Positions 1 through 64,000 of a stretch of DNA of 64,000 nucleotides are shown here, piece after piece (the first letter of the stretch is position 1; each line of letters starts with the position of its first letter). The DNA lies in the NCBI RefSeq assembly GCF_001953305.1, contig NZ_MTFE01000010.1, positions 421,783 to 485,782 of the forward strand. Direction: 5' to 3'. The DNA comes from Cnuella takakiae. GTDB taxonomy: Bacteria; Bacteroidota; Bacteroidia; Chitinophagales; Chitinophagaceae. Position numbers and translations under genes: made by a program. The notes below the pieces were generated by a model. That model was not told the DNA's origin. It saw nothing but the letters and a program-made list of their open reading frames with translations, and made no database searches.

Positions 1-34
1 AAGGTACTACGTTGCCGTTTTCGAAGAGCGGGTG

Positions 35-42
35 CAAAGATA
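35..42 (-). promoter_or_regulatory. Bacteroidota -7 promoter box facing left
   Basis: TATCTTTG on the minus strand fits the TAnnTTTG consensus of Bacteroidota primary sigma promoters. The gene it would serve lies outside the window. No clear -33 TTG element was identified. Confidence 0.35.
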
Positions 43-411
43 AGGAGCGGAGTAATGATAAAACAATCTGTTCTGTTGTTATTACTCTTTTACAAGCTTC
101 TTATAGTTTGGTAAACCACTGCCTTTCAAATTACTATGTGACTTATCCACCTCATCAATATTCTTTCCTTTCATTGCATCATCCGGTTTTGAATCACCAG
201 GTCATATCCTTCTGTTCGCTTTAATTTAGCAAGAACATGCTTCTTATACTACTGTAAACAATTGCATTTTTCATTCCTGCTATCTCTTTACGATGCTTCT
301 TTTCAGCTCTGTAGTTTATTCTTTCATCTTCTTCTTATATATAAGGATGAACAAAGAAGTTGCACAAACACTAAAATGACCTGGTATAGATATTAGTGGT
401 TCCGCACTCAG

Positions 412-419
412 TAATTTTG
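412..419 (+). promoter_or_regulatory. -7 box upstream of heme A synthase
   Basis: TAATTTTG fits TAnnTTTG and ends only 4 bases before the ATG at 424. If used, transcription would start at or next to the ATG, giving an almost leaderless mRNA. No good -33 element was seen. Confidence 0.4.
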
Positions 420-423
420 CGGC

Positions 424-1539
424 ATGCAAACACAAAGATCCTCGCGTCCTGTAGCTATATGGCTGCTCGTTGGTGTGTTTATGATCATGGTTCAAATTGT
501 ACTGGGTGGCATTACCCGGCTTACAGGTTCCGGTTTGTCCATTACAGAGTGGGATGTGATTACCGGTTCGCTGCCGCCCCTCAATGAAGCCCAATGGCTA
601 ATGGAATTTGACAAGTACAAGCTTACTCCCCAGTTCCGCCTGCTCAATTCTGACTTTGGCCTTTCTGATTTCAAGTTCATTTTCTTTTGGGAATGGTTTC
701 ACCGTTTGTGGGCCCGCCTCATTGGTCTTGTGTTCGCCATTCCTTTTATTATCTTCCTGGTGCGAGGTCGTTTTCGCAAAGACATGGTTAAGCCCCTTGT
801 TGTATTATTTATTTTAGGTGGCTTACAAGGGGCAGTAGGTTGGATTATGGTTGCCTCGGGTCTTGTTGGCGATGCGGTATATGTAAAACCTACCCGCCTG
901 GCTGCGCATTTTGTATTGGCACTTGGCCTGCTTGCCTACACTTTTTGGTTTGCGCTGAAATTGCTGGTTCCCCATCGGCAGCTTGTTGCTGCCCCCCGCC
1001 TGAAAAACCTTACTATTGGTATCATTGCCTTGCTGTTTATACAACTTATATATGGTGCCCTCATGGCGGGCCACAAGGCGGCTCCCGCAGCGCCAACCTG
1101 GCCCGACATCAACGGCGCATTTCTTCCCAAGTATGTTTTTCGCAACCCACATGGCTTGCTTGGTCTTATTGACGACCGGATAGTGGTACATTTTATTCAT
1201 CGTACTACGGCTTACCTGTTGGTAGCGCTTGTTATACTTTGGACGGTACGTGCGGTCAAAGAAAACGCAACACCTCTGTTTGCAGTTGTACGCTGGCTGC
1301 CGCTTGTTACGGTATTGTTGCAAACTACGCTCGGTATTCTAACCGTACTTACCAGTATTGGTATCCGGGCAGGAAAATGGAATGCATTTGAATGGATGGC
1401 GCAGCTGCACCAGGTAGTTGCGTTCTTCCTGTTGTTATCGCTTGTACTGGCAGCCTATGTGCTGCGCAGGCAGGTACCAGCAACGGCTGCTTTTAGCCGC
1501 GATTTGAATAAAACACCTAAAGCAAGCTTTGCAGGGTAA
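424..1539 (+). CDS. ctaA: Heme A synthase, COX15/CtaA family
   Basis: 371 aa, polytopic inner-membrane protein that oxidises the C8 methyl of heme O to give heme A for aa3-type cytochrome oxidase. The N-terminus has the family signature around GGITRLTGSGLSITEW (residues 28-43). Conserved histidines stand in FFWEWFHRLWARL, RLAAHFVLAL, VVHFIHRTTAYLL and LHQVVAFF, the positions of the two heme-binding bundles. About eight hydrophobic segments are visible, the usual number. The length matches the alphaproteobacterial/eukaryotic COX15 form better than the shorter Gram-positive CtaA. It stands alone, without cox genes beside it, and is followed by a strong hairpin terminator. The gene symbol is by family. 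Confidence 0.93.
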   Translation: MQTQRSSRPVAIWLLVGVFMIMVQIVLGGITRLTGSGLSITEWDVITGSLPPLNEAQWLMEFDKYKLTPQFRLLNSDFGLSDFKFIFFWEWFHRLWARLIGLVFAIPFIIFLVRGRFRKDMVKPLVVLFILGGLQGAVGWIMVASGLVGDAVYVKPTRLAAHFVLALGLLAYTFWFALKLLVPHRQLVAAPRLKNLTIGIIALLFIQLIYGALMAGHKAAPAAPTWPDINGAFLPKYVFRNPHGLLGLIDDRIVVHFIHRTTAYLLVALVILWTVRAVKENATPLFAVVRWLPLVTVLLQTTLGILTVLTSIGIRAGKWNAFEWMAQLHQVVAFFLLLSLVLAAYVLRRQVPATAAFSRDLNKTPKASFAG

Positions 1540-1571
1540 ATAGTTATTGCTGGAAAAAAGGCATTGAAAAA

Positions 1572-1621
1572 GCGGCATAATAAAAGAGGCATCATCACTG
1601 ATGCCTCTTTTATTATGCCGC
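1572..1621 (+). terminator. Long perfect hairpin terminator
   Basis: Perfect 23-bp inverted repeat, arms 1572-1594 and 1599-1621, with a 4-base loop (TCAC). It lies 33 bases past the stop of the heme A synthase gene. The stem contains internal A/T runs rather than a separate T-tract, so it may terminate in both directions. Confidence 0.8.
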
Positions 1622-1816
1622 ATACATTACTTTCAAAAAAGGTTGGTGCTCTTTAAATACTAATAGTACAAGCATTTACAAAGAGATTTGCAGGTATACC
1701 CGCTTGCGCAGGCTGTTCAAAACCGCGGCCACGCATCCGGGCACCCGGCACTGGTTTTATAGAATAGATAGTATAGCAATTTCATCGTAAATTAAATCTA
1801 TCTACAAGCCGAGCCC
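1622..1816. other. Intergenic leader of the patatin gene
   Basis: Nothing beyond AT-rich sequence was recognised. It presumably holds the promoter of the lipase gene that starts at 1817. Confidence 0.3.
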
Positions 1817-4060
1817 ATGGAGTACCTCAGAGGTATATTTTATTCCCTTCCTGTACAATTGTTATTCCTGCACTTTCGCAAATACCAGTTGCTGCTCCTT
1901 TTTTGGGTGATCCTTTTTGCTACGGTATCCGGCAACTTTTTAAAATCAATGGGTGCTGATGCCCTTTTCCTGGCCCCTGAATACCTGGGCGATGTAAATG
2001 CACTGAGCGCAGGCATCATGGGGATGAGCATCGGGGTGTTCATCATGTGCTGGAACATCACCACTTTTATCCTGTTCAGCAGGCATGTGCATTTCCTGGC
2101 GGCAACGCAGTATCCTTTCTTTAAATACTGCGTCAATAACAGTGTTATTCCCATCAGCTTCCTGGTTTATTACCTGGTGAAGGCCTACCAGTTTTCGCAC
2201 TACAAAGAGCTTATTTCAAATGTTGAAATCATCTTTATCAGCATCGGTTTCATCACTGGTCTTATACTCACCTTAAGTATTTCGTTTACCTACTTTTTTG
2301 GCGCAGACAAAACCATCCTGAAACGCATTCAGCCCCTGTTTAAAGGCGCATCCGATTTTGTATCGCACTTGCAACCCGAGCAACCCCGAAAAACAGGCTC
2401 GCTGATACATGCCGAATGGTTCCTTACTTCCTTTAACTCGGTGCGGCGCTGCCGTGATGTATCGCATTACAGCGAGCACATGATGAATACCATCTTCAAG
2501 CGGCATCACTTTGCAGCGGTGGTTTCCATACTGGTGGCGGTGTTCTTTTTGGTCACCATTGGCTTCTTTCTGGAGTCGCCGTTTTTCCAGATTCCTGCAG
2601 GCGCTTCTATCACTTTACTTTTTGGTATTCTCATCGGTGCATCGGGTGCATTGGCTTATTTCTTTCAAAGCTGGAGCATCCCGTTTCTTGCTATATCGTT
2701 GGTTGTGCTCAACTACCTGTATAAAACGGATATCATCGATCCGCGCAACAAGGCTTATGGCCTTAGTTATAACAACAAGGACGCATGGCCAACTTATAGC
2801 CGTGAGTGCCTCGACTCGATGGCCAGTGCAGCAAACCGTGCTGCCGACCGTGCAAACATGGAACAGATCCTTTGGCGCTGGAAGGCCAGGCAAGGAGAGG
2901 AGAAGCCCCTGCTGGTACTAATAGCCACCAGCGGCGGCGGCAACCGAAGCGCCACTTTTACCATGAACACCCTGCAAACACTCGATAGCCTGATGGGCGA
3001 TCAGTTGATGAAACGCACCGCGTTGATTACCGGTGCATCGGGTGGCATGATCGGCGCTACTTATTTCCGCGAACTGTATCGCCAAAAGCTCAATGGCAAA
3101 CCCATTAACCTGCGCGACCAGCGCTATGTGGAGCATATTGCACGCGACCTGCTCAACCCTATTTTTTCTTCCTTTGTGGCACGCGATGTGTTTGCGCCAG
3201 CGCAGTTTTTTTCGGTTGGTGAAAACCGCTATATAAAGGACAGGGGTTTTGCTTTTGAAAATAAACTGAATCAAAATACCGACAGTTTGCTGGATCACCG
3301 GCTGCGCGATTATGTGCAGGACGAAACACAGGCACGCATACCCATGATCCTGTTTCATGCACTCATCAATCGTGATGCCCGCAAGCTGGTGATCAGCACC
3401 CAGCCGGTAAGGTTTATGATGCAATCGCCAGCCGATACCTTGCATGCACCACCTGATGCCGTTGACTTTGTATCCTTTTTCGCCAACCAGGATCCCTACA
3501 GTTTGCGGATGCTTACCGCGCTCAGAATGAATGCCACCTTTCCGGTAGTACTGCCTTCGGTTTGGCTGCCTTCGCAACCTGTAATTGATATCATGGATGG
3601 CGGCTTGCGCGATAATTTCGGCGTGGAAAACAGCCTGCGTTTCCTGAGTGCCATGCAGCAGTGGATACAGGCCAACACAAGGGGGGTGCTGCTCATCCAG
3701 ATACGCGACCGGCAGCCCGGCTCCTGGGATGATCCTTTCGTGCTAAAAGGTTTTGGCGATCATACCATCAAACCCATAATGCTGTTGCAAAACAACTGGG
3801 CAGATATGATGGAATATTTTCAAAACGATAGCTATACCTATTTCGCCCTAAATAATGGTCTGCCCATACACCGCGTCATCTTTCAGTATGTGTCGGATAA
3901 AAAAAAAGAGAAAGCGGCCCTGAGTTTTCACCTCACCAAAAGCGAAAAACAAAACATCCGCGAATCATTGCATGCACCGGTAAATATGCAAAGCTTTGAA
4001 CAGGTAAAAGCGTTGCTGCAGGCAGTAAAAGTGGAGGAGCCGGTTAAGCCAGTAGAATAA
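1817..4060 (+). CDS. Membrane-anchored patatin-like phospholipase
   Basis: 747 aa. The first ~310 residues hold several membrane segments in two groups (about residues 10-180 and 225-310). The C-terminal half is a patatin-type acyl hydrolase domain. It has a glycine-rich oxyanion loop (TSGGGNRSATF, ~366-376), a nucleophile elbow with GASGG (~401-405) and the catalytic Asp in DGGLRDNFG (~585). Patatins cleave acyl chains from phospholipids or glycolipids with a Ser-Asp dyad, and all key residues are present. The fusion to a long polytopic N-terminus suggests action on membrane lipids on the cytoplasmic side. The substrate is unknown. It is convergent with a lipid-kinase-like gene. Confidence 0.85.
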   Translation: MEYLRGIFYSLPVQLLFLHFRKYQLLLLFWVILFATVSGNFLKSMGADALFLAPEYLGDVNALSAGIMGMSIGVFIMCWNITTFILFSRHVHFLAATQYPFFKYCVNNSVIPISFLVYYLVKAYQFSHYKELISNVEIIFISIGFITGLILTLSISFTYFFGADKTILKRIQPLFKGASDFVSHLQPEQPRKTGSLIHAEWFLTSFNSVRRCRDVSHYSEHMMNTIFKRHHFAAVVSILVAVFFLVTIGFFLESPFFQIPAGASITLLFGILIGASGALAYFFQSWSIPFLAISLVVLNYLYKTDIIDPRNKAYGLSYNNKDAWPTYSRECLDSMASAANRAADRANMEQILWRWKARQGEEKPLLVLIATSGGGNRSATFTMNTLQTLDSLMGDQLMKRTALITGASGGMIGATYFRELYRQKLNGKPINLRDQRYVEHIARDLLNPIFSSFVARDVFAPAQFFSVGENRYIKDRGFAFENKLNQNTDSLLDHRLRDYVQDETQARIPMILFHALINRDARKLVISTQPVRFMMQSPADTLHAPPDAVDFVSFFANQDPYSLRMLTALRMNATFPVVLPSVWLPSQPVIDIMDGGLRDNFGVENSLRFLSAMQQWIQANTRGVLLIQIRDRQPGSWDDPFVLKGFGDHTIKPIMLLQNNWADMMEYFQNDSYTYFALNNGLPIHRVIFQYVSDKKKEKAALSFHLTKSEKQNIRESLHAPVNMQSFEQVKALLQAVKVEEPVKPVE

Positions 4061-4126
4061 AGGTGATGTGTTTTTACACCAGTGCACAATCAGCACGTAC
4101 AACGATACGGCAACACCTTTACAGCT

Positions 4127-5026
4127 TTATGGATAAATAAGTTGGAATGCACCAGGAAATAGCTGCACATCAAAAAGATGCGAACTGTCGGCAGGGTCAC
4201 CATCTACATGCAACAAGGCACCGGAAGGATTGTGGATCCTGATGGCATTGGTTTGAAAATACAAAACGCTGGCTTCGGCGCTGATCTGCTCAATGCTTTG
4301 CAACTGCACCAGCCCGGTTACCTGCCGCAAGGTTTGCAGCAGTACACTCCACTTGCTTTGCCGCAGCATCACCACGATATCGAGCAGGCCATCTTTCAGT
4401 GAAGCCTTGGGTGCAATGGTAAACTGGTTGCCAAACTGGTTGCTGTTGGCAATAGAGATAAAGTAAGCATCCAGTTGGAGGCTGTCGCGGCCATTTTCCA
4501 ACACAAAGGGATGTGTTTGTGCTGTCCAGAAATTGGATACCACTTTCCGGATATAGGTCGTCAGTCCACGTTTGCCGGCATTGGCAAAATCGTGCGCCAC
4601 CTGGGCATCGAAACCCAGTCCGCACAACATACAGGCAAAGCGGCCATTGATGGTAAATGCATCCGTTGCCTGCGGCTGGCCATTGATCACAATGTCCAGT
4701 GCCCTGCCCGCATCTTTGGGAATACCGGCGCTAAAGGCCAGGCCATTGCCCGAACCTGAAGGGAGGATGCCAAAGGAAACAGGGTGGTGTCGTAAAGCCT
4801 GCACCACGCTGTTGATGGTACCATCGCCACCGGCAATAATGATATCGGTAAAATCCCGCACCTTTTCTTCCAGGAAGCTGTAATCGCCGGATGCCACGGT
4901 ATTTTCAATGGCGTAATCGACACCGGCGGCAGTCATTTTTTGTTGGATTAACAGCGGTAAACCAGCCTTGCTGGTGGTACCGGATATGGGGTTGACGAGA
5001 AAGAGAAAGCGGCGTTGCATGGACAT
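4127..5026 (-). CDS. Diacylglycerol kinase-like lipid kinase (DAGKc/YegS family)
   Basis: 299 aa, the normal size for the bacterial YegS/DgkB-like family. The N-terminal domain starts with FLVNPISG and carries the nucleotide-binding GGDGTIN motif (~65-71) and the SGSGNGLA loop (~91-98). The C-terminal domain is the family beta-sandwich (TIAPKASLKDGLLDIVV). These enzymes phosphorylate diacylglycerol, sphingoid bases or related lipids. The sequence does not tell which, and sphingoid bases are possible because many Bacteroidota make sphingolipids (inference). Start at 5026 (MSMQRR); the Met two codons later is equally possible. It ends facing the patatin-like lipase gene, 66 bp away. Confidence 0.88.
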   Translation of the reverse strand: MSMQRRFLFLVNPISGTTSKAGLPLLIQQKMTAAGVDYAIENTVASGDYSFLEEKVRDFTDIIIAGGDGTINSVVQALRHHPVSFGILPSGSGNGLAFSAGIPKDAGRALDIVINGQPQATDAFTINGRFACMLCGLGFDAQVAHDFANAGKRGLTTYIRKVVSNFWTAQTHPFVLENGRDSLQLDAYFISIANSNQFGNQFTIAPKASLKDGLLDIVVMLRQSKWSVLLQTLRQVTGLVQLQSIEQISAEASVLYFQTNAIRIHNPSGALLHVDGDPADSSHLFDVQLFPGAFQLIYP

Positions 5027-5155
5027 GTTCAGGCGGCAATATTAGGATAATGAGAGAAGAAGGAAATGGTAAAACTTACAGGAAGGCTTAGGCAGCAAAA
5101 GAAACCTTGTGGAAAGAGGAGGCAGCGTTTGATTTAAGGCACAAAATAAACAGGC

Positions 5156-5481
5156 ATGTATTTGCCAGAAGCATACAGGATAATGGTGCCCCCTAAAAGC
5201 TGACAGCATATCTTTTAAACAGCAATCATCCTGATGGCTGGAGCAAAGCCTTATTTTTTAAAAGCATGGGAATAACCAAATCGGAACTGCTACAAGAGAT
5301 ATCGGAACATCTTGCAACACATAATCCTGTTGGCACCACAACAGATTCGCCCTATGGAAATAAGTTTATCGTTGAGGGGGAATATAGCGGCCTGCAAGGC
5401 AAATCCTTCCGCCTAAGAACCGTCTGGATCGTACTTCCAGGAAGTGAAATATGTACCTTTATTACAGCTTACCCAATATGA
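5156..5481 (+). pseudogene. DUF6883-type protein, frameshifted near its start
   Basis: The only long open frame (from ATG 5266) encodes 71 aa ending in RTVWIVLPG...FITAYP, as in DUF6883 proteins (~105-110 aa). The missing N-terminal part is present upstream. From 5197 the same frame reads KLTAYLLNSNHPDGWSKALF, but it is cut off by a TAA at 5194-5196. The preceding residues MYLPEAYRIMVPPK lie in the +2 frame from ATG 5156. One extra A in the AAAA run at 5195-5198 would join them into a ~109-aa protein of normal family layout. So a single-base deletion, real or from sequencing, splits the gene. A shortened product from 5266 cannot be excluded. The stop overlaps the next gene by ATGA. Confidence 0.7.
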
Positions 5482-5705
5482 TCAAAGCATTAGAAAGAGT
5501 ATACCTGCTGGAAGACCTTACCGGTACTGCCTTTGTTAAGGGAGATGTGGGTACTGTAGTAGCCGTTTACCCCAATCAAAAAGGGTACGAGGTAGAGTTC
5601 TTCGCCCTGGACGGCACCAGCCTGGGCGTAGAAACGGTGTTGGCTCACCAGGTACAATCTGCCAACGGCATCAAAAAAGTTTTACATATTGATATAGCTG
5701 CATAA
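5478..5705 (+). CDS. DUF4926 domain protein
   Basis: 75 aa. The pattern VYLLEDL...FVKGDVGTVVAVY...YEVEFFALDG matches the small SH3-like DUF4926 family, whose function is not established. The ATG at 5478 overlaps the stop of the DUF6883 frame (ATGA), so the two are translationally coupled. As far as I recall such pairs recur in other genomes, which suggests a two-component module such as an effector/immunity or toxin/antitoxin pair (inference). The annotated open frame begins at 5451, but the family homology starts at MIKALERVYLLED. Confidence 0.75.
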   Translation: MIKALERVYLLEDLTGTAFVKGDVGTVVAVYPNQKGYEVEFFALDGTSLGVETVLAHQVQSANGIKKVLHIDIAA

Positions 5706-5720
5706 ACCAGGCTTTTTGCA

Positions 5721-5945
5721 TTGTCTACCCATCCCGCCAAATACCTCATCCTCCTCGGCCTGGCCATTGTCCTTATCGGCGTGATCTGGTATTTCTTCGG
5801 CAACCGCCTGCATTTCCTCGGCAGGCTGCCCGGCGACATCCGGGTAGAGCGGGAAAACTTCCGCTTCTATTTCCCCCTCACCACCATGATCCTGCTCTCT
5901 ATGCTGCTCTCCGGCCTGCTCACATTGATTAAAAAGTTTTTGTAA
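5721..5945 (+). CDS. DUF2905 family small membrane protein
   Basis: 74 aa with two hydrophobic helices (about 8-27 and 52-72) flanking the signature FLGRLPGDIRVERENFRFYFPL. This is the compact layout of DUF2905 proteins, whose role is unknown. It probably starts with TTG at 5721, since no in-frame ATG or GTG exists ahead of the conserved part. It begins 15 bp after the DUF4926 gene, so co-transcription is possible. Confidence 0.85.
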   Translation: MSTHPAKYLILLGLAIVLIGVIWYFFGNRLHFLGRLPGDIRVERENFRFYFPLTTMILLSMLLSGLLTLIKKFL

Positions 5946-5982
5946 ACTCCTTGCCTGCGGCCTTTTCCCGGGCTGAAAGGCA

Positions 5983-5990
5983 TACCTTTG
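5983..5990 (+). promoter_or_regulatory. -7 box for typA
   Basis: TACCTTTG fits the Bacteroidota TAnnTTTG consensus. It lies 119 bases upstream of the typA ATG and implies a long leader, which carries an inverted repeat. Confidence 0.5.
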
Positions 5991-6030
5991 CGGCTCAAAT
6001 TTTTAATAAGTCAGCGGAAACCAACGATGA

Positions 6031-6080
6031 CGGACAACAGCCCACAGACCACGGTTTACTGCCGTCTGTTGTTTGTCGCC
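6031..6080. repeat. Inverted 'GGACAACAGACCACGG' word repeat in typA leader
   Basis: Left arm 6031-6054 reads as GGACAACAG/CCACAGACCACGG words. Right arm 6062-6080 is the imperfect reverse complement. The same word family appears at the start of lptC (10914-10990) and near 40878-40907. In mRNA it would fold into a hairpin 30 bases ahead of the typA start codon. Confidence 0.6.
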
Positions 6081-6109
6081 GAGCCTTCCGCCTGCCTTCT
6101 GCCTTTTTT

Positions 6110-7921
6110 ATGGATATCAGAAACATTGCAATCATCGCCCACGTTGACCATGGTAAAACTACCCTGGTAGACCGGATCCTGCACACCACCAAGGTGTTCC
6201 GCGATAACCAGGAAACCGGTGAGTTGATCATGGACAGCAACGACCTGGAAAGGGAGCGTGGCATCACTATCTTCTCTAAAAACGCCGCTGTTACTTACAA
6301 AGGCGTTAAGATAAACGTTATTGACACCCCTGGTCACGCCGACTTTGGTGGTGAGGTAGAACGCGTACTGAAAATGGCCGATGGTGTGATCCTGTTGGTG
6401 GACGCCTTTGAAGGTCCCATGCCCCAAACGCGTTTTGTACTCCAGAAAGCCCTGGCCCTCGGCCTGAAGCCCATGGTAGTGATCAACAAGGTTGACAAGC
6501 CCAACTGCCGCCCCGATGAAGTGCACGACGCGGTATTTGAATTGTTCTTCAACCTTGATGCTTCCGAAGAGCAGCTCGACTTCCCCACCTTCTACGGTTC
6601 GGGCAAAAACGGCTGGTTCAACAGCAGCCTGGAGCAGTCGGAAGACATTACCCCGTTGATGGACGGCATCCTGCAATACGTACCTGAGCCCAAAATTGCC
6701 GAAGGTCCGTTGCAGCTGCAGGTTACCTCGCTGGACTACTCTTCTTTCCTTGGCCGTATTGCCATTGGTAAAGTAGCCCGCGGTACCATCAAGGAAAACC
6801 AGCCCATTGCCCTGGTACAGGCCGATGGCACCATCAAGAAACAACGCGTAAAAGAACTCTACGTATTTGAAGGCATGGGCAAAAGAAAGGTAACTGAAGT
6901 AGTTGCCGGTGACCTTTGCGCCGTGGTAGGTATCGAAGATTTCACCATCGGCGACACCATTGCCGACCAGGAAAATCCCGAGGCACTCCCCATCATTTCG
7001 GTGGATGAGCCTACCATGAACATGCTGTTTTCCATCAACAACTCGCCTTTCTTTGGTAAGGACGGCAAGTTTGTTACTTCCCGCCACCTGCGCGACCGCC
7101 TGGTGAAGGAAACAGAAAAGAACCTGGCCCTCCGTGTGGTTGACACCGACAGCGCCGATTCTTTCCTTGTTTATGGTCGTGGTATCCTGCACCTGGGTGT
7201 ACTGGTGGAAACCATGCGCCGCGAAGGTTATGAACTGACCATCGGCCAGCCACAGGTTATCGTTAAGGAAATCAACGGCGTGAAGAGCGAACCGTTTGAA
7301 ACCCTGGTAGTAGACGTGCCCCAGGAATATGCTTCTAAAGTAATTGACCTGGTTACCCGTCGCAAAGGCGAAATGCTGGTGATGGAAACCAAGGGCGATA
7401 TGCAGCACCTGGAATTTGAAATTCCTTCGCGTGGCCTGCTGGGTCTGCGTACCCAGATGCTCACCAACACCGCCGGTGAAGCCGTGATGAACCACCGCTT
7501 CAATGAATACAAGCCCTGGAAAGGACCCATCCCCGGACGTAACAACGGTGTGTTGATTGCCAAGGAAGCAGGTAGCACTACCGCTTACTCTATCGACAAA
7601 CTGCAGGATCGTGGTTTCTTCTTTGTAGACCCAGGTGAAGAAGTGTATAAAGGCATGGTGATTGGCGAAAGCAACAAGCCCGGCGACATGGTGGTAAACC
7701 CCAACGAAGGCAAGAAGCTCACCAACATGCGTGCATCGGGTTCCGATGGTACGGTAAGCCTGCCGCCCAAGCGCCAGCTGTCGCTCGAGGAGTGCATGGA
7801 ATACATCCAGCAGGACGAGTGCATCGAGGTAACACCTAACTTCATCCGCATGCGCAAGGTACTGCTCGACGAAAACGAACGTGCCCGCGTAGCCAAGCAA
7901 ATGAAGGCTGAAGCTTTATAA
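6110..7921 (+). CDS. typA: Translational GTPase TypA/BipA
   Basis: 603 aa, standard length. It is a ribosome-associated GTPase of the EF-G/LepA superfamily, involved in ribosome assembly and stress or cold growth. G1 is AHVDHGKTTL (~10-19), G3 is DTPGHADFGGEVER and G4 is NKVDK, followed by domains II, III, V and the TypA-specific C-terminus (GRNNGVLI, SGSDGTVSLPPKRQLSLEE). The open frame extends 53 codons upstream, but that part is repeat-rich leader. ATG 6110 gives the canonical MDIRNIAIIAHVDHGKTT start. It ends 44 bp before a rho-independent terminator. Confidence 0.97.
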   Translation: MDIRNIAIIAHVDHGKTTLVDRILHTTKVFRDNQETGELIMDSNDLERERGITIFSKNAAVTYKGVKINVIDTPGHADFGGEVERVLKMADGVILLVDAFEGPMPQTRFVLQKALALGLKPMVVINKVDKPNCRPDEVHDAVFELFFNLDASEEQLDFPTFYGSGKNGWFNSSLEQSEDITPLMDGILQYVPEPKIAEGPLQLQVTSLDYSSFLGRIAIGKVARGTIKENQPIALVQADGTIKKQRVKELYVFEGMGKRKVTEVVAGDLCAVVGIEDFTIGDTIADQENPEALPIISVDEPTMNMLFSINNSPFFGKDGKFVTSRHLRDRLVKETEKNLALRVVDTDSADSFLVYGRGILHLGVLVETMRREGYELTIGQPQVIVKEINGVKSEPFETLVVDVPQEYASKVIDLVTRRKGEMLVMETKGDMQHLEFEIPSRGLLGLRTQMLTNTAGEAVMNHRFNEYKPWKGPIPGRNNGVLIAKEAGSTTAYSIDKLQDRGFFFVDPGEEVYKGMVIGESNKPGDMVVNPNEGKKLTNMRASGSDGTVSLPPKRQLSLEECMEYIQQDECIEVTPNFIRMRKVLLDENERARVAKQMKAEAL

Positions 7922-7926
7922 TACCC

Positions 7927-7959
7927 AGATCTTCCATCTCTTGAAAAGATGGAAGATCT
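7927..7959. terminator. Hairpin after typA (13-bp arms)
   Basis: Perfect inverted repeat AGATCTTCCATCT (7927-7939) and its complement (7947-7959) with a 7-base loop. It is the first of two hairpins between the convergent typA and DUF305 genes. Confidence 0.65.
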
Positions 7960-7964
7960 TTACC

Positions 7965-7994
7965 AAAGCCGCTCCAATTGGGGCGGCTTTTTTA
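7965..7994 (+). terminator. Rho-independent terminator of typA
   Basis: AAAGCCGCTCC / GGGCGGCTTT stem with one bulged T, followed by a T-tract (TTTTTTATT). The leading AAA also lets it work on the minus strand for the DUF305 gene. Confidence 0.85.
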
Positions 7995-8032
7995 TTGCAG
8001 GCTACCCTGCAGCTATAAGCATTGATGGCATT

Positions 8033-8683
8033 TTACCGGTGAGCTTTTAGCCATTGCTGGAGCTGCTTTATTTCCTGCGGTTGTGTTTGAACTATGTTGC
8101 GGGCCACCTCCATCAGGCCGGCATCACTGCCCTCCTTCAGGTAAGCATTTGCCATCTTTACGCCGTCTTTGTGGTGGGGTATCATCATGGAGGCAAACAT
8201 ATGGTCCACGGAGCCGCCTTCCATTTTATCCATAGCGCTCATCATGCCCATAGCTTTCCTGCCATATGCTGATTTACCGGATGCTGTAGGGCGCTGCAGG
8301 GTGGCGTCGAAAAGGTTCATCTCCGCTTGCTGGTCGCGCACAATGGTACGGGCCAGTTGTACCAGCGAACTGTCCGTGCCGCCCGATATTTCGGCCTGGG
8401 CCATCTCCACTGCACTTTGGTGATGTTTCCGCATCAGGTAGGCAAAATCGCGGTCAGCATCGCCGGTGGGCTGGTAGGTGTGCATGCTGTCCATCATGGT
8501 ATTCATGGCCTGGTGCATGTCGCGCATGGGATTGGGCGCCGTTTGTGCCATGGCATCATCCATATAGGTATTGGCGTGCATGTCGTGGCTGGGGTGCGCC
8601 CCGCTATCCAGGTCATTATCAGTTGTGGCAGCATCATTGCCACAGGCTGCCAACAGGCTGAGGGCAATCAGGTATCGGTACAT
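8033..8683 (-). CDS. DUF305 lipoprotein
   Basis: 216 aa from ATG 8683. The start chosen gives a lipoprotein signal, MYRYLIALSLLAACG, with lipobox LAAC. A His/Met/Asp-rich linker (HPSHDMHANTYMDDAM) follows. Then come two DUF305 half-repeats, each with paired His (RKHHQSAVEMAQ and MIPHHKDGVKMA). DUF305 proteins are ferritin-like helical bundles that often sit with copper or metal resistance genes, and the Met/His-rich segment suggests metal binding at the cell surface (inference). A longer frame to 8758 lacks a better start. Confidence 0.85.
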   Translation of the reverse strand: MYRYLIALSLLAACGNDAATTDNDLDSGAHPSHDMHANTYMDDAMAQTAPNPMRDMHQAMNTMMDSMHTYQPTGDADRDFAYLMRKHHQSAVEMAQAEISGGTDSSLVQLARTIVRDQQAEMNLFDATLQRPTASGKSAYGRKAMGMMSAMDKMEGGSVDHMFASMMIPHHKDGVKMANAYLKEGSDAGLMEVARNIVQTQPQEIKQLQQWLKAHR

Positions 8684-8822
8684 ACAATTTGTTTGGGGCA
8701 TGCAGGCAAAAACCCTTCCACCACGCATAAGCAAAGAGAACTCCCTGCCATTGCCCACCGCGGTTTACTTTCTTTAGCCTTTCCCGTCCTATCTTGCCGC
8801 CCTTAAACCAACCAGGCGGCTG

Positions 8823-9557
8823 ATGAACCTTACGCTTTGTTTCGATTTTGGCAATACCCGCTGGAAGGCAGCACTATTTGCCGGCAGGGAAATACAGGAA
8901 ACCTTCCTGTTTGATGAAGACCTGGTGCTGCAACAGGTATCTGCCGTACTCCAACAATACCAGCCCGCAGCTGCCATCCTTTCTTCGGTGGTCAACCACC
9001 CGCCCGAACTGGAGTCCCTGTTGGCTGGGCATACCGATTTTCACCGGCTGTCGCACCTAACCCGGCTGCCCTTTACCATCCCGGTGGGCAAGCCCGAAAC
9101 TGTAGGCGCCGACCGGCTGGCCTTATCAGCCGCCGCAGTATGGCTGCACCCCGATAGCCATAACCTGGCCATAGGCCTGGGATCCTGTATCACCTTCAAT
9201 TTTATTGATAAAGACCACCAACTGCTGGGCGGTTCCATATCGCCCGGACTGGAGATGCGCCTGCGGGCCATGCACCAGTTTACCGCCAAACTGCCCCTGG
9301 TACAGGCTACCTGGAATGTGCCGCTGGTAGGCTACGATACTGCCACCAACCTCCAATCTGGAGCGGTGCTGGGTATGGCCAAGGAGATCGACGGTATCAT
9401 TGATGCCTACCAGGAGCGGTACCGGAACTTTAACGTGCTACTAACAGGGGGAGATATACCCTATTTGGCGCCTCATTTGAAAAACAGGATATTTGCCGAC
9501 CCTCATCTCATTTTTAAAGGTTTGTATGCAATCAGTGAAGTCAACCGCAGCCGGTAA
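8823..9557 (+). CDS. coaX: Type III pantothenate kinase
   Basis: 244 aa. It catalyses ATP-dependent phosphorylation of pantothenate, the first step of coenzyme A synthesis. Motifs: phosphate-binding CFDFGNTRWK (~5-14), GADRLALSAA (~100-109), GLGSCITFNFID (~118-129) and GGSISPGLEMRLRAM (~136-150), all in family order. A TATCTTGC box at 8790-8797, close to a -7 element, lies just upstream. The 3' end overlaps the start of the outer-membrane protein gene by about 32 bp. CoaX-OMP-LptC is a gene order I know from other Bacteroidota. Confidence 0.95.
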   Translation: MNLTLCFDFGNTRWKAALFAGREIQETFLFDEDLVLQQVSAVLQQYQPAAAILSSVVNHPPELESLLAGHTDFHRLSHLTRLPFTIPVGKPETVGADRLALSAAAVWLHPDSHNLAIGLGSCITFNFIDKDHQLLGGSISPGLEMRLRAMHQFTAKLPLVQATWNVPLVGYDTATNLQSGAVLGMAKEIDGIIDAYQERYRNFNVLLTGGDIPYLAPHLKNRIFADPHLIFKGLYAISEVNRSR

Positions 9558-10911
9558 GCGGAATAAATTACGGGCTTGTGGTGTAGCGGCTGCCGCGCTT
9601 TTGCTTGGCACCGCGCAGGTGTCGGCCCAGGAAAACGCACCTTACTCCCGCTACGGTTTGGGCGAGCTTGTTCCCAATACCCACGTACTCAACAGGGGCA
9701 TGGGCGGTATCTCGGCAGGTTATGCCAATTTCCTGGAAGTAAACGCCAATAACCCCGCTTCTTACTCGGCCTTTAAAACCTTTGTAGAAGAACGTTCCAA
9801 AAAAGCCATTTCCGGCCGTGTGCTGCTGGATGTGGGCATTACGCAGGAAAACCGTACCCTGCAAAGCCCCAACCAAACCAACCGGTTTTCTTCCGCCAAC
9901 CTCTATTTCTCCTATGTGCAGCTGGGCATTCCGCTCAACCGCAACTGGGGCCTGAGTTTTGGCCTCCGCCCGGTAAGCCGCATCAACTATAAAATCTCCC
10001 GTTTCGACAGGCTACAAAATCCCGGCACGGGCACCAATATCGACAGTGCCTACACCGAGTTCAACGGTGCCGGCGGTGCCAACCTCCCTTACATTGGTAC
10101 CGGTTACGCCATCAAAAACCTGAGTATTGGCGCCAATGTGGGTTATATGTTTGGGCGCAAGGAGTACGACACCCGCCGCTCCCTGCTCAACGACAGCATC
10201 AGTTATTACAGTTCCAAACACAGTACGCAGTCTTATTTCAGCGGCCTGTTTTATAATGCCGGTGTGCAGTATAAAATTGACCTGAATAAAAAGACCTTTT
10301 TGCGCCTGGGTGTATCGGGCAACTGGAAACAAACCCTCAACACCAGCACCGACCTGACCCGGGAAACCATTGTACGCGACCAGACAAACGGCGACAGCCG
10401 ACTGGATTCGGCTTACGCAGAAACCGACCGCAAGGGTGAAGTGATCATTCCTGCTTCTTATACTTACGGTTTTGTGCTGGAACACCAGGACGAGAAAGGC
10501 CCCAGTTGGCTGCTAGGTGCCGACCTGGTACAAAGCAAGTGGAACCAGTACCGTTTTAACGGCGCCAGAGATTCGGTGCAGGACAACTGGCAGATCCGCG
10601 TAGGTGGCCAGTGGCGTCCGGAGCCGGGCAGCAACTACTTTTCAAATGTCAGCTACCGCCTGGGCTTTTTTACCGGTGCCGATTATATCCGTGTGGGCCG
10701 TAAGCTGCCCCAGTACGGTGTGAGCCTGGGATTGGGACTACCCATTGCCAACTACAACCGTCTTTCGCCCGGCCAGTTTACCATGCTCAACCTGGGCTTT
10801 GAGTTCATCGGCCGCGGCAACAATGAAAACACCCTGAAGGAAAACCTTTTCCGCGTATCGGCCGGCTTCTCCTTCTCCGACCTGTGGTTCAACAAAAGGA
10901 AGTATGATTAA
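9526..10911 (+). CDS. Outer-membrane beta-barrel protein of the FadL/OmpP1-like type
   Basis: About 461 aa from ATG 9526. A Lys/Arg-rich n-region is followed by a hydrophobic stretch and cleavage near VSAQEN. The mature start NAPYSRYGLGEL...NRGMGGISAGY and NPASYSAF are typical of Bacteroidota FadL-like barrels. Alternating amphipathic strands run to the end (final FSFSDLWFNKRKYD). The substrate is unknown. It overlaps coaX at the 5' end, and position before lptC suggests an envelope operon. An upstream start at 9493 is possible but would only add residues ahead of the signal peptide. Confidence 0.8.
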   Translation: MQSVKSTAAGKRNKLRACGVAAAALLLGTAQVSAQENAPYSRYGLGELVPNTHVLNRGMGGISAGYANFLEVNANNPASYSAFKTFVEERSKKAISGRVLLDVGITQENRTLQSPNQTNRFSSANLYFSYVQLGIPLNRNWGLSFGLRPVSRINYKISRFDRLQNPGTGTNIDSAYTEFNGAGGANLPYIGTGYAIKNLSIGANVGYMFGRKEYDTRRSLLNDSISYYSSKHSTQSYFSGLFYNAGVQYKIDLNKKTFLRLGVSGNWKQTLNTSTDLTRETIVRDQTNGDSRLDSAYAETDRKGEVIIPASYTYGFVLEHQDEKGPSWLLGADLVQSKWNQYRFNGARDSVQDNWQIRVGGQWRPEPGSNYFSNVSYRLGFFTGADYIRVGRKLPQYGVSLGLGLPIANYNRLSPGQFTMLNLGFEFIGRGNNENTLKENLFRVSAGFSFSDLWFNKRKYD

Positions 10912-10913
10912 AA

Positions 10914-10990
10914 GCCAACAGACGACCGGCCACGGACAACAGCAAAAAGACCATCGACCACTGACCATGGGCAATGGTCTTTTTGCTGTT
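10914..10990. repeat. 'GACCACGGACAACAG' word repeat with perfect 17-bp hairpin
   Basis: Degenerate CGACCAC / CGGACAACAG words between the outer-membrane protein gene and lptC. They include a perfect inverted repeat of 17 bp (10938-10954 and 10974-10990). The right arm falls inside the beginning of the lptC signal peptide. The left arm lies in the stretch that would code residues of a longer lptC product. Confidence 0.7.
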
Positions 10991-11512
10991 ATGGCGCTGC
11001 TGGGTTTGGCAGCAGCAGGCTGTGAAAACTCGGAAAAAGCCATCAAGGAATGGAGTACCAATAAAGTGCTGGTGGAAGAAGCCCGGAGCATTACCACCCA
11101 TTTCAGCCAAACGGGGCGGGCCAAGGCTACGCTAACGGCGCCCCTGATGTTGCGCCGACAGGACGACTCGGTGTTCGTAGAATTTCCCAGAACGGTACAT
11201 GTAGATTTTTACGACAGCCTGGGCCGCAAGGAGAGCCAGCTGGATGCCCGCTATGCCAAATACTACGAAACCGCCAACAAGGTATTTCTGCGCGACAGCG
11301 TGGTGGTAGCAACTACCAAGGGCGACACCCTGCGTGCTCCCGAACTGTGGTGGGACCAGAACAAGGGTAAGTTTTACACCGATAAAATGGTACGCATCAT
11401 CCAGGCCGACAAAACCATCAATGGCGGCCGCGGCTTTGAAGCTGAACAGGATTTAAGTTCCTATACCATCTTCCAGAATACCGGGGTGGTGGCACCGCCG
11501 CCGGGGATGTAA
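10967..11512 (+). CDS. lptC: LPS export ABC transporter periplasmic protein LptC
   Basis: 181 aa from ATG 10967, which gives a lipoprotein-type signal ending in LAAAGCENS. The body (TLTAPLMLRRQDDSVFVEFPR, ESQLDARYAKYYE, KVFLRDSVVV, GDTLRAPELWWDQNKGKFYT) is the LptC/OstA-like beta-jellyroll repeat that passes LPS from LptBFG to LptA. A start at ATG 10904 is also open and would overlap the previous stop. It would add 21 residues (SQQTTGHGQQQKDHRP) coded by the word repeat in front of the signal peptide, so I prefer 10967. Lipoprotein-type LptC is common in Bacteroidota. The partner lptB is at 60955. Confidence 0.85.
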   Translation: MGNGLFAVMALLGLAAAGCENSEKAIKEWSTNKVLVEEARSITTHFSQTGRAKATLTAPLMLRRQDDSVFVEFPRTVHVDFYDSLGRKESQLDARYAKYYETANKVFLRDSVVVATTKGDTLRAPELWWDQNKGKFYTDKMVRIIQADKTINGGRGFEAEQDLSSYTIFQNTGVVAPPPGM

Positions 11513-11514
11513 GC

Positions 11515-11665
11515 AGTTTGGAGTTGTGGGTTTGGAGTTTGGGGTTAAATACAATCCATCTTTATTGTTGGTATAATTGTTTACATCTTGGATTGCTTTT
11601 TTGGTCCTGGTTAGAATCAGCAGCCTGTATTTTAACCCCAAACCCAAAACTTCAAACCCAAAACT
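11515..11665. repeat. Inverted 'GTTTGGGGTT' word repeat
   Basis: Left arm 11515-11553 consists of GTTTGGAGTT/GGGTTTGG words ending GGGGTTAAATAC. Right arm 11627-11665 is its imperfect reverse complement (GTATTTTAACCCCAAACCC...). Inside, AATCCAT and TGGATT pair again. The right arm stops 8 bases before the aldo/keto reductase ATG, so it could pair over the translation start. The same word family occurs around 35847-36066. Confidence 0.75.
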
Positions 11666-11673
11666 TTTAATTC

Positions 11674-12663
11674 ATGGAATACCGCCGCATGGGCCGTACC
11701 GGCCTCCAGCTCAGTGCCCTCTCTTTTGGCAGCTGGGTAACTTTCTCCAAACAGGTAGACGACTCGCTGGCCGACGAACTGATGGGCCTTGCCTACGACA
11801 ACGGTGTCAACTTTTTTGATAATGCCGAAGTATACGCAAGGGGCGAAAGCGAAAAGCTGATGGGCCGCGTGCTTAGTAAAAAAGCATGGGACCGCTCTTC
11901 CTATACCATTAGTTCAAAAGTGTTTTTTGGCTCGCGGGGGCCGGCCAACAAACCCAATATGACGGGACTGAGCCGTAAGCACATCATCGAAGCCTGCAAC
12001 GAAGCCCTCCAGCGTCTCCAAACCGAATACCTCGATTTGTATTTCTGTCACCGCCCCGATCCGAATGTGCCCATTGAAGAAGTGGTGTGGAGCATGAATA
12101 TCCTGTTGCAACAGGGCAAGATCCTGTACTGGGGCACCTCGGAGTGGAGCGGCGTGGAAATAATGGAAGCCCACCGCGTGGCCAGCGAACTGCGCCTCAT
12201 TGGCCCATCCGTGGAGCAGCCGCAGTACAACCTGCTGGAGCGTTTTAAGGTAGAGCAGGACTACGATATGGTGTACAAAACCGTTGGCCTGGGCACCACC
12301 ATCTGGAGCCCGCTGGCATCGGGCCTGCTTACGGGCAAATACAACGAAGGCATTCCCGAGGGCAGCCGCTTTGCACTGGAAGGCTACGACTGGCTGAAAG
12401 ACCGCTACCTGGCCGAAGAAAAAATGAACCGGGTAAAACAGCTGACGGCGCTGGCCGGCGAACTGGGTGTATCGGTAGGTGCCCTTTCCATTGCCTGGAC
12501 GCTGAAAAACCCCAATGTTACCACCGCTATCCTGGGAGCTACCCGCCGCGAACAGCTGGAAGAAAACCTGAAAGCACTGGACGTACTGCCCCTGCTCACG
12601 CCCGAAGTGTTGGAACGCATTGAAGCCATTATGCAGACAAAGCCGGTGCGGGTGAGTTTTTAG
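11674..12663 (+). CDS. Aldo/keto reductase, Kv-beta/AKR6-like
   Basis: 329 aa NADPH-dependent oxidoreductase with a TIM-barrel fold. The catalytic tetrad is visible: Asp49 and Tyr54 in FFDNAEVYARG, Lys81 in TISSKVFF, and His in DLYFCHRPD (~118). The pattern SEWSGVEIMEA and the cofactor segment ILGATRREQLEENL are those of the voltage-gated potassium channel beta-subunit / YghZ branch. Physiological substrate unknown, probably small aldehydes. It stands alone behind an inverted word repeat. Confidence 0.9.
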   Translation: MEYRRMGRTGLQLSALSFGSWVTFSKQVDDSLADELMGLAYDNGVNFFDNAEVYARGESEKLMGRVLSKKAWDRSSYTISSKVFFGSRGPANKPNMTGLSRKHIIEACNEALQRLQTEYLDLYFCHRPDPNVPIEEVVWSMNILLQQGKILYWGTSEWSGVEIMEAHRVASELRLIGPSVEQPQYNLLERFKVEQDYDMVYKTVGLGTTIWSPLASGLLTGKYNEGIPEGSRFALEGYDWLKDRYLAEEKMNRVKQLTALAGELGVSVGALSIAWTLKNPNVTTAILGATRREQLEENLKALDVLPLLTPEVLERIEAIMQTKPVRVSF

Positions 12664-12694
12664 TCCGGAAAGACAGAAAAGACGGGAAAGAACG
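12664..12694. repeat. Short 'GGAAAGACA' word run
   Basis: GGAAAGACAGAAAAGACGGG with about 9-nt periodicity. It is the same word family as at 20666-20720 and 46946-47096. It directly precedes the terminator hairpin. Confidence 0.5.
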
Positions 12695-12696
12695 CA

Positions 12697-12748
12697 GTTC
12701 AAAGTGGTAATACCCATATTTGTATACATAGGGTTTATCACTTTGAAC
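12697..12748. terminator. Hairpin between convergent genes
   Basis: Imperfect 21-bp inverted repeat: left arm 12697-12717 starts GTTCAAAGTGGTAA and right arm 12728-12748 ends ATCACTTTGAAC. It separates the aldo/keto reductase gene (+) from a small minus-strand gene, consistent with a bidirectional terminator. CACTTTGAAC recurs near 61791-61800. Confidence 0.65.
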
Positions 12749-12766
12749 CATCGACTTTAAACTGCA

Positions 12767-13042
12767 CTAAGCTGCCTTGTCCGCAGCCAGCAGGCATTTT
12801 TCCAACTCCGAAACATAACGCTCAAATTCGGGCCATGCTGATCCACCTTGCTCACGGGCCGTGGTGTAGGCACCAGCATATTTATCCTGCACTTCCTGCA
12901 ACGATTCCCGCTGGACGGCGTCCCATTCCTCTTGCAAGGCCTGGCCGATCTGTTCATTGATCTGCTGGAAGTTGGCTTCATTGCCCCGGTGTTCGCGCAG
13001 AAAGGCAAGCAGGTGTTTGGGTTGGGCGGTGGTATTGGACAT
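12767..13042 (-). CDS. Small helical protein of unknown function
   Basis: 91 aa from ATG 13042, preceded by AGGAAAAC. The frame could extend to a TTG at 13063. It is charged, predicted mostly alpha-helical and soluble, without Cys or a signal peptide. The composition is normal for a real gene, but I recognise no family. It is divergent from the serine hydrolase gene. Confidence 0.6.
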   Translation of the reverse strand: MSNTTAQPKHLLAFLREHRGNEANFQQINEQIGQALQEEWDAVQRESLQEVQDKYAGAYTTAREQGGSAWPEFERYVSELEKCLLAADKAA

Positions 13043-13126
13043 GTTTTCCTTTACCTGCTGCAATTAGTGGTCCATTGCCTACAGCTTGCAGATCAGCTTT
13101 AGGGTCAGCGCCCAAAGGCGTACCTT

Positions 13127-14938
13127 ATGTACATGAAAGCATACTTCAGTGCACTGTTGCTGGCCGGCTCACTGGCGGGCCATGCACAATCCGGCCAACA
13201 GGCAGCAAGGATCAAACAGGTGGAAAACAGCCTGATTCCCTATGTTCCTGTGCAGGGCTTTGCTGCCTGGAAGCTGCCCGATAGGATGCGCTACCACAAA
13301 GTGCCCGGCACCAGCGTTGCCGTCATCCGCAATTATGCCATCGACTGGACCCAAAGCTACGGGTTGGCAGACACCACCCGCAGGGTTGCCGCTACCGATA
13401 CCACGCTTTACTCGGCAGGTTCCATCAGTAAACTGGTTACAGCCGTTATTGCCCTGCAACTGGTGGAAGCCGGCAAAATGCAGCTCGACTCGCCCATCAA
13501 CCTTTACCTGCGTTCCTGGAAGCTTGCTGAAAACGATTTTACCCGCGCCAAACCCGTTACGCTGCGGATGTTGCTCAGCCATACCGGCGGCACTTCGCAA
13601 ACATCCTATTTTGGATTTACCCCCGACCGCACCTCATTACCCACAACAGTGGAAATACTGAGTGGGGCGCCAGCGGCAGAATCAAGGCCCGTGGTGGTAA
13701 ACAGCGAACCCGGCAAAGAATTCCGGTACTCCGGCGGTGGTTACATGGTGGTGCAGCTGGCTATTACCGACCTGCTGCAGGACGATTTTGCCACCATTGC
13801 CCAACGCATGGTTTTCGACCCGCTGCAGATGCGGCATGCCAGTTTTCGCCAGCCGCTGTCTGCAAGCCAAGCCGCCATGGCTGCCTGGGGCTATTCGGCT
13901 GCACCCTGGTACAAGGGCATGCCCTATGTATACCCGCAGCAGGCGGCGGCAGGCCTGTATAGTACCGCCACAGACCTCGCCCTGCTCATCATCGAACTGC
14001 AAAAGTGTTTTGCCGGCAAGGGCACACTGCTCAATGCAGCTACCGTGCAGCAGATGTTTACGCCACAAGCCACCATCAGCACCGGCGCTTACCGGGAGGA
14101 AATGGGCCTGGGTGCTTTTCTGCTGGAAAGGGAAGACAACCAAACCGCAGCGGGAAAATACTTCGAGCACCAGGGTGCCAATGCCGGCTTTATTGCCTAT
14201 GCCATGGGCAGCGTGGAGGGCGGCAATGGCGTGGTGATCCTGATGAATACCGGTGACGATTTCAACGGTTTTGGCAAGGAACTGCGCAGGGCAGTGGCAC
14301 AGGTGTATGGCTGGGAAAACTTTCTGCCCCAAGCCATCCGGCCGGTAAAAAAGTCGCAAAAAGAGCTGGACGTCTACACAGGCCGCTACCGCATGGGTAA
14401 CGATGAAGTGGTTTATATCCGGAAGGAAAAGGACTACCTGGTGGAAAACATCAACGAAGGCCCGGATATCTATTGCTTTCCTGTTGGCAAAGACAGTATT
14501 GTATTTACCGATTTCAATGTAAAAGGATGGTTTGGCAGGGATGCAGCGGGTAAAGTGGTGTCTTTACAGTCCGCCTACCAGGATAAGCCCATGGCCAAAA
14601 TGCGGGCCGATGAATTTGCCCCCTCCGAACTGCTGCGGCAAAAGAAATACGCAGCGGCAAAAGAAGCTTTCGGGCGGCTGAACCTGAATGAATACCAGAT
14701 CACCTACAAAGCCTACGAACTGCTGAACAAGAAACCTTTTGACCCCGAAGCAGCAAAAGCAATGCTTGAACTGGCAATTGCCCAACACCCCCGTTCGGCA
14801 ATCGTACGCAGCCGCTGGGGCGACTATTACCGCAAGCTTAACGACCGGGTAAAAGCCCTTTCGGAATACCAGGCGGCCGTTAGCCTTGATCCTTCCGACG
14901 AGCAGGCCAAAGAAGCCATCCGGGCACTGGCGCAGTAA
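13127..14938 (+). CDS. Serine hydrolase, beta-lactamase class C / penicillin-binding fold
   Basis: 603 aa with signal peptide (MKAYFSALLLAGSLAGHAQS). The serine hydrolase domain (~residues 25-400) has the SxxK motif as Ser99-Ile-Ser-Lys102 in YSAGSISKLVTAV. The Tyr motif is in FRYSGGGYMVVQ (~200) and a HQGANAGF segment (~345) stands in place of the KTG-like motif. The region to ~600 continues with a DUF3471-like beta part and ends in TPR-like helices (RWGDYYRKLNDRVKALSEYQ). Related proteins are periplasmic esterases, peptidases or PBP-like enzymes, so antibiotic hydrolysis should not be assumed. A start at Met3 (13133) is equally likely. Confidence 0.85.
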   Translation: MYMKAYFSALLLAGSLAGHAQSGQQAARIKQVENSLIPYVPVQGFAAWKLPDRMRYHKVPGTSVAVIRNYAIDWTQSYGLADTTRRVAATDTTLYSAGSISKLVTAVIALQLVEAGKMQLDSPINLYLRSWKLAENDFTRAKPVTLRMLLSHTGGTSQTSYFGFTPDRTSLPTTVEILSGAPAAESRPVVVNSEPGKEFRYSGGGYMVVQLAITDLLQDDFATIAQRMVFDPLQMRHASFRQPLSASQAAMAAWGYSAAPWYKGMPYVYPQQAAAGLYSTATDLALLIIELQKCFAGKGTLLNAATVQQMFTPQATISTGAYREEMGLGAFLLEREDNQTAAGKYFEHQGANAGFIAYAMGSVEGGNGVVILMNTGDDFNGFGKELRRAVAQVYGWENFLPQAIRPVKKSQKELDVYTGRYRMGNDEVVYIRKEKDYLVENINEGPDIYCFPVGKDSIVFTDFNVKGWFGRDAAGKVVSLQSAYQDKPMAKMRADEFAPSELLRQKKYAAAKEAFGRLNLNEYQITYKAYELLNKKPFDPEAAKAMLELAIAQHPRSAIVRSRWGDYYRKLNDRVKALSEYQAAVSLDPSDEQAKEAIRALAQ

Positions 14939-14993
14939 GCCGGTATCTGTTGTATTTGCCTTACCTTCCTTTCGGCCAACCCTTTTGTATACC

Positions 14994-15827
14994 ATGACAA
15001 CAACACAACCTGCAACGCGACCCAGAACAGCACTCATCACCGGTGGCAGCCGCGGCATTGGTAAGGCCATTGCCCTGAAGCTGGCCGCCGACGGGTACAA
15101 TGTGGCCATTGCCGCCAAAACAACCGAAGCGCATCCCAAGCTGGATGGCACCATTTACACCGCCGCACAGGAGATAGAAGCCGCGGGTGGTAAGGCCCTG
15201 GCCCTGCAATGCGATATCCGTTTTGAAGAACAGATTGCAGCCGCGGTGGCCCAAACGGCAGATACTTTTGGCGGGCTCGACATCCTGGTGAATAATGCCT
15301 CGGCCATCCACCTGGCGCCCACTACCGACACGGAGGCCAAGCGCTTCGACCTGATGCACAGCATCAATGTGCGGGGCACCTTCCTGGTGAGCAAGCATGC
15401 CATACCGCATTTGAAAAAAGGCCATAACCCGCATATCCTCAACCTCTCGCCCCCCATCAATCCTAACCCGAAATGGCTGGGCGCCCACCTGGCCTATACC
15501 ATGAGCAAGTATGGCATGAGCATGGTGGCCATGGGGCTGGCCGAAGAACTGAAACCCTTTGGCATTGCCGCCAATGCCCTTTGGCCCCGCACCACCATTG
15601 CCACGGCCGCAGTGCAAAACCTGCTGGGCGGCGACTTTCTGATACAGCGCAGCCGTACGCCCCAGATTGTGGCCGACGCCGCCTGGATCATCCTCAACAG
15701 GCCCGCAGCGCAGTGCAGCGGCAACTTTTTTATCGACGAGGAAGTACTGGCCGAAGCAGGCGTCACCGACCTGTCGCAGTACACCATCAACCCCGACCAC
15801 GAGTTGATGCAGGACCTCTTCATCTAG
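14994..15827 (+). CDS. SDR oxidoreductase, HSDL2-like
   Basis: 277 aa. Rossmann motif TALITGGSRGIGKA (~13-26), NNAS (~100), and active-site YTMSK (Tyr and Lys four apart, ~164-168). KTTEAHPKLDGTIYTAA and the PPINPNPKWLGAH segment, in which the usual catalytic Ser stretch reads NLSPP, match hydroxysteroid dehydrogenase-like protein 2, a branch linked to fatty-acyl metabolism. The frame opens at 14886, but ATG 14994 gives the correct N-terminus. It starts 56 bp after the serine hydrolase gene on the same strand. Confidence 0.88.
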   Translation: MTTTQPATRPRTALITGGSRGIGKAIALKLAADGYNVAIAAKTTEAHPKLDGTIYTAAQEIEAAGGKALALQCDIRFEEQIAAAVAQTADTFGGLDILVNNASAIHLAPTTDTEAKRFDLMHSINVRGTFLVSKHAIPHLKKGHNPHILNLSPPINPNPKWLGAHLAYTMSKYGMSMVAMGLAEELKPFGIAANALWPRTTIATAAVQNLLGGDFLIQRSRTPQIVADAAWIILNRPAAQCSGNFFIDEEVLAEAGVTDLSQYTINPDHELMQDLFI

Positions 15828-16064
15828 GGGTGAAACACACGCAGCATTGCGGCTATCAATTTCTTTGTATCATTGCACTTTGGTCAGGTACACTTTTTAT
15901 ACTGACCAGAAAGGATGCTTTTTAGCTTTTCGTTTCTACCTGCATCCTGTTCCAAATCCTACGATAATACGGTCGTTGTTCATTTTCGCAGCACCTCGTG
16001 GTGCTACTCCAATGTCTTTCTGAAGCACCCTTTGTTACCCTTAAATCACACCATTACGGTTACC

Positions 16065-16898
16065 ATGAATTTTGAAACCCTTTTCCCCGACAACAGGGCC
16101 AGCGGTGAAACTACCCTGCGTCAGTGCCAGTTGGTGATGCTGCGCATGCTCAAAGTTTTCGATCACCTTTGCACCCGGCACAACATTGAATATTTCCTGA
16201 TCGGCGGCACCCTGCTGGGCGCCATCCGCCACAAGGGGTTCATTCCCTGGGATGATGACCTCGATGTGGGCATGACGCGGGAGGCCTACGAAAAATTCCT
16301 CAGGCTGGCTGTTGCGGAACTGCCCAACGATATCTTTTTCCAGAATACCCAAACAGATAAGTACTATAAACACGGGGTAAATGTGGACGCCCGCCTTCGG
16401 GATAAGTTCAGCAGCTACCGCCACCTTACCCGCCCCAGCGAACCCTGGCACCAGGGATTGCAGGTGGATATTTTTGTGCACGACCGGGCTTTTGTAAAAA
16501 ACGATTACGGAACCGTGATCATAAATAAAATTGCCAACAAGGTTTTGGGCGGACGCAAGCGGGCACAAATACTCAATGCTATCAGCCGGTGGAGCCCGCT
16601 GGATATGGTTTACAACAGTAACTATATGCAGGAGTGGGTGCAGGCAGGCCAGGGCACCTATATCACCAACCAGGAGCTAAGCAAGCTGATCCGCTGGCCT
16701 TTCGAAGACATGAATGCACTCATCCCGGCCGATTACCATACCTACCTGAGCCGCCAGTTTGGTAATTATATGCAACTGCCTCCCGAGGAGAAACGCGTTT
16801 CCAATCACAATGTAATTGCCGACCCGTTTACGCCCTGCCAGCACCCCGAAGTGCTTACCTGGCCTAAATCCATCCAGACACCAGCAGCTACTGGTTGA
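16065..16898 (+). CDS. LicD-family nucleotidyl/phosphocholine transferase
   Basis: 277 aa. It has the LicD signature IEYFLIGGTLLGAIRHKGFIPWDDDLDVG (residues ~40-68). The GGTLLG nucleotide loop and the acidic DDDLD metal site are intact. LicD proteins transfer phosphocholine or similar groups to cell-surface glycans. The C-terminus (NHNVIADPFTPCQHPEV) is like other family members. The open frame starts at 15915, but homology starts at MNFETLFP. Neighbouring glycosyltransferase genes fit a role in surface polysaccharide or lipid decoration (inference). Confidence 0.88.
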   Translation: MNFETLFPDNRASGETTLRQCQLVMLRMLKVFDHLCTRHNIEYFLIGGTLLGAIRHKGFIPWDDDLDVGMTREAYEKFLRLAVAELPNDIFFQNTQTDKYYKHGVNVDARLRDKFSSYRHLTRPSEPWHQGLQVDIFVHDRAFVKNDYGTVIINKIANKVLGGRKRAQILNAISRWSPLDMVYNSNYMQEWVQAGQGTYITNQELSKLIRWPFEDMNALIPADYHTYLSRQFGNYMQLPPEEKRVSNHNVIADPFTPCQHPEVLTWPKSIQTPAATG

Positions 16899-16901
16899 TT
16901 G

Positions 16902-16944
16902 CTACAATAACAAAGGGGTGTTTTTTACCCCTTTGTTATTGTAG
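16902..16944. terminator. Bidirectional hairpin terminator
   Basis: Perfect 18-bp inverted repeat (16902-16919 and 16927-16944) with a T-rich 7-base loop, between the convergent LicD gene and glycosyltransferase gene. Confidence 0.85.
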
Positions 16945-16991
16945 GCTGTACCCGGAACTGCAATGGACAACCCTTTATCAAAACATCACCT

Positions 16992-17864
16992 TTATACCAG
17001 TTTATAGTTTTGGTAATCAAAAAAGCGCCTGCCGGTAAGCTTTTCCAACCCGTTTTTAATGCGGTCTTTAAGTTTGGTGCGGTTGTAAGTGAGGTCGTAA
17101 TCAAACTGCCAGTTGATGTTGCGGATGCGCTCCTGCATTGCCTGCGGATGGGTGCCGGTAAACTTTGCTAGGGAGTCGATCTGGCTATAATCAAACGGCT
17201 CGGCGTAAGTGTTGGCAAACTGCTCCGCTGTTTCATTTCCGTGGTAGTAGCGTACAAAGTTGTTGGTTTTTTCCTGCATCACCTGTGGAGGGCGCACCCA
17301 CCCGTAATGATGCATCCAGGCACCAACAGCTTTCACGCGTAGCTTTTCATCCTTGTTTTTGCGAAAACCCTGCGCATCACGAAACGAATAGATGGCCGGG
17401 TTGTTTTTTACCACCCTGATTTCGTTGCGGTACCACTTGGATGAATTGCCGATATAATCGTAAGAGCCATAGAAGTGCCGGTATTGCAACAACAATCCAT
17501 CTACACCTACATCGTCTTTCCAGTTCTGCATGGCCGCTTTCAATGAAGAGTAACCAGCTTCGTGCAGCACCTCATCGCCTTGGATATACATACACCAGTC
17601 GGCATCGGGGCCAATAGCCTGTAAAGCCTTATTGGTTTCCTCGGCCAGCACGGCGCCTTCGGCCAGTTTCGATTTATCCCATACTGTATCAATGATCCTG
17701 ATCTTGGGGCTGATGGAAGCCACCAGTTCACGGGTGCCGTCTTCCGAATCGCCCACTGCTACTACCACTTCTTCACAAAGGGGCAGGATGGAACGAATGG
17801 CCTCCTCAATGGGATAGCTGTACTTGATGGCGTTGCGGATAAATGAGAAACCAACTATACGCAT
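16992..17864 (-). CDS. Glycosyltransferase-like protein, family 2 type (copy A)
   Basis: 290 aa from ATG 17864 (MRIVGFSFIRNAIKYSYPIE). The N-terminal GT-A part has FIRNA, AVGDSEDGTRELV and the acidic IQGDEVLHE (~96-104) in the position of the metal-binding DxD. The C-terminus (HHYGWVRPPQVMQEKT, FTGTHPQAM) is shared with the neighbouring gene. Roughly 40% identity by eye with copy B over the full length shows a tandem duplication. Acceptor and sugar donor unknown. Frames upstream to 17921 are open. Confidence 0.82.
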   Translation of the reverse strand: MRIVGFSFIRNAIKYSYPIEEAIRSILPLCEEVVVAVGDSEDGTRELVASISPKIRIIDTVWDKSKLAEGAVLAEETNKALQAIGPDADWCMYIQGDEVLHEAGYSSLKAAMQNWKDDVGVDGLLLQYRHFYGSYDYIGNSSKWYRNEIRVVKNNPAIYSFRDAQGFRKNKDEKLRVKAVGAWMHHYGWVRPPQVMQEKTNNFVRYYHGNETAEQFANTYAEPFDYSQIDSLAKFTGTHPQAMQERIRNINWQFDYDLTYNRTKLKDRIKNGLEKLTGRRFFDYQNYKLV

Positions 17865-17917
17865 GAATATCATTTTACCCCAAGCTCCATTCAAAAGTCT
17901 TGCTAGCCTGGTAAAGA

Positions 17918-18829
17918 TCAACCCCGCACAATGCGATAGTTTTTATAGGAAAATAAACGCTTGCCGGTCAGTTCTTCCACCCATTTCAGCAGGTGCTCTT
18001 TAGGCTTCATATTGCTGCGGCGCGGGTCGTAGGTAAACTGCCAATCCTGGGCCGCAATTACCGGCTGCATCACTGCGGGGTGGGTGCCGGTAAATACTTT
18101 CAAATAGTCATACTCTCTATAGCTATACCCGTCGGCTTCCTTTGTATTTAGTTCTGAAATAAAATCATCAGAGGTATTGTAAGCTTTACCAAAAGCAATT
18201 CGTTTGGCAGTGAGCTTTTTCGGAGGCCTTGCCCAACTGTAGTGGTAAATGGTAGCAGATACCATTTTAGCATGGAGTTTCATGCCTAGTTCGCCATCCT
18301 GATTTCCCGGGTTATTGTATTTGCGAAACCCCATCGAATCTTTATAGCTCCTGATAGCTGGATTATTCCTTATAACCCTGATTTCATAATTATGAAACCG
18401 CCGGGTAGGACAGTAATGATTGTAGTCGCCGTAAAAATGAATAAAAGGGAACAACAGTCCATCAATACGCGGATTGTTCCTTTCTGCTACCAGCGTGCTG
18501 CGCAAAACCTCCAGGTCCTGTTCGTGCAACACTTCATCAGCCTGCAGGTGAAAAAGCCAGTCGGCATCGGGGCGGCAGTGGTCCATCCCGATATTGGCCT
18601 GTTGGGCAAACACCTTCCCGCCGGTGCGGAGCTGTTCATCCCAAACTGTATCTATGATTTTTATTTTGGCATCACCGATAGCAGCCACCGCGTCGCGGGT
18701 ACCATCGGTACTGTCGCCTATTACCACAATATATTCATCTACCAGCGGCAACAAACTTTTAATAGACTCCACGAATGGGTAAGCATAAGTCAAACCATTG
18801 CGCACAAAGGTGAAAGCGGAAACAACCAT
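17918..18829 (-). CDS. Glycosyltransferase-like protein, family 2 type (copy B)
   Basis: 303 aa from ATG 18829 (MVVSAFTFVRNGLTYAYPFV). Motifs parallel to copy A: VIGDSTDGTRDAV, LQADEVLHE, YEIRVIRNNPAI and HYSWARPPKKL, ending FTGTHPAVM...LTGKRLFSYKNYRIV. It lies 53 bp upstream of copy A on the same strand, so both are probably co-transcribed. The frame continues to 18880, but that stretch overlaps an inverted word repeat and has no better start. Confidence 0.82.
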   Translation of the reverse strand: MVVSAFTFVRNGLTYAYPFVESIKSLLPLVDEYIVVIGDSTDGTRDAVAAIGDAKIKIIDTVWDEQLRTGGKVFAQQANIGMDHCRPDADWLFHLQADEVLHEQDLEVLRSTLVAERNNPRIDGLLFPFIHFYGDYNHYCPTRRFHNYEIRVIRNNPAIRSYKDSMGFRKYNNPGNQDGELGMKLHAKMVSATIYHYSWARPPKKLTAKRIAFGKAYNTSDDFISELNTKEADGYSYREYDYLKVFTGTHPAVMQPVIAAQDWQFTYDPRRSNMKPKEHLLKWVEELTGKRLFSYKNYRIVRG

Positions 18830-18869
18830 GAACCGGTGATTTACAGGATTTATGAAGGATTGAAAGGAA

Positions 18870-18967
18870 CTTCTTTGCATCCTTCGCGGCCGCTTTGCGC
18901 CCTTTGCGATACTAAAAAGATAAGTAACGCAAAGACCGCAAAGGTGATGGCAAAGTTCGCAAAGAAG
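18870..18967. repeat. Inverted 'CTTTGCG' word repeat
   Basis: Left arm 18870-18912 contains CTTTGCAT, CCTTCGCGG, GCTTTGCG and CCTTTGCG units. Right arm 18924-18967 contains CGCAAAGACCGCAAAGG and GCAAAGTTCGCAAAG. The arms are imperfect reverse complements around an 11-base gap. It lies in the leader of the glycosyltransferase pair, downstream of the lysS terminator. Confidence 0.75.
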
Positions 18968-18982
18968 GAGCGGGGTACAAAA

Positions 18983-19019
18983 ACAAAACAGGCTGAACCA
19001 GTGGTGCAGCCTGTTTTGT
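18983..19019 (-). terminator. Rho-independent terminator of lysS
   Basis: Perfect 13-bp arms ACAAAACAGGCTG (18983-18995) and CAGCCTGTTTTGT (19007-19019), 75 bp past the lysS stop. Confidence 0.75.
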
Positions 19020-19069
19020 GTATTGAATTAATCAGGTCTTTTTATGCTTTTCGCCGGCTGCCTGCATCC

Positions 19070-19092
19070 GGAAACTGGCAACCGGCAACCAA
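19070..19092. repeat. 'AACTGGCAACCGGCAACC' word run
   Basis: Short run of ACTGGCAACC-type units at the 3' end of lysS. The same word appears near 63146-63169. Too short to say more. Confidence 0.3.
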
Positions 19093-19094
19093 CT

Positions 19095-20636
19095 TTACCC
19101 TTCCGCTTCCTGCTCTTCATGGCCCCACTTCTCGGGACGCATCTGCGGGAAAAGGAGCACATCCTGGATAGAAGGCTGGTTGGTGAGCAGCATACACAGG
19201 CGGTCGATACCAAAACCGATACCGGCTGTGGGTGGCATGCCGTATTCGAGGGAACGCAGGAAGTCGTAGTCGATGAACATGGCCTCGTCGTCGCCACGCT
19301 CCATCAGTTTTACCTGGTCTTCAAAACGTTCGCGCTGGTCGATGGGGTCGTTCAGTTCGGAGTAGGCATTGGCGATTTCCTTGCCGTTTACGATCAGTTC
19401 GAAACGCTCCACCAGCCCGGGTTTGCTGCGGTGCTTCTTGGTCAGCGGGCTCATCTCGATGGGGTAGTCGATGATGAAAGTGGGCTGCACATAGTGGTGC
19501 TCGCATTTGCCACCAAAGATCTCGTCGATCAGTTTGCCCTTGCCCACCTTGGGATCGGCTGCAATATCCAATTGCTTGCATACTGCACGCAGTCCTTCTT
19601 CGTCCATTTCGCTTACATCGATGCCAGTGTGCTCCTTTATGGCATCATAAATAGAAATGCGCTTGAAGGGCGCTTTGAAGGAAATGGTATTGTCGCCGTT
19701 TACAAAATCGGTGGTGCCGTTCACATCGAGGGCTGCCTTTTCCAGCAGTTGCTCGGTGGTGTGCATCATCCAGTCGTAGTCTTTGTAGGCGGTATAAAAT
19801 TCCAGTACGGTAAACTCGGGATTGTGGGTGCGGTCCATGCCTTCGTTGCGGAAGTTGCGGCTGAACTCGTACACCCAGTCGAAACCACCCACGATGAGGC
19901 GCTTGAGGTAGAGCTCATTGGCAATACGGAGGTAGAAGGGCACGTCCAGCGCATTGTGGTGCGTCACAAAGGGGCGTGCAGCGGCACCGCCGGGAATGCT
20001 TTGCAGCACGGGGGTATCCACTTCCAGCGCACCATTGCCGTTGAGAAACTCGCGGATGGAGTTGATCAGCCTGGAGCGCTTGACAAAAGTTTCCTTTACG
20101 GTGGGGTTGATCACCAGGTCGGCATAACGCTGGCGGTATTTGAATTCGGGATCGGTAACGGCATCGTATACCACGCCATCGGCCTCTTTTACAATGGGCA
20201 GGGGACGCAGGCTCTTACCCAGGAAGGTGAGCTCTTTTACGTGTACCGAAATCTCACCCAGCTTGGTGCGGAACACAAAACCTTTCACGCCCACGAAGTC
20301 ACCGATGTCGAGCAGCTTTTTCCATACCGTATCGTACATCGAAGTGTCTTCACCGCGTGCCAGGTCGTCCTTGCTTACATACAGTTGTATGCGGCCGCTG
20401 CTGTCCTGCAGCGAAGCAAAGGAAGCCTTGCCCATCACCCGCATGCTCATAATGCGGCCGGCGAGGCACACTTCTTCAAAAGCGGCAGGGTTTTCATCAG
20501 AAAATTGATCCTTGATATCGGTAGCGTAATGCGAAACGGGATAAGTGGGTGCAGGATAGGGGTCGATACCCAGTGCCTGCAGCTGCGCCAGCTTGTCGCG
20601 GCGTATCTGCTCCTGCTCGGAAAGGTGTTGTTGCAT
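19095..20636 (-). CDS. lysS: Lysyl-tRNA synthetase, class II
   Basis: 513 aa from ATG 20636; a GTG two codons upstream is possible. N-terminal OB-fold anticodon-binding domain ([18 protein letters not shown], ~58-75), then the class II catalytic core with motif 2 [15 protein letters not shown] (~260-274) and motif 3 [13 protein letters not shown] (~475-487). All catalytic residues look present. It charges tRNA-Lys. It is monocistronic, with a -7 box at 20656-20663 and a terminator downstream. The large open frame on the opposite strand is a shadow. Confidence 0.97.
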
Positions 20637-20655
20637 GCTCACTTGTATTGAGGTG

Positions 20656-20663
20656 CAAATGTA
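20656..20663 (-). promoter_or_regulatory. -7 box for lysS
   Basis: TACATTTG on the minus strand, 19 bases upstream of the ATG at 20636, fits the Bacteroidota TAnnTTTG consensus. Confidence 0.55.
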
Positions 20664-20665
20664 GT

Positions 20666-20720
20666 TGGAAGACGGGAAAGACCGTAAAGACAGTAAAGAC
20701 GGAAGAGACAGAAAAGAAGG
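20666..20720. repeat. 'GGAAAGACC' 9-nt word run
   Basis: Imperfect 9-nt tandem units (GGAAAGACC, GTAAAGACA, GTAAAGACG, GAAGAGACA, GAAAAGAAG) just upstream of the lysS promoter box. The related inverted pair at 46946-47096 uses the same word. No second arm is visible here. Confidence 0.65.
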
Positions 20721-20758
20721 TAAATAAGATTGGTTTTAAAAAATAGGTTTGCTTTCGG

Positions 20759-21616
20759 TTAGTCAAACCGCAGCCGGTAGGCCAGGGCAAGGCGGGCAAC
20801 CACGCCATCGTTAAATTTTTCCTGCACATCGTACTTCGATTGGCCGCCCTCCTGCCCCAGGCGAAAGCGCCGGAAAAAGGAATGACCAAACTCTGAGGTA
20901 AGCACTAGTTGCCTGGACAGGTACCAATCAGCAAAACCCTGCAACTGGTTTTCATCGATCCGGATAAAACGCAGGGGCGTACCGCCATTGTTTTGGTACC
21001 GGTACGAATTAGTTATGGCCCTGAAAGAAGCGCCGTAGTAAAAACGGCTGTTTACTTTCTTTTCCAAGGTAAGGCTGCCGGGCAGGTTGCCAAACAACTG
21101 CAGGCCGGGTTTGATGCGGTACTCGATGCCCAGCACCGGCACCACGAAATTTCCAAAGAACTCGTGGTTGTAGTAAAGCCCCATTTTGTATTTGAGTCCC
21201 GGCTTGCGGGTGAGGGTAGCCAAAAAGAGCCCGCCCATCTGGAACTTATCCGAGCCCTTTACACCCTGACCGTTCCAACGCGGAATAAGGGCAATGGTAG
21301 TGGTCAACCGCGGTGTCCAGGGTTTGATAAACGCGGTAAACAACACCTTTCCTTCCACCTTTTCAGGTAATGAAGGTGCTACCGGCAGGTTGATCCACCA
21401 CCGTTCAAAGATGGGGTTCACCAGTAGCAGGCTGCTGTCCTTGAATTGAATGGGCACCTGCACCTGTGCATTGGTGTAATAAAAACTGTTTTGCTGTTGG
21501 TTGCGGCGCACCAGCCCGGCATCAAAGCCGCGGCTGTAACGCACCGATGCAAGATCAAGGTAAGGCTGTGCTACTGCCGCATGGGCAAGGAGCAAAAGGC
21601 AAAGCAGGCGGAACAT
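20759..21616 (-). CDS. Outer-membrane beta-barrel protein, DUF6268-like
   Basis: 285 aa from ATG 21616 with signal peptide MFRLLCLLLLAHAAVAQ. Alternating beta-strand pattern with repeated aromatic ends (GGLFLATLTRKPGLKYKMGLYYNHEFFG, FYYGASFRAITNSYRYQ, YLSRQLVLTSEFGHSFFRR) and a C-terminal YRLRFD typical of a last barrel strand. It resembles the DUF6268 family of Bacteroidota outer-membrane proteins. Function unknown. The region upstream to 21679 is open but not plausible as signal sequence. Confidence 0.72.
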   Translation of the reverse strand: MFRLLCLLLLAHAAVAQPYLDLASVRYSRGFDAGLVRRNQQQNSFYYTNAQVQVPIQFKDSSLLLVNPIFERWWINLPVAPSLPEKVEGKVLFTAFIKPWTPRLTTTIALIPRWNGQGVKGSDKFQMGGLFLATLTRKPGLKYKMGLYYNHEFFGNFVVPVLGIEYRIKPGLQLFGNLPGSLTLEKKVNSRFYYGASFRAITNSYRYQNNGGTPLRFIRIDENQLQGFADWYLSRQLVLTSEFGHSFFRRFRLGQEGGQSKYDVQEKFNDGVVARLALAYRLRFD

Positions 21617-21668
21617 AAAAGAAGGTTTAGGAGGTGATGGCAATATCCTCCATAGGTTAGACTGCTTT

Positions 21669-21825
21669 TTTTGAACCACAGAGACAAGACGGCAGGGAAG
21701 GGCACAGAGCAGAAAGCGTTAGTCTTCAATGCGGGTGTATAATTTCAGCAGGTACAAGTATAATTAGTATACCGAAATATACCCTTCGTGCAACTTTCTG
21801 TCTTTGTGTCTTCGTGGCTCAAACC
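21669..21825. repeat. Inverted 'GAACCACAGAGACA' word repeat
   Basis: Left arm 21669-21714 begins TTGAACCACAGAGACAAGA and continues with GGGCACAGAGCAG. Right arm 21793-21825 is its imperfect reverse complement (TCTGTCTTTGTGTCTTCGTGG, then CTCAAACC). The 78-base centre is AT-rich. It lies between two minus-strand genes. The same family occurs at 63017-63204. Confidence 0.75.
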
Positions 21826-21847
21826 GCTGCAAACAACGTTGCAACAA

Positions 21848-23128
21848 TCACTGCCCTGACATCTTTTGCGCTGCTGCCAACCCGCTGGCCAGTGCGCCTT
21901 CTACCGTACCGATCGCTGCACCGGCATGCAGGGCCTCACCGGCAAAAAACAAGGTATTGTCTTCGGGCTCCAACAGGGTGTTGATATGCCGGTGGCCATC
22001 CACCACTTCGTAGGAATATGCGCCATGGAAGTAAGGATCGGCCGACCAGTTGTGAGCGGCCGCACCCTGCAACAGGCCACGCAGCCTTTCCTCGTTGATG
22101 GCAAAGATCTGGAGCAGAGAAGCAATGGCCTTTTCCACCAGTTCTTGTTCTGAAAGTTGTTGCAAAGCTGCTGCCTTGGGGCCACCCATCCAGCCGGTGA
22201 GCAGGGCATCCTGCTGCGGGTGCTGCGTCCACCAGGTGGGAATGGCGGCTTCGAAAAAAAGGAAGAACAGGTTGTCGAGGGCCTTACCTCCGGTATACTC
22301 CGGGTTCTTCCAAAACGCCTCGCTGAACTGCAGGGCCACTTTTACCACATGGCCAAAACCAAGTGCCTTGATTGCCTCCGTTTTTTGTTGCGGCAAGGCT
22401 GGTAAAAAAAGGATCTTTTCTGATTGCAGCACGCCCAGTGAGACAGTGATGAGCACCTGTGCGGCGGTAAAGCTTTGACCTGTTGTAAAAACGGTTGCGC
22501 TTCCCCGTTGCCACCTGATTTCCCGCACCGCTTGCTCCAGGAAAAAGGCAACACCCATTTCCCGGCATTGCGCTTCCAGGTATTGCACTAAGGGGCGGTA
22601 GCCACCCACCGGACGGTATTGTTCTTCATATTCGGCGGCAAGGTCTTCGCAAAGGGCTTTGGCACTGCTCCTGTTGGTATCGGCAGCAAAATAGCCTTCG
22701 GCATAATCCTGCATGGCTGCTTTTTCTTCGGGGTCTTCCACCTGTGCCAGGAACTGCGCAACGGTAATATCCTTTTCCAGCGTATCGCAGGGCAGGCCGC
22801 TTTCGTCTTCTTCGGCAAAGCTTTCCTGTTGGGTAAACTCCCCCTTGCTGCCCTGCCAGTTGCTGCCATCGGCCGGTACATAAGCTATACCGGCTTCATC
22901 GAGCAAAGACTTGGTGAGGGGCAGGTCGCCGTGGATAAACTCGGCGCCCAGCTCCACGGGTTTGGCAAAACCTTCGTGGGTGATGGTATACATCCGGCCA
23001 CCTGTGCGGTCAAGTGCTTCCACGATGGCTACGCTTTTGCCCTGTTGCGCCAGGTGGCGGGCCGCCATGAGGCCGGCAGCACCGGCACCGATGATGAGTA
23101 CATCAAAAGAAGCTGGGTTTGTTTGCAT
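21848..23128 (-). CDS. Flavin amine oxidase family protein (FAD-dependent)
   Basis: 426 aa. N-terminal dinucleotide-binding fold FDVLIIGAGAAGLMAARHLAQQG (~8-30) followed by VEALDRTGGRMYT, the GG-R motif of the amine oxidase family. C-terminal FAD-contacting FFAGEALHAG...GTVEGALASGLAAA (~395-420). Substrate could be a polyamine, monoamine or carotenoid-like compound; the sequence alone does not decide. Monocistronic, with a terminator-like palindrome behind the next gene and word repeats downstream. Confidence 0.88.
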   Translation of the reverse strand: MQTNPASFDVLIIGAGAAGLMAARHLAQQGKSVAIVEALDRTGGRMYTITHEGFAKPVELGAEFIHGDLPLTKSLLDEAGIAYVPADGSNWQGSKGEFTQQESFAEEDESGLPCDTLEKDITVAQFLAQVEDPEEKAAMQDYAEGYFAADTNRSSAKALCEDLAAEYEEQYRPVGGYRPLVQYLEAQCREMGVAFFLEQAVREIRWQRGSATVFTTGQSFTAAQVLITVSLGVLQSEKILFLPALPQQKTEAIKALGFGHVVKVALQFSEAFWKNPEYTGGKALDNLFFLFFEAAIPTWWTQHPQQDALLTGWMGGPKAAALQQLSEQELVEKAIASLLQIFAINEERLRGLLQGAAAHNWSADPYFHGAYSYEVVDGHRHINTLLEPEDNTLFFAGEALHAGAAIGTVEGALASGLAAAQKMSGQ

Positions 23129-23171
23129 AAAAGGCTTTGCTGCAAAGGTGCTGCCACCGGGCTTTTTTCCA

Positions 23172-23204
23172 AAACCTATAAGGTTTTTAAAACCTTATAG
23201 GTTT
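23172..23204. repeat. REP-like palindrome (solo copy)
   Basis: Perfect palindrome with 16-bp arms, AAACCTATAAGGTTTT (23172-23187) and its complement (23189-23204), single-base loop. It is almost identical to the palindromes flanking the RAYT gene at 38103-38133 and 38821-38853, and shares the trailing GTGCRGG with the second. A smaller AAACCTT/AAGGTTT palindrome follows at 23221-23234. Confidence 0.85.
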
Positions 23205-23237
23205 GTGCGGGCTACTGGTGAAACCTTGAAGGTTTTA

Positions 23238-23636
23238 TCATTTTCCCAAAGCAATGTGCACACCCAGGCTGGGCAGGCTTTGGCTGTATTTATGGGTAAA
23301 CGGTACGGGCTTATTACTCATCAGCAGTTTTGCCCGGCGCTTGTTTCTGAAGCCCTGCACAAACAGGGGAATACTGCCTGCAACAGCGGCGGTGCCAAAA
23401 ATCATGGCCATACCGTCACCACCGGAGCCGTCCAACGAAAAATTGTCCAGGCCTACATGCCACAGCACCAAACCCGAGCCCAGCAAAATGAATGCAGCCA
23501 CTTTCTGCTGGCGGCTCCTAGCAAGATAGCTGTCGCTTGTAGCCACATCGTCGATGCCCCCGGAGTAAGTACTATCCTTCTGTGCCAGCACTTCAAGTCC
23601 GGCCACCAGCAACAGGGAGAAGAGCAAGGTTTTCAT
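23238..23636 (-). CDS. Small secreted/membrane protein of unknown function
   Basis: 132 aa with signal peptide MKTLLFSLLLVAGLEVLAQ, one central hydrophobic hairpin (AAFILLGSGLVLWHVG and MIFGTAAVAGSIPLFVQGF) separated by a DNFSLDG loop, and a basic patch FRNKRRAKLL. Short proteins with this layout are frequent in Bacteroidota. I do not know a function. The last residues SLPSLGVHIALGK look like a beta strand. Confidence 0.7.
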   Translation of the reverse strand: MKTLLFSLLLVAGLEVLAQKDSTYSGGIDDVATSDSYLARSRQQKVAAFILLGSGLVLWHVGLDNFSLDGSGGDGMAMIFGTAAVAGSIPLFVQGFRNKRRAKLLMSNKPVPFTHKYSQSLPSLGVHIALGK

Positions 23637-23691
23637 GATTTTGATTTTTCAATGACGGTTGTTAACCCAATTCCATAGGGGCTTGGAAAAC

Positions 23692-23731
23692 AAAGACTTG
23701 AAGCTTGTAGCCAACAGCTTGCAGCTTTTCC
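23692..23731. repeat. 'GCTTGTAGCCAACAGCTTGCAGC' type word run
   Basis: A short run of AAGCTTGTAGCC/AACAGCTTGCAGC words behind the TonB receptor stop. Same word family as the inverted pair at 44447-44700. Confidence 0.5.
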
Positions 23732-23752
23732 GCAATTGTCTTAAAAGCAGTA

Positions 23753-26509
23753 TTACAACACATTATACCCCACACTCAAATAATACATCGCCCCGATCCT
23801 GGGATTGGCGTAGCCCTCGATATAATACCGGTTGGTGATATTGGTGCCACCCAGCTTGATGATGCTTTTGATTTTTGGAAAAAGGTAATTCACCTGTGCA
23901 TCCATCGTGCTGAAGGCGGGTACCGGGCCATAAGCCAGTTCGCCCTGCCAATCAAAGGCATCGCGCCAGCGGTACAGCAGGTTAAAACCCCAGCGTTCCT
24001 TTTTACCCAAACCTGTATTGCCCACCCCTGCATTCAGGCGGTATTTGGGTGTGTTGAACAGGGACTGAAAATCGGCGGGCACATCCGAAAGGCGGTCGGA
24101 GTAGGCATTTACGAAAACAGAAAAGTTACGCGGCAGGCGGTAGTCGAAGCTGGCGCCAAACCCATAGGTGCGTACTTCGGGTGCACTGTTTACCACCACC
24201 GAATAGATTTCGCGGGTGGCGGGTTGGAACAGGGTGCGGCGTCCCAGGAAATTGCGGTACTGCCCGGCGTATGCATACGCGTCTACCGAAAGGCGGCGGG
24301 CAAGGGTAGCCCGGTAGCCCAGTTCAAAACTGCGCATGCTTTCGGGTTCCAGCTGCCGGTAGGTAAAAGGCTGCTGCGTGATGAGGTCCACCAGCGGGAA
24401 CTTGGCCGCGTTCATGTACTCCATGATCCAGGGCAGCCCGCCCAGTATGGTATAATCGCCCACATCCAGGCGGATGAATTTTTGCTGGGTAGTGGCAAAA
24501 CGGTAAGCCGTTTGGTAGCTGAAGCGCAGGGTTTGCTCAGGCGCCAGCTTCAACAGGGCCGTTGCCCGGGGTGTGTAGCGCCCTTCAAAGTCCTGGTTTT
24601 TGTCATAGCGAAGCGAAACAGAAAGGGTAAGGGCATCGTTGGGCAGAACGGGCTTACTCAGCTGGGCATACAATCCCAGCTCGTTGATGCGTATGGGCGC
24701 CATGGAGTCGATAAACAGGGTGCCCTGCGAGTTGAGCACATAACGTTTGAAATTGCCACCCACCACCAGGTCGGCAAAGCGGGTCAGGTTCTTAAAGTGG
24801 TACTGCCCTTCATACATCCACAACTCCGATTTTTCGAGGAACAAACCACCACGGGGGATAGGCACTTTGCGCACTTTATCAAAAAGCTGCTGGAAGGCTG
24901 CAGTGCCGGGTTGCGGCCTGCCCGCATCGACAAAAGCCCGGGCAGCATTGTGTATTGCGGCCCCACTGTTGGCTGCCAGCACTGCCTGCTCGGCAGCCGT
25001 GCGGGCTTCGGCGGCAGGTTTGCCTGCAGCAAGCGCATCCCCAAAAGCCTTGGTGTATACAGGAACCAGTTGCTGTACCAGCGCACCGGTGTACTGCGGA
25101 AACCAACTGCCTGCTGGGTTGCTGTTGTCCAGGCTTCTTTTCCAGCCTTCATTCATCAGCTGGGCGGTAGTGGTGGCACTGTAGGCATCGCCGGCATCTT
25201 CCTGCGTGGTAAAGGCGCGGAGGAACCAGTTCTTGTTGCGCAGCTCGGCCTTGTATTGCGCGATGGTAATGCCTTTGAGTACAAAGCGGTTGTTGCCCGT
25301 ATACACCGTATTGCCCCGGGCCCAGTTGCCGGATAGGATGGCTTCGGTATTGCCACCCAGGCGGTAGTGCAGCGCGCTGGTGAGCTTGAGGTTTTTTGTG
25401 TTGGGATCGATCATATCCCTTTCGCTGTAACCGGTACGCGATACCACCTGCGGGCTGGACATCAAAGGAAGTAGCACCGGTGCAAGGGCATTATTTCCCT
25501 GCATCATAGCTTGCATTACACCCCTGATATCGCCGCTGGTTTCATCGCCATACACATTTACGCCGTCGTAGCCTTTAGCGGTAGCGCGGCTGCCCGGGAT
25601 CACAACGCCACCCGAGCCCGTGCGGCGGTAATTGTTTTCGTTATCGGCCAGCCAGTCCTGCGCCTGCAGGTATTGCCCCGAAACCTTGAAAGCAAACCGG
25701 TTGAAGGATTTAGCATACCGCAAAGCATAGTCGTACAGCGGCGCCGGCGAGCGGCCATCGGGTGCATCAATGTGGTTGACGCCCTGCTTCAGTTGCAGGC
25801 TCAGTCCCTGATGTTCAAAGGGGCTTTTGCTGTTGATCAGAATGGTGCCGTTCATACCACCGGGTCCGTACAGCGCCGAAGAGGCGCCCGGCAGGATTTC
25901 TACATGGTCCACATCCAGTTCCGTTAAGCCTGCAAAATTGCCCACGAAGAAGTTGAGGCCCGGTGCCTGGTTGTCCATGCCGTCCACCAGTTGGTTTACC
26001 CTTGGGCTGCCGCTGCCATTGAAGCCACGGGTGCTGATGGTTTTAAAGGTGATGCTGGAAGTGGTAATGTCCACGCCCTTGCGGTAAACGGCCAGGCTGT
26101 AATAATCGGTGGGGGCGTTGGCTATCTGGCGGTAGCCATACCGTTCGATGGTTACCGGTGCATTGCGCAGGCGGGTGGGCATACGGGTGCTGCTGGTTAC
26201 CAGCACTTCCTGCTCGGTAACCATTTTGGGCGTTAGTTCCATCACCCCTAAAGCCGTGGATGCGGCTTCCAGGACCAGTGAGTCGTACTCGGCCGAAGTG
26301 ATCACTACCCTGGCTGGCAAGCCAGGCACCGAGAGGAAGAAATGACCAGTTCCATCAGTGCGGGTAATGGCACCACCGGCACTTACGGTTACATCGGCAA
26401 GAGCGGCGCCACTGATCTTATCGCGTACCTGCCCTTCCAGTTTTTGCTGGGCAAGTACCTGGTTCAGTAGGGCGGCAAGCAACAGGAGGGTAATGCAAAA
26501 CTTTTTCAT
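23753..26509 (-). CDS. TonB-dependent receptor with carboxypeptidase-like N-terminal domain
   Basis: 918 aa outer-membrane active transporter. Signal peptide ~1-20, carboxypeptidase-regulatory-like domain ~22-95 (LEGQVRDKISGAALADVTVSAGG), and plug domain ~100-230 with the family motif VDHVEILPGASSALYGPGGMNGTILINSKS. The 22-strand barrel runs to the C-terminal YYLSVGYNVL. No substrate-specific partner (SusD-like protein, heme or siderophore gene) is adjacent, so ligand unknown. The final aromatic residues are the usual BAM signal. The upstream 138 bp shows no riboswitch that I could recognise. Confidence 0.93.
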   Translation of the reverse strand: MKKFCITLLLLAALLNQVLAQQKLEGQVRDKISGAALADVTVSAGGAITRTDGTGHFFLSVPGLPARVVITSAEYDSLVLEAASTALGVMELTPKMVTEQEVLVTSSTRMPTRLRNAPVTIERYGYRQIANAPTDYYSLAVYRKGVDITTSSITFKTISTRGFNGSGSPRVNQLVDGMDNQAPGLNFFVGNFAGLTELDVDHVEILPGASSALYGPGGMNGTILINSKSPFEHQGLSLQLKQGVNHIDAPDGRSPAPLYDYALRYAKSFNRFAFKVSGQYLQAQDWLADNENNYRRTGSGGVVIPGSRATAKGYDGVNVYGDETSGDIRGVMQAMMQGNNALAPVLLPLMSSPQVVSRTGYSERDMIDPNTKNLKLTSALHYRLGGNTEAILSGNWARGNTVYTGNNRFVLKGITIAQYKAELRNKNWFLRAFTTQEDAGDAYSATTTAQLMNEGWKRSLDNSNPAGSWFPQYTGALVQQLVPVYTKAFGDALAAGKPAAEARTAAEQAVLAANSGAAIHNAARAFVDAGRPQPGTAAFQQLFDKVRKVPIPRGGLFLEKSELWMYEGQYHFKNLTRFADLVVGGNFKRYVLNSQGTLFIDSMAPIRINELGLYAQLSKPVLPNDALTLSVSLRYDKNQDFEGRYTPRATALLKLAPEQTLRFSYQTAYRFATTQQKFIRLDVGDYTILGGLPWIMEYMNAAKFPLVDLITQQPFTYRQLEPESMRSFELGYRATLARRLSVDAYAYAGQYRNFLGRRTLFQPATREIYSVVVNSAPEVRTYGFGASFDYRLPRNFSVFVNAYSDRLSDVPADFQSLFNTPKYRLNAGVGNTGLGKKERWGFNLLYRWRDAFDWQGELAYGPVPAFSTMDAQVNYLFPKIKSIIKLGGTNITNRYYIEGYANPRIGAMYYLSVGYNVL

Positions 26510-26647
26510 GATGATCGCTGGTTTGTGGTGAATAATGAGGTGAAACTAGCAGGGCAAACAGGCGGTGGGAAACGGAATGCTGCGGCAGGCAGCCCGGAGG
26601 GTAGCAGTATTTGCCAAAAGCCAAATTGGCTATTCTGGTGGGTGGCA
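26510..26647. other. Leader of the TonB receptor gene
   Basis: Contains AGCCAATTTGGCT-like and GCAGGCAGC short palindromes, but no riboswitch consensus (no B12 box, no THI box) was found. Confidence 0.3.
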
Positions 26648-27283
26648 TCAATCCGTAACCGGCTCTTCGTGGAGGTGGTTGCGGGTGTAATAAGCCAGAA
26701 TACGCGGAGCGATTTTGGCGGGTTGCGGCGGAAGGGTTTGGAAAAGATCATCCCACCAGGGTACGCAGATGCCGTAACAGGTATTGGGATATTTCCAGTG
26801 GTGGAAAAAATGGTAGCGGTACAAGCGGCGGAACAGCCTTGCCGACCAGGGCTGGTGCAGCACCCAGTGCATGGAAAAATAGCTGTAAATGCCTGCGGCA
26901 AAACCGGCAAGCAGGGTAAAATAGTTGTGCAGCCACACCGCAACAGCAGCTATCATTGCCAAAAGCAGCAGCATAGCAACTCTTGCAAACAAGGGTACCG
27001 AAATCTCGGTAGGATGTTGGTGGTGGCGCAGGTGCTGGCGGCTTAGCTGGGTGGCGCTGCTTCGGTGGCGGTGTAGGTAAAAACGGTGCAACAGGTACTC
27101 TACAAAAGTCCAGCTGCACCAGCCCAGCAACAGCAGCCACAGCTGTGCGCCAAGAGGTGTATAGCGGGCCAGCCAGCGTTCCAGAATCAAAGCCGGCAGG
27201 AAGAGTAAGGCAAAAACAAGCCAGCAGCCTGCCTGCCCGGGCTTATGCAGCAAGGAAGACGGTAGCAAGGACAAGGGTTTCAT
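26648..27283 (-). CDS. Fatty acid hydroxylase / sterol desaturase family protein
   Basis: 211 aa integral membrane di-iron enzyme. The histidine clusters HRFYLHRH (~65-72), HLRHHQHP (~83-90) and HFFHH (~158-162) are the expected metal ligands. Four hydrophobic helices surround them. Family members hydroxylate fatty acyl chains, sphingolipids or carotenoids. The start at 27283 overlaps the end of the SDR gene by 41 bp, so it is the last gene of a tightly packed minus-strand operon with the DUF6134, epimerase and SDR genes. Confidence 0.85.
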   Translation of the reverse strand: MKPLSLLPSSLLHKPGQAGCWLVFALLFLPALILERWLARYTPLGAQLWLLLLGWCSWTFVEYLLHRFYLHRHRSSATQLSRQHLRHHQHPTEISVPLFARVAMLLLLAMIAAVAVWLHNYFTLLAGFAAGIYSYFSMHWVLHQPWSARLFRRLYRYHFFHHWKYPNTCYGICVPWWDDLFQTLPPQPAKIAPRILAYYTRNHLHEEPVTD

Positions 27284-28130
27284 ACATCTTGTTTTGAGGT
27301 TGGGAAAATGGGGTATGGGAGGTCGGCAGGGGCACCACTTCAGCCTTAAAGCTTTTTTGTTGGAAAGCCGTCAGCCTGTCCTGCAGCCAGCCGGGGCACC
27401 AGTTGCTTACCTGTAGCAGCAGCCTGTTGATACGGCCGGGAACGATGCGGGCTTTTTTGCGCAGCATACCCTCGATGGCTGCCTTGGCCACCACCTGTGG
27501 CTCCAGGGTAGAGCGGCGGCCCAGCCACGTGCCGGTGCGGTTGGCCAGTATCAGCCGCCAGCTGGTGTTGATGGCACCCGGGCACAGCGCCGATACATAC
27601 ACTTTTGGGGGCCGCAGCTCGCGGCGCAGGCTGCGCGAAAAAGCCAGCAGGTAGGACTTGGTGCCGCCATACACCTGTTTTTGCGGCAGCGGGAAGAGGG
27701 CTGCCAGGCTGCTTACATTGAGGATATGGGCAGGAGCAGCAGCCAGCAAATCATCGAGGAACAAGCGGGAAAGGAGCGTGGGTGCAAGTGTATTCAGGCG
27801 GATCAGGCGGCTGTAGTAACCGGTACTGCGCTGGTGAAAATAAAAGGTGCCGCCCATGCCTGCATTGTTGACCAGGATGCCGATGCGGCAACCCAGGCCC
27901 TGTACCTGCCGGTGCAGGGCGAAGCAGTTGGCTTCTTCCGACAGGTCGGTTTCGATGGCATGTGCCACCACGCCAAAATGGTTTTGGATGAAATTGGCGG
28001 TATGCGCCAGCCCGCTGCCGGGCAGGGCCACCAGCACCATGGGTATGCCCCTTTCGGCACATTCAAGGGCAAGGGCTTTGCCCAACCCTTCGCTGGCGCC
28101 GGTGATGAGGGCATAGTCAGTGGGTTGCAT
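27243..28130 (-). CDS. Short-chain dehydrogenase of the 3-ketoacyl reductase-like (DltE/HSD12) type
   Basis: 295 aa from ATG 28130. Rossmann TGASEGLGKALALE (~9-22), NNAGMGG (~89), catalytic Ser in NVSSLAALFPLP and Tyr/Lys in YGGTKSYLLAFS (~157-162), all intact. The C-terminus has a hydrophobic tail like membrane-associated ketoacyl reductases. The start overlaps the stop of the broken epimerase gene by 14 bp, indicating translational coupling. An alternative start at 28166 would add 12 residues. Confidence 0.88.
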   Translation of the reverse strand: MQPTDYALITGASEGLGKALALECAERGIPMVLVALPGSGLAHTANFIQNHFGVVAHAIETDLSEEANCFALHRQVQGLGCRIGILVNNAGMGGTFYFHQRSTGYYSRLIRLNTLAPTLLSRLFLDDLLAAAPAHILNVSSLAALFPLPQKQVYGGTKSYLLAFSRSLRRELRPPKVYVSALCPGAINTSWRLILANRTGTWLGRRSTLEPQVVAKAAIEGMLRKKARIVPGRINRLLLQVSNWCPGWLQDRLTAFQQKSFKAEVVPLPTSHTPFSQPQNKMYETLVLATVFLAA

Positions 28131-29109
28131 AACGACCGGTTTTGAAGTACTGCAGGGTAGCGGCAATGCCCTGCGCCAATGGGGTGATGGTATAGCCCAG
28201 CTCCTGCACGGCCTTGTCGCTGCTCATGGCATAGCTGCGGAAGAGGCGGCGCACCGTTGCCGGCTTCAGCTGGGTGTCGATGCCCAGCAGGGATGCCATG
28301 CGGCCGTAAACTGTGCTCCAGCCTACCAGCAAGCCCTCGGGCAGCGGGAGGATGCAGAGCCTGCGGCCGCTGACGGATGCAAGGGTCTGGAAGAGTTCGG
28401 CATAGGTGGCATTGGGCCCGCCCAGGATGTACTTGGCGCCGGGCTTTCCTTTTTCCAGCGCCAGCAGGTGTCCTTCCACCACGTCTTCGATAAAAGTGTA
28501 GGAACCCACCGCTTCCGTATGGGCGGGGATAAAGGCAAACCCATTTTGCAGGGCCTGCCGCAGGGTTTTGGTTACCGGGTTGGCCGTGGTTTCGGGGCCG
28601 GGGCCATATACCCGTGGCAGCGACACAATCGTTGCCTGCAGGCCCAGGTTTACGTATTAGGCCACCAGCTGCTCGGCGCAGTACTTCGATACTTCATAGT
28701 CGTTGTCGAAAGGCCGCAGGCGGGTATCGGTTTCGGTAACCGGGCGGCCATATGAAGGGCCCAGCACCGCGCAGGTGCTGGTAAACACTAGGCGGCTGAT
28801 GCCCTGCCGCAGGGCCGCCTCCAGTACATGATGGGTACCGCCCACATTGACGCGGAAAAATTCGGATGCACGGGGGTGGTAATAGCGGGCAAGGGCTGCG
28901 GCGTGTATCACCTGTTGGCAGCCTTCCATGGCGCGGTCCACCGAGGCGGCATCGGTGATATCGCCGGTAAAAAAGCGGATGTTGGGGTGGCGGGGCAGGT
29001 TGCGCTGCAGGTTACGCACCAGGGCCTGTACCTGGTAGCCCCGTTTTGCGGCATGCAGGGCCAGCCGGTGACCCACATAGCCTGTGGCGCCGGTAAGAAA
29101 AAGCTTCAT
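28117..29109 (-). pseudogene. NAD-dependent epimerase/dehydratase, interrupted by a nonsense codon
   Basis: One frame reads a full 330-codon extended SDR from MKLFLTGATGYVGHRL to the end at 28117, but TAA stands at codon 151 (28657-28659). Upstream half: TGATGYVGH NAD loop, FTSTCAVLGPS and active-site YEVSK. Downstream half continues without frame change (YVNLGLQATIVSLPRVYGPG, GSYTFIEDVVEGHLLAL, ILGGPNATYAELFQTL). One base change, for example GAA to TAA, explains the break. The second half has no Met until well inside. Similar proteins are dihydroflavonol-4-reductase / 3-beta-HSD-like. A sequencing error is also possible. Confidence 0.85.
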
Positions 29110-29133
29110 ATCTGTGGTTTTAAGGGGTGCTTA

Positions 29134-29787
29134 TCAGTTGTCTGCAATCATTTCGGCAGTAAACCAGCGGCTGCGTAATACCACGCGGTTGCAGCGTCCG
29201 CCGCTGTACCAGAACTCATTGATTTTGCCATCGGGCAGTGCCACCTGGTAGTGGCCTGCCTCTATTTTCCGGATGGGAACCAATTGGGCATGGCTGTCGG
29301 AAAACACATGGCTGCGTTGAAGCGGCTCCCGGGCATACAGGCTTAGGGTACTGTACCCAACGGGCGGGTGGCTGATGTGGCGCTGGCGGCCATCTTCGTT
29401 GAGGCGGCAGCCCCCGGGCACCGCGGTGAGGGTGCGGTTTTCTTTTTCTAATCCATTGATGGTGCGGCGCACCGAAGCATACACCAGTTGCTCCTGCTGG
29501 TACCAGCTTTCTTCCGTGGCCTTAATGCGTATCAGCGTAACAATCCGGGTTTGCACTTCCGATTCCAGCTTCAGGCGGGTAGTGCCATGGTGCTGGGCCG
29601 TTTGCAACTGCAAATGGCCAACGGGTTTGCCATTTCGGTAAATGGTAAAATGCTTTTGCTGCGCACAGGCGGCAATGCCCAGCAGGAGGAGTAAAGCAGA
29701 AAACAACAGCGGATGAAAGCGGTAGGTGTGCCGGGGAGTACCGGCTTTGAGGCGCCTGAGCCATAACAGGAGGAGCAGGGTGATCAT
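29134..29787 (-). CDS. DUF6134 family protein
   Basis: 217 aa from ATG 29787. Two hydrophobic stretches at the N-terminus (MITLLLLLWL and FSALLLLLGIAACAQ), the second resembling a signal with a small lipobox-like AAC. The rest is a beta-rich domain with paired Trp (EESWYQQEQLVYAS, NEFWYSGG). DUF6134 proteins are exported and of unknown role. First gene of the minus-strand lipid-type operon, divergent from the HTH gene. Confidence 0.75.
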   Translation of the reverse strand: MITLLLLLWLRRLKAGTPRHTYRFHPLLFSALLLLLGIAACAQQKHFTIYRNGKPVGHLQLQTAQHHGTTRLKLESEVQTRIVTLIRIKATEESWYQQEQLVYASVRRTINGLEKENRTLTAVPGGCRLNEDGRQRHISHPPVGYSTLSLYAREPLQRSHVFSDSHAQLVPIRKIEAGHYQVALPDGKINEFWYSGGRCNRVVLRSRWFTAEMIADN

Positions 29788-29988
29788 GACGTTGGTTTCT
29801 GCAGCTAAACTAGCAGGCACCTCAGCCCTCCCGTAATTGAATTATAACCGGCAGCAGTACTGTTGTGGCAATTATTGCTTCCGGCAGCTTCAAGCGCATT
29901 GTGCAAACGCATTATTTGCACTATTTTGAAACACAGGTCTGCTCCCGCCGCAAGTTTTTGCCAAACCTTTTGCCTACAACCGTTTTAT
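29788..29988. other. Divergent promoter region of the lipid-type cluster
   Basis: About 200 bp between the DUF6134 gene (-) and the HTH gene (+). Presumed promoters of both. I could not identify an operator by eye. Confidence 0.35.
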
Positions 29989-30987
29989 ATGAGTACATCA
30001 TCGGTACAGGGTGCATTGTTTCAAAAAATCAGGGAAAAAGCCAGCGACCAGCAAGGCCTGGCCGAAACCATCGCTTCCCTGTTACATGTAAGCACCGACA
30101 GCGCTTACCGCCGCATCAGGGGCGAAAAGCCTTTATCGCTGGAAGAGTTCCAGTTGCTGTGTACCCGCTACCAGGTGTCGGCCGACCAGCTTTTTGGCCA
30201 GCAGGCAGGCGGCTTTATTTTCCAGGGCAAACTGCTGGAAACTACCCAGTTTCGCTTCGACAAATACCTGGAAGGCATTATCATGCAACTCAAGTACATC
30301 GGGTCTTTTACCGACAGCCATATGTACTATATGTGCAAGGATATCCCGGTATTTTACCATTTCCAGTTTCGCGACCTCGCCGCTTTTAAATACTATATCT
30401 GGATGCGGGCCATCATCGATCACCCGGAGTTTACCAATAAGCCTTTCCGCTTTGCCGATTACAGCGATGAACTCTTTTCGCTGGGCGGTAAAATCGTTGA
30501 GCTCTACAACCGTTTCCCTTCTACGGAACTCTGGAATGTGGAAAGCATCAACAGTACCATCCAGCAGATCAAATTTTGCCGCGACATGGGCCTGATCACC
30601 AGCAACGAAGACCTGCAACGGATCTACCATTCGCTCCGCCAGCTGGTAGACCACCTGGAAGCACAGGCGGCCGAAGGCATCAAGTGGTATGCATCGGGTG
30701 GCGAACGCATGGGGGCCGCTTTTGGCATGTACCACAACGAGTTTATCCTGGGTGATAATTCTATCCTGGCGGTTACGGGCTCCCGCAAAATGGCGTTCCT
30801 GGTACACAGCGTTATCAACTATGTCAGCACCCATGATGTTGCCTTTTGCGACCACCTGTACCACAACGTGCACAACCTGATGAAACGGTCGACCCTTATC
30901 AGCACCGACAGCGAGGTTGAACGCAATGCTTTTTTCAGGCTGCTGTACCGCAAGCTGTCGCAAAGCACCGAAGCCCAGCCTTTGTAA
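29989..30987 (+). CDS. HTH-domain protein, probable transcription regulator
   Basis: 332 aa from ATG 29989. The N-terminal ~65 residues form a Cro/C1-like helix-turn-helix (LAETIASLLHVSTDSAYRRIRGEKPLSLEEFQLLCTRY). The remaining ~265 residues are a helical domain of unknown type, shared by HTH proteins I know only from Chitinophagaceae-like genomes. No sensor domain I can name. Divergent from the DUF6134-to-hydroxylase operon, so it may regulate that operon (inference). Frames upstream to 29863 are open, but the HTH begins at this Met. Confidence 0.75.
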   Translation: MSTSSVQGALFQKIREKASDQQGLAETIASLLHVSTDSAYRRIRGEKPLSLEEFQLLCTRYQVSADQLFGQQAGGFIFQGKLLETTQFRFDKYLEGIIMQLKYIGSFTDSHMYYMCKDIPVFYHFQFRDLAAFKYYIWMRAIIDHPEFTNKPFRFADYSDELFSLGGKIVELYNRFPSTELWNVESINSTIQQIKFCRDMGLITSNEDLQRIYHSLRQLVDHLEAQAAEGIKWYASGGERMGAAFGMYHNEFILGDNSILAVTGSRKMAFLVHSVINYVSTHDVAFCDHLYHNVHNLMKRSTLISTDSEVERNAFFRLLYRKLSQSTEAQPL

Positions 30988-31034
30988 ACCGGCATGGTCT
31001 GGCAAAGCTTTTGAAGCAAGGCAGTAAACATTCT

Positions 31035-31727
31035 ATGATCCGTAGCTTTTCCTTCCTGTTGCTGCTGTTGTGTGCATTGAGTTCCTGTGGTTTACTGCAA
31101 CAGTCTCAGGTTAAAATACCCCTCACTGAAACTGAAGCCGCACAGGGCATCCGCGAAGCCCTCGATCAGGGTGTAGGCAGGGGCATCGCCCAGCTACACC
31201 GCGAGGATGGCTTTTTCCGAAACAATACCTACAAGATTTTATTACCTGCCGAAGCGCAGAAAGTAGAAGCCGTGTTGCGGCAGATGGGTATGGACGCCCT
31301 GGTGGACAGGACGATCCTGCAGATCAACAGGGCCGCCGAAGACGCCGTTGGCGCTGCACGTCCCATTTTCGCCGAAGCCATCAGTGGCATGACGCTTACC
31401 GATGCCCTCACCATTGTGCAGGGGCAGCAGGATGCCGCCACCCAGTATTTCAGGCAAAAAACCACCAACCAGCTGAAGGCAGCCTTTACGCCCATCATTC
31501 GTTTATCGCTGGACAAGTTCAGCGCCACCAAGTATTACGAAGACCTGATCAACACCTATAATAATTTTCCCACTACGCTCCAGAAAGTAAACCCCGACCT
31601 AGCAGGGCATGTAGCTGACAAGGCCGTAGTGGCGCTGTTTGACCAGATAGCAACAGAAGAAGCGCGCATCCGCAGCAGCGGCGCTGCCAGGGCTACTCCC
31701 ATTTTAAAAAGGGTATTCGGCAGGTAA
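31035..31727 (+). CDS. DUF4197 lipoprotein
   Basis: 230 aa. Signal with lipobox LSSC (MIRSFSFLLLLLCALSSCG). The mature part is the all-helical DUF4197 domain (EAAQGIREALDQGVGRGI, ILLPAEAQKVEAVLRQMG, GMTLTDALTIVQG, ATPILKRVFG). Function of the family unknown, probably envelope. Frame opens at 31011; ATG 31035 gives the signal. It begins 48 bp after the HTH gene on the same strand. Confidence 0.88.
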   Translation: MIRSFSFLLLLLCALSSCGLLQQSQVKIPLTETEAAQGIREALDQGVGRGIAQLHREDGFFRNNTYKILLPAEAQKVEAVLRQMGMDALVDRTILQINRAAEDAVGAARPIFAEAISGMTLTDALTIVQGQQDAATQYFRQKTTNQLKAAFTPIIRLSLDKFSATKYYEDLINTYNNFPTTLQKVNPDLAGHVADKAVVALFDQIATEEARIRSSGAARATPILKRVFGR

Positions 31728-31811
31728 AACCAGCAGGGTTGGGGCGTACTGGTTTTAGTTTGCCCCATCGCCGTCCATTACCTGAATACCGCAGTTTGAA
31801 TTCTTACAATC

Positions 31812-34571
31812 TCATTGCTTCAGGGGCTGTGTCAAAGGCAGGATGATGTGAAAGCTGGCACCGCTACCCTCGGTGCTTTGCGCATAGATATGGCCTTTGT
31901 GCCGTTCCACGATTTTACGGCAAAGCGAAAGCCCCAAACCTGTACCCTCGTACCTGCTGCGGGGATGCAGGCGGTGAAATACATCAAAGATCTTTTCAGC
32001 GCTTGCTTCCGAAAAGCCAATGCCATTATCGGCAACGGTGATGGTGCAGTATTCCAGGCGGGGTTGCAACTGGGGAAAAAGGCTGTACGATTCGTGTGGC
32101 AATAAACTGGCACTAATCCTGATTTCAGGAACCGCTTCGCCTTTGCAGAATTTCAATGCATTGGAAAGCAGGTTATCGAACAGCTGCTGGAGCAGTATGG
32201 GATGGCCTTCCACTTTGGGCAGGTCGCCGGTGAAAATGCGGGCACTTCGCTGGGATATCAACAGCTCCAGGTCGCTTTCCACAAGCCTTACCACTTCTAC
32301 CAGGTCCACCTCTTCCAGTTCCTCGCTTTCTCCACCCAGTATGGAGTAGTTGAGGATGCCGTCTACCATCGAGGACATCCTTTTGGCGGCATCCATGATC
32401 TTTTGCAGCAATAGCTGTTGCGGCTCCTCCATTCCGGTGGCCTTGTTCCGCAGCTGGTCGCTGAATACTTTAATTTTTCGGAGCGGCTCTTTCAGGTCGT
32501 GCGATACCACGTGGGCAAAATGCTGGAGGTCTTCGTTGGAGCGTTGCAGCGATGCGTTGAGGCGGATGTATTCTTTTGTGCGGCGCTGCACAGCTTCTTC
32601 CAAAGCCTCGGCCATATTGCGGGTATCGTGAATATCGGTGCCGGTACCCAGCCATTTGATGATGTTTCCCTGTTCGTCGCGCAGGGGCAGGGCCCTACCC
32701 AGCACCCAACGGTACTGCCTGCTGGGCGCATGCAGCCAGCGGTATTCTATTTCGAACACCTTACCCGAACGCACGGCTTCAAACCATAGGTCGAGGCAAT
32801 GCTGGCGGTCCTGTGGGTGAATAGAAGCCAGCCAGGTTGCTTCGTCCAGGCATTCCAAACTATTGCCGGTAAACTCAAAATAGATGCGGTTGCAGTAATC
32901 CAGTTGCCCATCGGGGTTGGCCGTCCACACGGCTTGTGGGCTGGAGTCGGCCAGCTGGCGGAAGCGGGCCTCGCTTTCCTGCAGGCTTAGTTCTGCCAGT
33001 TTCCGGTTGGTGATATCTGCCGAGGAAGCAACATAACCTGCAAAAGCACCCGATGTATCGAAATAAGGTTTTGCCTCGGTATAAATCCAGCGCTGGCTGC
33101 CATGGGCACCCAGGAGGCGGTGTTCGGCGGCAAAGGGCTGGCGGCTTTCAAAAGCGATAGTGAAAGATTGCAGGATGCCTTCCTGCTCTTCAGGCGCCGT
33201 GGCATACAGGCAGCCCTCCTGCTGGAGGGTTTCGAAGCGCATCCCTGTCCAATCCAGCCAGGTTTGGTTGGCAAAAACAGGCATACCGTTTCCGTTGGTC
33301 ATCCACAAACCCACCGGCGATGCGTTGGTGATGGTGCGCAGCTTTTGCTCCGAAGCTTCTATAAGGGCAGCACCTTCCACGGCACTGGTTACATCCTGCG
33401 CTGTACCCACAAAGCGGGCGGGTTTGCCTTCGGCGTCCAGGAATATGCGGCCAAGGGCACGCATCCATTTTACCTGGCCATTGGGGCACAGTACCCGGAA
33501 GGTTGTTTCATACTCTGTATTTTCCGCACGGCCCTCCATCAGGCGGTGGTTCATTTCCAGCACCCACTCGCGGTCGTCGGGGTGGATACCGTCGGCAAAA
33601 TGCTGAAAGGTAAAACGGGTATCGGCATCCAGTCCATAGATGGTATTGAGCAGGGGCGAGCTGGTGAGTACACCTGCTTTCAGATCGTTGTGCCACCAGG
33701 CCATGCCGGTAGCTTCGCTTGCCAGGCGCAGTTTTTCTTCCTTGTACCGCAGTTCTTCAAAGGCCTGCTTTTCGGCCGTTTGGTCCAGTATGGTACCCAG
33801 CACCCGGTAGCGCTGGCCCTGTTCGTTTACATATACCCTGCCCAGGTTGGCATACCAGCGCACCTGCCCGCCGCTCAGCACCACCCGGAAATTGTTGCGA
33901 TAGGTAAGCGGCGAGTTGGGATTGGAGATGAAGTTTACATTATTGAGCGATACCGCCTCCCGATCTTCGGGATGTACTTTGCTGATAAAGTCGGTAAAGC
34001 CAAAGGGTTCACCGGGCGCCAGTTCGTACAGCTCCCGTGCCTTATCGTTCACCACGGTGGTGTCGGTAACGACGTCATAATCAAAAATGCCCAGTTCGGC
34101 AGCGGTTACGGCCAGATTCAGTCTTTCCTCCTGCTGTACCAGGTTGTTTTCCAGTTCTTTCTTTTCGTTGATATTGGTACAAATGGCCAGTACATACAGG
34201 GCCTCGCCCATGGCGTCGAGCAACACGGAAGGCTGGCCCAAAAACCATTGGTACTGCCCGTCTTGCTGGCGTACCCTGAACTCGAAAGGCGGCAGCCCTG
34301 CGGAAGAGGGCTGGTCAAATAAAACTGCCGCTGCCCGCTGGTCGGCGGGATGAATATAAAGACGCCAGTTTTTCAGCAATGCGTCTTTGCTGGGAGCACC
34401 GGTACCCTGCAGCCATGTTTTGTTGGCAAAAATCAGCTTGCCTTCGAGGCTGAGCAGGGTTACAGGAAAAGGAAAAGAATCGGCTACCCGACGCAGTGTG
34501 GCCAGGTCCTGTGCTCCTGCCAGGGAGTGCTGGGCCAAACCAGCATTAAATTGGAGAAGGGGTTTGCTCAT
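31812..34571 (-). CDS. Soluble sensor histidine kinase with about five PAS domains
   Basis: 919 aa from ATG 34571. Five successive PAS/PAC units (about 20-140, 141-265, 275-400, 410-535, 545-665), each with the W..G....D.G linker-type PAC motif. A short coiled coil precedes HisKA with the H-box FAHVVSHDLKEPLRKIK (~690). The HATPase has N-box LFDNLLSNALKFC, G1 DNGIGF and G2 GTGLGLSLC. No membrane segment or signal peptide, so it is cytoplasmic. No response regulator lies next to it (an orphan kinase). The PAS ligands are unknown. Confidence 0.92.
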   Translation of the reverse strand: MSKPLLQFNAGLAQHSLAGAQDLATLRRVADSFPFPVTLLSLEGKLIFANKTWLQGTGAPSKDALLKNWRLYIHPADQRAAAVLFDQPSSAGLPPFEFRVRQQDGQYQWFLGQPSVLLDAMGEALYVLAICTNINEKKELENNLVQQEERLNLAVTAAELGIFDYDVVTDTTVVNDKARELYELAPGEPFGFTDFISKVHPEDREAVSLNNVNFISNPNSPLTYRNNFRVVLSGGQVRWYANLGRVYVNEQGQRYRVLGTILDQTAEKQAFEELRYKEEKLRLASEATGMAWWHNDLKAGVLTSSPLLNTIYGLDADTRFTFQHFADGIHPDDREWVLEMNHRLMEGRAENTEYETTFRVLCPNGQVKWMRALGRIFLDAEGKPARFVGTAQDVTSAVEGAALIEASEQKLRTITNASPVGLWMTNGNGMPVFANQTWLDWTGMRFETLQQEGCLYATAPEEQEGILQSFTIAFESRQPFAAEHRLLGAHGSQRWIYTEAKPYFDTSGAFAGYVASSADITNRKLAELSLQESEARFRQLADSSPQAVWTANPDGQLDYCNRIYFEFTGNSLECLDEATWLASIHPQDRQHCLDLWFEAVRSGKVFEIEYRWLHAPSRQYRWVLGRALPLRDEQGNIIKWLGTGTDIHDTRNMAEALEEAVQRRTKEYIRLNASLQRSNEDLQHFAHVVSHDLKEPLRKIKVFSDQLRNKATGMEEPQQLLLQKIMDAAKRMSSMVDGILNYSILGGESEELEEVDLVEVVRLVESDLELLISQRSARIFTGDLPKVEGHPILLQQLFDNLLSNALKFCKGEAVPEIRISASLLPHESYSLFPQLQPRLEYCTITVADNGIGFSEASAEKIFDVFHRLHPRSRYEGTGLGLSLCRKIVERHKGHIYAQSTEGSGASFHIILPLTQPLKQ

Positions 34572-34697
34572 TACAGTGTTTCCTGCCGCCAACAAACTGC
34601 AGGCTGTGCCGAAGTTACTCCAGTACCAAGGGACGCACTGTAGAACAAGCTTGCTTGTTGGTTAAGCGCTAACACCTATATCCTTTAGCATAAAAAA

Positions 34698-34732
34698 GCG
34701 CATTGCGGTCCTTTTCAGGAACTGCAATGCGC
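34698..34732 (-). terminator. Rho-independent terminator of obgE
   Basis: Imperfect stem GCGCATTGC...GCAATGCGC with the additional GTCC/AGGA pairs (34698-34732), followed on the minus strand by a run of T (34692-34697). It lies 54 bp past the obgE stop. Confidence 0.8.
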
Positions 34733-34786
34733 CCATGGTGTAATTGTGTTTACTGATCTTGTTTTTCCAAACTAATGCTGGCACAA

Positions 34787-35800
34787 TCAGGCTTCCTGGT
34801 CAGCGTTTTCCTGCTCCAGCGCATGCCACAACATGTCCTTGAGTTGCTGGATATTTTTACCGGCTACCGAAGAAATGAAGATGCTCGGGATTTCCCGGGG
34901 CAGCTCGGATTTGATGGCGTCCATCAGCTCCTGATCCAGCATATCGCTTTTGGAAATGCCAATGATGAACCGCTTGTGCAGCAATTCGGGATTATATTCT
35001 TCCAGCTCGTTCATTAGGATGTCGAACTCCTTGCGGTGATCCTTGCTGTCGGCAGGAATCAGGAAGAGCAAAATGGGATTGCGTTCAATATGCCTTAGGA
35101 AGCGGTGTCCAAGCCCCTTTCCTTCGGCAGCACCCTCAATGATGCCGGGCAGGTCGGCGATACAAAAGCTCCTGTTGTCGCGGTACTCCACGATGCCCAG
35201 GTTGGGCGTGATGGTTGTAAAAGCGTAATCGGCGATTTTGGGTTTGGCGGCGGTCATCACCGACAGCAGGGTTGATTTGCCCGCATTGGGAAAACCTACC
35301 AGGCCCACATCGGCCAGCACCTTTAGTTCAAGCACTTTCCAGCCTTCAATGCCGGGCATACCGGGCTGGCAGTATTCGGGCGCCTGGTTGGTGGGTGTTT
35401 TAAAATGGGTATTGCCCAATCCCCCCTTACCACCTGGCAGCCACACTACCTCTTCGCCGTGGTGGAGCACCTCGGCTTCTTTTTCACCTGTTTCTTCGTC
35501 AAAAGCAATGGTGCCAAGGGGCACTTCCAGGATGATGTCTTCGCCATCGCTGCCGGTGCGGTTGCCATCGCTGCCCCTTTCGCCGTTTTCGGCCAGTACG
35601 TTTTTGTGGTAGCGCATGTGCACCAGGGTCCACAGGTTGCGGTTGCCCCGCAGGATGATATGCCCGCCCCGGCCGCCATCGCCCCCGTCGGGGCCGCCAT
35701 AAGCCGTGAGCTTATCCCTGCGGAAATGCTTGATACCCGCACCGCCATGGCCACTGCGGCAGTATACCCGTATCTGATCAACAAAATTGCTTCTTTCCAA
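34787..35800 (-). CDS. obgE: GTPase ObgE/CgtA
   Basis: 337 aa. Glycine-rich Obg fold at the N-terminus (SGHGGAGIKHFRRDK, GGPDGGDGGRGGHII), then the G domain with P-loop GFPNAGKSTLL (~167-177), DLPGIIEGAAEGKGLG (G3), SKSD (G4) and SSVAGK (G5). ObgE binds the 50S subunit and acts in ribosome maturation and stress control. The start codon is TTG at 35800, since this gives MERSNFVDQIRVYCRSG, the canonical N-terminus. There is no C-terminal OCT extension. A -7 box lies 23 bases upstream and a terminator downstream. Confidence 0.96.
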   Translation of the reverse strand: MERSNFVDQIRVYCRSGHGGAGIKHFRRDKLTAYGGPDGGDGGRGGHIILRGNRNLWTLVHMRYHKNVLAENGERGSDGNRTGSDGEDIILEVPLGTIAFDEETGEKEAEVLHHGEEVVWLPGGKGGLGNTHFKTPTNQAPEYCQPGMPGIEGWKVLELKVLADVGLVGFPNAGKSTLLSVMTAAKPKIADYAFTTITPNLGIVEYRDNRSFCIADLPGIIEGAAEGKGLGHRFLRHIERNPILLFLIPADSKDHRKEFDILMNELEEYNPELLHKRFIIGISKSDMLDQELMDAIKSELPREIPSIFISSVAGKNIQQLKDMLWHALEQENADQEA

Positions 35801-35823
35801 GCTGGTGTTTTTTGAATAAGCTG

Positions 35824-35831
35824 CAAAGATA
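35824..35831 (-). promoter_or_regulatory. -7 box for obgE
   Basis: TATCTTTG on the minus strand, 23 bases upstream of the TTG start of obgE, fits TAnnTTTG. Confidence 0.55.
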
Positions 35832-35846
35832 ACCCGCAGAAAATAG

Positions 35847-36066
35847 TTTGGGGTTTGGAGTTTGGGGTTAGGGGTTAGGCGTTTGGGGTTAGGCGTTTGG
35901 GGTTGGGTGTTTGGGGTTGCAGTTTTTGGTTTTTTGTTTTTGGTTTTTGGTGGTTAAAGACAGAAGCCTGTACAACTCAGTACAGGCTTCTGTTATGCAA
36001 GTTACTGGTTTTGCAAACAAAGTAGAACCCCAAACCCTAAACACTCAACCCCAAACTCAAAACCTC
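35847..36066. repeat. Inverted 'GTTTGGGGTT' word repeat around a hairpin
   Basis: Left arm 35847-35949 is a run of GTTTGGGGTT/AGGCGTTTGGGGTT/TTTTTGG words. Right arm 36023-36066 (AACCCCAAACCC, TAAACACTCAACCCCAAACTC) is its partial reverse complement. A perfect hairpin stands between them (35961-35992). It separates the T9SS protein gene from the obgE promoter, both on the minus strand. Confidence 0.75.
35961..35992 (-). terminator. Hairpin behind the T9SS protein gene
   Basis: Perfect 13-bp inverted repeat CAGAAGCCTGTAC / GTACAGGCTTCTG with a 6-base loop, inside the word repeat. Probably the terminator of the gene at 36065-37297. Confidence 0.65.
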
Positions 36067-37297
36067 ACTGCACAACCAATTTTTCTTCATGCGCCAGCTT
36101 GCGGTTGCGGTCGGTGACGCGAACAAGGTAAACAGCCTTTGCATGGGGCAGGGTTAGGGTTTGGGTCTGCCCTTCAAAGGCTATGCTGATGCGGCGGCTT
36201 TGCACCGGGCGGCCCAGCACATCCACCAGGTCAATATTGTAATCGCCGGGTGCCACTTTATGAAACTGAAGGGTGATGGCACCGCCTGTAGCCGGGTTGG
36301 GATAGAGCTGTATGTTGCGGGTAGCACGGCTTGCGGGTGTTTTGATCGACGTAAGGGTAGCAGGTGCAGGCTTCACCTGCAGGTAATTGCTATTGGCCAG
36401 GTCGGAACTGCGGAAAACATTATTACCGTTGGAAGGTGTTGCCTTCCAGCTTTGCGGGTCCACGCGGTAGTAGTCGCTTTCATCCACGCCGCTGCTCACC
36501 AGCAGGCGGCCTTCATCATCCACAACGGCGCCATTTACCGTAAACTTTTCGGGCAGCCCGCTGATGCTGCCCAGGTAGGTAGCCAGCCTGTTGGCAGGCG
36601 TTACTTTGAACACATGGTTTCGGGCGGTGATGATGTACAGATTGCCGGCATCATCGGCAATCATATCGCCCCCATAACCGGTACAGGCCGAATGAATGGA
36701 AATGTTTTTATTTTCCGGTGCATCAATAAGGCCGCCCATCTGCTCAATCGCTGGTTTTTTACCCGAAGTAAAACGGGCCATATGCGCACCATCGTTGGTG
36801 ATGGCATAGCCCACGCCATCAGGCGTAATCACCATGCGGGTAACCACCTTACCGCCATCTGGCTGTCGCAGGTCGTGGGTCATCAGCAACTGGTCGGTGA
36901 TATAAAAGAGTTTATTGGTACGCAGGTCGAGGTAGCGCAACTGGCCCACAAACATGGGCGTGAAATACAGCCGCTGGTGCGGTTTGTCATAAGCCATGGC
37001 CGCCACCCCCGTAACGAAGGGCTGGCTATACACCTGCTGCCCGGCTTTTTGCGCTACCGCAACATAAGGCTGCTTGGTTTGGGCATCAAAAGCTTCAAGT
37101 TGCACACTGGCGCCATCAAACAAAAAATCGGTGTAAGTGCCGCTACGGAAATCAAAGCGACGGATCTTGCTCCAGTCGCCACTCTGCCGGTCCACGCCGG
37201 TAATGGCATAGGCAAATTGATCTTTCTGGGCTTGTGCATCAAACAGGGCGCAGCAGGCTGCCACCGAAAAGATAGCCGAAAGGAGAGCTCTTTTCAT
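36065..37297 (-). CDS. Secreted protein with C-terminal T9SS type A sorting domain
   Basis: 410 aa. Signal peptide MKRALLSAIFSVAACCALFDAQAQ; two upstream Met at 37315 and beyond are possible starts. The body (FAYAITGVDRQSGDWSKIRRFDF, YVAVAQKAGQQVYSQPF, TNDGAHMARF, GNLYIITARNHVFKV, VVDDEGRLLVSSG) looks like a beta-propeller of 40-50 residue blades. The last ~80 residues are a type IX secretion sorting domain (IQLYPNPATGGAITLQF, VDVLGRPVQSR, AKAVYLVRVTD...EEKLVVQ). Export and surface anchoring follow from this domain; the ligand or activity of the propeller is unknown. Confidence 0.88.
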   Translation of the reverse strand: MKRALLSAIFSVAACCALFDAQAQKDQFAYAITGVDRQSGDWSKIRRFDFRSGTYTDFLFDGASVQLEAFDAQTKQPYVAVAQKAGQQVYSQPFVTGVAAMAYDKPHQRLYFTPMFVGQLRYLDLRTNKLFYITDQLLMTHDLRQPDGGKVVTRMVITPDGVGYAITNDGAHMARFTSGKKPAIEQMGGLIDAPENKNISIHSACTGYGGDMIADDAGNLYIITARNHVFKVTPANRLATYLGSISGLPEKFTVNGAVVDDEGRLLVSSGVDESDYYRVDPQSWKATPSNGNNVFRSSDLANSNYLQVKPAPATLTSIKTPASRATRNIQLYPNPATGGAITLQFHKVAPGDYNIDLVDVLGRPVQSRRISIAFEGQTQTLTLPHAKAVYLVRVTDRNRKLAHEEKLVVQ

Positions 37298-37485
37298 AGC
37301 TTGGTTTTTTAGCATAAAATGGTGGGAGATGATACTACAAGTTAATATAAAATTCAGCCTGCTCATAGTACTGCAAACCACGAAAGAACAGGAAGACGCC
37401 GGATACGGTATTCTAGATTTCGGTAGCGGCTCACAGCAGCATGCATTCTACTGAAACAAACTGCTGAAATCCGAGATCTGCGCCT

Positions 37486-38079
37486 TTATGAAAGCTTTTT
37501 AAATACTTGATAGTCCACCACCCGCAACGGCTGCTGCGTTTGGGCTTCGTTGAGGGGCTCGCAAGGTTGCAACGTTTCGTAGCACCATTGGGGCAGTTGC
37601 TGGTACAGGCGGGTGCCTTCCGTTTTCCAGGCCATCATTTCATCGCTCACTTCGCGGATGATGCGTGCCGGGTTACCTGCCAGCAGGGAGCGGCGCGGTA
37701 TGCGCTGACCGCCTTTTACAAAAGCCAGTGCTCCGACTATGCATTCGGCTTCCAGCACCACTTCATCCATGATCACCGCGTTCATGCCCACCAGGCAGTT
37801 GGGGCCAATGGTAGCACCATGGATGATGGCACCATGGCCAATATGTGCCCCTTGCTGCAGTAACACGGTTACGCCGGGAAACATATGAATAGTACAGTTT
37901 TCCTGCACGTTGCAACCGTCTTCGATGATGATGGCGCCCCAGTCGCCGCGGATGGCCGCACCGGGCCCGATGTATACATCGCGGCCAATGGTGACATTGC
38001 CGGTAACGGTGGCTTGGGGATGTACGAAAGCGGAAGGATGCACCACAGGCTTGATGCCGTTAAATTGGTAGAAGGGCAT
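37486..38079 (-). CDS. PaaY-like / gamma-carbonic anhydrase family hexapeptide protein
   Basis: 197 aa left-handed beta-helix protein with repeated hexapeptide turns (VHPQATVTGNVTIGRDVYIGPGAAIRGDWG, IGPNCLVGMNAVIMDEVV). The zinc-site histidines of gamma-carbonic anhydrases are visible as IHMF and AHIGHGAIIHG. The C-terminal extension (GTRLYQQLPQWCYETL) is that of the PaaY/CaiE branch. PaaY proteins are thioesterase-like accessories in phenylacetate degradation, and the PaaI- and PaaG-like genes nearby fit this. The symbol paaY is probable, not certain. Confidence 0.8.
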   Translation of the reverse strand: MPFYQFNGIKPVVHPSAFVHPQATVTGNVTIGRDVYIGPGAAIRGDWGAIIIEDGCNVQENCTIHMFPGVTVLLQQGAHIGHGAIIHGATIGPNCLVGMNAVIMDEVVLEAECIVGALAFVKGGQRIPRRSLLAGNPARIIREVSDEMMAWKTEGTRLYQQLPQWCYETLQPCEPLNEAQTQQPLRVVDYQVFKKLS

Positions 38080-38102
38080 GGTTGAAGTTAAAGGTTCTTG
38101 TC

Positions 38103-38133
38103 AACCTATAAGGTCTTGAAGACCTTATAGGTT
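38103..38133. repeat. REP-like palindrome, left of RAYT
   Basis: Perfect 15-bp arms AACCTATAAGGTCTT (38103-38117) and AAGACCTTATAGGTT (38119-38133), single-base loop. It lies 23 bp upstream of the PaaY-like start and 47 bp upstream of the transposase start. Confidence 0.9.
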
Positions 38134-38180
38134 TAAACCCGGCAGCTTGCAAAAGCTCAGCCGGCTTTGTACCTTATTAT

Positions 38181-38810
38181 ATGGGCAATATTGACTACCA
38201 CATAGCGTTGCAGCCCGATGGCATCTACCATGTTCTGAACCGGGCTAACGGCAACGAACATTTGTTTTACAATGATGAAAACCGACATTTTTTCCTGCGT
38301 AAGTTTCAATTGCATGTAGGACCTGTTGCCGACCTGTATGCCTGGTGCTTATTACCCAATCATTTTCATTTGTTGATACAGGTGAAACCCGAGCTGAAAA
38401 TTGCTGCGCACCAGCAACAGGTGAAAAGTGGATTCAGGCAAGCGGCCACCAATCCTTTATCCAACTTTATTATGGAACGCTTTTCCAATTGGCTAAATGC
38501 CTATTCTAAAGCTTTCAATAAGATGTACAGCCGGAAAGGCAGCTTGTTTACCGACTACTTAAGGCGTATTGCAATAACCAACGATCAACAGCTAGCAGCA
38601 ACGCTGTTCTACATCCACCGCAACCCTGTTCATCATGGTTGTTGTCAGCACCTGGATAGTTGGGATTGGAGTTCTTACCAGGAGTACCAAAACCGGCAGT
38701 ATGTGTTGATATCACCTGCTTTTGTGCAACAGTTCTTTGGCACTTTGGGAGCATTTAAAAAGTTTCACAGCCAACCTGTGTATTTGAAAGAAGCCAAGGT
38801 AGTAGAATAA
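38181..38810 (+). CDS. REP-associated tyrosine transposase (RAYT, Y1/HUH nuclease)
   Basis: 209 aa of the IS200-like Y1 transposase superfamily. N-terminal GIYHVLNRANGNEHLFYNDENRHFFLRKF, HUH motif in LLPNHFHLLIQV (~63-74), and the catalytic Tyr region LFYIHRNPVHHG (~152-163). Domesticated members (RAYTs) act on palindromic REP sequences rather than on IS ends. Perfect palindromes stand 47 bp upstream and 10 bp downstream, as expected for a RAYT with its target repeats. The gene is intact, with no IS-like ends. It sits between the PaaY-like and VTT genes on the opposite strand. Confidence 0.88.
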   Translation: MGNIDYHIALQPDGIYHVLNRANGNEHLFYNDENRHFFLRKFQLHVGPVADLYAWCLLPNHFHLLIQVKPELKIAAHQQQVKSGFRQAATNPLSNFIMERFSNWLNAYSKAFNKMYSRKGSLFTDYLRRIAITNDQQLAATLFYIHRNPVHHGCCQHLDSWDWSSYQEYQNRQYVLISPAFVQQFFGTLGAFKKFHSQPVYLKEAKVVE

Positions 38811-38820
38811 GCTGGCTGGT

Positions 38821-38853
38821 AAACCTATAAGGTTTTAAAAACCTTATAGGTTT
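38821..38853. repeat. REP-like palindrome, right of RAYT
   Basis: Perfect 16-bp arms AAACCTATAAGGTTTT (38821-38836) and complement (38838-38853), single-base loop. It overlaps the 3' end of the VTT gene on the other strand, whose last codons and TAA come from the palindrome. Confidence 0.9.
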
Positions 38854-39398
38854 TGTGCAGGTTTCCGCTGCAGCACCCACACGATGATGCCAACTGCTGC
38901 CACACCAAGAATCAATTTCCCCTGCCATCCGAAATCAGTTACCTGCTGCACAGCAAATGCTTCAATCAACAACGCAGGTATTTTACCCAGGGAAGAAGCA
39001 AGAACAAAAAGCAACGCAGGCACTACACCCACGGCTGCGGCAAAGGTTACCAAACCCGAGGGCACAAAGGGCAGCAGGCGCAAAGAAAAGATCAGGAGAA
39101 AAGCTTCCCTGCCTTTTGCCTGTACCAGCCGCTGCGCTTTGGGAAATCGCTGCAACTGCTTGTCTGCACCTTTCTTAAATCCTTTCCGGTACAACCAAAA
39201 AGAAACAGCGGCTCCTAAAGCTTCACCCAGGAAGGAAATAAAAGTGCCGGGCCAAAATCCAAAGAACAGGATATTAGCCGCAGTAATAAATACACTGGGC
39301 AATATGCCAATAACGGCAATTGCGACATTCACCAACAGGCTGATGAACAAAGCTGCACCGGGGTTGGCCGCAAAGAGTTGGAGTAGGTCTTCCTTCAC
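38844..39398 (-). CDS. VTT-domain membrane protein (DedA/TVP38-like)
   Basis: 184 aa with about five hydrophobic segments. NILFFGFWPGTFISFLGEALGAAVSFWLYRKG (~42-73) and FSLRLLPFVPSGLVTFAAAVGVV (~105-127) match the VTT ('SNARE associated') fold with its conserved F..GR-type re-entrant region. These proteins are scramblase-like flippases. Starts with GTG at 39398, 9 bp after the PaaI-like stop. The C-terminal AQNL and TAA lie within the REP-like palindrome. Confidence 0.8.
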   Translation of the reverse strand: MKEDLLQLFAANPGAALFISLLVNVAIAVIGILPSVFITAANILFFGFWPGTFISFLGEALGAAVSFWLYRKGFKKGADKQLQRFPKAQRLVQAKGREAFLLIFSLRLLPFVPSGLVTFAAAVGVVPALLFVLASSLGKIPALLIEAFAVQQVTDFGWQGKLILGVAAVGIIVWVLQRKPAQNL

Positions 39399-39407
39399 TC
39401 CGGCAAG

Positions 39408-39830
39408 TTAAGGGATGAGCGGCTTGCCGGTACGAAAACAGGTGCCTTTGAACAGGGCCACCAGTTCGTTGTGCTGGTTCAGCACCCGCACCTGGTACAG
39501 GCCCGTACTGCGGCCATTGTGCAGCTCGGTGGCTTCGGCGGTGAGCACATCGCCGGGCTTTGTTGTTTTGGTAAAATTGATGGCAGTATCCAGCGCGAGG
39601 GAAAGGTTATTGTAATTGTTGCAGGCAAAAGCAAAGGCACTGTCGGCAAAGGAAAAAGCAATTCCGCCATGGATCACGCCAAAGCCGTTGAGCATTTCAT
39701 TGCGCAGCACCATGCTGATTTTGCTATACCCTGGTGAAATATCCAATACTTCGATGCCCAGCCAGCGGCTAAATGCATCATGCTCCAGCATATGGGCCAC
39801 TACTGCTTCCGGGGTTTGTTGCTTGATCAT
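39408..39830 (-). CDS. paaI: PaaI-like hotdog thioesterase
   Basis: 140 aa from ATG 39830. Hotdog-fold hydroxyphenylacetyl-CoA thioesterase type: GVIHGGIAFSFADSAFAFACN (His-Gly-Gly with Asp, ~62-82) and LDTAINFTKTTKPGDVLTAEATELHNGRSTGLYQV. PaaI removes dead-end CoA esters in phenylacetate catabolism. It lies 100 bp behind the PaaG-like gene on the same strand. Upstream frame to 40010 is not supported. The gap holds a CGAAATCC word repeat. Confidence 0.87.
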   Translation of the reverse strand: MIKQQTPEAVVAHMLEHDAFSRWLGIEVLDISPGYSKISMVLRNEMLNGFGVIHGGIAFSFADSAFAFACNNYNNLSLALDTAINFTKTTKPGDVLTAEATELHNGRSTGLYQVRVLNQHNELVALFKGTCFRTGKPLIP

Positions 39831-39835
39831 GAGTG

Positions 39836-39938
39836 CAATTTCGGATTTTAGATTGCGGATTTCGGCAGTTGTTGAATGAAGAAGACCTTCAGCTGTATTA
39901 AACTTCCAAAATCCCACATTCGAAATATCCTCATTCGC
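39836..39938. repeat. 'CCGAAATCCGCAAT' word repeat between paa-like genes
   Basis: Left run 39836-39866 (ATTTCGGATTTTAG, GATTGCGGATTTCGG) and right run 39905-39932 (CCAAAATCCCACATTCGAAA) are partial reverse complements. A similar CGAAATCCGAAATCGC run is at 43390-43412. Confidence 0.5.
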
Positions 39939-40704
39939 CCTTAAACACCGGTGGTCTTTTTTCCAAAAATGCCTGAACGCCTTCCTTGAAATCGGCGGTG
40001 GCACCGGCACGTTGCTGGAGTATTTCTTCGTCGTGCAGCTGGTCTTCGAAATGGTTTTGAAAGGAGCCGTTCAGCGCCTGCTTGGTAAGTGCCAGTCCCC
40101 TGGTGGGCATTTGCGCCAGCACCACCGCCAGCTGCATGCTTTCGGCGGCAAAACTTTCGTCGTTAAAAACTTTATAGATCATGCCGATGCGCTGGGCTTC
40201 TTCGGCGGGTACTTTATCGCCGGTAAGCATCAGGGCCGATGCCTTTTGCCAACCGATCAAACGCGGTAAAAAGAAGGTACCACCGCTGTCGGGTATCAAT
40301 CCTATTTTGGAAAAAGCTTGTATGAAAGATGCCGACTGCGCAGCCACTACAATATCGCAACTGAGGGCAATATTGGCACCGGCACCGGCAGCCACACCGT
40401 TTACGGCAGCCACTACAGGCTTATCGAGCTTGCGGATACGCCGTACAATGGGATTGAAATGCTCGGCGAGGATGGCAGGCAACTTAGGCCCGTTGGGATC
40501 CACCACTTCATTCAAATCCTGACCCGAACTGAAAGCCTTGCCCGCACCGGTAAGGAGCACGGCACGTATGTCTTTGCGTTTCTTGCATTCGTCGAGGTAT
40601 TGCTGCACCGTCAGCGCCATTTCTCGGTTAAATGCATTGTACTGTTCCGGCCGGTTGAGCGTGATGATGCCCACACTATTCGCTACTTCAAAAAGGGCTG
40701 CCAT
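39931..40704 (-). CDS. PaaG-like enoyl-CoA hydratase/isomerase
   Basis: 257 aa crotonase. Oxyanion-hole stretches AGKAFSSGQDLNEV (~55-68) and NGVAAGAGANIALSCDI (~100-116); SKIGLIPDSGGTFFLPRLIG (~133-152), where the Asp of IPDSGG is the catalytic residue of PaaG-type isomerases. The usual reaction is isomerisation of ring-1,2-epoxyphenylacetyl-CoA to the oxepin. Neighbouring paaI- and paaY-like genes support this role, but the ring-epoxidase genes are not in the window. Annotated as PaaG-like. Confidence 0.85.
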   Translation of the reverse strand: MAALFEVANSVGIITLNRPEQYNAFNREMALTVQQYLDECKKRKDIRAVLLTGAGKAFSSGQDLNEVVDPNGPKLPAILAEHFNPIVRRIRKLDKPVVAAVNGVAAGAGANIALSCDIVVAAQSASFIQAFSKIGLIPDSGGTFFLPRLIGWQKASALMLTGDKVPAEEAQRIGMIYKVFNDESFAAESMQLAVVLAQMPTRGLALTKQALNGSFQNHFEDQLHDEEILQQRAGATADFKEGVQAFLEKRPPVFKGE

Positions 40705-40734
40705 GGGGATGGTTTTGGGTTGGCCTAAGATAAG

Positions 40735-40795
40735 AAATGAGCCAATGTGGTAATGAGCTAATTAGCCAATTTGCTAATGTGCTAAGCAGCTAACA
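40735..40795. repeat. 'AATGAGCTAATGTGCTAA' word run
   Basis: Run of GAGCCAATGTGGTAATGAGC/TAATTAGCCAATTTGC/TAATGTGCTAAG words upstream of the PaaG-like gene. The same family recurs as an inverted pair at 51964-52150 and a single run at 57248-57289. Confidence 0.65.
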
Positions 40796-40877
40796 CAGGT
40801 AGTATTGATGCTCTTTTATTAGTGCGGAGGAACAAAATATTTTGACTAATGAAGACAAGAATAATTGCAATGTAACT

Positions 40878-40907
40878 GGTTGTCCGTGGTCTGTTGTCTG
40901 TTGTCCC
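40878..40907. repeat. 'TTGTCCGTGGTCTGTTG' word run
   Basis: GGTTGTCCGTGGTCTGTTG, then TCTGTTGTCCC: reverse-complement form of the GGACAACAGACCACGG family seen at 6031-6080 and 10914-10990. It lies behind the helicase gene. Confidence 0.5.
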
Positions 40908-40949
40908 TTTTAAAAAAGCTACAAGCATCCAAACCCATCGGCACATTAC

Positions 40950-43199
40950 CTACATCTCTCCGCTCAGTTCCTTTTGTTCCAGCCTTGCCAGGTGGCTCAT
41001 CACCGCTTTGATCTCGCCATAGCTGTAATCGTTGCCCAGCCGGGCTTTGAGGGTGCCCAAAGTTTTTTGTTCCACCTTGGCAATGGCCGATAAGATCACG
41101 GGAATTTTATGCCCGGGCACCACATCGTTTACCGATATCTCACCGCTTTCGATATAAGCGGCCAGGTGTCCTTCGATGGTGGATACCGTAAGGTTGCGTT
41201 CGGCGGCAATAGTGGCAATGTCTTTACCGGCACGATACATTTCCAGCGTTATGACCTTGGTTTCTCCTTTCGCCACCTTCTCTTTTGCAGGTGCTGCAGC
41301 TTCAGCCGTTTGTACAGGCACGTGCTTTTTGCGTTGCTCCTCCACAATTTGCAGCAGGGCAATGGCATCCAGCCCCTGCGTCAGTCCTTTTGCGAGGTGC
41401 ACGGCATGTTCAATCGCCCACTTTTTCCGCTCCATGGCTGTGGCCAGTTGCTCCAGGTCCTTACCGTATTTTTTTACCCTTGTTTTAATCCGCCAATGGG
41501 TAGCATGGTCGCGGATAGCCTGCAGCAATCCTTCGTCGAAGGCTTTTACAAAATAGGAGGCAGCCTTTTGAATGCGCTCCGACAGCTGTTGAAAATTGTC
41601 GGCTTCTGCGGTGGGCAGCATGGTTTCGAGCTGCATGATAAAACGCATCCCCACATCCTGTAACTCCTTGCCTTTTACAACCAATGCTTTGGCCCAGGCA
41701 ATGGCCTCTTCCTCGTCGGGAATATTGCGGCCGGCATACGACTCCAGGTGGTTCTGCAGCAGGTCCACCTGCTTGGCCAGCTGAAAGGTAGACAGCAGGG
41801 TTTGGGTGATAAAGAACTTTTGCTCTTCCTGCAACAGCTGCTGCAATTGGGTTTCTTCCAACCCTGACTGCGAAAAATCGTGGATGCGTTCATCGCTGCG
41901 AATGCTGTGTGCCGGAATGCGCGAATACAGCACCATGCCCTTCATATTGGTCAGGCGGCTGAGCGCCACGTATACCTGGCCTGCGGCAAAAGCTTCGCCT
42001 GCATCGATGATGGCTTTTTCAAACGTAAGACCCTGGCTTTTGTGAATGGTGATAGCCCATGCCAGCCGGATGGGATACTGGGTGAAAGATCCCAGTTCTT
42101 CTTCTTCTATTTCGTCGTTTTCGCGATCGTAGGTGTAGCGTATGTTGTGCCAGGTTTCCTTTTCTACCAGCAGCTCGTCCGCTTCGCCCTGGAAGCGCAC
42201 ATAAAGGTCATCGTTTACAATACGGCTAACAGTACCAATTTTACCATTGTAAAAACGGCGCACTTCACCCTTGTCGTTTTTGATGAACATCACCTGGGCG
42301 CCCACTTTCAGCGCCAGGTTTTTCTCCGCCGGAAATGATTTATCGCTGAAATCGCCTTTTACTTCCCCTTCGAAATTGAACACCTTACCCTGGAGCTTTT
42401 GCAACTCGCGCTGGTTGATGGCGTCGGCCTTGGCATTGTGCGAGGTAAGCGTGATATAACTTTCGCCAGCAGGAGGCACAAAGCGCGGATCGTAGTGCTG
42501 GTTCAGCTGGGCCAGGTCGGCACTGGTGGCTTCGTTGTTGCGGATGTTGTTGAGGATGCGGATAAAGTCCGGGTCGCTCTGGCGGTAAATCTTATTAAGT
42601 TCGATGTACACCGGCGGTGCGGCCTGTACGGCAACCGCATCAAAAAAGAAAGGGCTTTTGTAATACTCTTTCAGCACCTGCCACTCGCGCTGGTTCACTA
42701 CGGGTGGCAGCTGGTTGAGGTCGCCGATGTACAACACCTGCACCCCACCAAAAGGGATATGCAAAGCCTGGCGCACATGGCGCAAAATGGTATCTACACA
42801 ATCGAGCATATCGGCCCGCACCATCGACACTTCATCAATCACCAGCAGTTCTATTTCGCGCAGCAGTTCGCGTTTGTTTTTGCTCAGGCGCAGGTTTTTG
42901 AACAGTGTATGCTCGTTGACAATCTCGGTGCCTGTATCGGCCTGTACATACTGCCGCGTAGGCAGGTAGGTACCCATGGGCAGCTGGAAAAAAGAGTGCA
43001 TGGTAACACCGCCGGCATTGATGGCAGCCACACCCGTGGGTGCCACAATGGCGATGTTCTTAAAACTGTTTTCCTTGAGGTAACGCAGAAAAGTTGTCTT
43101 GCCCGTGCCCGCCTTGCCGGTAAGGAAAACGTGCTTGGATGTGTGTTGCACGAAACCTGCCGCCAGGCGAAACATAGTATTGAAATCCGTTCCAGACAT
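40950..43199 (-). CDS. PIF1-like SF1B DNA helicase with C-terminal HTH_40 domain
   Basis: 749 aa from ATG 43199. Walker A GKAGTGKTTFLRYL (~25-38), Walker B LLVIDEVSM (~113-121) and motif III GDLNQLPPVV mark the PIF1/RecD family. Motif V/VI are TIHKSQGLTFEKAIID (~395-410) and VYVALSRLTN. A large linker follows, then EMYRAGKDIATIAAERNLTVSTIEGHL (~650-676), the helix-turn-helix also found behind RecQ helicases. No HRDC-type domain was recognised. The domain combination is common in Bacteroidota. It probably works on replication or repair intermediates. Standing alone, it has a -7-like TACTTTTA box 5 bases upstream of its ATG (43205-43212). Confidence 0.9.
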   Translation of the reverse strand: MSGTDFNTMFRLAAGFVQHTSKHVFLTGKAGTGKTTFLRYLKENSFKNIAIVAPTGVAAINAGGVTMHSFFQLPMGTYLPTRQYVQADTGTEIVNEHTLFKNLRLSKNKRELLREIELLVIDEVSMVRADMLDCVDTILRHVRQALHIPFGGVQVLYIGDLNQLPPVVNQREWQVLKEYYKSPFFFDAVAVQAAPPVYIELNKIYRQSDPDFIRILNNIRNNEATSADLAQLNQHYDPRFVPPAGESYITLTSHNAKADAINQRELQKLQGKVFNFEGEVKGDFSDKSFPAEKNLALKVGAQVMFIKNDKGEVRRFYNGKIGTVSRIVNDDLYVRFQGEADELLVEKETWHNIRYTYDRENDEIEEEELGSFTQYPIRLAWAITIHKSQGLTFEKAIIDAGEAFAAGQVYVALSRLTNMKGMVLYSRIPAHSIRSDERIHDFSQSGLEETQLQQLLQEEQKFFITQTLLSTFQLAKQVDLLQNHLESYAGRNIPDEEEAIAWAKALVVKGKELQDVGMRFIMQLETMLPTAEADNFQQLSERIQKAASYFVKAFDEGLLQAIRDHATHWRIKTRVKKYGKDLEQLATAMERKKWAIEHAVHLAKGLTQGLDAIALLQIVEEQRKKHVPVQTAEAAAPAKEKVAKGETKVITLEMYRAGKDIATIAAERNLTVSTIEGHLAAYIESGEISVNDVVPGHKIPVILSAIAKVEQKTLGTLKARLGNDYSYGEIKAVMSHLARLEQKELSGEM

Positions 43200-43255
43200 G
43201 GCGATAAAAGTACCACGCAATCAGCATTTTAAAGAATAGGGAACTGTGAAAAAAG

Positions 43256-43310
43256 TAAGTGATTGGTGATTAGTGATTAGGTATTGGGAATTGGGTGTTA
43301 GGGTACTGAG
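43256..43310. repeat. 'GATTGGTGATTAGTGATTAGG' type word run
   Basis: GTAAGTGATTGGTGATTAGT then GATTAGGTATTGGGAATTGG words between divergent genes. Related to the GATTATTGATTA family at 57295-57385. Confidence 0.5.
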
Positions 43311-43369
43311 ATGGTGGTACGCTGGCTGAAAGCAAAAGCATTTCTGCCAGCCCTTACCTTTAAAGCTAG

Positions 43370-43395
43370 ATTGTGCACCCGAATTGTGCACCCGA
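43370..43395. repeat. Tandem 13-mer
   Basis: ATTGTGCACCCGA occurs twice in direct tandem (43370-43382 and 43383-43395), then leads into AATCCGAAATCGCAAATCC words. It stands just upstream of the radical SAM start. Confidence 0.8.
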
Positions 43396-43416
43396 AATCC
43401 GAAATCGCAAATCCCT

Positions 43417-44442
43417 ATGTCCGCCCTTTGGAACGACCGGCTCAATTTTCTCTCCAAGCTCACCCTGCGCAGGGTGGCCAACATGACCAAAGTGTGGGCC
43501 AGTTACCATTGTTCGAAGTGGAGCGGAAAGGCGGTACAGTGGGGCATGCCTGTTTCCATTGCCTTTGAACCCACTACTTCCTGCAACCTGCGTTGTCCCG
43601 AATGTCCCAGTGGGTTACGGGCGTTTAGCAGGCCAACCGGAATGTTGCAGCCCCGGTTTTTCCAGGCCACCATCAACGACCTGGCACCTGATATCTCCTA
43701 CCTTGTTTTTTATTTCCAGGGCGAGCCCTACCTCAATCCTGCTTTCCTCGATATGGTGCACTATGCCGCCGCCAAAAAGATTTATACCGCCACCAGCACC
43801 AATGCGCATTACCTGACCGACAGCCTTGCCCGCCGCACCGTGGAAAGCGGGCTGGACCGCCTGGTCATTTCCATCGACGGGGCTACCCAGCAAACCTACC
43901 AGCAGTACCGCGTAGGTGGCAAGTTGGATAAAGTGCTGGAAGGAACGGCCAATATTTTAAAATGGAAAAAAGAACTGGGCAGCAAAACGCCGCTGGTTGT
44001 TTGGCAGTTTTTAGTAGTGCGCCACAATGAACACGAAATCCCGGCCATCAGGCAGATGGCGAAGGAATCAGGCGTAGATGCGGTTTGGTTTAAAACCGCG
44101 CAGGTATACGATTTTGAAAACGATCCCAATGGGCTAATCCCGAACAACAATCAATACAGCCGCTACCGCCGCAATGCATCGGGGCTGATGGTGTTTAAAG
44201 GAAACAACCAGCGGCACTGCTGGCGGTTGTGGCATGCACCGGTTATTACCTGGGATGGCGCGGTGGTGCCCTGTTGTTTTGATAAAGACGCCCAACATAC
44301 CATGGGCAGCCTGCAGCAGCAATCGTTCCGGGAGCTGTGGCAAAGCGGGTTATATCAGAAATTTAGAGCTAAAGTGCTGCGCAGCCGCAGCGAGGTGGAC
44401 ATCTGTACCAATTGCTCGGAAGGCGTGCAGGTGTGGGGATGA
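43417..44442 (+). CDS. Radical SAM protein with SPASM-like C-terminus
   Basis: 341 aa from ATG 43417. Cys cluster in TTSCNLRCPECPSG (CxxxCxxC, ~54-61) binds the SAM-cleaving [4Fe-4S]. DGATQQTYQQYRVGG (~151) is the conserved downstream motif. The C-terminal Cys residues (HCWRLWHAPV, VVPCCFDKDAQH, DICTNCSEG) fit a SPASM-type auxiliary cluster. Such proteins modify peptides, sugars or proteins. No precursor peptide gene was found nearby, so substrate unknown. Confidence 0.87.
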   Translation: MSALWNDRLNFLSKLTLRRVANMTKVWASYHCSKWSGKAVQWGMPVSIAFEPTTSCNLRCPECPSGLRAFSRPTGMLQPRFFQATINDLAPDISYLVFYFQGEPYLNPAFLDMVHYAAAKKIYTATSTNAHYLTDSLARRTVESGLDRLVISIDGATQQTYQQYRVGGKLDKVLEGTANILKWKKELGSKTPLVVWQFLVVRHNEHEIPAIRQMAKESGVDAVWFKTAQVYDFENDPNGLIPNNNQYSRYRRNASGLMVFKGNNQRHCWRLWHAPVITWDGAVVPCCFDKDAQHTMGSLQQQSFRELWQSGLYQKFRAKVLRSRSEVDICTNCSEGVQVWG

Positions 44443-44446
44443 GAGG

Positions 44447-44700
44447 AGCTACAAGCCGCAAGCCGTAAGCTGCAAGTTTTTAGCTTCAAGCTGCAAGGGG
44501 GCCAAATACTGTAATGCGTATTGATTGGAAAGCGTGATGAACAGTTATAATACTTTATCATTCAAAAACGCAACTACAGTTTTTACAACCTTATACATTT
44601 ATGATGTCACCTGTGTTTTAGCTATAAAACTGGCAAGAATACAGGAAATGGTATTACTTGTGGCTTGCAGCTAAAAGCTTGCAGCTAAAAGCTAACAGCT
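44447..44700. repeat. Inverted 'GCTTGCAGCTAAAAGC' word repeat
   Basis: Left arm 44447-44498 (AGCTACAAGCCGCAAGCC, GTAAGCTGCAAG, TTTTTAGCTTCAAGCTGCAAG) and right arm 44657-44700 (CTTGTGGCTTGCAGC, TAAAAGCTTGCAGC, TAAAAGCTAACAGC) are imperfect reverse complements. They enclose about 160 bp of AT-rich DNA with no visible gene. Confidence 0.75.
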
Positions 44701-44726
44701 TTCCCATCCTCATCAACCAACCTGCC

Positions 44727-45833
44727 ATGCCCCAAACCATCACCCATATTTCCCTCTACCGGCTTGATGTGCCGTTGAAAGAGCCTTTTGTCATTTCCCT
44801 TGGTCCCATCGAAACCGTGCAGAACGTAGTGGTATCCATCCACACGACAGAAGGCCTGACCGGCTGGGGCGAGTGCAGCCCTTTTGCTACCATCAACGGC
44901 GAAACGGCGGACACCTGCCTGGTGGTGGGCCGGCTGCTGGCACAAGCCCTTAAGGGCCGCGACGCTTTGGATATTGGCAGCAGTATTACCGCTATGGACA
45001 AGACCATCTGGGCTAATAGTTCCATTAAGAGTGCATTCGACATGGCGCTGCACGATATTGCCGCCCAGGCAGCTGGCCTGCCCTTGTACCGGTTTTTGGG
45101 TGGCGAAGCAAACAAAGAACTATTTACCGACATGACCGTAAGCATTGGGCCTGCGCAAAAGATGGCTGCCGATGCCCTGCGTTTCCAGCAGGCAGGATTT
45201 ACGGTAGTTAAGGTAAAACTGGGTGGTGTGCCCGTTGAGGATGTGGTGCGGATAAAAGCGATCAGGGCGGCGGTAGGCCCTACCTTTCCTTTGCGCATTG
45301 ATGCCAACCAGGGCTGGCCCGATGTCGAAACGGCTCTGGACGTTTTGCAACAACTGACACCTCTCAATATCCAACACTGCGAGGAACCCATACCACGCTG
45401 GCAGTACCAGCACCTGCCTCGCTTGTCGGCGGCGTCACCCATTCCCATAATGGCCGATGAAAGCTGCTGCGGTCCGCATGATGCCGAAAGGCTGATTGGC
45501 ATACAGGCCTGCCCGCTGCTGAATGTAAAACTGGGCAAGGCCGGCGGACTGCGGAAAGCTGCACAAATTGTACAATTGGCTGCCGGTGCCAGAATGGGTA
45601 TGCAGGTGGGAGGTTTTATGGAAAGCCGGCTGGGAATGACGGCTGCGGCCCACCTGGCGCTCACCAGTCCTTTTATCCGCTATTGCGACTTTGATACGCC
45701 GCTGATGTTTGCCGCGGACCCGGTGTTGGAAGGCATCCGGTACGAGGCCGGTGGCAGGGTGGTGGTGCCCGGTCAGCCGGGCCTGGGTGCGGCTCCCGAC
45801 CCCGGTTTTTTACAGGAAGTGACAAAAATTTAA
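44727..45833 (+). CDS. Enolase-superfamily enzyme, dipeptide epimerase-like
   Basis: 368 aa of the MLE subgroup. N-terminal capping domain, then barrel residues: KxK as Lys-Val-Lys in TVVKVKLGG (~160-165), metal ligands Asp in RIDANQGW (~192), Glu in HCEEPI (~219) and Asp in MADES (~245), and Lys in NVKLGKAGG (~268). This set fits L-Ala-D/L-Glu epimerases, which help recycle murein peptides, but related epimerases act on other dipeptides, so the exact substrate is open. Starts at ATG 44727, right after the word repeat. Confidence 0.88.
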   Translation: MPQTITHISLYRLDVPLKEPFVISLGPIETVQNVVVSIHTTEGLTGWGECSPFATINGETADTCLVVGRLLAQALKGRDALDIGSSITAMDKTIWANSSIKSAFDMALHDIAAQAAGLPLYRFLGGEANKELFTDMTVSIGPAQKMAADALRFQQAGFTVVKVKLGGVPVEDVVRIKAIRAAVGPTFPLRIDANQGWPDVETALDVLQQLTPLNIQHCEEPIPRWQYQHLPRLSAASPIPIMADESCCGPHDAERLIGIQACPLLNVKLGKAGGLRKAAQIVQLAAGARMGMQVGGFMESRLGMTAAAHLALTSPFIRYCDFDTPLMFAADPVLEGIRYEAGGRVVVPGQPGLGAAPDPGFLQEVTKI

Positions 45834-45984
45834 TTGCCGGGCCTGTTTCCTGATTTCCAGCCTTTTGACGCCGGCCATGGGCCCCAAAGCGCCGTTTGGT
45901 TGAATATTTTTTTGCATATCAGGGGTTACTTTCTTCCTTTGCAGCGTATTAACCCACAAACACCAACCACCTAAAAGTGCGCAC

Positions 45985-46275
45985 ATGGTAACAAAAACCT
46001 ATTACAAGACTAAGGAATACTGCAAAGTGAAATTCACCTTCAAGGTTGACAATGCAGAAACCGTTGAGATCCTTGGCTTGAACAGTGACTGGGAAAATTC
46101 AATTGTAATGAGCCGCCGCAAAGACGGCACTTTCTCCTGCGAGGTTCCGCTGCCCAAAAACTCCGAACACGAATTCAAATACCGCATCAATGAGCAGCTG
46201 TGGATGAACGAGCCCGAAGCCGATGCGGAAAAGCCCAACGAATTTGGTACCAGCAACAGCGTGATCGTTGTATAA
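45985..46275 (+). CDS. Small isoamylase early-set (CBM48-like) protein
   Basis: 96 aa. The whole protein is one immunoglobulin-like early-set fold: VKFTFKVDNAETVEILGLNSDWENSIVMSRRKDGTFSCEVPLP...EFKYRINEQLWMNEPEAD. Such stand-alone modules bind glycogen-like glucans or AMPK-type partners. Function here unknown. Short spacing to a terminator, no operon partner. Confidence 0.85.
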   Translation: MVTKTYYKTKEYCKVKFTFKVDNAETVEILGLNSDWENSIVMSRRKDGTFSCEVPLPKNSEHEFKYRINEQLWMNEPEADAEKPNEFGTSNSVIVV

Positions 46276-46281
46276 ATAACT

Positions 46282-46313
46282 AAACGGAGGCAGTTATAAG
46301 CTGGCCTCCGTTT
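46282..46313. terminator. Bidirectional rho-independent terminator
   Basis: AAACGGAGGC (46282-46291) and GCCTCCGTTT (46304-46313) stem with 12-base loop and T-rich tail, between the early-set gene (+) and alkA-like gene (-). Confidence 0.85.
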
Positions 46314-46343
46314 TATTTTACCTGGTTGCCGCAATGCTAATGC

Positions 46344-46940
46344 CTATTTATCCTTGTACCGCCACAGGTGCAGGCAGGCATAAGTGCGGTAAGGTTTCCA
46401 GACCTCGGCGATGGCTACCATTTGCTGGCGAAAAGCTTTTTTATTGCTGTCATCCAGCTTGTAGATCTGCTTCATGGCCATCTGTATGCCATAATCATCT
46501 GGCGCAAATACATCTTCCCGGCCAAGGGTAAACATCAGGAGCATCTCTACCGTCCAGCGGCCCACCCCTTTGATTTGGGTGAGCAGGCCAATCAGTTCCT
46601 CATTGTCCATGCTGCGCAGGCGGTCATCGGCAAGGCTATGCTCCTGGAAAAATGCAGCTACATTCAACACATAGTTGGCCTTGGCATTGGACAAACCTAT
46701 TCCGCGCAACACCTCGTGGGGCGTGGCTGCAATTTGCTGCGGCGATGGCTCATTGCCGCCAAACAATTCCAAAAACCTCCGGAACAATACCTCGGCCACC
46801 TTGGTGCTCAGTTGCTGGCTCATGATGGAGGCGCATAGCCGCAGGCAAAAATTGCTGCGCTCCTTAAGCACTACGGGCTCCTGGTTTTGAATGGCCGCTG
46901 CGAGCTGCGGATCACGATTGAGGTGTTCGAGATAGTGCAT
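46344..46940 (-). CDS. DNA-3-methyladenine glycosylase II (AlkA-like)
   Basis: 198 aa HhH-GPD base-excision repair enzyme. The helix-hairpin-helix IKGVGRWTVEMLLMF (~131-145) is followed by the catalytic Asp (FAPDDYGIQ, ~152-158). N-terminal ERSNFCLRLCASIMSQQLSTK is characteristic of AlkA-like members without the N-terminal domain of E. coli AlkA. Removes alkylated purines. Symbol alkA would be by analogy. Confidence 0.88.
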   Translation of the reverse strand: MHYLEHLNRDPQLAAAIQNQEPVVLKERSNFCLRLCASIMSQQLSTKVAEVLFRRFLELFGGNEPSPQQIAATPHEVLRGIGLSNAKANYVLNVAAFFQEHSLADDRLRSMDNEELIGLLTQIKGVGRWTVEMLLMFTLGREDVFAPDDYGIQMAMKQIYKLDDSNKKAFRQQMVAIAEVWKPYRTYACLHLWRYKDK

Positions 46941-46945
46941 GACCG

Positions 46946-47096
46946 AAGGTAGGAGGAAGACAGGAAAGACAGGGAAGAAGGAAAAGACGTTTTCGACAAA
47001 ACAAAAATCCTGTCAGATACCAACACCATAAACCATCTTGATTGGTTTGCTATTTCTTTTCTGTCTTTCCTGTCTCTTCTGACTTTCCCGACCTTT
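46946..47096. repeat. Inverted 'GGAAAGACAGGGAAG' word repeat
   Basis: Left arm 46946-46990 (GGAAGACAGGAAAGACAGGG, AAGAAGGAAAAGACG) and right arm 47056-47096 (CTTTTCTGTCTTTCCTGTC, TCTTCTGACTTTCCCGACC) are reverse complements with mismatches around a 65-bp centre. It occupies the divergent promoter region between the AlkA-like and mnmD genes. Confidence 0.8.
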
Positions 47097-47104
47097 GCAA
47101 CAGA

Positions 47105-47806
47105 ATGAAACGACAGATCATTTTAACTAAAGACGGCTCTCATACAGTGGAAATACCGGAGCTGCAGGTAGCTTACCATTCGCATAATGGCGCATTGCAG
47201 GAGTCGGTGCATGTGTTTATAGAAGCAGGGCTGCGGTTTGTTGCAGGCCATACTGGTCAGGCCAATACCGCCAGTACGCCCCTCCGCATCTTCGAAATGG
47301 GATTCGGCACCGGACTCAATGCTTACCTCACCGCACTGGAAGCCTATAAGCTGCAAATTCCAATTCATTATACTGCCATAGAACCCTACCCCCTCGGCTC
47401 TGAGGAAATTGCGTTGCTCAATTACGCAGCAACAGAAGCAGACCGGGAGTTGTTTTCCCAACTGCACCAGGCACCCTGGCAGGAAGATGTGCCCATCACG
47501 CCACTTTTTACCCTCCACAAGCAGCAAACAGCATTGTTCCAATTCAACATAGCAGCACCCGTTCACCTTATTTACTACGATGCGTTTGCACCCAGCGCCC
47601 AGCCCGAGTTATGGACGGAATCAACTTTCAGCCAACTGCACCGCATGCTGGTTCCGGGTGGTGTGCTGGTTACCTATTGTTCCAAAAGCGTGGTACGCCG
47701 CGCCATGCAGGCGGCCGGTTTTACCGTAACCAAAATACCCGGCCCAAGGGGTAAGCGGGAGATGGTGCGGGCTAGCACCCCCTGTCCCCCTGAAGGGGGA
47801 ACTTAG
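47105..47806 (+). CDS. mnmD: tRNA 5-methylaminomethyl-2-thiouridine methyltransferase MnmD
   Basis: 233 aa SAM-dependent enzyme that finishes the wobble-uridine modification mnm5s2U. FEMGFGTGLNAYLT (~70-83) is the SAM-binding motif I; YYDAFAPSAQPELW (~166-179) and GVLVTYCSKSVVRRAM match the MnmC1 family. Bacteroidota carry MnmD as a separate protein. The last nine residues (TPCPPEGGT) and the TAG are encoded by the terminal inverted repeat of a palindromic element, so the C-terminus was probably altered by its insertion. Frame to 47042 is upstream leader. Confidence 0.93.
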   Translation: MKRQIILTKDGSHTVEIPELQVAYHSHNGALQESVHVFIEAGLRFVAGHTGQANTASTPLRIFEMGFGTGLNAYLTALEAYKLQIPIHYTAIEPYPLGSEEIALLNYAATEADRELFSQLHQAPWQEDVPITPLFTLHKQQTALFQFNIAAPVHLIYYDAFAPSAQPELWTESTFSQLHRMLVPGGVLVTYCSKSVVRRAMQAAGFTVTKIPGPRGKREMVRASTPCPPEGGT

Positions 47807-48032
47807 GCCGGAGTGACCAATCGTATTAGGAGGTGTCCATTAAATTAAGTTTTGATAGGAACGCGGATAGAACAGATATCCGTTTCATCCGTTCTATTCG
47901 CGTTCCTATCCCGAAATCAAATAAATAAACCTATTGTGTTTGATAGAAAACAACAGCGCCCCTCTGCTTAGGAGGGGCGCTGTTCGTATAAGTATGTTTG
48001 ACCTAAGTTCCCCCTTCAGGGGGACAGGGGGT
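47777..48032. mobile_element. 256-bp palindromic MITE-like element, copy 1
   Basis: Ends are a perfect 31-bp inverted repeat (47777-47807 and 48002-48032; core CCCTGAAGGGGGAACTTAGG). Inside are an imperfect 19-bp inverted pair of ATAGGAACGCGGAT words (47855-47873, 47891-47909) and a GC-rich hairpin AACAGCGCCCCTC/GAGGGGCGCTGTT (47952-47964, 47972-47984). No reading frame. It lies between the convergent mnmD and cysS genes. A second copy is at 59292-59567. Confidence 0.85.
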
Positions 48033-48040
48033 AGATGAGG

Positions 48041-49528
<1,488 letters not shown>

Positions 49529-49566
49529 GGTTTCCTGTTTGCTTGTACCCGCCAGGGCGGGGAGGG

Positions 49567-49574
49567 CAAAAGTA
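49567..49574 (-). promoter_or_regulatory. -7 box for cysS
   Basis: TACTTTTG on the minus strand, 38 bases before the cysS ATG, fits TAnnTTTG. Confidence 0.5.
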
Positions 49575-49653
49575 ACTAATGCAGGGCAGAATGGCAGGGG
49601 CGAAACCAAAGCACGAACGGCAGGGCCAGCGCTCCTTTCAACCCCTAAACCCC

Positions 49654-50625
49654 TCACTTTCCCGCAAGTTTGATTCTTTCGCCTTGAATGGGTGAATAGT
49701 CTTCTTTCACGGTGCCGTTTACCAGCAGTTTATTAAAGTAACATTTCACGCCGGTGGCCACATTCATATCGGCCGTGTTTTGCACATGAAAATGCAGGTG
49801 CGGCTCCGACGAGTTGCCCGAATTGCCGCAAAGCCCCAGCAGTTGTTCCGCTTTTACTTTTTGCCCTTGCCGCACCTTGATGGTGTGTTGTTGAAAGTGG
49901 GCAAAGAACAGGTACTCCTCGCGGGCCGTTTTGATGATCACGGTATTACCCGGAACATAAATGGGGTTGAGGGTGCCGGGTGTATTGTCCGGAATGCCAT
50001 CTACTACCTGCACCACCTCGCCATCGGCGGGTGCATAAAGGGGTTTGCCAAAGGCGTAATAATCAGCATTGCTGGCTCCCTTGTTGCGATGCGACTTGCC
50101 CGCACTATCCTTTATCACCAAGTCGAAAGCATGTTGCTGGGCGGGGCTTTCTACGTGGTAGTTCTGTTCTTTGGTATCGCCGCCCCACACTACCGTCCAT
50201 TCCTCTTTAAAGGGCAGCGCCAGTGGCGACAGGTTGCGCTTCATTTTAGGCAGACTGCTTTCGGTAAATGGCCTTACCAGCAACCCGCTGATGCGGCTGC
50301 TATCGTCAACGGCAATATTGAGCGAAAACAAGGCCTTTTCAAAACGGGTTTTGTATTCGTCAAACCCGGCCCGGTGCCGCACAAATTCGCGGCTTTGTAT
50401 GGTGCCCGCCTGCTTATTCAATCCCTGCAAAAAAGCAACGGTTTTATCGGCAGGCAGGGCCTGCTTCATTTGTGCGGTGAAGAGCGCAAAGATGCTGTCG
50501 TACCGGCCTGCATTGTACAGCATTTCAAACCTTGCAGCTACCTGCTGGTTTTGAGTTTGGCTGTTTTGTGCGCTTAATATTTGGTTGGCGAACAGGCTAA
50601 TGATACAGAGCAACAGGTTGCGCAT
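49654..50625 (-). CDS. M23 family metallopeptidase
   Basis: 323 aa. Signal peptide MRNLLLCIISLFANQILSAQ, then an unusual N-terminal region with DUF3887-like fold (VAARFEMLYNAGRYDSIFALFT), then the LytM domain with zinc ligands: H..D in QQHAFDLVI (~170) and HxH in EPHLHFHVQN (~277-286). Predicted to cleave peptidoglycan cross-links or related glycine-rich peptides in the periplasm. Start at 50625 is the only one giving a signal peptide. Confidence 0.88.
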   Translation of the reverse strand: MRNLLLCIISLFANQILSAQNSQTQNQQVAARFEMLYNAGRYDSIFALFTAQMKQALPADKTVAFLQGLNKQAGTIQSREFVRHRAGFDEYKTRFEKALFSLNIAVDDSSRISGLLVRPFTESSLPKMKRNLSPLALPFKEEWTVVWGGDTKEQNYHVESPAQQHAFDLVIKDSAGKSHRNKGASNADYYAFGKPLYAPADGEVVQVVDGIPDNTPGTLNPIYVPGNTVIIKTAREEYLFFAHFQQHTIKVRQGQKVKAEQLLGLCGNSGNSSEPHLHFHVQNTADMNVATGVKCYFNKLLVNGTVKEDYSPIQGERIKLAGK

Positions 50626-50790
50626 AAAAGGTTTTGTGAGGAAAGAGGAAATAGGTTTTGTAAGATAAAAGGTGCCTGCTTGCATAGCCGTTATGATTAG
50701 GTATGCCGGCTACTGCAAGCAAGCCATCAAGGGTGCGGTACCAGCGCAGGATCACCCGCTTTTTCCGGGAATACCAATCCGCAACAGGTT

Positions 50791-51930
50791 TTATTGTTTT
50801 TCAATGGTAGCCGGCGGGTGCAGCTTCAGGTCTGCTACCAGTGGATAGTGGTCGGACAGGTCGCGTACCAGACGCTGGAACTGCATTACTGCAAAGTCCT
50901 TGCTGGTGAGGATATAATCAATGCGCAAAGTGGGCGAGATGCCGGTGAAGGTGCGGCCGATGCCGAAACCTTTTTCCAGGAAAACATCCTGCATGCCCTT
51001 GCTGATGTGGCGGTAAGTAAAGGAGTTGGGAATATCGTTGAAATCGCCAGTGAGCACCACGGGGTAAGGGCTGCGCTCCACTTGCTCCCGTACCAGTTTT
51101 GCCTGAACGGCTCTTTGCTGTCCTGCAAATTTGAGTTTACCCAAAATACCCCGCGAATTTTGCAGCAGGCTGTCATCGCGGTCCTTGATCTCTTCGATGT
51201 TTTGGTAGTCCTCGGGGCGAAACTGTACCGACTGCAGGTGAGTGGTCATCACCCGCAGGGTATCGCCTTCATGCACCACGTCGGCCATGATCAGCGCTTC
51301 GTGAATACCCGGCTTGGGAAAATAAATTTTAGCCGAATCAATGATGGGGAAACGGGAAAAAATGGCCTGCCCGAACCACTCGTCGGTCACAATCTGGTTG
51401 CCGCCAAAATAGAAATAAGGATAACCCAGTTCTTCCTGCAGGTAGCGCACATTATTGTACTGTGCTGGATTGGTGCTTTTATAAAACTCCGACATACAAA
51501 TGATATCGGGATTTTGCTTGCGTATCAGGTCCAGCATTTTCTGGCGGGTGCGGCTACCCTTATTGTCGTTGCGGTTTACCTCTATAAATCGGGCCACGTT
51601 CCAGTGCAGTACCCTGATGTTGCCGGCTTCTTTTTTATCAATAAAATCGGGCAGGGGACGCAGGGTTACAAAGCGCAGGATGCTTTGGTACCCGATGCCC
51701 ATGGCCAGCAGGGAAATAAGGATGTAGCGCGGCCCGAAGATGATCCAGAAAAAGATAAAGGCGATGAGCACCAGCAGCAGGATGGGAAAACCCAGGCCCA
51801 GGAAAGTAACCCCCCACCAGTGTTGCGGAGAGATAAAGGATCCGAAGGCGGCAACTAAAAAAAGAAGGGCAGCACCTACATGCAAAAAAAGAAAAAAGCG
51901 TTTTGCAATACGGGTAAACGAGACTGCCAT
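50791..51930 (-). CDS. Membrane endonuclease/exonuclease/phosphatase (EEP) domain protein
   Basis: 379 aa from ATG 51930. Three N-terminal hydrophobic segments (about 5-90), then an EEP domain with catalytic residues LHWNVARF (~109-116), GDFNDIPNSFTY (~293-304) and SDHYPLVADL (~360-369). The EEP fold covers nucleases, phosphatases and sphingomyelinases; membrane anchoring argues for an extracytoplasmic phosphodiesterase, substrate unknown. Lies behind the word-repeat terminators that follow the rhomboid operon. Confidence 0.82.
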   Translation of the reverse strand: MAVSFTRIAKRFFLFLHVGAALLFLVAAFGSFISPQHWWGVTFLGLGFPILLLVLIAFIFFWIIFGPRYILISLLAMGIGYQSILRFVTLRPLPDFIDKKEAGNIRVLHWNVARFIEVNRNDNKGSRTRQKMLDLIRKQNPDIICMSEFYKSTNPAQYNNVRYLQEELGYPYFYFGGNQIVTDEWFGQAIFSRFPIIDSAKIYFPKPGIHEALIMADVVHEGDTLRVMTTHLQSVQFRPEDYQNIEEIKDRDDSLLQNSRGILGKLKFAGQQRAVQAKLVREQVERSPYPVVLTGDFNDIPNSFTYRHISKGMQDVFLEKGFGIGRTFTGISPTLRIDYILTSKDFAVMQFQRLVRDLSDHYPLVADLKLHPPATIEKQ

Positions 51931-51963
51931 TGATGCAAAATAAATGAAAAGCGGCAATGGAAT

Positions 51964-52150
51964 AATGAGCTAATGAGCTAATTGGCTAATGTGCTAAAAA
52001 AGACAGGCCTCATTCGGACAGCCTTTAGCACATTAGCTCCTTATCCTATTAGCTAATTTCGATAGCTGGGCTAATATGCAAATGGGAAAAGAAAAGGCCG
52101 TCCTTGTTTGGACAGCCTTAGCATATTATCTCATTATCGCATTAGCAAAT
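51964..52150. repeat. Double 'GCTAATGTGCTAAA' word-repeat hairpin
   Basis: First unit: left words 51964-51998, ending GCTAATGTGCTAAA (51985-51998), pair with right words beginning TTTAGCACATTAGC (52024-52037) and running to 52060. Second unit: GGGCTAATATGC words from 52071 pair with GCATATTATCTC type words to 52150, with an AAGGCCGTCC/GGACAGCCTT hairpin at 52094-52119. It lies behind the rhomboid operon and likely acts as its terminator region. Confidence 0.8.
52094..52119 (-). terminator. Terminator hairpin behind rhomboid operon
   Basis: AAGGCCGTCC (52094-52103) and GGACAGCCTT (52110-52119) stem, with TTTTCTTTTCCC following on the minus strand. Inside the second word-repeat unit. Confidence 0.65.
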
Positions 52151-52152
52151 TT

Positions 52153-53082
52153 TCAGAGCAGGTCTTCGCGGCTGGCGCGGGTAAGGATTTCCCTTTCTTC
52201 ATCACTCAGCGAGCCATAGCCCTTCTGGTTGATCTTGTCGAGGATATCATCAATACGCTGCTGGGTAACATTGGAAGTTTTCTTGAAAGGCTTTACACTG
52301 CTTTTATAAAACAACTGAGTTTTTACTTCCTTTCCTTTTGCCGGCTTGTCGGGGTTGAACAGGTTATTGATCCAGTCGTAAAAATTATTCATCCAGGTAC
52401 TCCAGTCATAACCTTTGCGCAGCAAACCAACCAGCACAAAACCCGTACCGGCACCTGCCAGGTGGGCGATGTGGCCACCGGCATTGTTGTAAGGTATGGT
52501 AGCCAGGTCGATGATGACAAAGATGAGGGTGAGCACCCACAGCGGAATACCGCCGTTCAGCAAGGGGAAGATGCGGTAGTTGGGCGCCAGCACCGTGGTG
52601 GCAATGGCAATGGCCATCACGCCAGCCGATGCACCAAGGGCGCTTGAAGCAGCCAGGTTTTCGCGCAGGGGCGGCAGCAGGTTGCAGGCCAGCATATAGG
52701 CTGCCGCACCCGCTAGGGCACCATAAATAAAAATGGGAATCAGCTTACGGTTGCCTGCCAGGTCCTGGAGGATATAGCCAAAAGCCCAGAGCCAAAGCAT
52801 ATTGGCAATGATATGCCATACGCTGTCGTGTACGATGAAGTGGGTGAGCAGGGTCCAGGGGCGGGTAATAAACACCTGAAGCGATGCAGGCAGGGCCACC
52901 CAGTCCAGTACATTATCCTGGTAGATTAGCACACCCTCCTTTCCGTAGGTGAAATAATAGACAACCTTGATGAAGGCCAGGAGGATGAATACCACCAGGT
53001 TCACGGCAATCAGCATGACCAATGAGTTACCGTCATGACCCACTGTCAGCCTGCTTCTGTTTTGTTCTCGGTAAAAGCTCAT
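52153..53082 (-). CDS. Rhomboid intramembrane serine protease with C-terminal extension
   Basis: 309 aa. Six-helix rhomboid core, HxxxN in HIIANMLWLW, catalytic Ser in ALGASAGVMAI (the usual GxSG appears as GASAG) and His in GHIAHLAGAG (~220). The hydrophilic C-terminus (~255-309) ends SLSDEEREILTRASREDLL, a helical motif found in many Bacteroidota rhomboids. It cleaves transmembrane segments of unknown substrates. Second gene of the rlmD-rhomboid-rhomboid run, 35 bp after the first rhomboid. Confidence 0.9.
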   Translation of the reverse strand: MSFYREQNRSRLTVGHDGNSLVMLIAVNLVVFILLAFIKVVYYFTYGKEGVLIYQDNVLDWVALPASLQVFITRPWTLLTHFIVHDSVWHIIANMLWLWAFGYILQDLAGNRKLIPIFIYGALAGAAAYMLACNLLPPLRENLAASSALGASAGVMAIAIATTVLAPNYRIFPLLNGGIPLWVLTLIFVIIDLATIPYNNAGGHIAHLAGAGTGFVLVGLLRKGYDWSTWMNNFYDWINNLFNPDKPAKGKEVKTQLFYKSSVKPFKKTSNVTQQRIDDILDKINQKGYGSLSDEEREILTRASREDLL

Positions 53083-53117
53083 GATAGCATTAAAGTTACA
53101 AGAAAGCGTAAATTATT

Positions 53118-53735
53118 TTAATAAAAACGGCTCCTGCTCCGGTTCCAATTCCATACCATGATGGCACCGGTAAGCGCACCGCCAAGGTGTGCAAAATGGG
53201 CGATATTATCCGTACCCTGTATGCCGCCAAAAAGATCAAATCCAATCAGGATCAGCATGGCCCATTTGGCCTTAATAGGCACCGGAACAAACAAAAACAT
53301 CAGCTCGGTATTGGGAAACAAAAGCGCAAAAGCCACGAAGATACCCATTACCGCACCCGAAGCACCCACCGCAGGCGCACCATCGCCCGAAGCGTACTGA
53401 ATGAGCAGGTGCAACACGGCAGCGCCCACACCACACATCATGTAAAACGCTAAAAAACGCTTGCCGCCCCAAATATTTTCCAGCTGCCGGCCAAACATGT
53501 AGAGCGCAAACATGTTGAACAGGATATGAAACAACCCGCCATGGGTGAACATATGGGTCAATATCTGGTAAGAACTAAAGTAAGGATGGTCCAGCGGGTA
53601 CAGCATCAGCAGCCTCGTAAGCCCAATACTGGGGTCGAGCAGCGTTTGCGCAATGAATACCACTACGTTGATGATGATCAGTGTTTTTACCACCGGCGGA
53701 AAACCCTCTGTACTGTAAGATCTGAAATTGCTCAT
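53118..53735 (-). CDS. Rhomboid intramembrane serine protease (short)
   Basis: 205 aa, compact six-helix form. HILFNMFALYMFG (HxxxN, ~71), GASGAVMG with catalytic Ser (~125), and AHFAHLGGALTG with catalytic His (~180). All residues of the Ser-His dyad are present. The ATG overlaps the rlmD stop by 4 bp (ATGA), so translation is coupled. Together with the next gene it forms a tandem rhomboid pair; the two are not recent duplicates (length and loop differences). Confidence 0.92.
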   Translation of the reverse strand: MSNFRSYSTEGFPPVVKTLIIINVVVFIAQTLLDPSIGLTRLLMLYPLDHPYFSSYQILTHMFTHGGLFHILFNMFALYMFGRQLENIWGGKRFLAFYMMCGVGAAVLHLLIQYASGDGAPAVGASGAVMGIFVAFALLFPNTELMFLFVPVPIKAKWAMLILIGFDLFGGIQGTDNIAHFAHLGGALTGAIMVWNWNRSRSRFY

Positions 53736-55234
53736 GGGTTCTTACTCCTTAGCTTTAGTTGTACCACGTTCTCGATGTGGTGGGTATGGGGAAACATATC
53801 TACGGGTTGCACCTTGGTCACCGCATATTTGGCATCCAGCAGTGCCAGGTCGCGGGCCTGCGTTGCCGGGTTGCAGCTTACATACACCACCGTGGGTGCT
53901 TCCATCTCCAAAATCTTATGTACCAGCTTTTCGTGCATGCCTGCCCTTGGCGGGTCGGTTATGATGACATCGGGGCGGCCATGCTCGGTAAAGAAGGCGT
54001 CGTTGCACACATCAATCACATCGCCACTAAAAAACACCCCATGATCAATACCGTTCAATTGGGCGTTTTCTTTTGCATCTTCAATGGCTGCTTCCACCAC
54101 TTCCACGCCAACAATCTTTTTGGCGCCGCGGCTGCAGAAGATACCAATGGAACCCGTACCGCAATACAGGTCGTACACTACCTGGCTGCCATCGAGCTCC
54201 GCGAAGTCACGGGTGATCTGGTACAGCTTTTCGCCCTGGCGGCTGTTGGTCTGGAAAAAGGATTTGGGACCGATCTTAAACCGGAAGTCTTCCAGCATTT
54301 CCTCCACATACCCCTTACCCTTGTACACCAGCGGGTTTTGATCAAACAGGGAGTCGTTCCATTTCAGGTTGATGGTGTATAGCAGCGTGGTGATCTGCGG
54401 AAAGGAAGCAACCAGCCATTCCAGCAGGGGCATCAGCTTTTTCTTGTTGTCCTCGCCCACCACCAGGTTTACCATCACCTCGCCGGTGGTGGTAATGCGT
54501 ACTTGCATGGTGCGCAGCATGCCCTGGTGCGAGCGGATATCGTAAAAGGAAATGCCATTATCAAGGGCATACTGCCGGATGGCATTGCGTATTTCGTTGG
54601 TAGGCTCGGGCTGCAGCCAGCATTTTTCAATGTGCACCACCTTGTCGAAGAAACCCTTGGCGTGAAAACCCAAAGCCCCTGGGCCATGGTCGGTTTGTGG
54701 CCTTTGTGGTTTTTCGCTGGAGTAAGTAACGCCATTGGGGGCACCGGGGGTGATGTGTTCGTACACACCGCCCTTCAGCATCCGGGGGCGTGCAGGCGGC
54801 TTGGCCTCGGTGTACTCCTTGGTGCTAAACGTATATTCCAGCTTGTTGCGGTAAAAACGGGTTTCGCCGGCACCGGCAATGGGAATGAAAGGGGGCAGTT
54901 CCACCTTGCCAATCCGTTTTAATACTTCTTCTACCTGGCGGTGTTTGCTCTGGAGCTGCTTTTCGTAAGGCAGCATCTGCCACTGGCAGCCGCCGCATAC
55001 GCCGAAATGTTGGCAGAAAGGCTCTACGCGGTCTTTGGAGTATGCATGAAAATGAAGGGCATGACCTTCGGCCCAGTCCTTTTTGGACTTGCCCAACCGC
55101 ACATCTACCACGTCGCCGGGAACGGCGCCTTCAATAAAAATGACTTTACCCTCCACGCGGGCCAGGGCTTTTCCTTCTGCGGCGTAGTCTTCCACCAGCA
55201 GTTTTTCCAGTACTATGTTTTGCTTTTTCCTCAC
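53732..55234 (-). CDS. rlmD: 23S rRNA (uracil-1939-C5)-methyltransferase RlmD
   Basis: 500 aa. N-terminal TRAM domain (VEDYAAEGKALARVEGKVIFIEGAVPGDVV), the [4Fe-4S] cysteines in CQHFGVCGGCQWQ (~75-87) plus a later Cys, SAM motif VYDLYCGTGSIGIF (~358) and catalytic Cys in VVYVSCNPATQARDL (~460). The frame opens at 55267, but GTG 55234 gives a natural N-terminus and lies 5 bases after a -7 box. The RumA-type protein family also includes RlmC, so the exact uridine is by homology. First gene of the rhomboid operon. Confidence 0.9.
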   Translation of the reverse strand: MRKKQNIVLEKLLVEDYAAEGKALARVEGKVIFIEGAVPGDVVDVRLGKSKKDWAEGHALHFHAYSKDRVEPFCQHFGVCGGCQWQMLPYEKQLQSKHRQVEEVLKRIGKVELPPFIPIAGAGETRFYRNKLEYTFSTKEYTEAKPPARPRMLKGGVYEHITPGAPNGVTYSSEKPQRPQTDHGPGALGFHAKGFFDKVVHIEKCWLQPEPTNEIRNAIRQYALDNGISFYDIRSHQGMLRTMQVRITTTGEVMVNLVVGEDNKKKLMPLLEWLVASFPQITTLLYTINLKWNDSLFDQNPLVYKGKGYVEEMLEDFRFKIGPKSFFQTNSRQGEKLYQITRDFAELDGSQVVYDLYCGTGSIGIFCSRGAKKIVGVEVVEAAIEDAKENAQLNGIDHGVFFSGDVIDVCNDAFFTEHGRPDVIITDPPRAGMHEKLVHKILEMEAPTVVYVSCNPATQARDLALLDAKYAVTKVQPVDMFPHTHHIENVVQLKLRSKNP

Positions 55235-55239
55235 GGCGC

Positions 55240-55247
55240 CAAAAGTA
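55240..55247 (-). promoter_or_regulatory. -7 box for rlmD
   Basis: TACTTTTG on the minus strand, 5 bases before the GTG start at 55234, fits TAnnTTTG and implies a very short leader. Confidence 0.5.
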
Positions 55248-55375
55248 CACCCTTTGCAGCAAGGCACCCGGCGACGCTTGTTGGCTTTAGGACGAAACTA
55301 ACAAGACCTTTACCGCAGGGCTGCATGCATGCCTTATTTTTACGAAACGGGAGGAGTCGCTTGAGCGGTTTCAGA

Positions 55376-55440
55376 AGTTCAATGGGTTCAATGGGTTCAA
55401 TAAGTTTGATGGGTTTGATGAATCCAATGGATTTCAGAAG
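55376..55440. repeat. 'GGGTTCAATGGGTTCAATAAG' word run
   Basis: Tandem degenerate 9-nt units (GGTTCAATG, GGTTCAATA, AGTTTGATG, GGTTTGATG, AATCCAATG). Single arm only. Upstream of the nested palindrome. Confidence 0.65.
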
Positions 55441-55502
55441 TTTCAAAAGCTGCCTTATTACCGTTGTGGCAATTAGGTGAAACTGTTGGCTTGTAGGCAA
55501 CA

Positions 55503-55684
55503 GAGCCCGTAGGGCTCCAATATGAATAGCCGCCGGTGCAACCGGCGGTAAAAAGACCGAATGGATAATGATACACCAAACCCCATCGGGGTTGAATATT
55601 GATTTGTTGTTCAACCCCGATGGGGTTGGGCATGAAAAGATGGCGGATGATTACCGGTTCCGCCGGTTGCACCGGCGGCTATTT
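55503..55684. repeat. Nested palindromic element in the largest gap
   Basis: Three palindromes in 180 bp. A small one, GAGCCC-GTA-GGGCTC, is at 55503-55517. An outer pair (55525-55548, 55660-55684) is a perfect 24-nt inverted repeat, each arm also self-complementary (CCGCCGGT..ACCGGCGG). An inner perfect 18-bp pair AACCCCATCGGGGTTGAA (55579-55596) and complement (55610-55627). It lies between divergent genes rather than at gene ends. No gene is visible in 55235-55789. Confidence 0.85.
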
Positions 55685-55789
55685 AAATTGAAATCCTAAC
55701 GGGCTGCTGCAACTGGTAACGCAATACCTATCTTGAAATATAAAAGTGAATACGCTCTTCAGGGAGCCACATATCAATAACCGCATTCC

Positions 55790-57247
55790 ATGAAGCAACT
55801 TGCATCATTCCTTCTTTTACTGAGCGCCACAACAGGTTTTGCGCAAACAAAACCTGCAGCCAAACCCGCCGCAGCGCCATCAGGCTTTGAAATAAAGGTT
55901 ACCCTCAAGCCATTCAAAAATCAGTGGATCTACCTGGGTCATTATTATGGCAAGCAGCTGCCCATCATCGATTCGGTAAAGCTGGACGCCAACAGCCAGG
56001 GTACTTTTAAAGGCACCAAAAAGCTGGGGGGCGGTATCTACCTGGTGGGCTTCCCCGACAGGGCCCGCAACTTTGAAATGCTGGTGGATCAAAACCAGCG
56101 CTTTTCTGTTGAAGCCGATACCCTCGACCTGGGCAGGATTGTATTTAAGGGCTCGCCCGAAAACGAAGCCTTCCTCGCTTACCAGGATGCCATGGGCCGC
56201 AGCGGCCGCGCCATTGATGCACTGATGCGCGAACGCCAGGGCAAGCCCGCAGCAGATTCCATCCGCATCACGGGCGAGATCGCGAAGATGCAGGAAGCCG
56301 TTAAGGATTACCGCAACGCCGCCATCCAGAATGACCCCAATGGTATCCTGGCAGCCTTGCTCCAGGCCATGAAAGAACCCGAAGTGCCGCAGAACAGTCC
56401 CGAGGCAGCCAAGGACACCCTCTTTGCCTACAAATACTACAAGGCGCATTATTGGGATGGCGTTAATTTCTGGGACGAGCGGCTGGCCCGCACGCCCTTC
56501 TTCGAAAACCGCCTCGACCGCTATTTCGAAAGGCTGGTATACCCCGTTGCCGATTCGGTGAACAAAGAAATTGACCGGATGATGGGATTTGCTTCCATCA
56601 ACGAGGAGATGCAGAAGTTCCTGCTGCTGAAATTCATCAACCGCTATTACAACCAGCAGTACATGTGGGAAGACGCGGTGTTTGTACACCTGTTTGAAAA
56701 ATACCTGGCGCAGAAAACCTATCCCTGGATGACCGAGCAGGGCAAGAAAATGATCACCGACCGGGCCTATAGCCTGATGGCCAACCTCACCGGCAACCCC
56801 GCTGCCGACATCGATCTGCCCGGGCTTGATGGCAAAAACAAAAAGCTTTACGACCTCAAGGCGCCCTATGTGCTGGTAGCCATCTACGATCCTACCTGCG
56901 GGCACTGCAAGGAAGTGATGCCTCGCGTGGACAGCCTGTACCGTAGCAAGTGGAAAGCCCAGGGGCTCCAGCTTTTTGGCATGGCAAAAGAAACCGAAGG
57001 CACCAAAGAGAACTGGACCAAATTCATCAAGGATTATAAATTGGCCGACTGGACGCATGTGTATTACAGCACCGCCATGGAAAAGGCCCGCGTGGATGCC
57101 GGTACCCCCAGCTACTCGCAGCTGTACGATGTGCAAAGCTTTCCTACCCTTTATTTATTAGACAAAGACAAGCGGATCATCGCCAAAAAAGTAACCGAGA
57201 AACAGGTGGACGAGATACTGGATTACCGGAAAAAAGAAGGGAAGTAA
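55790..57247 (+). CDS. Thioredoxin-fold protein with DUF4369 and DUF5106-like domains
   Basis: 485 aa. Signal peptide MKQLASFLLLLSATTGFAQ, a DUF4369-like N-terminal domain (KVTLKPFKNQWIYLGHYYGKQLPIIDSVKLD, ~40-130), a middle helical DUF5106-like region (~150-330), and a TlpA-like thioredoxin domain with active site CGHC in YDPTCGHCKEVMP (~367). Bacteroidota use such exported proteins as redox helpers in the periplasm; the client is unknown. Only one Cys pair is needed and present. Confidence 0.87.
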   Translation: MKQLASFLLLLSATTGFAQTKPAAKPAAAPSGFEIKVTLKPFKNQWIYLGHYYGKQLPIIDSVKLDANSQGTFKGTKKLGGGIYLVGFPDRARNFEMLVDQNQRFSVEADTLDLGRIVFKGSPENEAFLAYQDAMGRSGRAIDALMRERQGKPAADSIRITGEIAKMQEAVKDYRNAAIQNDPNGILAALLQAMKEPEVPQNSPEAAKDTLFAYKYYKAHYWDGVNFWDERLARTPFFENRLDRYFERLVYPVADSVNKEIDRMMGFASINEEMQKFLLLKFINRYYNQQYMWEDAVFVHLFEKYLAQKTYPWMTEQGKKMITDRAYSLMANLTGNPAADIDLPGLDGKNKKLYDLKAPYVLVAIYDPTCGHCKEVMPRVDSLYRSKWKAQGLQLFGMAKETEGTKENWTKFIKDYKLADWTHVYYSTAMEKARVDAGTPSYSQLYDVQSFPTLYLLDKDKRIIAKKVTEKQVDEILDYRKKEGK

Positions 57248-57289
57248 AGGCAATGTGATAATGAGCCAATGTGATAATGTGCTAAAACG
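57248..57289. repeat. 'GATAATGAGCCAATGTG' word run
   Basis: AATGTGATAATGAGCCAATG then TGATAATGTGCTAAA: same family as 40735-40795 and 51964-52150, right behind the stop codon at 57245-57247. Confidence 0.6.
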
Positions 57290-57294
57290 AAAGG

Positions 57295-57385
57295 GATTAT
57301 TGATTACTTATTATTGATTATTGGAAGGGCGAAGTAGTAATCTTATTGATCGGGATAAATAATCAGTAATCAATAATCAATAATC
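57295..57385. repeat. Inverted 'GATTATTGATTA' word repeat
   Basis: Left arm 57295-57322 (GATTATTGATTACTTATTAT, TGATTATT) and right arm 57358-57385 (AATAATCAGTAATCAATAAT, CAATAATC) are imperfect reverse complements over 28 nt with a 35-bp centre. It lies 23 bp upstream of the parvulin gene. Confidence 0.8.
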
Positions 57386-57408
57386 TTGTCCCACACGATA
57401 CCACCATC

Positions 57409-59307
57409 ATGCGCCACCTCCTCTTACCCGCCTTACTTTTTACAGCCTTGCAGGGCAGTACCCAAACATTGCTCACCATCGGCAATGATTCTATCTCTGT
57501 TGCGGAGTTCAATGAAGCTTTTCGCAAAAACAATACAGGTAAGGAAACTGCGGAAGCCCGCAGCAAGTACCTTGAACTTTTTATCGCAGCCAAGCTCAAG
57601 GTAAAGGAAGCCCGCAGCCGCGGCATTGATACTACTGCGCAGTTCCGCACCGACCTGGAAGCCCTGCGGGCCCAGGTTTTGCCCGCCTACCTTGCCGACC
57701 CGCAAAAGGTGCAGCAGCTTGCCGAAGAAGCTAACCAGAGAGGTCAGAAAGACCTGCAGGTGGCGCATATTTTTATTGCCACAGCCAACGCTGCCGATAC
57801 TGCTGCTGCCTATGTAAAAGCAAGAGAAGCGTACACCCGATTGCAATCGGGTGCTGCTTTCGACAAAGTAGCCGCTCAGTACTCCGACGATCCATCGGCA
57901 AAAAGCAATGGCGGCAACCTGGGGTATATCACTGCATTTTCGCTTCCTTACGAATTAGAAAACCTGGTGTACGCCACGCCTGTCGGCCGCCTGTCAGCGG
58001 TGTACCGCAGCAAGGCTGGTTATCATATTTTTAAAATAGTTGGAGAAAGAAAAGCAGCAGGCCGCATCAAGGCCGCCCAAGTCATGCTGGCCTTTCCACC
58101 CGACGCACCTGACGCAGAAAAAGCACGGCTGAAACAACAGGCCGATTCCATTTATAAAGCACTCCAAAAAGGCGCATCCTTTGAGGCCCTTGCCGAGCGG
58201 TACAGCAACGATGCCAACTCCGCCGGTGCTGGCGGGCTGCTGCCCGAATTTGGCGTGGGCCAGTACGATCCTGTTTTCGAGCAGGCCGTTTTTGCGCTGG
58301 CAAAAGATGGCGCCGTTGCGCCGCCATTTGTTACTGGCCATGGTATTCACATTGTTAAACGTATTGCGCGCCAACCTGCCGTGCTGTCTGGATCCGAAAA
58401 AGAAGCGGAGCTGGAACGGCTCCGGGCATTGGTAAAACAAAGCGACCGCATGCAAAGCAGCCTGGCGCAACAGGCAGCACAGATCAGGCAGCGGGCAGGC
58501 TACCAGCCCCTTCCGGCTAACCTGCAAAAAGCCCTTGAAGTGCGTACCCGCCAGGAACTGAACGGGCAGGTGCCGGCAGAAGCCCTCAGCAGCGATATGG
58601 TGTTGTTCAGCCTGGGTGGCCAGCCCTACACCGTGGCCAACTGGCTACAGTTTGCCCAAAACAACAGGGCGGAAGGCAATGGAAGCGACCAACCGTTTGA
58701 ACAGCTATGGAACGAATACCTGCAAACCCAAACCCTGGAGCACTACCAGCAGCACCTGGAAGACTATAACCCTGCCTTTAAGAAACAGATGCGCGAGCTG
58801 GAAGAAGGCAATCTTTTTTTCGAGATCATGCAGCAGGAAGTGTGGACACCCGCACAAAATGATACTGCAGCATTGCAGCAGTTTTACCAAAGCCATAAGG
58901 CCAACTATGTGTGGCAGCGCAGCGCCGATGTGGCCCTGTTTTTTGCCCCGGATAAAACCACGGCGGAAAAACTGGCTGCGCAAATAAAACAGGCGCCTGC
59001 CCGCTGGCGGAGCCTGGCAAGCAAGTTGGGTGCCGATATCAGTACCGATTCTACCCGAATGGAGTGGAGCAGCATTACCGGCAGCAACAAAATTACTTTT
59101 ACGCCCAATCAGCTCACGCCCATCGAAACAAATCCGGCAGATGGAACGGCCAGTTTTGCCCTGATCCTAAAAACCTACAGCCAGCCGCTCCAGCGCAGCT
59201 TTGAAGAAGCCAAGGGCAATGTGATCAACGACTACCAGGCGGAGAAGGAAAAGCAGTGGGTGGAAACGTTGAAGCAGAAGTATAAGGTCAAACCCCTGTC
59301 CCCCTGA
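57409..59307 (+). CDS. Periplasmic peptidyl-prolyl isomerase with two parvulin domains
   Basis: 632 aa. Signal MRHLLLPALLFTALQGSTQ, an N-terminal chaperone-like segment (ISVAEFNEAFRKNNT, ~27-105), parvulin domain 1 (VAHIFIATANAADTAAAY...YSDDPSAKSNGGNLGYITAFSLP) and domain 2 (KAAQVMLAFPPDAPD...YSNDANSAGAGGLLPEFGVG), then a C-terminal helical part with a further SurA-like segment. Such proteins help fold outer-membrane proteins. The C-terminal residues KPLSP and TGA are encoded by the end of a palindromic element. Confidence 0.88.
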   Translation: MRHLLLPALLFTALQGSTQTLLTIGNDSISVAEFNEAFRKNNTGKETAEARSKYLELFIAAKLKVKEARSRGIDTTAQFRTDLEALRAQVLPAYLADPQKVQQLAEEANQRGQKDLQVAHIFIATANAADTAAAYVKAREAYTRLQSGAAFDKVAAQYSDDPSAKSNGGNLGYITAFSLPYELENLVYATPVGRLSAVYRSKAGYHIFKIVGERKAAGRIKAAQVMLAFPPDAPDAEKARLKQQADSIYKALQKGASFEALAERYSNDANSAGAGGLLPEFGVGQYDPVFEQAVFALAKDGAVAPPFVTGHGIHIVKRIARQPAVLSGSEKEAELERLRALVKQSDRMQSSLAQQAAQIRQRAGYQPLPANLQKALEVRTRQELNGQVPAEALSSDMVLFSLGGQPYTVANWLQFAQNNRAEGNGSDQPFEQLWNEYLQTQTLEHYQQHLEDYNPAFKKQMRELEEGNLFFEIMQQEVWTPAQNDTAALQQFYQSHKANYVWQRSADVALFFAPDKTTAEKLAAQIKQAPARWRSLASKLGADISTDSTRMEWSSITGSNKITFTPNQLTPIETNPADGTASFALILKTYSQPLQRSFEEAKGNVINDYQAEKEKQWVETLKQKYKVKPLSP

Positions 59308-59567
59308 AGGGGAAACTTAGGCCGGAACGGCTGATAGGTTCCGCAGCGTGTGTGAAGGTTGCACACAATGATAGGAACACGGATGGAAGGGATAGAACAG
59401 ATGGAAACAGATATCCGTTTTATCCGTTCAATCCGTGTTCCCATCCCGAAATCAAATAAACATACCTTTTGTGTATCATAGAAAATAACAGCGCCGCTCT
59501 ACATCAGAGCGGCGCTGTTATTAAAAGTATGTTTGACCTAAGTTCCCCCTTCAGGAGGACAGGGGGT
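59292..59567. mobile_element. 276-bp palindromic MITE-like element, copy 2
   Basis: Same organisation as copy 1: ends 59292-59321 and 59537-59567 are an almost perfect inverted repeat. The internal ATAGGAACACGGAT pair is at 59371-59388 and 59427-59444. The GC hairpin AACAGCGCCGCTCT/AGAGCGGCGCTGTT is at 59487-59500 and 59506-59519. Compared with copy 1 both stems carry paired base changes. Also shared outside the stems: CCCGAAATCAAATAAA and AAGTATGTTTGACCTAAG. It separates convergent ppiC-like and metF genes. Confidence 0.85.
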
Positions 59568-59579
59568 GGGCTGTTGGTT

Positions 59580-60533
59580 TTAAAACACCTGCTTCACCAC
59601 ATTTGCCACCACCTGGGGCTTGCCCAAAGTGTAGTAATGCAGCACGGGCACGCCGGCCTGCTTCAGCTCGCGGCTCTGTTGCAGCAGCCACTCCGTACCC
59701 ACCTGCTCTACCTGTGCATCGGTGGAACAGGCCATGATGGCGGATGCAAGATCCTCCGGTATGTCCACGTGGAAGGTGCGGGGGATGATGGTGAGCTGCT
59801 TTTTGGAGGTAATAGGTTTCAGGCCGGGAATGATGGGTACGTTTACACCGGCATCCTTACAGGCCTGTACGTATTGGAAATACTTACTGTTGTCGAAAAA
59901 CATCTGCGTCACGGCATACTCGGCGCCGCCGTCCACCTTTGTTTTCAGGTGGGCGATATCGGTGCGGAGGTTGGGTGCCTCAAAATGCTTCTCGGGGTAG
60001 GCCGCCACACCAATACAGAAATCGGTTTTTACCGCGTTCTTCAGGTCTTCTTCCAGGTAGTGCCCGTTGTTCATCCGGATTACCTGCTGCATCAGTTCGG
60101 TAGCATAGCGGTTGCCACCGGGCTCGGGTTCAAAGGAGGTTTCGTTCTTGGGTGCGTCGCCGCGCAGTACCAGCACGTTGTCGATACCGAGGAAAGCAAG
60201 GTCGATCAGGGCGTCTTCTGTTTCCTGGCGGGTAAAGCCACCGCAAATGAGGTGGGGTACCGCATCTACCTTGTAGCGGTTCATGATGGCCGCGCAAATA
60301 CCAACCGTACCGGGGCGCTTACGCACTTCCACCTTTTCAAACACGCCATCGTTGCGGCGCTTGAACATGCTTTCCGAGCGGTGATAGGTAACATTGATAA
60401 AAGAAGGATTGAACCCCATCAGCGGATCGAGGTGATCCCAAAGGGCATTGATGCCTTTACCTTTCAGCGGGGGCAGTACTTCAAAGGATACCAAAGTGTC
60501 TTTGGCCTGCCGCAGGTGGTCGATTACTTTCAC
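59580..60533 (-). CDS. metF: 5,10-methylenetetrahydrofolate reductase
   Basis: 317 aa TIM-barrel flavoenzyme reducing CH2-THF to 5-methyl-THF for methionine synthesis. SFEVLPPLKGKG (catalytic Glu, ~16-27), ITYHR-like INVTYHRSES, LVLRGDAPKNE (~117-127), GVAAYPEKHFEAPN (~175-188) and the folate-side QMFFDNSKYFQYV motif are all present. The start appears to be GTG at 60533, as no ATG gives a better N-terminus; a -7 box lies 85 bases upstream. Confidence 0.95.
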   Translation of the reverse strand: MKVIDHLRQAKDTLVSFEVLPPLKGKGINALWDHLDPLMGFNPSFINVTYHRSESMFKRRNDGVFEKVEVRKRPGTVGICAAIMNRYKVDAVPHLICGGFTRQETEDALIDLAFLGIDNVLVLRGDAPKNETSFEPEPGGNRYATELMQQVIRMNNGHYLEEDLKNAVKTDFCIGVAAYPEKHFEAPNLRTDIAHLKTKVDGGAEYAVTQMFFDNSKYFQYVQACKDAGVNVPIIPGLKPITSKKQLTIIPRTFHVDIPEDLASAIMACSTDAQVEQVGTEWLLQQSRELKQAGVPVLHYYTLGKPQVVANVVKQVF

Positions 60534-60618
60534 GGTAGTATTTGTTGATACAGGTTTATGGGTTGCAAGAGACAGTGGGTTTACCGTTGTTGCACCCGGG
60601 CTTGTTGTTAATTGGGGG

Positions 60619-60626
60619 CAAAAGTA
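60619..60626 (-). promoter_or_regulatory. -7 box for metF
   Basis: TACTTTTG on the minus strand, 85 bases ahead of the GTG start. Fits TAnnTTTG. Confidence 0.45.
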
Positions 60627-60785
60627 CGGGCTATGTGGTAAATGGCAGTGCTGTAGTTGTTAGTGTTTCGTTCAAAGTAAACGACACAAGAGCGCCGGTT
60701 GCACACAGATCATTTTGCTTTGATTGTCTTTTTGAAACAACTTCCCTGGTTACAGCAAACCATTTAGTTTGCAGAACGAATTTGC

Positions 60786-60867
60786 TCACAGATAACACAG
60801 ATGGCACAGATAAGTTGGGATCAATAACTTTTACTTTCTAAAAACATCCGTGCCATCTGTGAGAACC
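60786..60867. repeat. Inverted 'CACAGATGGCACAGAT' word repeat
   Basis: Left arm CTCACAGATAACACAGATGG and CACAGAT (60786-60811), right arm ATCCGTGCCATCTGTGAG (60847-60864). The perfect core is GGCACAG/CTGTGCC-like. Between metF and lptB promoters. Confidence 0.6.
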
Positions 60868-60929
60868 TTTTCAAAACACTTTTACCGTTTTGTAAAGAGC
60901 CGTGTTCCCGCCCGCAGCCCCAATTGGCT

Positions 60930-60937
60930 TACTTTTG
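60930..60937 (+). promoter_or_regulatory. -7 box for lptB
   Basis: TACTTTTG, 17 bases before the TTG start codon at 60955. Its position supports TTG as the real start. Confidence 0.5.
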
Positions 60938-60954
60938 CGCAAAGCTTTTTCCCT

Positions 60955-61743
60955 TTGTCCACTACCATTCACACTACCGAACTTGTAAAACGCTACCGCA
61001 ACCGCACGGTGGTCAACAATGTTTCCATCGAAGTAAAGCAGGGCGAGATCGTGGGCCTGCTGGGTCCCAACGGTGCCGGCAAAACCACCACCTTCTACAT
61101 GACGGTAGGCCTCATCAAACCCGATGAAGGCGAAGTGTTTCTCGACGACGTGAACATCACGCCCCTGCCCATGTACAAACGGGCACAGATGGGCATCGGC
61201 TACCTGCCGCAGGAAGCCTCCATCTTCCGCAAACTGAGCGTGGAGGAAAACATCAAGGCGGTGCTGGAAATGACTAAGCTTTCGAAGGCCGAGCAAAAGG
61301 ATAAACTGGAGGCCCTGCTCGACGAGTTCCGCCTCCACCATGTACGCAAAAGTCCCGGTGATGTGCTGAGTGGTGGCGAACGCCGCCGTACCGAAATTGC
61401 CCGTGCCCTTGCCGTAGACCCCAAGTTTATCCTGCTGGATGAACCCTTTGCCGGTATCGACCCCATTGCGGTGGAAGATATCCAGGCCATTGTAGCCAAA
61501 CTGAAATACAAGAATATCGGTATCCTCATCACCGACCACAACGTAACGGAAACCCTCTCCATTTGCGACCGCGCCTACCTGCTCATCGAAGGCAAGATCT
61601 TCAAACATGGCAGCGCCGAGGAACTGGCCGCCGACGACCAGGTAAAACGCCTGTACTTGGGCCGCAACTTCGAGCTCAAACGCAAGGACTACCTGCTGGA
61701 GGAAGCGCACCAGGAGCGCATCAACGAGTCGAAAGGACGTTAA
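60955..61743 (+). CDS. lptB: LPS export ABC transporter ATP-binding protein LptB
   Basis: 262 aa from a TTG start ([19 protein letters not shown]). Walker [14 protein letters not shown] (~40-52), Q-loop [10 protein letters not shown], signature [15 protein letters not shown] (~140-154), Walker [14 protein letters not shown] (~162-174) and H-loop TDHNV. The C-terminal [24 protein letters not shown] is specific for LptB over other ABC ATPases. It energises LPS extraction with LptFG, bridged by LptC (10967). Those partner genes are not adjacent. The frame extends to 60850, but a promoter box and the lack of family match exclude that part. Confidence 0.93.
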
Positions 61744-61756
61744 GGGTAAAATGAAA

Positions 61757-61779
61757 AGGCGGTAACTGCGTTACTGCCT
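61757..61779. other. Small hairpin behind lptB
   Basis: AGGCGGTAAC (61757-61766) and GTTACTGCCT (61770-61779) stem with one G.T pair. No clear T-tract, so a terminator is uncertain. Confidence 0.4.
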
Positions 61780-61827
61780 CAAACACTTTTCACTTTGAAC
61801 TTTTAACTCCCCCGACTGCCCTGCTCC

Positions 61828-62604
61828 ATGCCTCCCAAAAAGCGCAAACAATCCCGTGTCGTTCCCCTCTTTGCCGGGTTCATGGCCCTGCTGGCGCTTG
61901 GCGTGCTTGCCTGGATCTTTTTTAAATGGCGCAGCACCCGCGACCTCGAGTTTGTACGCTACGAAAAGTTTGGCATTGCCCTGCCCGCCAACTATTCCAT
62001 TCATGGCATTGATGTATCGCGCTACCAGCAACGCATCAACTGGGAGGCGGTAAGCGGGATGCAGGTGGAGGACATCAAGCTTTCCTTTGCCGTGATCAAG
62101 GCTACCGAAGGAGCTACCCGCGTGGACCCCAGCTTTAAACGCAACTGGCAGAAGAGCCGCGAAGCCGGCCTGGTGCGGGGCGCCTATCATTTCTTTATTG
62201 CTACCCGCGATGGCGAAAAGCAGGCCCGCAACTTCCTCAAACAGGTAAAGCTGGAAAGCGGCGACCTGCCGCCGGTGCTGGACATCGAAACCACCAACGG
62301 CGTGGTGGCGCCCCAGCTGCGCAAAGAGGTAAAGGCCTTCTTGGAAACACTGGAAGCTGAGACCGGCGTAAAGCCCATCATTTATACCAATGTAGATTTT
62401 TACAAACGCTACCTCAAGGATCACTTCGACGACTACCCCCTTTGGGTGGCCCACTACTTGGAGGCGCACCAGCCCCGCATCACCCGCAACTGGGTGTTGT
62501 GGCAGCACAGCGAAAAGGGCAGGGTAAACGGCATTCGCTCCAAAGTAGATTTCAATGTATTCAATGGCGACTCGGTGGAGTTCCGTGAGTTATTGGTACC
62601 TTAA
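61828..62604 (+). CDS. Glycoside hydrolase family 25 lysozyme, membrane-anchored
   Basis: 258 aa. Basic N-terminus (MPPKKRKQSR) and one membrane helix (VVPLFAGFMALLALGVLAWIFF), then a GH25 domain: GIDVSRYQQRINW (~54-66), AVIKATEGATRVD, GAYHFF and the catalytic DxE in PVLDIETTNG (~149-158), then WVLWQHSEKGRVNGI. Hydrolyses the N-acetylmuramyl glycosidic bond; likely works on peptidoglycan outside the inner membrane. It begins 84 bp after lptB. Confidence 0.9.
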   Translation: MPPKKRKQSRVVPLFAGFMALLALGVLAWIFFKWRSTRDLEFVRYEKFGIALPANYSIHGIDVSRYQQRINWEAVSGMQVEDIKLSFAVIKATEGATRVDPSFKRNWQKSREAGLVRGAYHFFIATRDGEKQARNFLKQVKLESGDLPPVLDIETTNGVVAPQLRKEVKAFLETLEAETGVKPIIYTNVDFYKRYLKDHFDDYPLWVAHYLEAHQPRITRNWVLWQHSEKGRVNGIRSKVDFNVFNGDSVEFRELLVP

Positions 62605-62781
62605 ATAAAGGAACCAAAGGGTCGGACATCACAAAGCAATAGGACAGGAAAAAAGCCGTTCCTGCAAAGGCGAGCCGGCATTTGGGGCAGCAACTTATCC
62701 GGGTATTGTTTGTTTTTCCTTTTTTACTTTACTCCGCACCCCCGTTCAACTGCCTGTATCTATCAGTTAAAAACCTGTGTT

Positions 62782-63015
62782 ATGGATCCTGAGGTTAAAA
62801 AATACTTTGTAAAGATTCTCAACTCATTTGGCATGGGCCTGATGTGGATGTTTTTTATCGTTACTGCCGGTTTTTACTTCAAGCTGGCCCTGTTTGGCAA
62901 ATCCTTCCAGTGGTACAATGGGGTGTTCTATGTACTGGCTTTACTCACCTTTGCCCTGCTGATAAGGTATTATGTGCGGCTTTGGAGTAAGGATTTCTTT
63001 GCGGTGGAGTCCTAG
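62782..63015 (+). CDS. Small two-helix membrane protein
   Basis: 77 aa from ATG 62782. Two hydrophobic helices (GMGLMWMFFIVTAGFYFKLALF and GVFYVLALLTFALLIRYYV) with a short charged end (RLWSKDFFAVES). I recognise no family, though similar short proteins are common in Bacteroidota. Frame extends to 62710 without support. Confidence 0.65.
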   Translation: MDPEVKKYFVKILNSFGMGLMWMFFIVTAGFYFKLALFGKSFQWYNGVFYVLALLTFALLIRYYVRLWSKDFFAVES

Positions 63016-63016
63016 G

Positions 63017-63204
63017 GTTTTGAACCACAGAGACAGGGAGCACAGGGAGGTACACTGGTTTTTAAATGTGGCCTTACCGAATCCTTGCACTCCTCTTTTT
63101 CCTGTAATATCTTTTTTGTTCAATAAAGTGGTTCCGCACCAAACGGTACTGGCAACCTGCAACTGGCAACTGTTTTCCGTCCTCCCTGCCTCCGTGGTTC
63201 AATC
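63017..63204. repeat. Inverted 'GAACCACAGAGACAGGGAG' word repeat
   Basis: Left arm 63017-63052 (TTTTGAACCACAGAGACAGG, GAGCACAGGGAGG) and right arm 63179-63204 (GTCCTCCCTGCCTCCGTGGT, TCAATC) are reverse complements with mismatches. The centre also carries ACTGGCAACC words (63146-63169). Same family as 21669-21825. Upstream of the M48 gene. Confidence 0.75.
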
Positions 63205-63245
63205 GCCTTTTTGCCCTTTGGCTGCAACTTTGCACATTTACCCCC

Positions 63246-64000
63246 ATGAACCGTATTTGCCTCCTGTTGTGCGCTGTCCTGCTTTTTTCCTGCCAGCAAA
63301 TCGAGCAATATTTCCCCAAATCAGGCGATGCCGACAAACCGGTAGTGGACAAAAAGAACTACTCTTTTGCCTGCCTCGACAGCGCTGTTGGCGGCAACCG
63401 CATTGGCCGCACGCTGGGCAAGGCCGGCGATGTGATCCGCGATATTGCGGTAAGCGAGAAGCGCATTACCGATGAAGTGCAGAGTGAGTACGGTGCCGCT
63501 TTCCACAAACAGATGGTGGAGCAGGAGAAAGCCTTCAAGCTGCTCAAAGACCCGCGCCTGCAGGGACAATTGGATGCTGCCCTCGCCGACCTGCTGAAGG
63601 TGCGGCCTGCGCCTTCCAACATACAATACTTCATTTACCCGCTCGATGATACGGCCATCAACGCCTTCACCTTCGGCGGCCGCATTTATGTAACCAAGGC
63701 CATGCTGCGGAAAACCGGGGGCAGCAAGTCCCTGCTTTATGCCATTATCGGTCACGAAATAGGCCATTCGGAAGAAGGACATATCCGCAAAACCATCCAG
63801 GAGCTGCAGCTGACCACCAATATTTTTGGCGAAGCCAATGCCGGTACGGTACTGCAAATCACCAAGCTGCTCACTGCCTCCTTCAACCAGCGCAACGAAC
63901 TGGAAGCCGATTACTACGGCGTGGAGCTGACCCACCGGCTGGGCCAGGAGCTTTGTTCAACGGTAGCTTTCTGGAAAGAAATGGCCAGCAACGAGAATCG
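63246..64000 (+). CDS. M48-family metalloprotease lipoprotein (truncated by window end)
   Basis: 251 complete codons from ATG 63246, open to the right edge. Lipoprotein signal with lipobox LFSC (MNRICLLLCAVLLFSCQQ). Zinc motif HEIGH in YAIIGHEIGHSEEGHI (~171-180) and third ligand Glu in NELEADYYGVEL (~218). The order NAFTFGGRIYVTKAMLRKTGG...ALYAIIGHE is that of M48 peptidases such as HtpX/BepA-like proteins, which degrade misfolded envelope proteins. No stop reached, so the C-terminus is unknown. Confidence 0.9.
   Translation, partial: MNRICLLLCAVLLFSCQQIEQYFPKSGDADKPVVDKKNYSFACLDSAVGGNRIGRTLGKAGDVIRDIAVSEKRITDEVQSEYGAAFHKQMVEQEKAFKLLKDPRLQGQLDAALADLLKVRPAPSNIQYFIYPLDDTAINAFTFGGRIYVTKAMLRKTGGSKSLLYAIIGHEIGHSEEGHIRKTIQELQLTTNIFGEANAGTVLQITKLLTASFNQRNELEADYYGVELTHRLGQELCSTVAFWKEMASNEN

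What the first reader, a model, noticed from the sequence alone, without database searches (positions are those of the whole stretch)
47777..59567. Two copies of an undescribed-looking palindromic element with compensating stem changes
Copies at 47777-48032 (256 bp) and 59292-59567 (276 bp) share 30-31 bp terminal inverted repeats, an internal ATAGGAAC word pair and a GC hairpin. In the GC hairpin, AACAGCGCCCCTC/GAGGGGCGCTGTT becomes AACAGCGCCGCTCT/AGAGCGGCGCTGTT. In the word pair, GAACGCGGAT/ATTCGCGTTC becomes GAACACGGAT/ATCCGTGTTC. Both arms change together, so pairing has been conserved rather than sequence. Each copy lies between convergent genes, like a portable bidirectional terminator. 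I do not recognise it as a named repeat family, but I could not search databases.
Basis: partly seen in the sequence, partly recalled or inferred. Interest (0 to 1): 0.75.

Follow-up and report, generated by a model that had tools for sequence, protein, structure and literature searches.

The report
Dispersed hairpin cassettes at gene ends
Short DNA cassettes with mirror-image C-rich ends and a likely transcription stop signal have spread to dozens of gene junctions in this bacterium, and two longer relatives of them enclose a gene for a DNA-cutting enzyme, which hints at how such cassettes might move.

Summary
The two elements are real, but they are two of 56 paired copies in this Chitinophagaceae genome. 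Each has inverted 30-bp caps (CCCCCTGTCCCCCTnnAGGGGGAACTTAGG). Most carry a GC hairpin shaped like a bidirectional terminator; about 14 carry a separate word-repeat hairpin. The paired stem changes hold in 44 hairpins (9 of 15 pairs change on both sides; 0 of 500 shuffles reach this). Copies lie between convergent (34) or co-directional (22) genes, none between divergent ones. Caps sit almost flush with gene ends, supplying 15 stop codons and parts of 8 proposed N-termini. The hairpin is in 33 of 34 convergent but 12 of 22 co-directional copies, so I infer a terminator. No target duplication of 4 nt or more, no GTAG tag, no link to Y1 transposases read. Two longer cap pairs, one here (broken) and one in a congener, enclose a DUF559 (Vsr-like) endonuclease gene. 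On plasmids of three other phyla, 16 of 25 DUF559 genes have strong flanking inverted repeats, mostly C-rich; 0 of 62 control genes do. Best reading: REPIN/MITE-like non-autonomous elements acting as portable terminators, whose coding form carries DUF559. Whether DUF559 moves them is untested.

The parts
47777..47807 (+). Copy 1, left cap (terminal inverted repeat); the stop codon of mnmC2 (ends 47806) lies inside it
47854..47910 (.). Copy 1, nested word-repeat hairpin module (GATAGGAACGCGGAT.../...ATTCGCGTTCCTATC)
47952..47984 (.). Copy 1, GC hairpin with A-rich and T-rich outer stem, proposed bidirectional intrinsic terminator; 57-nt stretch folds at -29.2 and -26.6 kcal/mol on the two strands, z -6.5 and -6.8
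48002..48032 (-). Copy 1, right cap, 8-9 nt from the cysS stop (48041)
59293..59321 (+). Copy 2, left cap; the stop codon of the PPIC-type rotamase gene (ends 59307) lies inside it (protein ends ..VKPLSP)
59370..59445 (.). Copy 2, nested word-repeat hairpin module
59484..59522 (.). Copy 2, GC hairpin (proposed terminator), 17 perfect pairs; -31.4 and -31.9 kcal/mol, z -8.4 and -9.1
59537..59565 (-). Copy 2, right cap, about 13 nt from the MTHFR stop (59580)
47105..47806 (+). mnmC2 (tRNA methyltransferase), C-terminus ..STPCPPEGGT encoded by the cap
48041..49525 (-). cysS (cysteine--tRNA ligase)
57409..59307 (+). PPIC-type peptidylprolyl isomerase gene
59580..60533 (-). MTHFR gene (methylenetetrahydrofolate reductase)

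Best explanation
The two elements belong to a family of cap-bounded, mostly non-coding elements (about 160 bp; mostly 250-320 bp when the word-repeat module is nested inside). Shown: dispersed copies with facing 30-bp C-rich palindromic caps, almost flush with the ends of the neighbouring genes, and an internal hairpin that keeps pairing while its sequence changes. Inferred, strongly: at convergent junctions the hairpin is the shared bidirectional intrinsic terminator of both genes. Inferred, moderately: the family moves, or moved, as a unit recognised at its caps, and the short copies are non-autonomous derivatives of a longer form whose interior is a DUF559 (Vsr-like, PD-(D/E)XK) endonuclease gene; nicking or cutting of junction DNA by that enzyme would start the copying. 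Inferred: selection leaves copies at gene ends, not between divergent genes, and relaxes on the hairpin at co-directional junctions.
For: Caps: 106 matches, control 0. Unit: 30 of 56 paired elements are 142-171 bp long; L003 and L005 share an 89.5% identical 210-bp interior at sites whose flanks look unrelated; 24 of 56 interiors are at least 70% covered by another element; hairpin motif GCCMCTC/GAGKGGC: 33 sites in the genome, 31 in paired elements, 2 in degraded ones. Terminator: 9 of 15 pairs changed on both sides, 77 such cells against 26.1 expected, 0 of 500 shuffles; hairpin motif in 33/34 convergent against 12/22 co-directional copies, p 1.5e-4; congener G015 has another hairpin (GCCTCCC/GGGAGGC), with its own paired changes by eye, in the same place. 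Position: 34 convergent, 22 co-directional, 0 divergent, against 21/127/43 cap-free gaps of loci of this genome; of 90 gene 3' ends facing a cap, 15 stop inside it, 72 lie at 0-23 nt, 3 further. DUF559: fills a cap pair of G003 (L276) and, frame-broken, one of this genome (L095), and is found nowhere else in the loci then held; on plasmids 16 of 25 DUF559 loci have strong flanking inverted repeats against 0 of 62 control genes of three of those plasmids.
Against: No expression data; the consensus scan sees a terminator tail for copy 1 on the minus strand only. No empty/filled site pair was found, so movement is inferred from dispersal. 9 of 25 plasmid DUF559 loci lack strong flanking repeats, among them both gammaproteobacterial ones and three of four Azospirillum; the score limit of 20 was set after seeing a first batch. 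Most strong plasmid cases are not flush with both neighbours. The caps of other phyla share a design (C-run, C-rich hairpin), not sequence, so common descent is not shown, and the Novosphingobium arms (L306) look different. Co-occurrence does not show which moves which.
Confidence: 0.5

Rival explanations
1. Ordinary REP/REPIN elements: each cap is a REP, the pair is a REP dimer, and a Y1 tyrosine transposase (RAYT) moved them; DUF559 is only a passenger.
For: Published REPs sit within 20 bp of both 3' ends at convergent pairs, supply stop codons and occur inside ORF ends (PMC3733652, section 15 read), as here; the lack of a clear target duplication fits a Y1 mechanism; in another genus (G205) 6 of 11 junctions with a CCCCCTGT cap have a different C-rich cap facing it, as separate REPs could.
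Against: No GTAG or CGTC tag in the cap consensus; only 1 of 30 Y1_Tnp loci read (of 59 matches in the genus) has a cap within 1.5 kb, and the two in this genome are flanked by other palindromes; G011, with 15 cap matches, has no Y1_Tnp hit, though it is 62% complete.
Confidence: 0.25
2. Neutral selfish repeats: the hairpin has no terminator role; copies survive only where they do least harm, and paired changes arise from template switching between the arms.
For: Convergent bias is also seen for IS elements and other repeats in pneumococcus and was read as tolerance (PMC3049150, passages). Template-switch correction is a mutational source of paired changes (recalled, no call).
Against: The hairpin is kept in 33/34 convergent but only 12/22 co-directional copies; another species has another hairpin of the same design in the same place; the residual flanks outside the caps are mostly a few nt, too short for a separate terminator.
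Confidence: 0.2
3. Caps were added separately at each gene edge around the native spacer, so the interior with its terminator is native and not part of a mobile unit.
For: Caps are near flush with gene ends at both sides; interiors of the nuoL-nuoM element look unrelated in G000, G001 and G011 (by eye); unlike caps face each other in G205.
Against: Sharp length mode, shared interiors and element-only hairpins.
Confidence: 0.1
4. Invertible DNA switch (inverton): a recombinase flips the interior between the caps.
For: Facing 30-bp repeats around a segment of about 100-250 bp; the interior occurs in both orientations on the contig.
Against: Most copies sit between convergent genes, where flipping a symmetric terminator would change little. 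I did not look for a recombinase.
Confidence: 0.03

Closest known systems
REP / REP dimers and REPINs (GTAG and CGTC families, RAYT-associated)
   Same: 20-40 bp palindromes, often in facing pairs, between convergent or co-directional genes, within 20 bp of 3' ends at convergent pairs, giving stop codons to neighbours (PMC3733652: passages, section 15 read)
   Different: No GTAG/CGTC tag; no RAYT linked in the loci read; a separate internal hairpin with compensatory changes; length mode near 160 bp; two longer cap pairs enclose DUF559
SPRITE of Streptococcus pneumoniae
   Same: Dispersed repeat resembling a Rho-independent terminator, the repeat most enriched between convergent genes there (PMC3049150, passages)
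   Different: SPRITE has only AAAA/TTTT as terminal repeats and an 18-bp duplex; no C-rich caps; another phylum
Correia/NEMIS, ERIC and other bacterial MITEs; BrickBuilt of Porphyromonas
   Same: Short, non-coding, terminal inverted repeats, intergenic (PMC10969869: outline and first part of section 11; PMC4596501: passages)
   Different: No clear target-site duplication here; no transposase found between caps in the loci read; BrickBuilt lies 49-591 nt from genes and carries tandem 23-mers
Rickettsia palindromic elements
   Same: Element read in frame as part of unrelated proteins (PMC10969869)
   Different: Here only at N- or C-termini, with cap peptides (..GLSSPFRGTGG....NPLSP..TPCPPEGGT)
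DUF559 / Vsr-like endonucleases
   Same: A Caulobacter protein with a DUF559 domain is described as PD-(D/E)XK and Vsr-like (PMC12907096, passages); PDB 3hrl matches by sequence
   Different: Treated there as a repair or genotoxic enzyme; no link to palindromic repeats in the listings and passages I saw

Membership tests
REP (GTAG/CGTC super-families) | GTAG or CGTC tetranucleotide at one end of the palindrome | tested here: not met
   The cap consensus CCCCCTGTCCCCCTnnAGGGGGAACTTAGG holds neither
REP (GTAG/CGTC super-families) | Located between convergent or co-directional genes, close to 3' ends | tested here: met
   34/22/0 and 87 of 90 3' ends inside the cap or within 23 nt
REPIN/RAYT system | Y1_Tnp gene flanked by the same repeats | tested here: not met
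   1 of 30 Y1_Tnp loci read, of 59 matches, has a cap within 1.5 kb; wider C-rich caps 0.20 per 10 kb in those loci against 0.36 in nuoL/era loci
MITE derived from a DDE insertion sequence | Target-site duplication | tested here: not met
   No flush direct repeat of 3 nt or more in 56 copies; shifting the boundary by 1-3 nt gives none of 4 nt or more and 3-nt ones at one offset only (4 of 56)
MITE derived from a DDE insertion sequence | Autonomous partner with the same ends | tested here: inconclusive
   No genome-wide transposase search beyond Y1_Tnp was made; two longer cap pairs enclose DUF559
Intrinsic terminator | Stable GC hairpin followed by a T-rich tail, both strands | tested here: inconclusive
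   Hairpin strong on both strands; consensus scan finds the tail on the minus strand only for copy 1
Known RNA family (Rfam 15) | Match at gathering score | tested here: not met
   0 matches in the window
DUF559 cap element (proposed) | DUF559 gene between facing caps of the window's family | tested here: met
   L276 and, with a broken gene, L095; not the two window copies, which are non-coding
DUF559 cap element (proposed) | Same arrangement in other phyla | tested here: inconclusive
   16 of 25 plasmid loci, 10 of 14 genera with at least one, have strong flanking inverted repeats, most C-rich by eye; caps differ in sequence from the window's
DUF559 cap element (proposed) | Enzyme acts on caps or junctions | not testable with these tools
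   Needs biochemistry

The most novel reading that the evidence does not exclude
DUF559 (Vsr-like) endonucleases are the engine of a cross-phylum class of mobile elements bounded by facing C-rich palindromic caps that home into gene junctions, including tight operon junctions (sufB|sufC, yqeY|dnaG, paaD|paaZ, pntAa|pntAb). Their non-coding derivatives, such as the window's cassettes, have become portable junction modules: they take over the whole spacer, supply the shared terminator of convergent genes, and supply stop and start codons to neighbours. This would be a third enzyme-repeat partnership beside RAYT-REP and transposase-MITE.
Probability: 0.35. Interest if true: 0.9.

Novelty: new variant of a known kind. 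Interest (0 to 1): 0.66.

Why it matters
If right, terminators can be dispersed by mobile DNA as ready-made bidirectional modules, and the mobiliser of some bacterial interspersed palindromes without a known enzyme may be a small nuclease that is annotated as a domain of unknown function. It would also explain odd peptides at protein ends (GLSSPFRGTGG, NPLSP) and small endonuclease genes lodged inside conserved operons. The main claims can be tested directly.

Tried and rejected
RAYT as mobiliser: not supported at the 30 Y1_Tnp loci read, of 59 matches. Known RNA: none. Duplication of just two copies: rejected by 56 paired copies. Target-site duplication: none of 4 nt or more at boundary offsets 0-3; 3-nt ones in 4 of 56 at offset 2 only. 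Long-range cap-cap coevolution: total L-R identity not above permutation (1431 against 1423.2; 393 of 2000 as high), loop dinucleotide modestly (29 of 56 against 20.0; 5 of 2000). Copy 1 in plasmid and phage records: no match. DUF559 of G003 in viral contigs: 6 stretches matched a pattern, none confirmed.

Replacement of the spacer against insertion into a tight gap is unresolved. For replacement: none of 21 cap-free convergent gaps in the fetched loci of this genome is 25 nt or shorter; cap-free nuoL-nuoM gaps (15) are 47-151 nt and era-der gaps (12 measured; G007's 310-nt gap with a cap remnant left out, two genomes with the genes not adjacent) are 35-152 nt. Against: in 2 of 18 conserved convergent junctions fetched from congeners the genes overlap, at the gene pair where this genome has element L018; the other 16 gaps are 51-602 nt and none of the 18 holds a cap.

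Limits: gene calls come from my own hexamer script trained on the window, not from an annotation; most loci are centred on elements, so the cap-free background is not a random sample. In congeners the script called 3 element junctions divergent (L229, L218; L275); L229 looks like a miscall by eye. Of 106 cap matches only 100 were listed. One of 45 elements with the hairpin motif (L092) was missed by the locator. For N-termini, 12 of 22 co-directional copies have an in-frame start codon inside the element; I propose 8, and 2 of those (L037, L096) also have a GTG just outside. The DUF559 tests use 40 or 20 shuffles; the score limit was chosen; controls come from three plasmids; 4 Deinococcus and 3 Sphingomonas loci are among the 16 strong ones. 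Three statements in my notebook are wrong and are mended here: 13 (not 14) of 17 congeners match; the cap-free convergent gaps run to 602 nt with two overlaps; the L292 arms are near-perfect, not perfect.
Full report
Observation. Both copies are as described. A BLAST of copy 1 against its own 5.7-Mb genome returned 149 matching pieces, and the cap pattern with up to 3 mismatches returned 106 places, 51 forward and 55 reverse, with none for the reversed control (100 listed). From the fetched loci I recognise 56 elements with two facing caps and 8 places with one (one of the 57 listed pairs is a self-pair). Lengths peak sharply: 30 of 56 are 142-171 bp; longer ones carry the word-repeat module or other inserts.

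Anatomy. Cap (30 bp plus a conserved outer A, 104 of 112 ends) - left arm (often CCGGAGTG) - optional word-repeat hairpin - GC hairpin with A-rich/T-rich outer stem - right arm (often ATGTTTGA) - cap. Mean pairwise identity is 0.79-0.93 in cap positions 1-30 and about 0.3 inside, compared without gaps. Yet many interiors are related: L003 and L005 are 89.5% identical over 210 bp at different sites, and 24 of 56 interiors are at least 70% covered by another one. The hairpin motif occurs 33 times in the genome, 31 times in paired elements and twice in degraded ones. So the unit appears to be caps plus interior.

Pairing. In 44 aligned hairpins, 9 of 15 pairs have changes on both sides, 92% of cells pair, and 77 cells are changed on both sides against 26.1 in shuffles, 0 of 500 as high; sliding partners by 1-3 columns lowers paired cells to 38-58%. 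Much of this is shared by two subtypes (GCCCCTC and GCCACTC), so independent events are fewer than cells. The congener G015 has caps of the same type but another hairpin family, GCCTCCC/GGGAGGC, with paired changes read by eye.

Context. Gaps holding elements: 34 convergent, 22 co-directional, 0 divergent. Cap-free gaps in loci of this genome: 21, 127, 43; convergent excess p 2.5e-13, divergent deficit p 9.5e-6. The hairpin motif is in 33 of 34 convergent and 12 of 22 co-directional copies (p 1.5e-4); the ones without it include nuoL-nuoM and era-der. Of 90 gene 3' ends facing a cap, 15 end inside the cap, 72 lie 0-23 nt away and 3 further. In 12 of 22 co-directional copies an in-frame start codon lies inside the element; I propose that in 8 of them the downstream protein starts there and reads through the cap (two of the 8 also have a GTG just outside). 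For TsaD the family model begins at residue 26 with its position 1, just after the cap-encoded residues 11-20. These starts are predictions.

Relatives. 13 of 17 congeners and none of 20 genomes of other genera match copy 1 at E 0.001; with 2 mismatches the cap is found in 6 of 396 sampled genomes of the order, 4 of 165 genera; exact caps in 21 stretches of named records come from Flaviaesturariibacter, Flavisolibacter, Paraflavisolibacter, Terrimonas, Ferruginibacter and unclassified Bacteroidetes. At nuoL-nuoM the element is in 3 of 18 genomes, with interiors that look unrelated. In G205, another genus, 6 of 11 junctions with a CCCCCTGT cap have a different C-rich cap facing it.

Mobility. 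No target duplication of 4 nt or more at any boundary tried; 3-nt repeats at one offset only, 4 of 56. Y1 transposases are not linked in the 30 of 59 loci read. The unexpected lead: the 541-bp cap pair of G003 (L276) is filled by a 148-aa DUF559 protein (Pfam E 4e-30) whose last residues are encoded by the cap, and the 499-bp pair of this genome (L095), the one convergent copy without the hairpin motif, holds a frame-broken DUF559 relative (46% identical over 103 aa); no other locus then held contains one. A DUF559-domain protein of Caulobacter is described as a Vsr-like PD-(D/E)XK endonuclease (PMC12907096, passages); PDB 3hrl matches at E 4.8e-14.

Test outside the phylum. tblastn found DUF559 relatives in 36 plasmid records. 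I fetched 26 and counted 25. In 16 of 25 the flanks of the gene form strong inverted repeats (local score 20 or more), against 0 of 62 genes around it in three of those plasmids (p 1.7e-11) and 1 of 55 window genes; beyond the best of 20 shuffles are 20 of 25, against 2 of 62 and 3 of 55. L276 and L095, where caps were known beforehand, are left out of these counts. 10 of 14 genera have at least one strong locus; both gammaproteobacterial loci and three of four Azospirillum loci have none. The arms are mostly C-rich palindromes of the same design as the window's caps, in cyanobacteria, alphaproteobacteria and Deinococcus (by eye); the Novosphingobium case (L306) differs. Four DUF559 genes split gene pairs that I know as operon neighbours: sufB|sufC, yqeY|dnaG, paaD|paaZ, pntAa|pntAb. 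The arms lie 0 and 26 nt from the paa genes, 0 and 5 nt from the pnt genes, 36 and 17 nt from the suf genes, but in most other annotated strong loci one or both arms are about 50 nt or more away, or overlap a gene. The Deinococcus and Pseudanabaena arms match 15 and 13 plasmid records, their own included.

What it is. It works like a REPIN or MITE carrying a terminator. It is not filed as a GTAG/CGTC REP (tag absent), a RAYT-REPIN (no linked enzyme in the loci read) or a DDE-type MITE (no clear duplication). The closest functional analogue is the pneumococcal SPRITE (PMC3049150, passages); the closest positional analogue is REPs near both 3' ends at convergent pairs (PMC3733652, section 15). 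The position bias is therefore not new in itself; the compensatory internal hairpin, its frequent absence at co-directional junctions, its replacement between species and the DUF559 link are what I did not find described. Basis for that: ten paper searches in an open-licence library; only 14 papers there contain 'DUF559', and of those I read passages of one and saw only listings of the rest.

Confidence. Family and anatomy: shown. Terminator role: likely (about 0.7). DUF559 form as the coding partner: about even. DUF559 as the mobiliser across phyla: about 0.35.

Noticed in passing
window gaps 11512-11674, 51930-52153, 44442-44679 and others; L142, L145, L118, L119, L114: Many co-directional gaps are edged by inverted repeats built of repeated 7-10 nt words (for example AATGAGCCAATGTGCTAATG, GTTTGGGGTTTGGAG, GACATCAGACATC). 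Edge inverted repeats at p<=0.05: 24 of 75 co-directional, 4 of 18 convergent, 1 of 28 divergent cap-free gaps here; 0 of 20 in 50 kb of E. coli; 6 of 14 nuoL-nuoM and 6 of 11 era-der gaps of congeners. The word-pair module of the finding is of this kind.
   Followed up: partly
L043 and L044 (G000 C1 584775-585119, 2176478-2176819): Two Y1_Tnp genes with their own palindromes nearby (CCCACGGTTTCAACCGTGGG; GCCGCCGGTGCAACCGGCGG and CCCCGTAGGGGTTG, by eye), candidate ordinary RAYT-REP systems.
   Followed up: partly
L026, L071, L073, L078, L080, L087, L115, L143: A recurrent module like GTACAAGTGTGCGACGCAAC (or its complement) in junctions and inside cap elements of several congeners, seen by eye.
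   Followed up: no
L039 2092-2682: A cap pair about 590 bp long encloses a small open frame with a membrane-protein look (by eye, not searched); possible cargo or a trapped native gene.
   Followed up: no
L150 (G001 C499) and L268 (G205): nuoL of one congener has cap elements on both sides; in L268 two junctions in a row carry a CCCCCTGT cap after the stop and a CCCCAAACCCC cap before the next start.
   Followed up: no
L311 17390-17905 (Picosynechococcus plasmid): Six same-orientation copies of the DUF559-associated cap, about 3 kb from the DUF559 gene.
   Followed up: no
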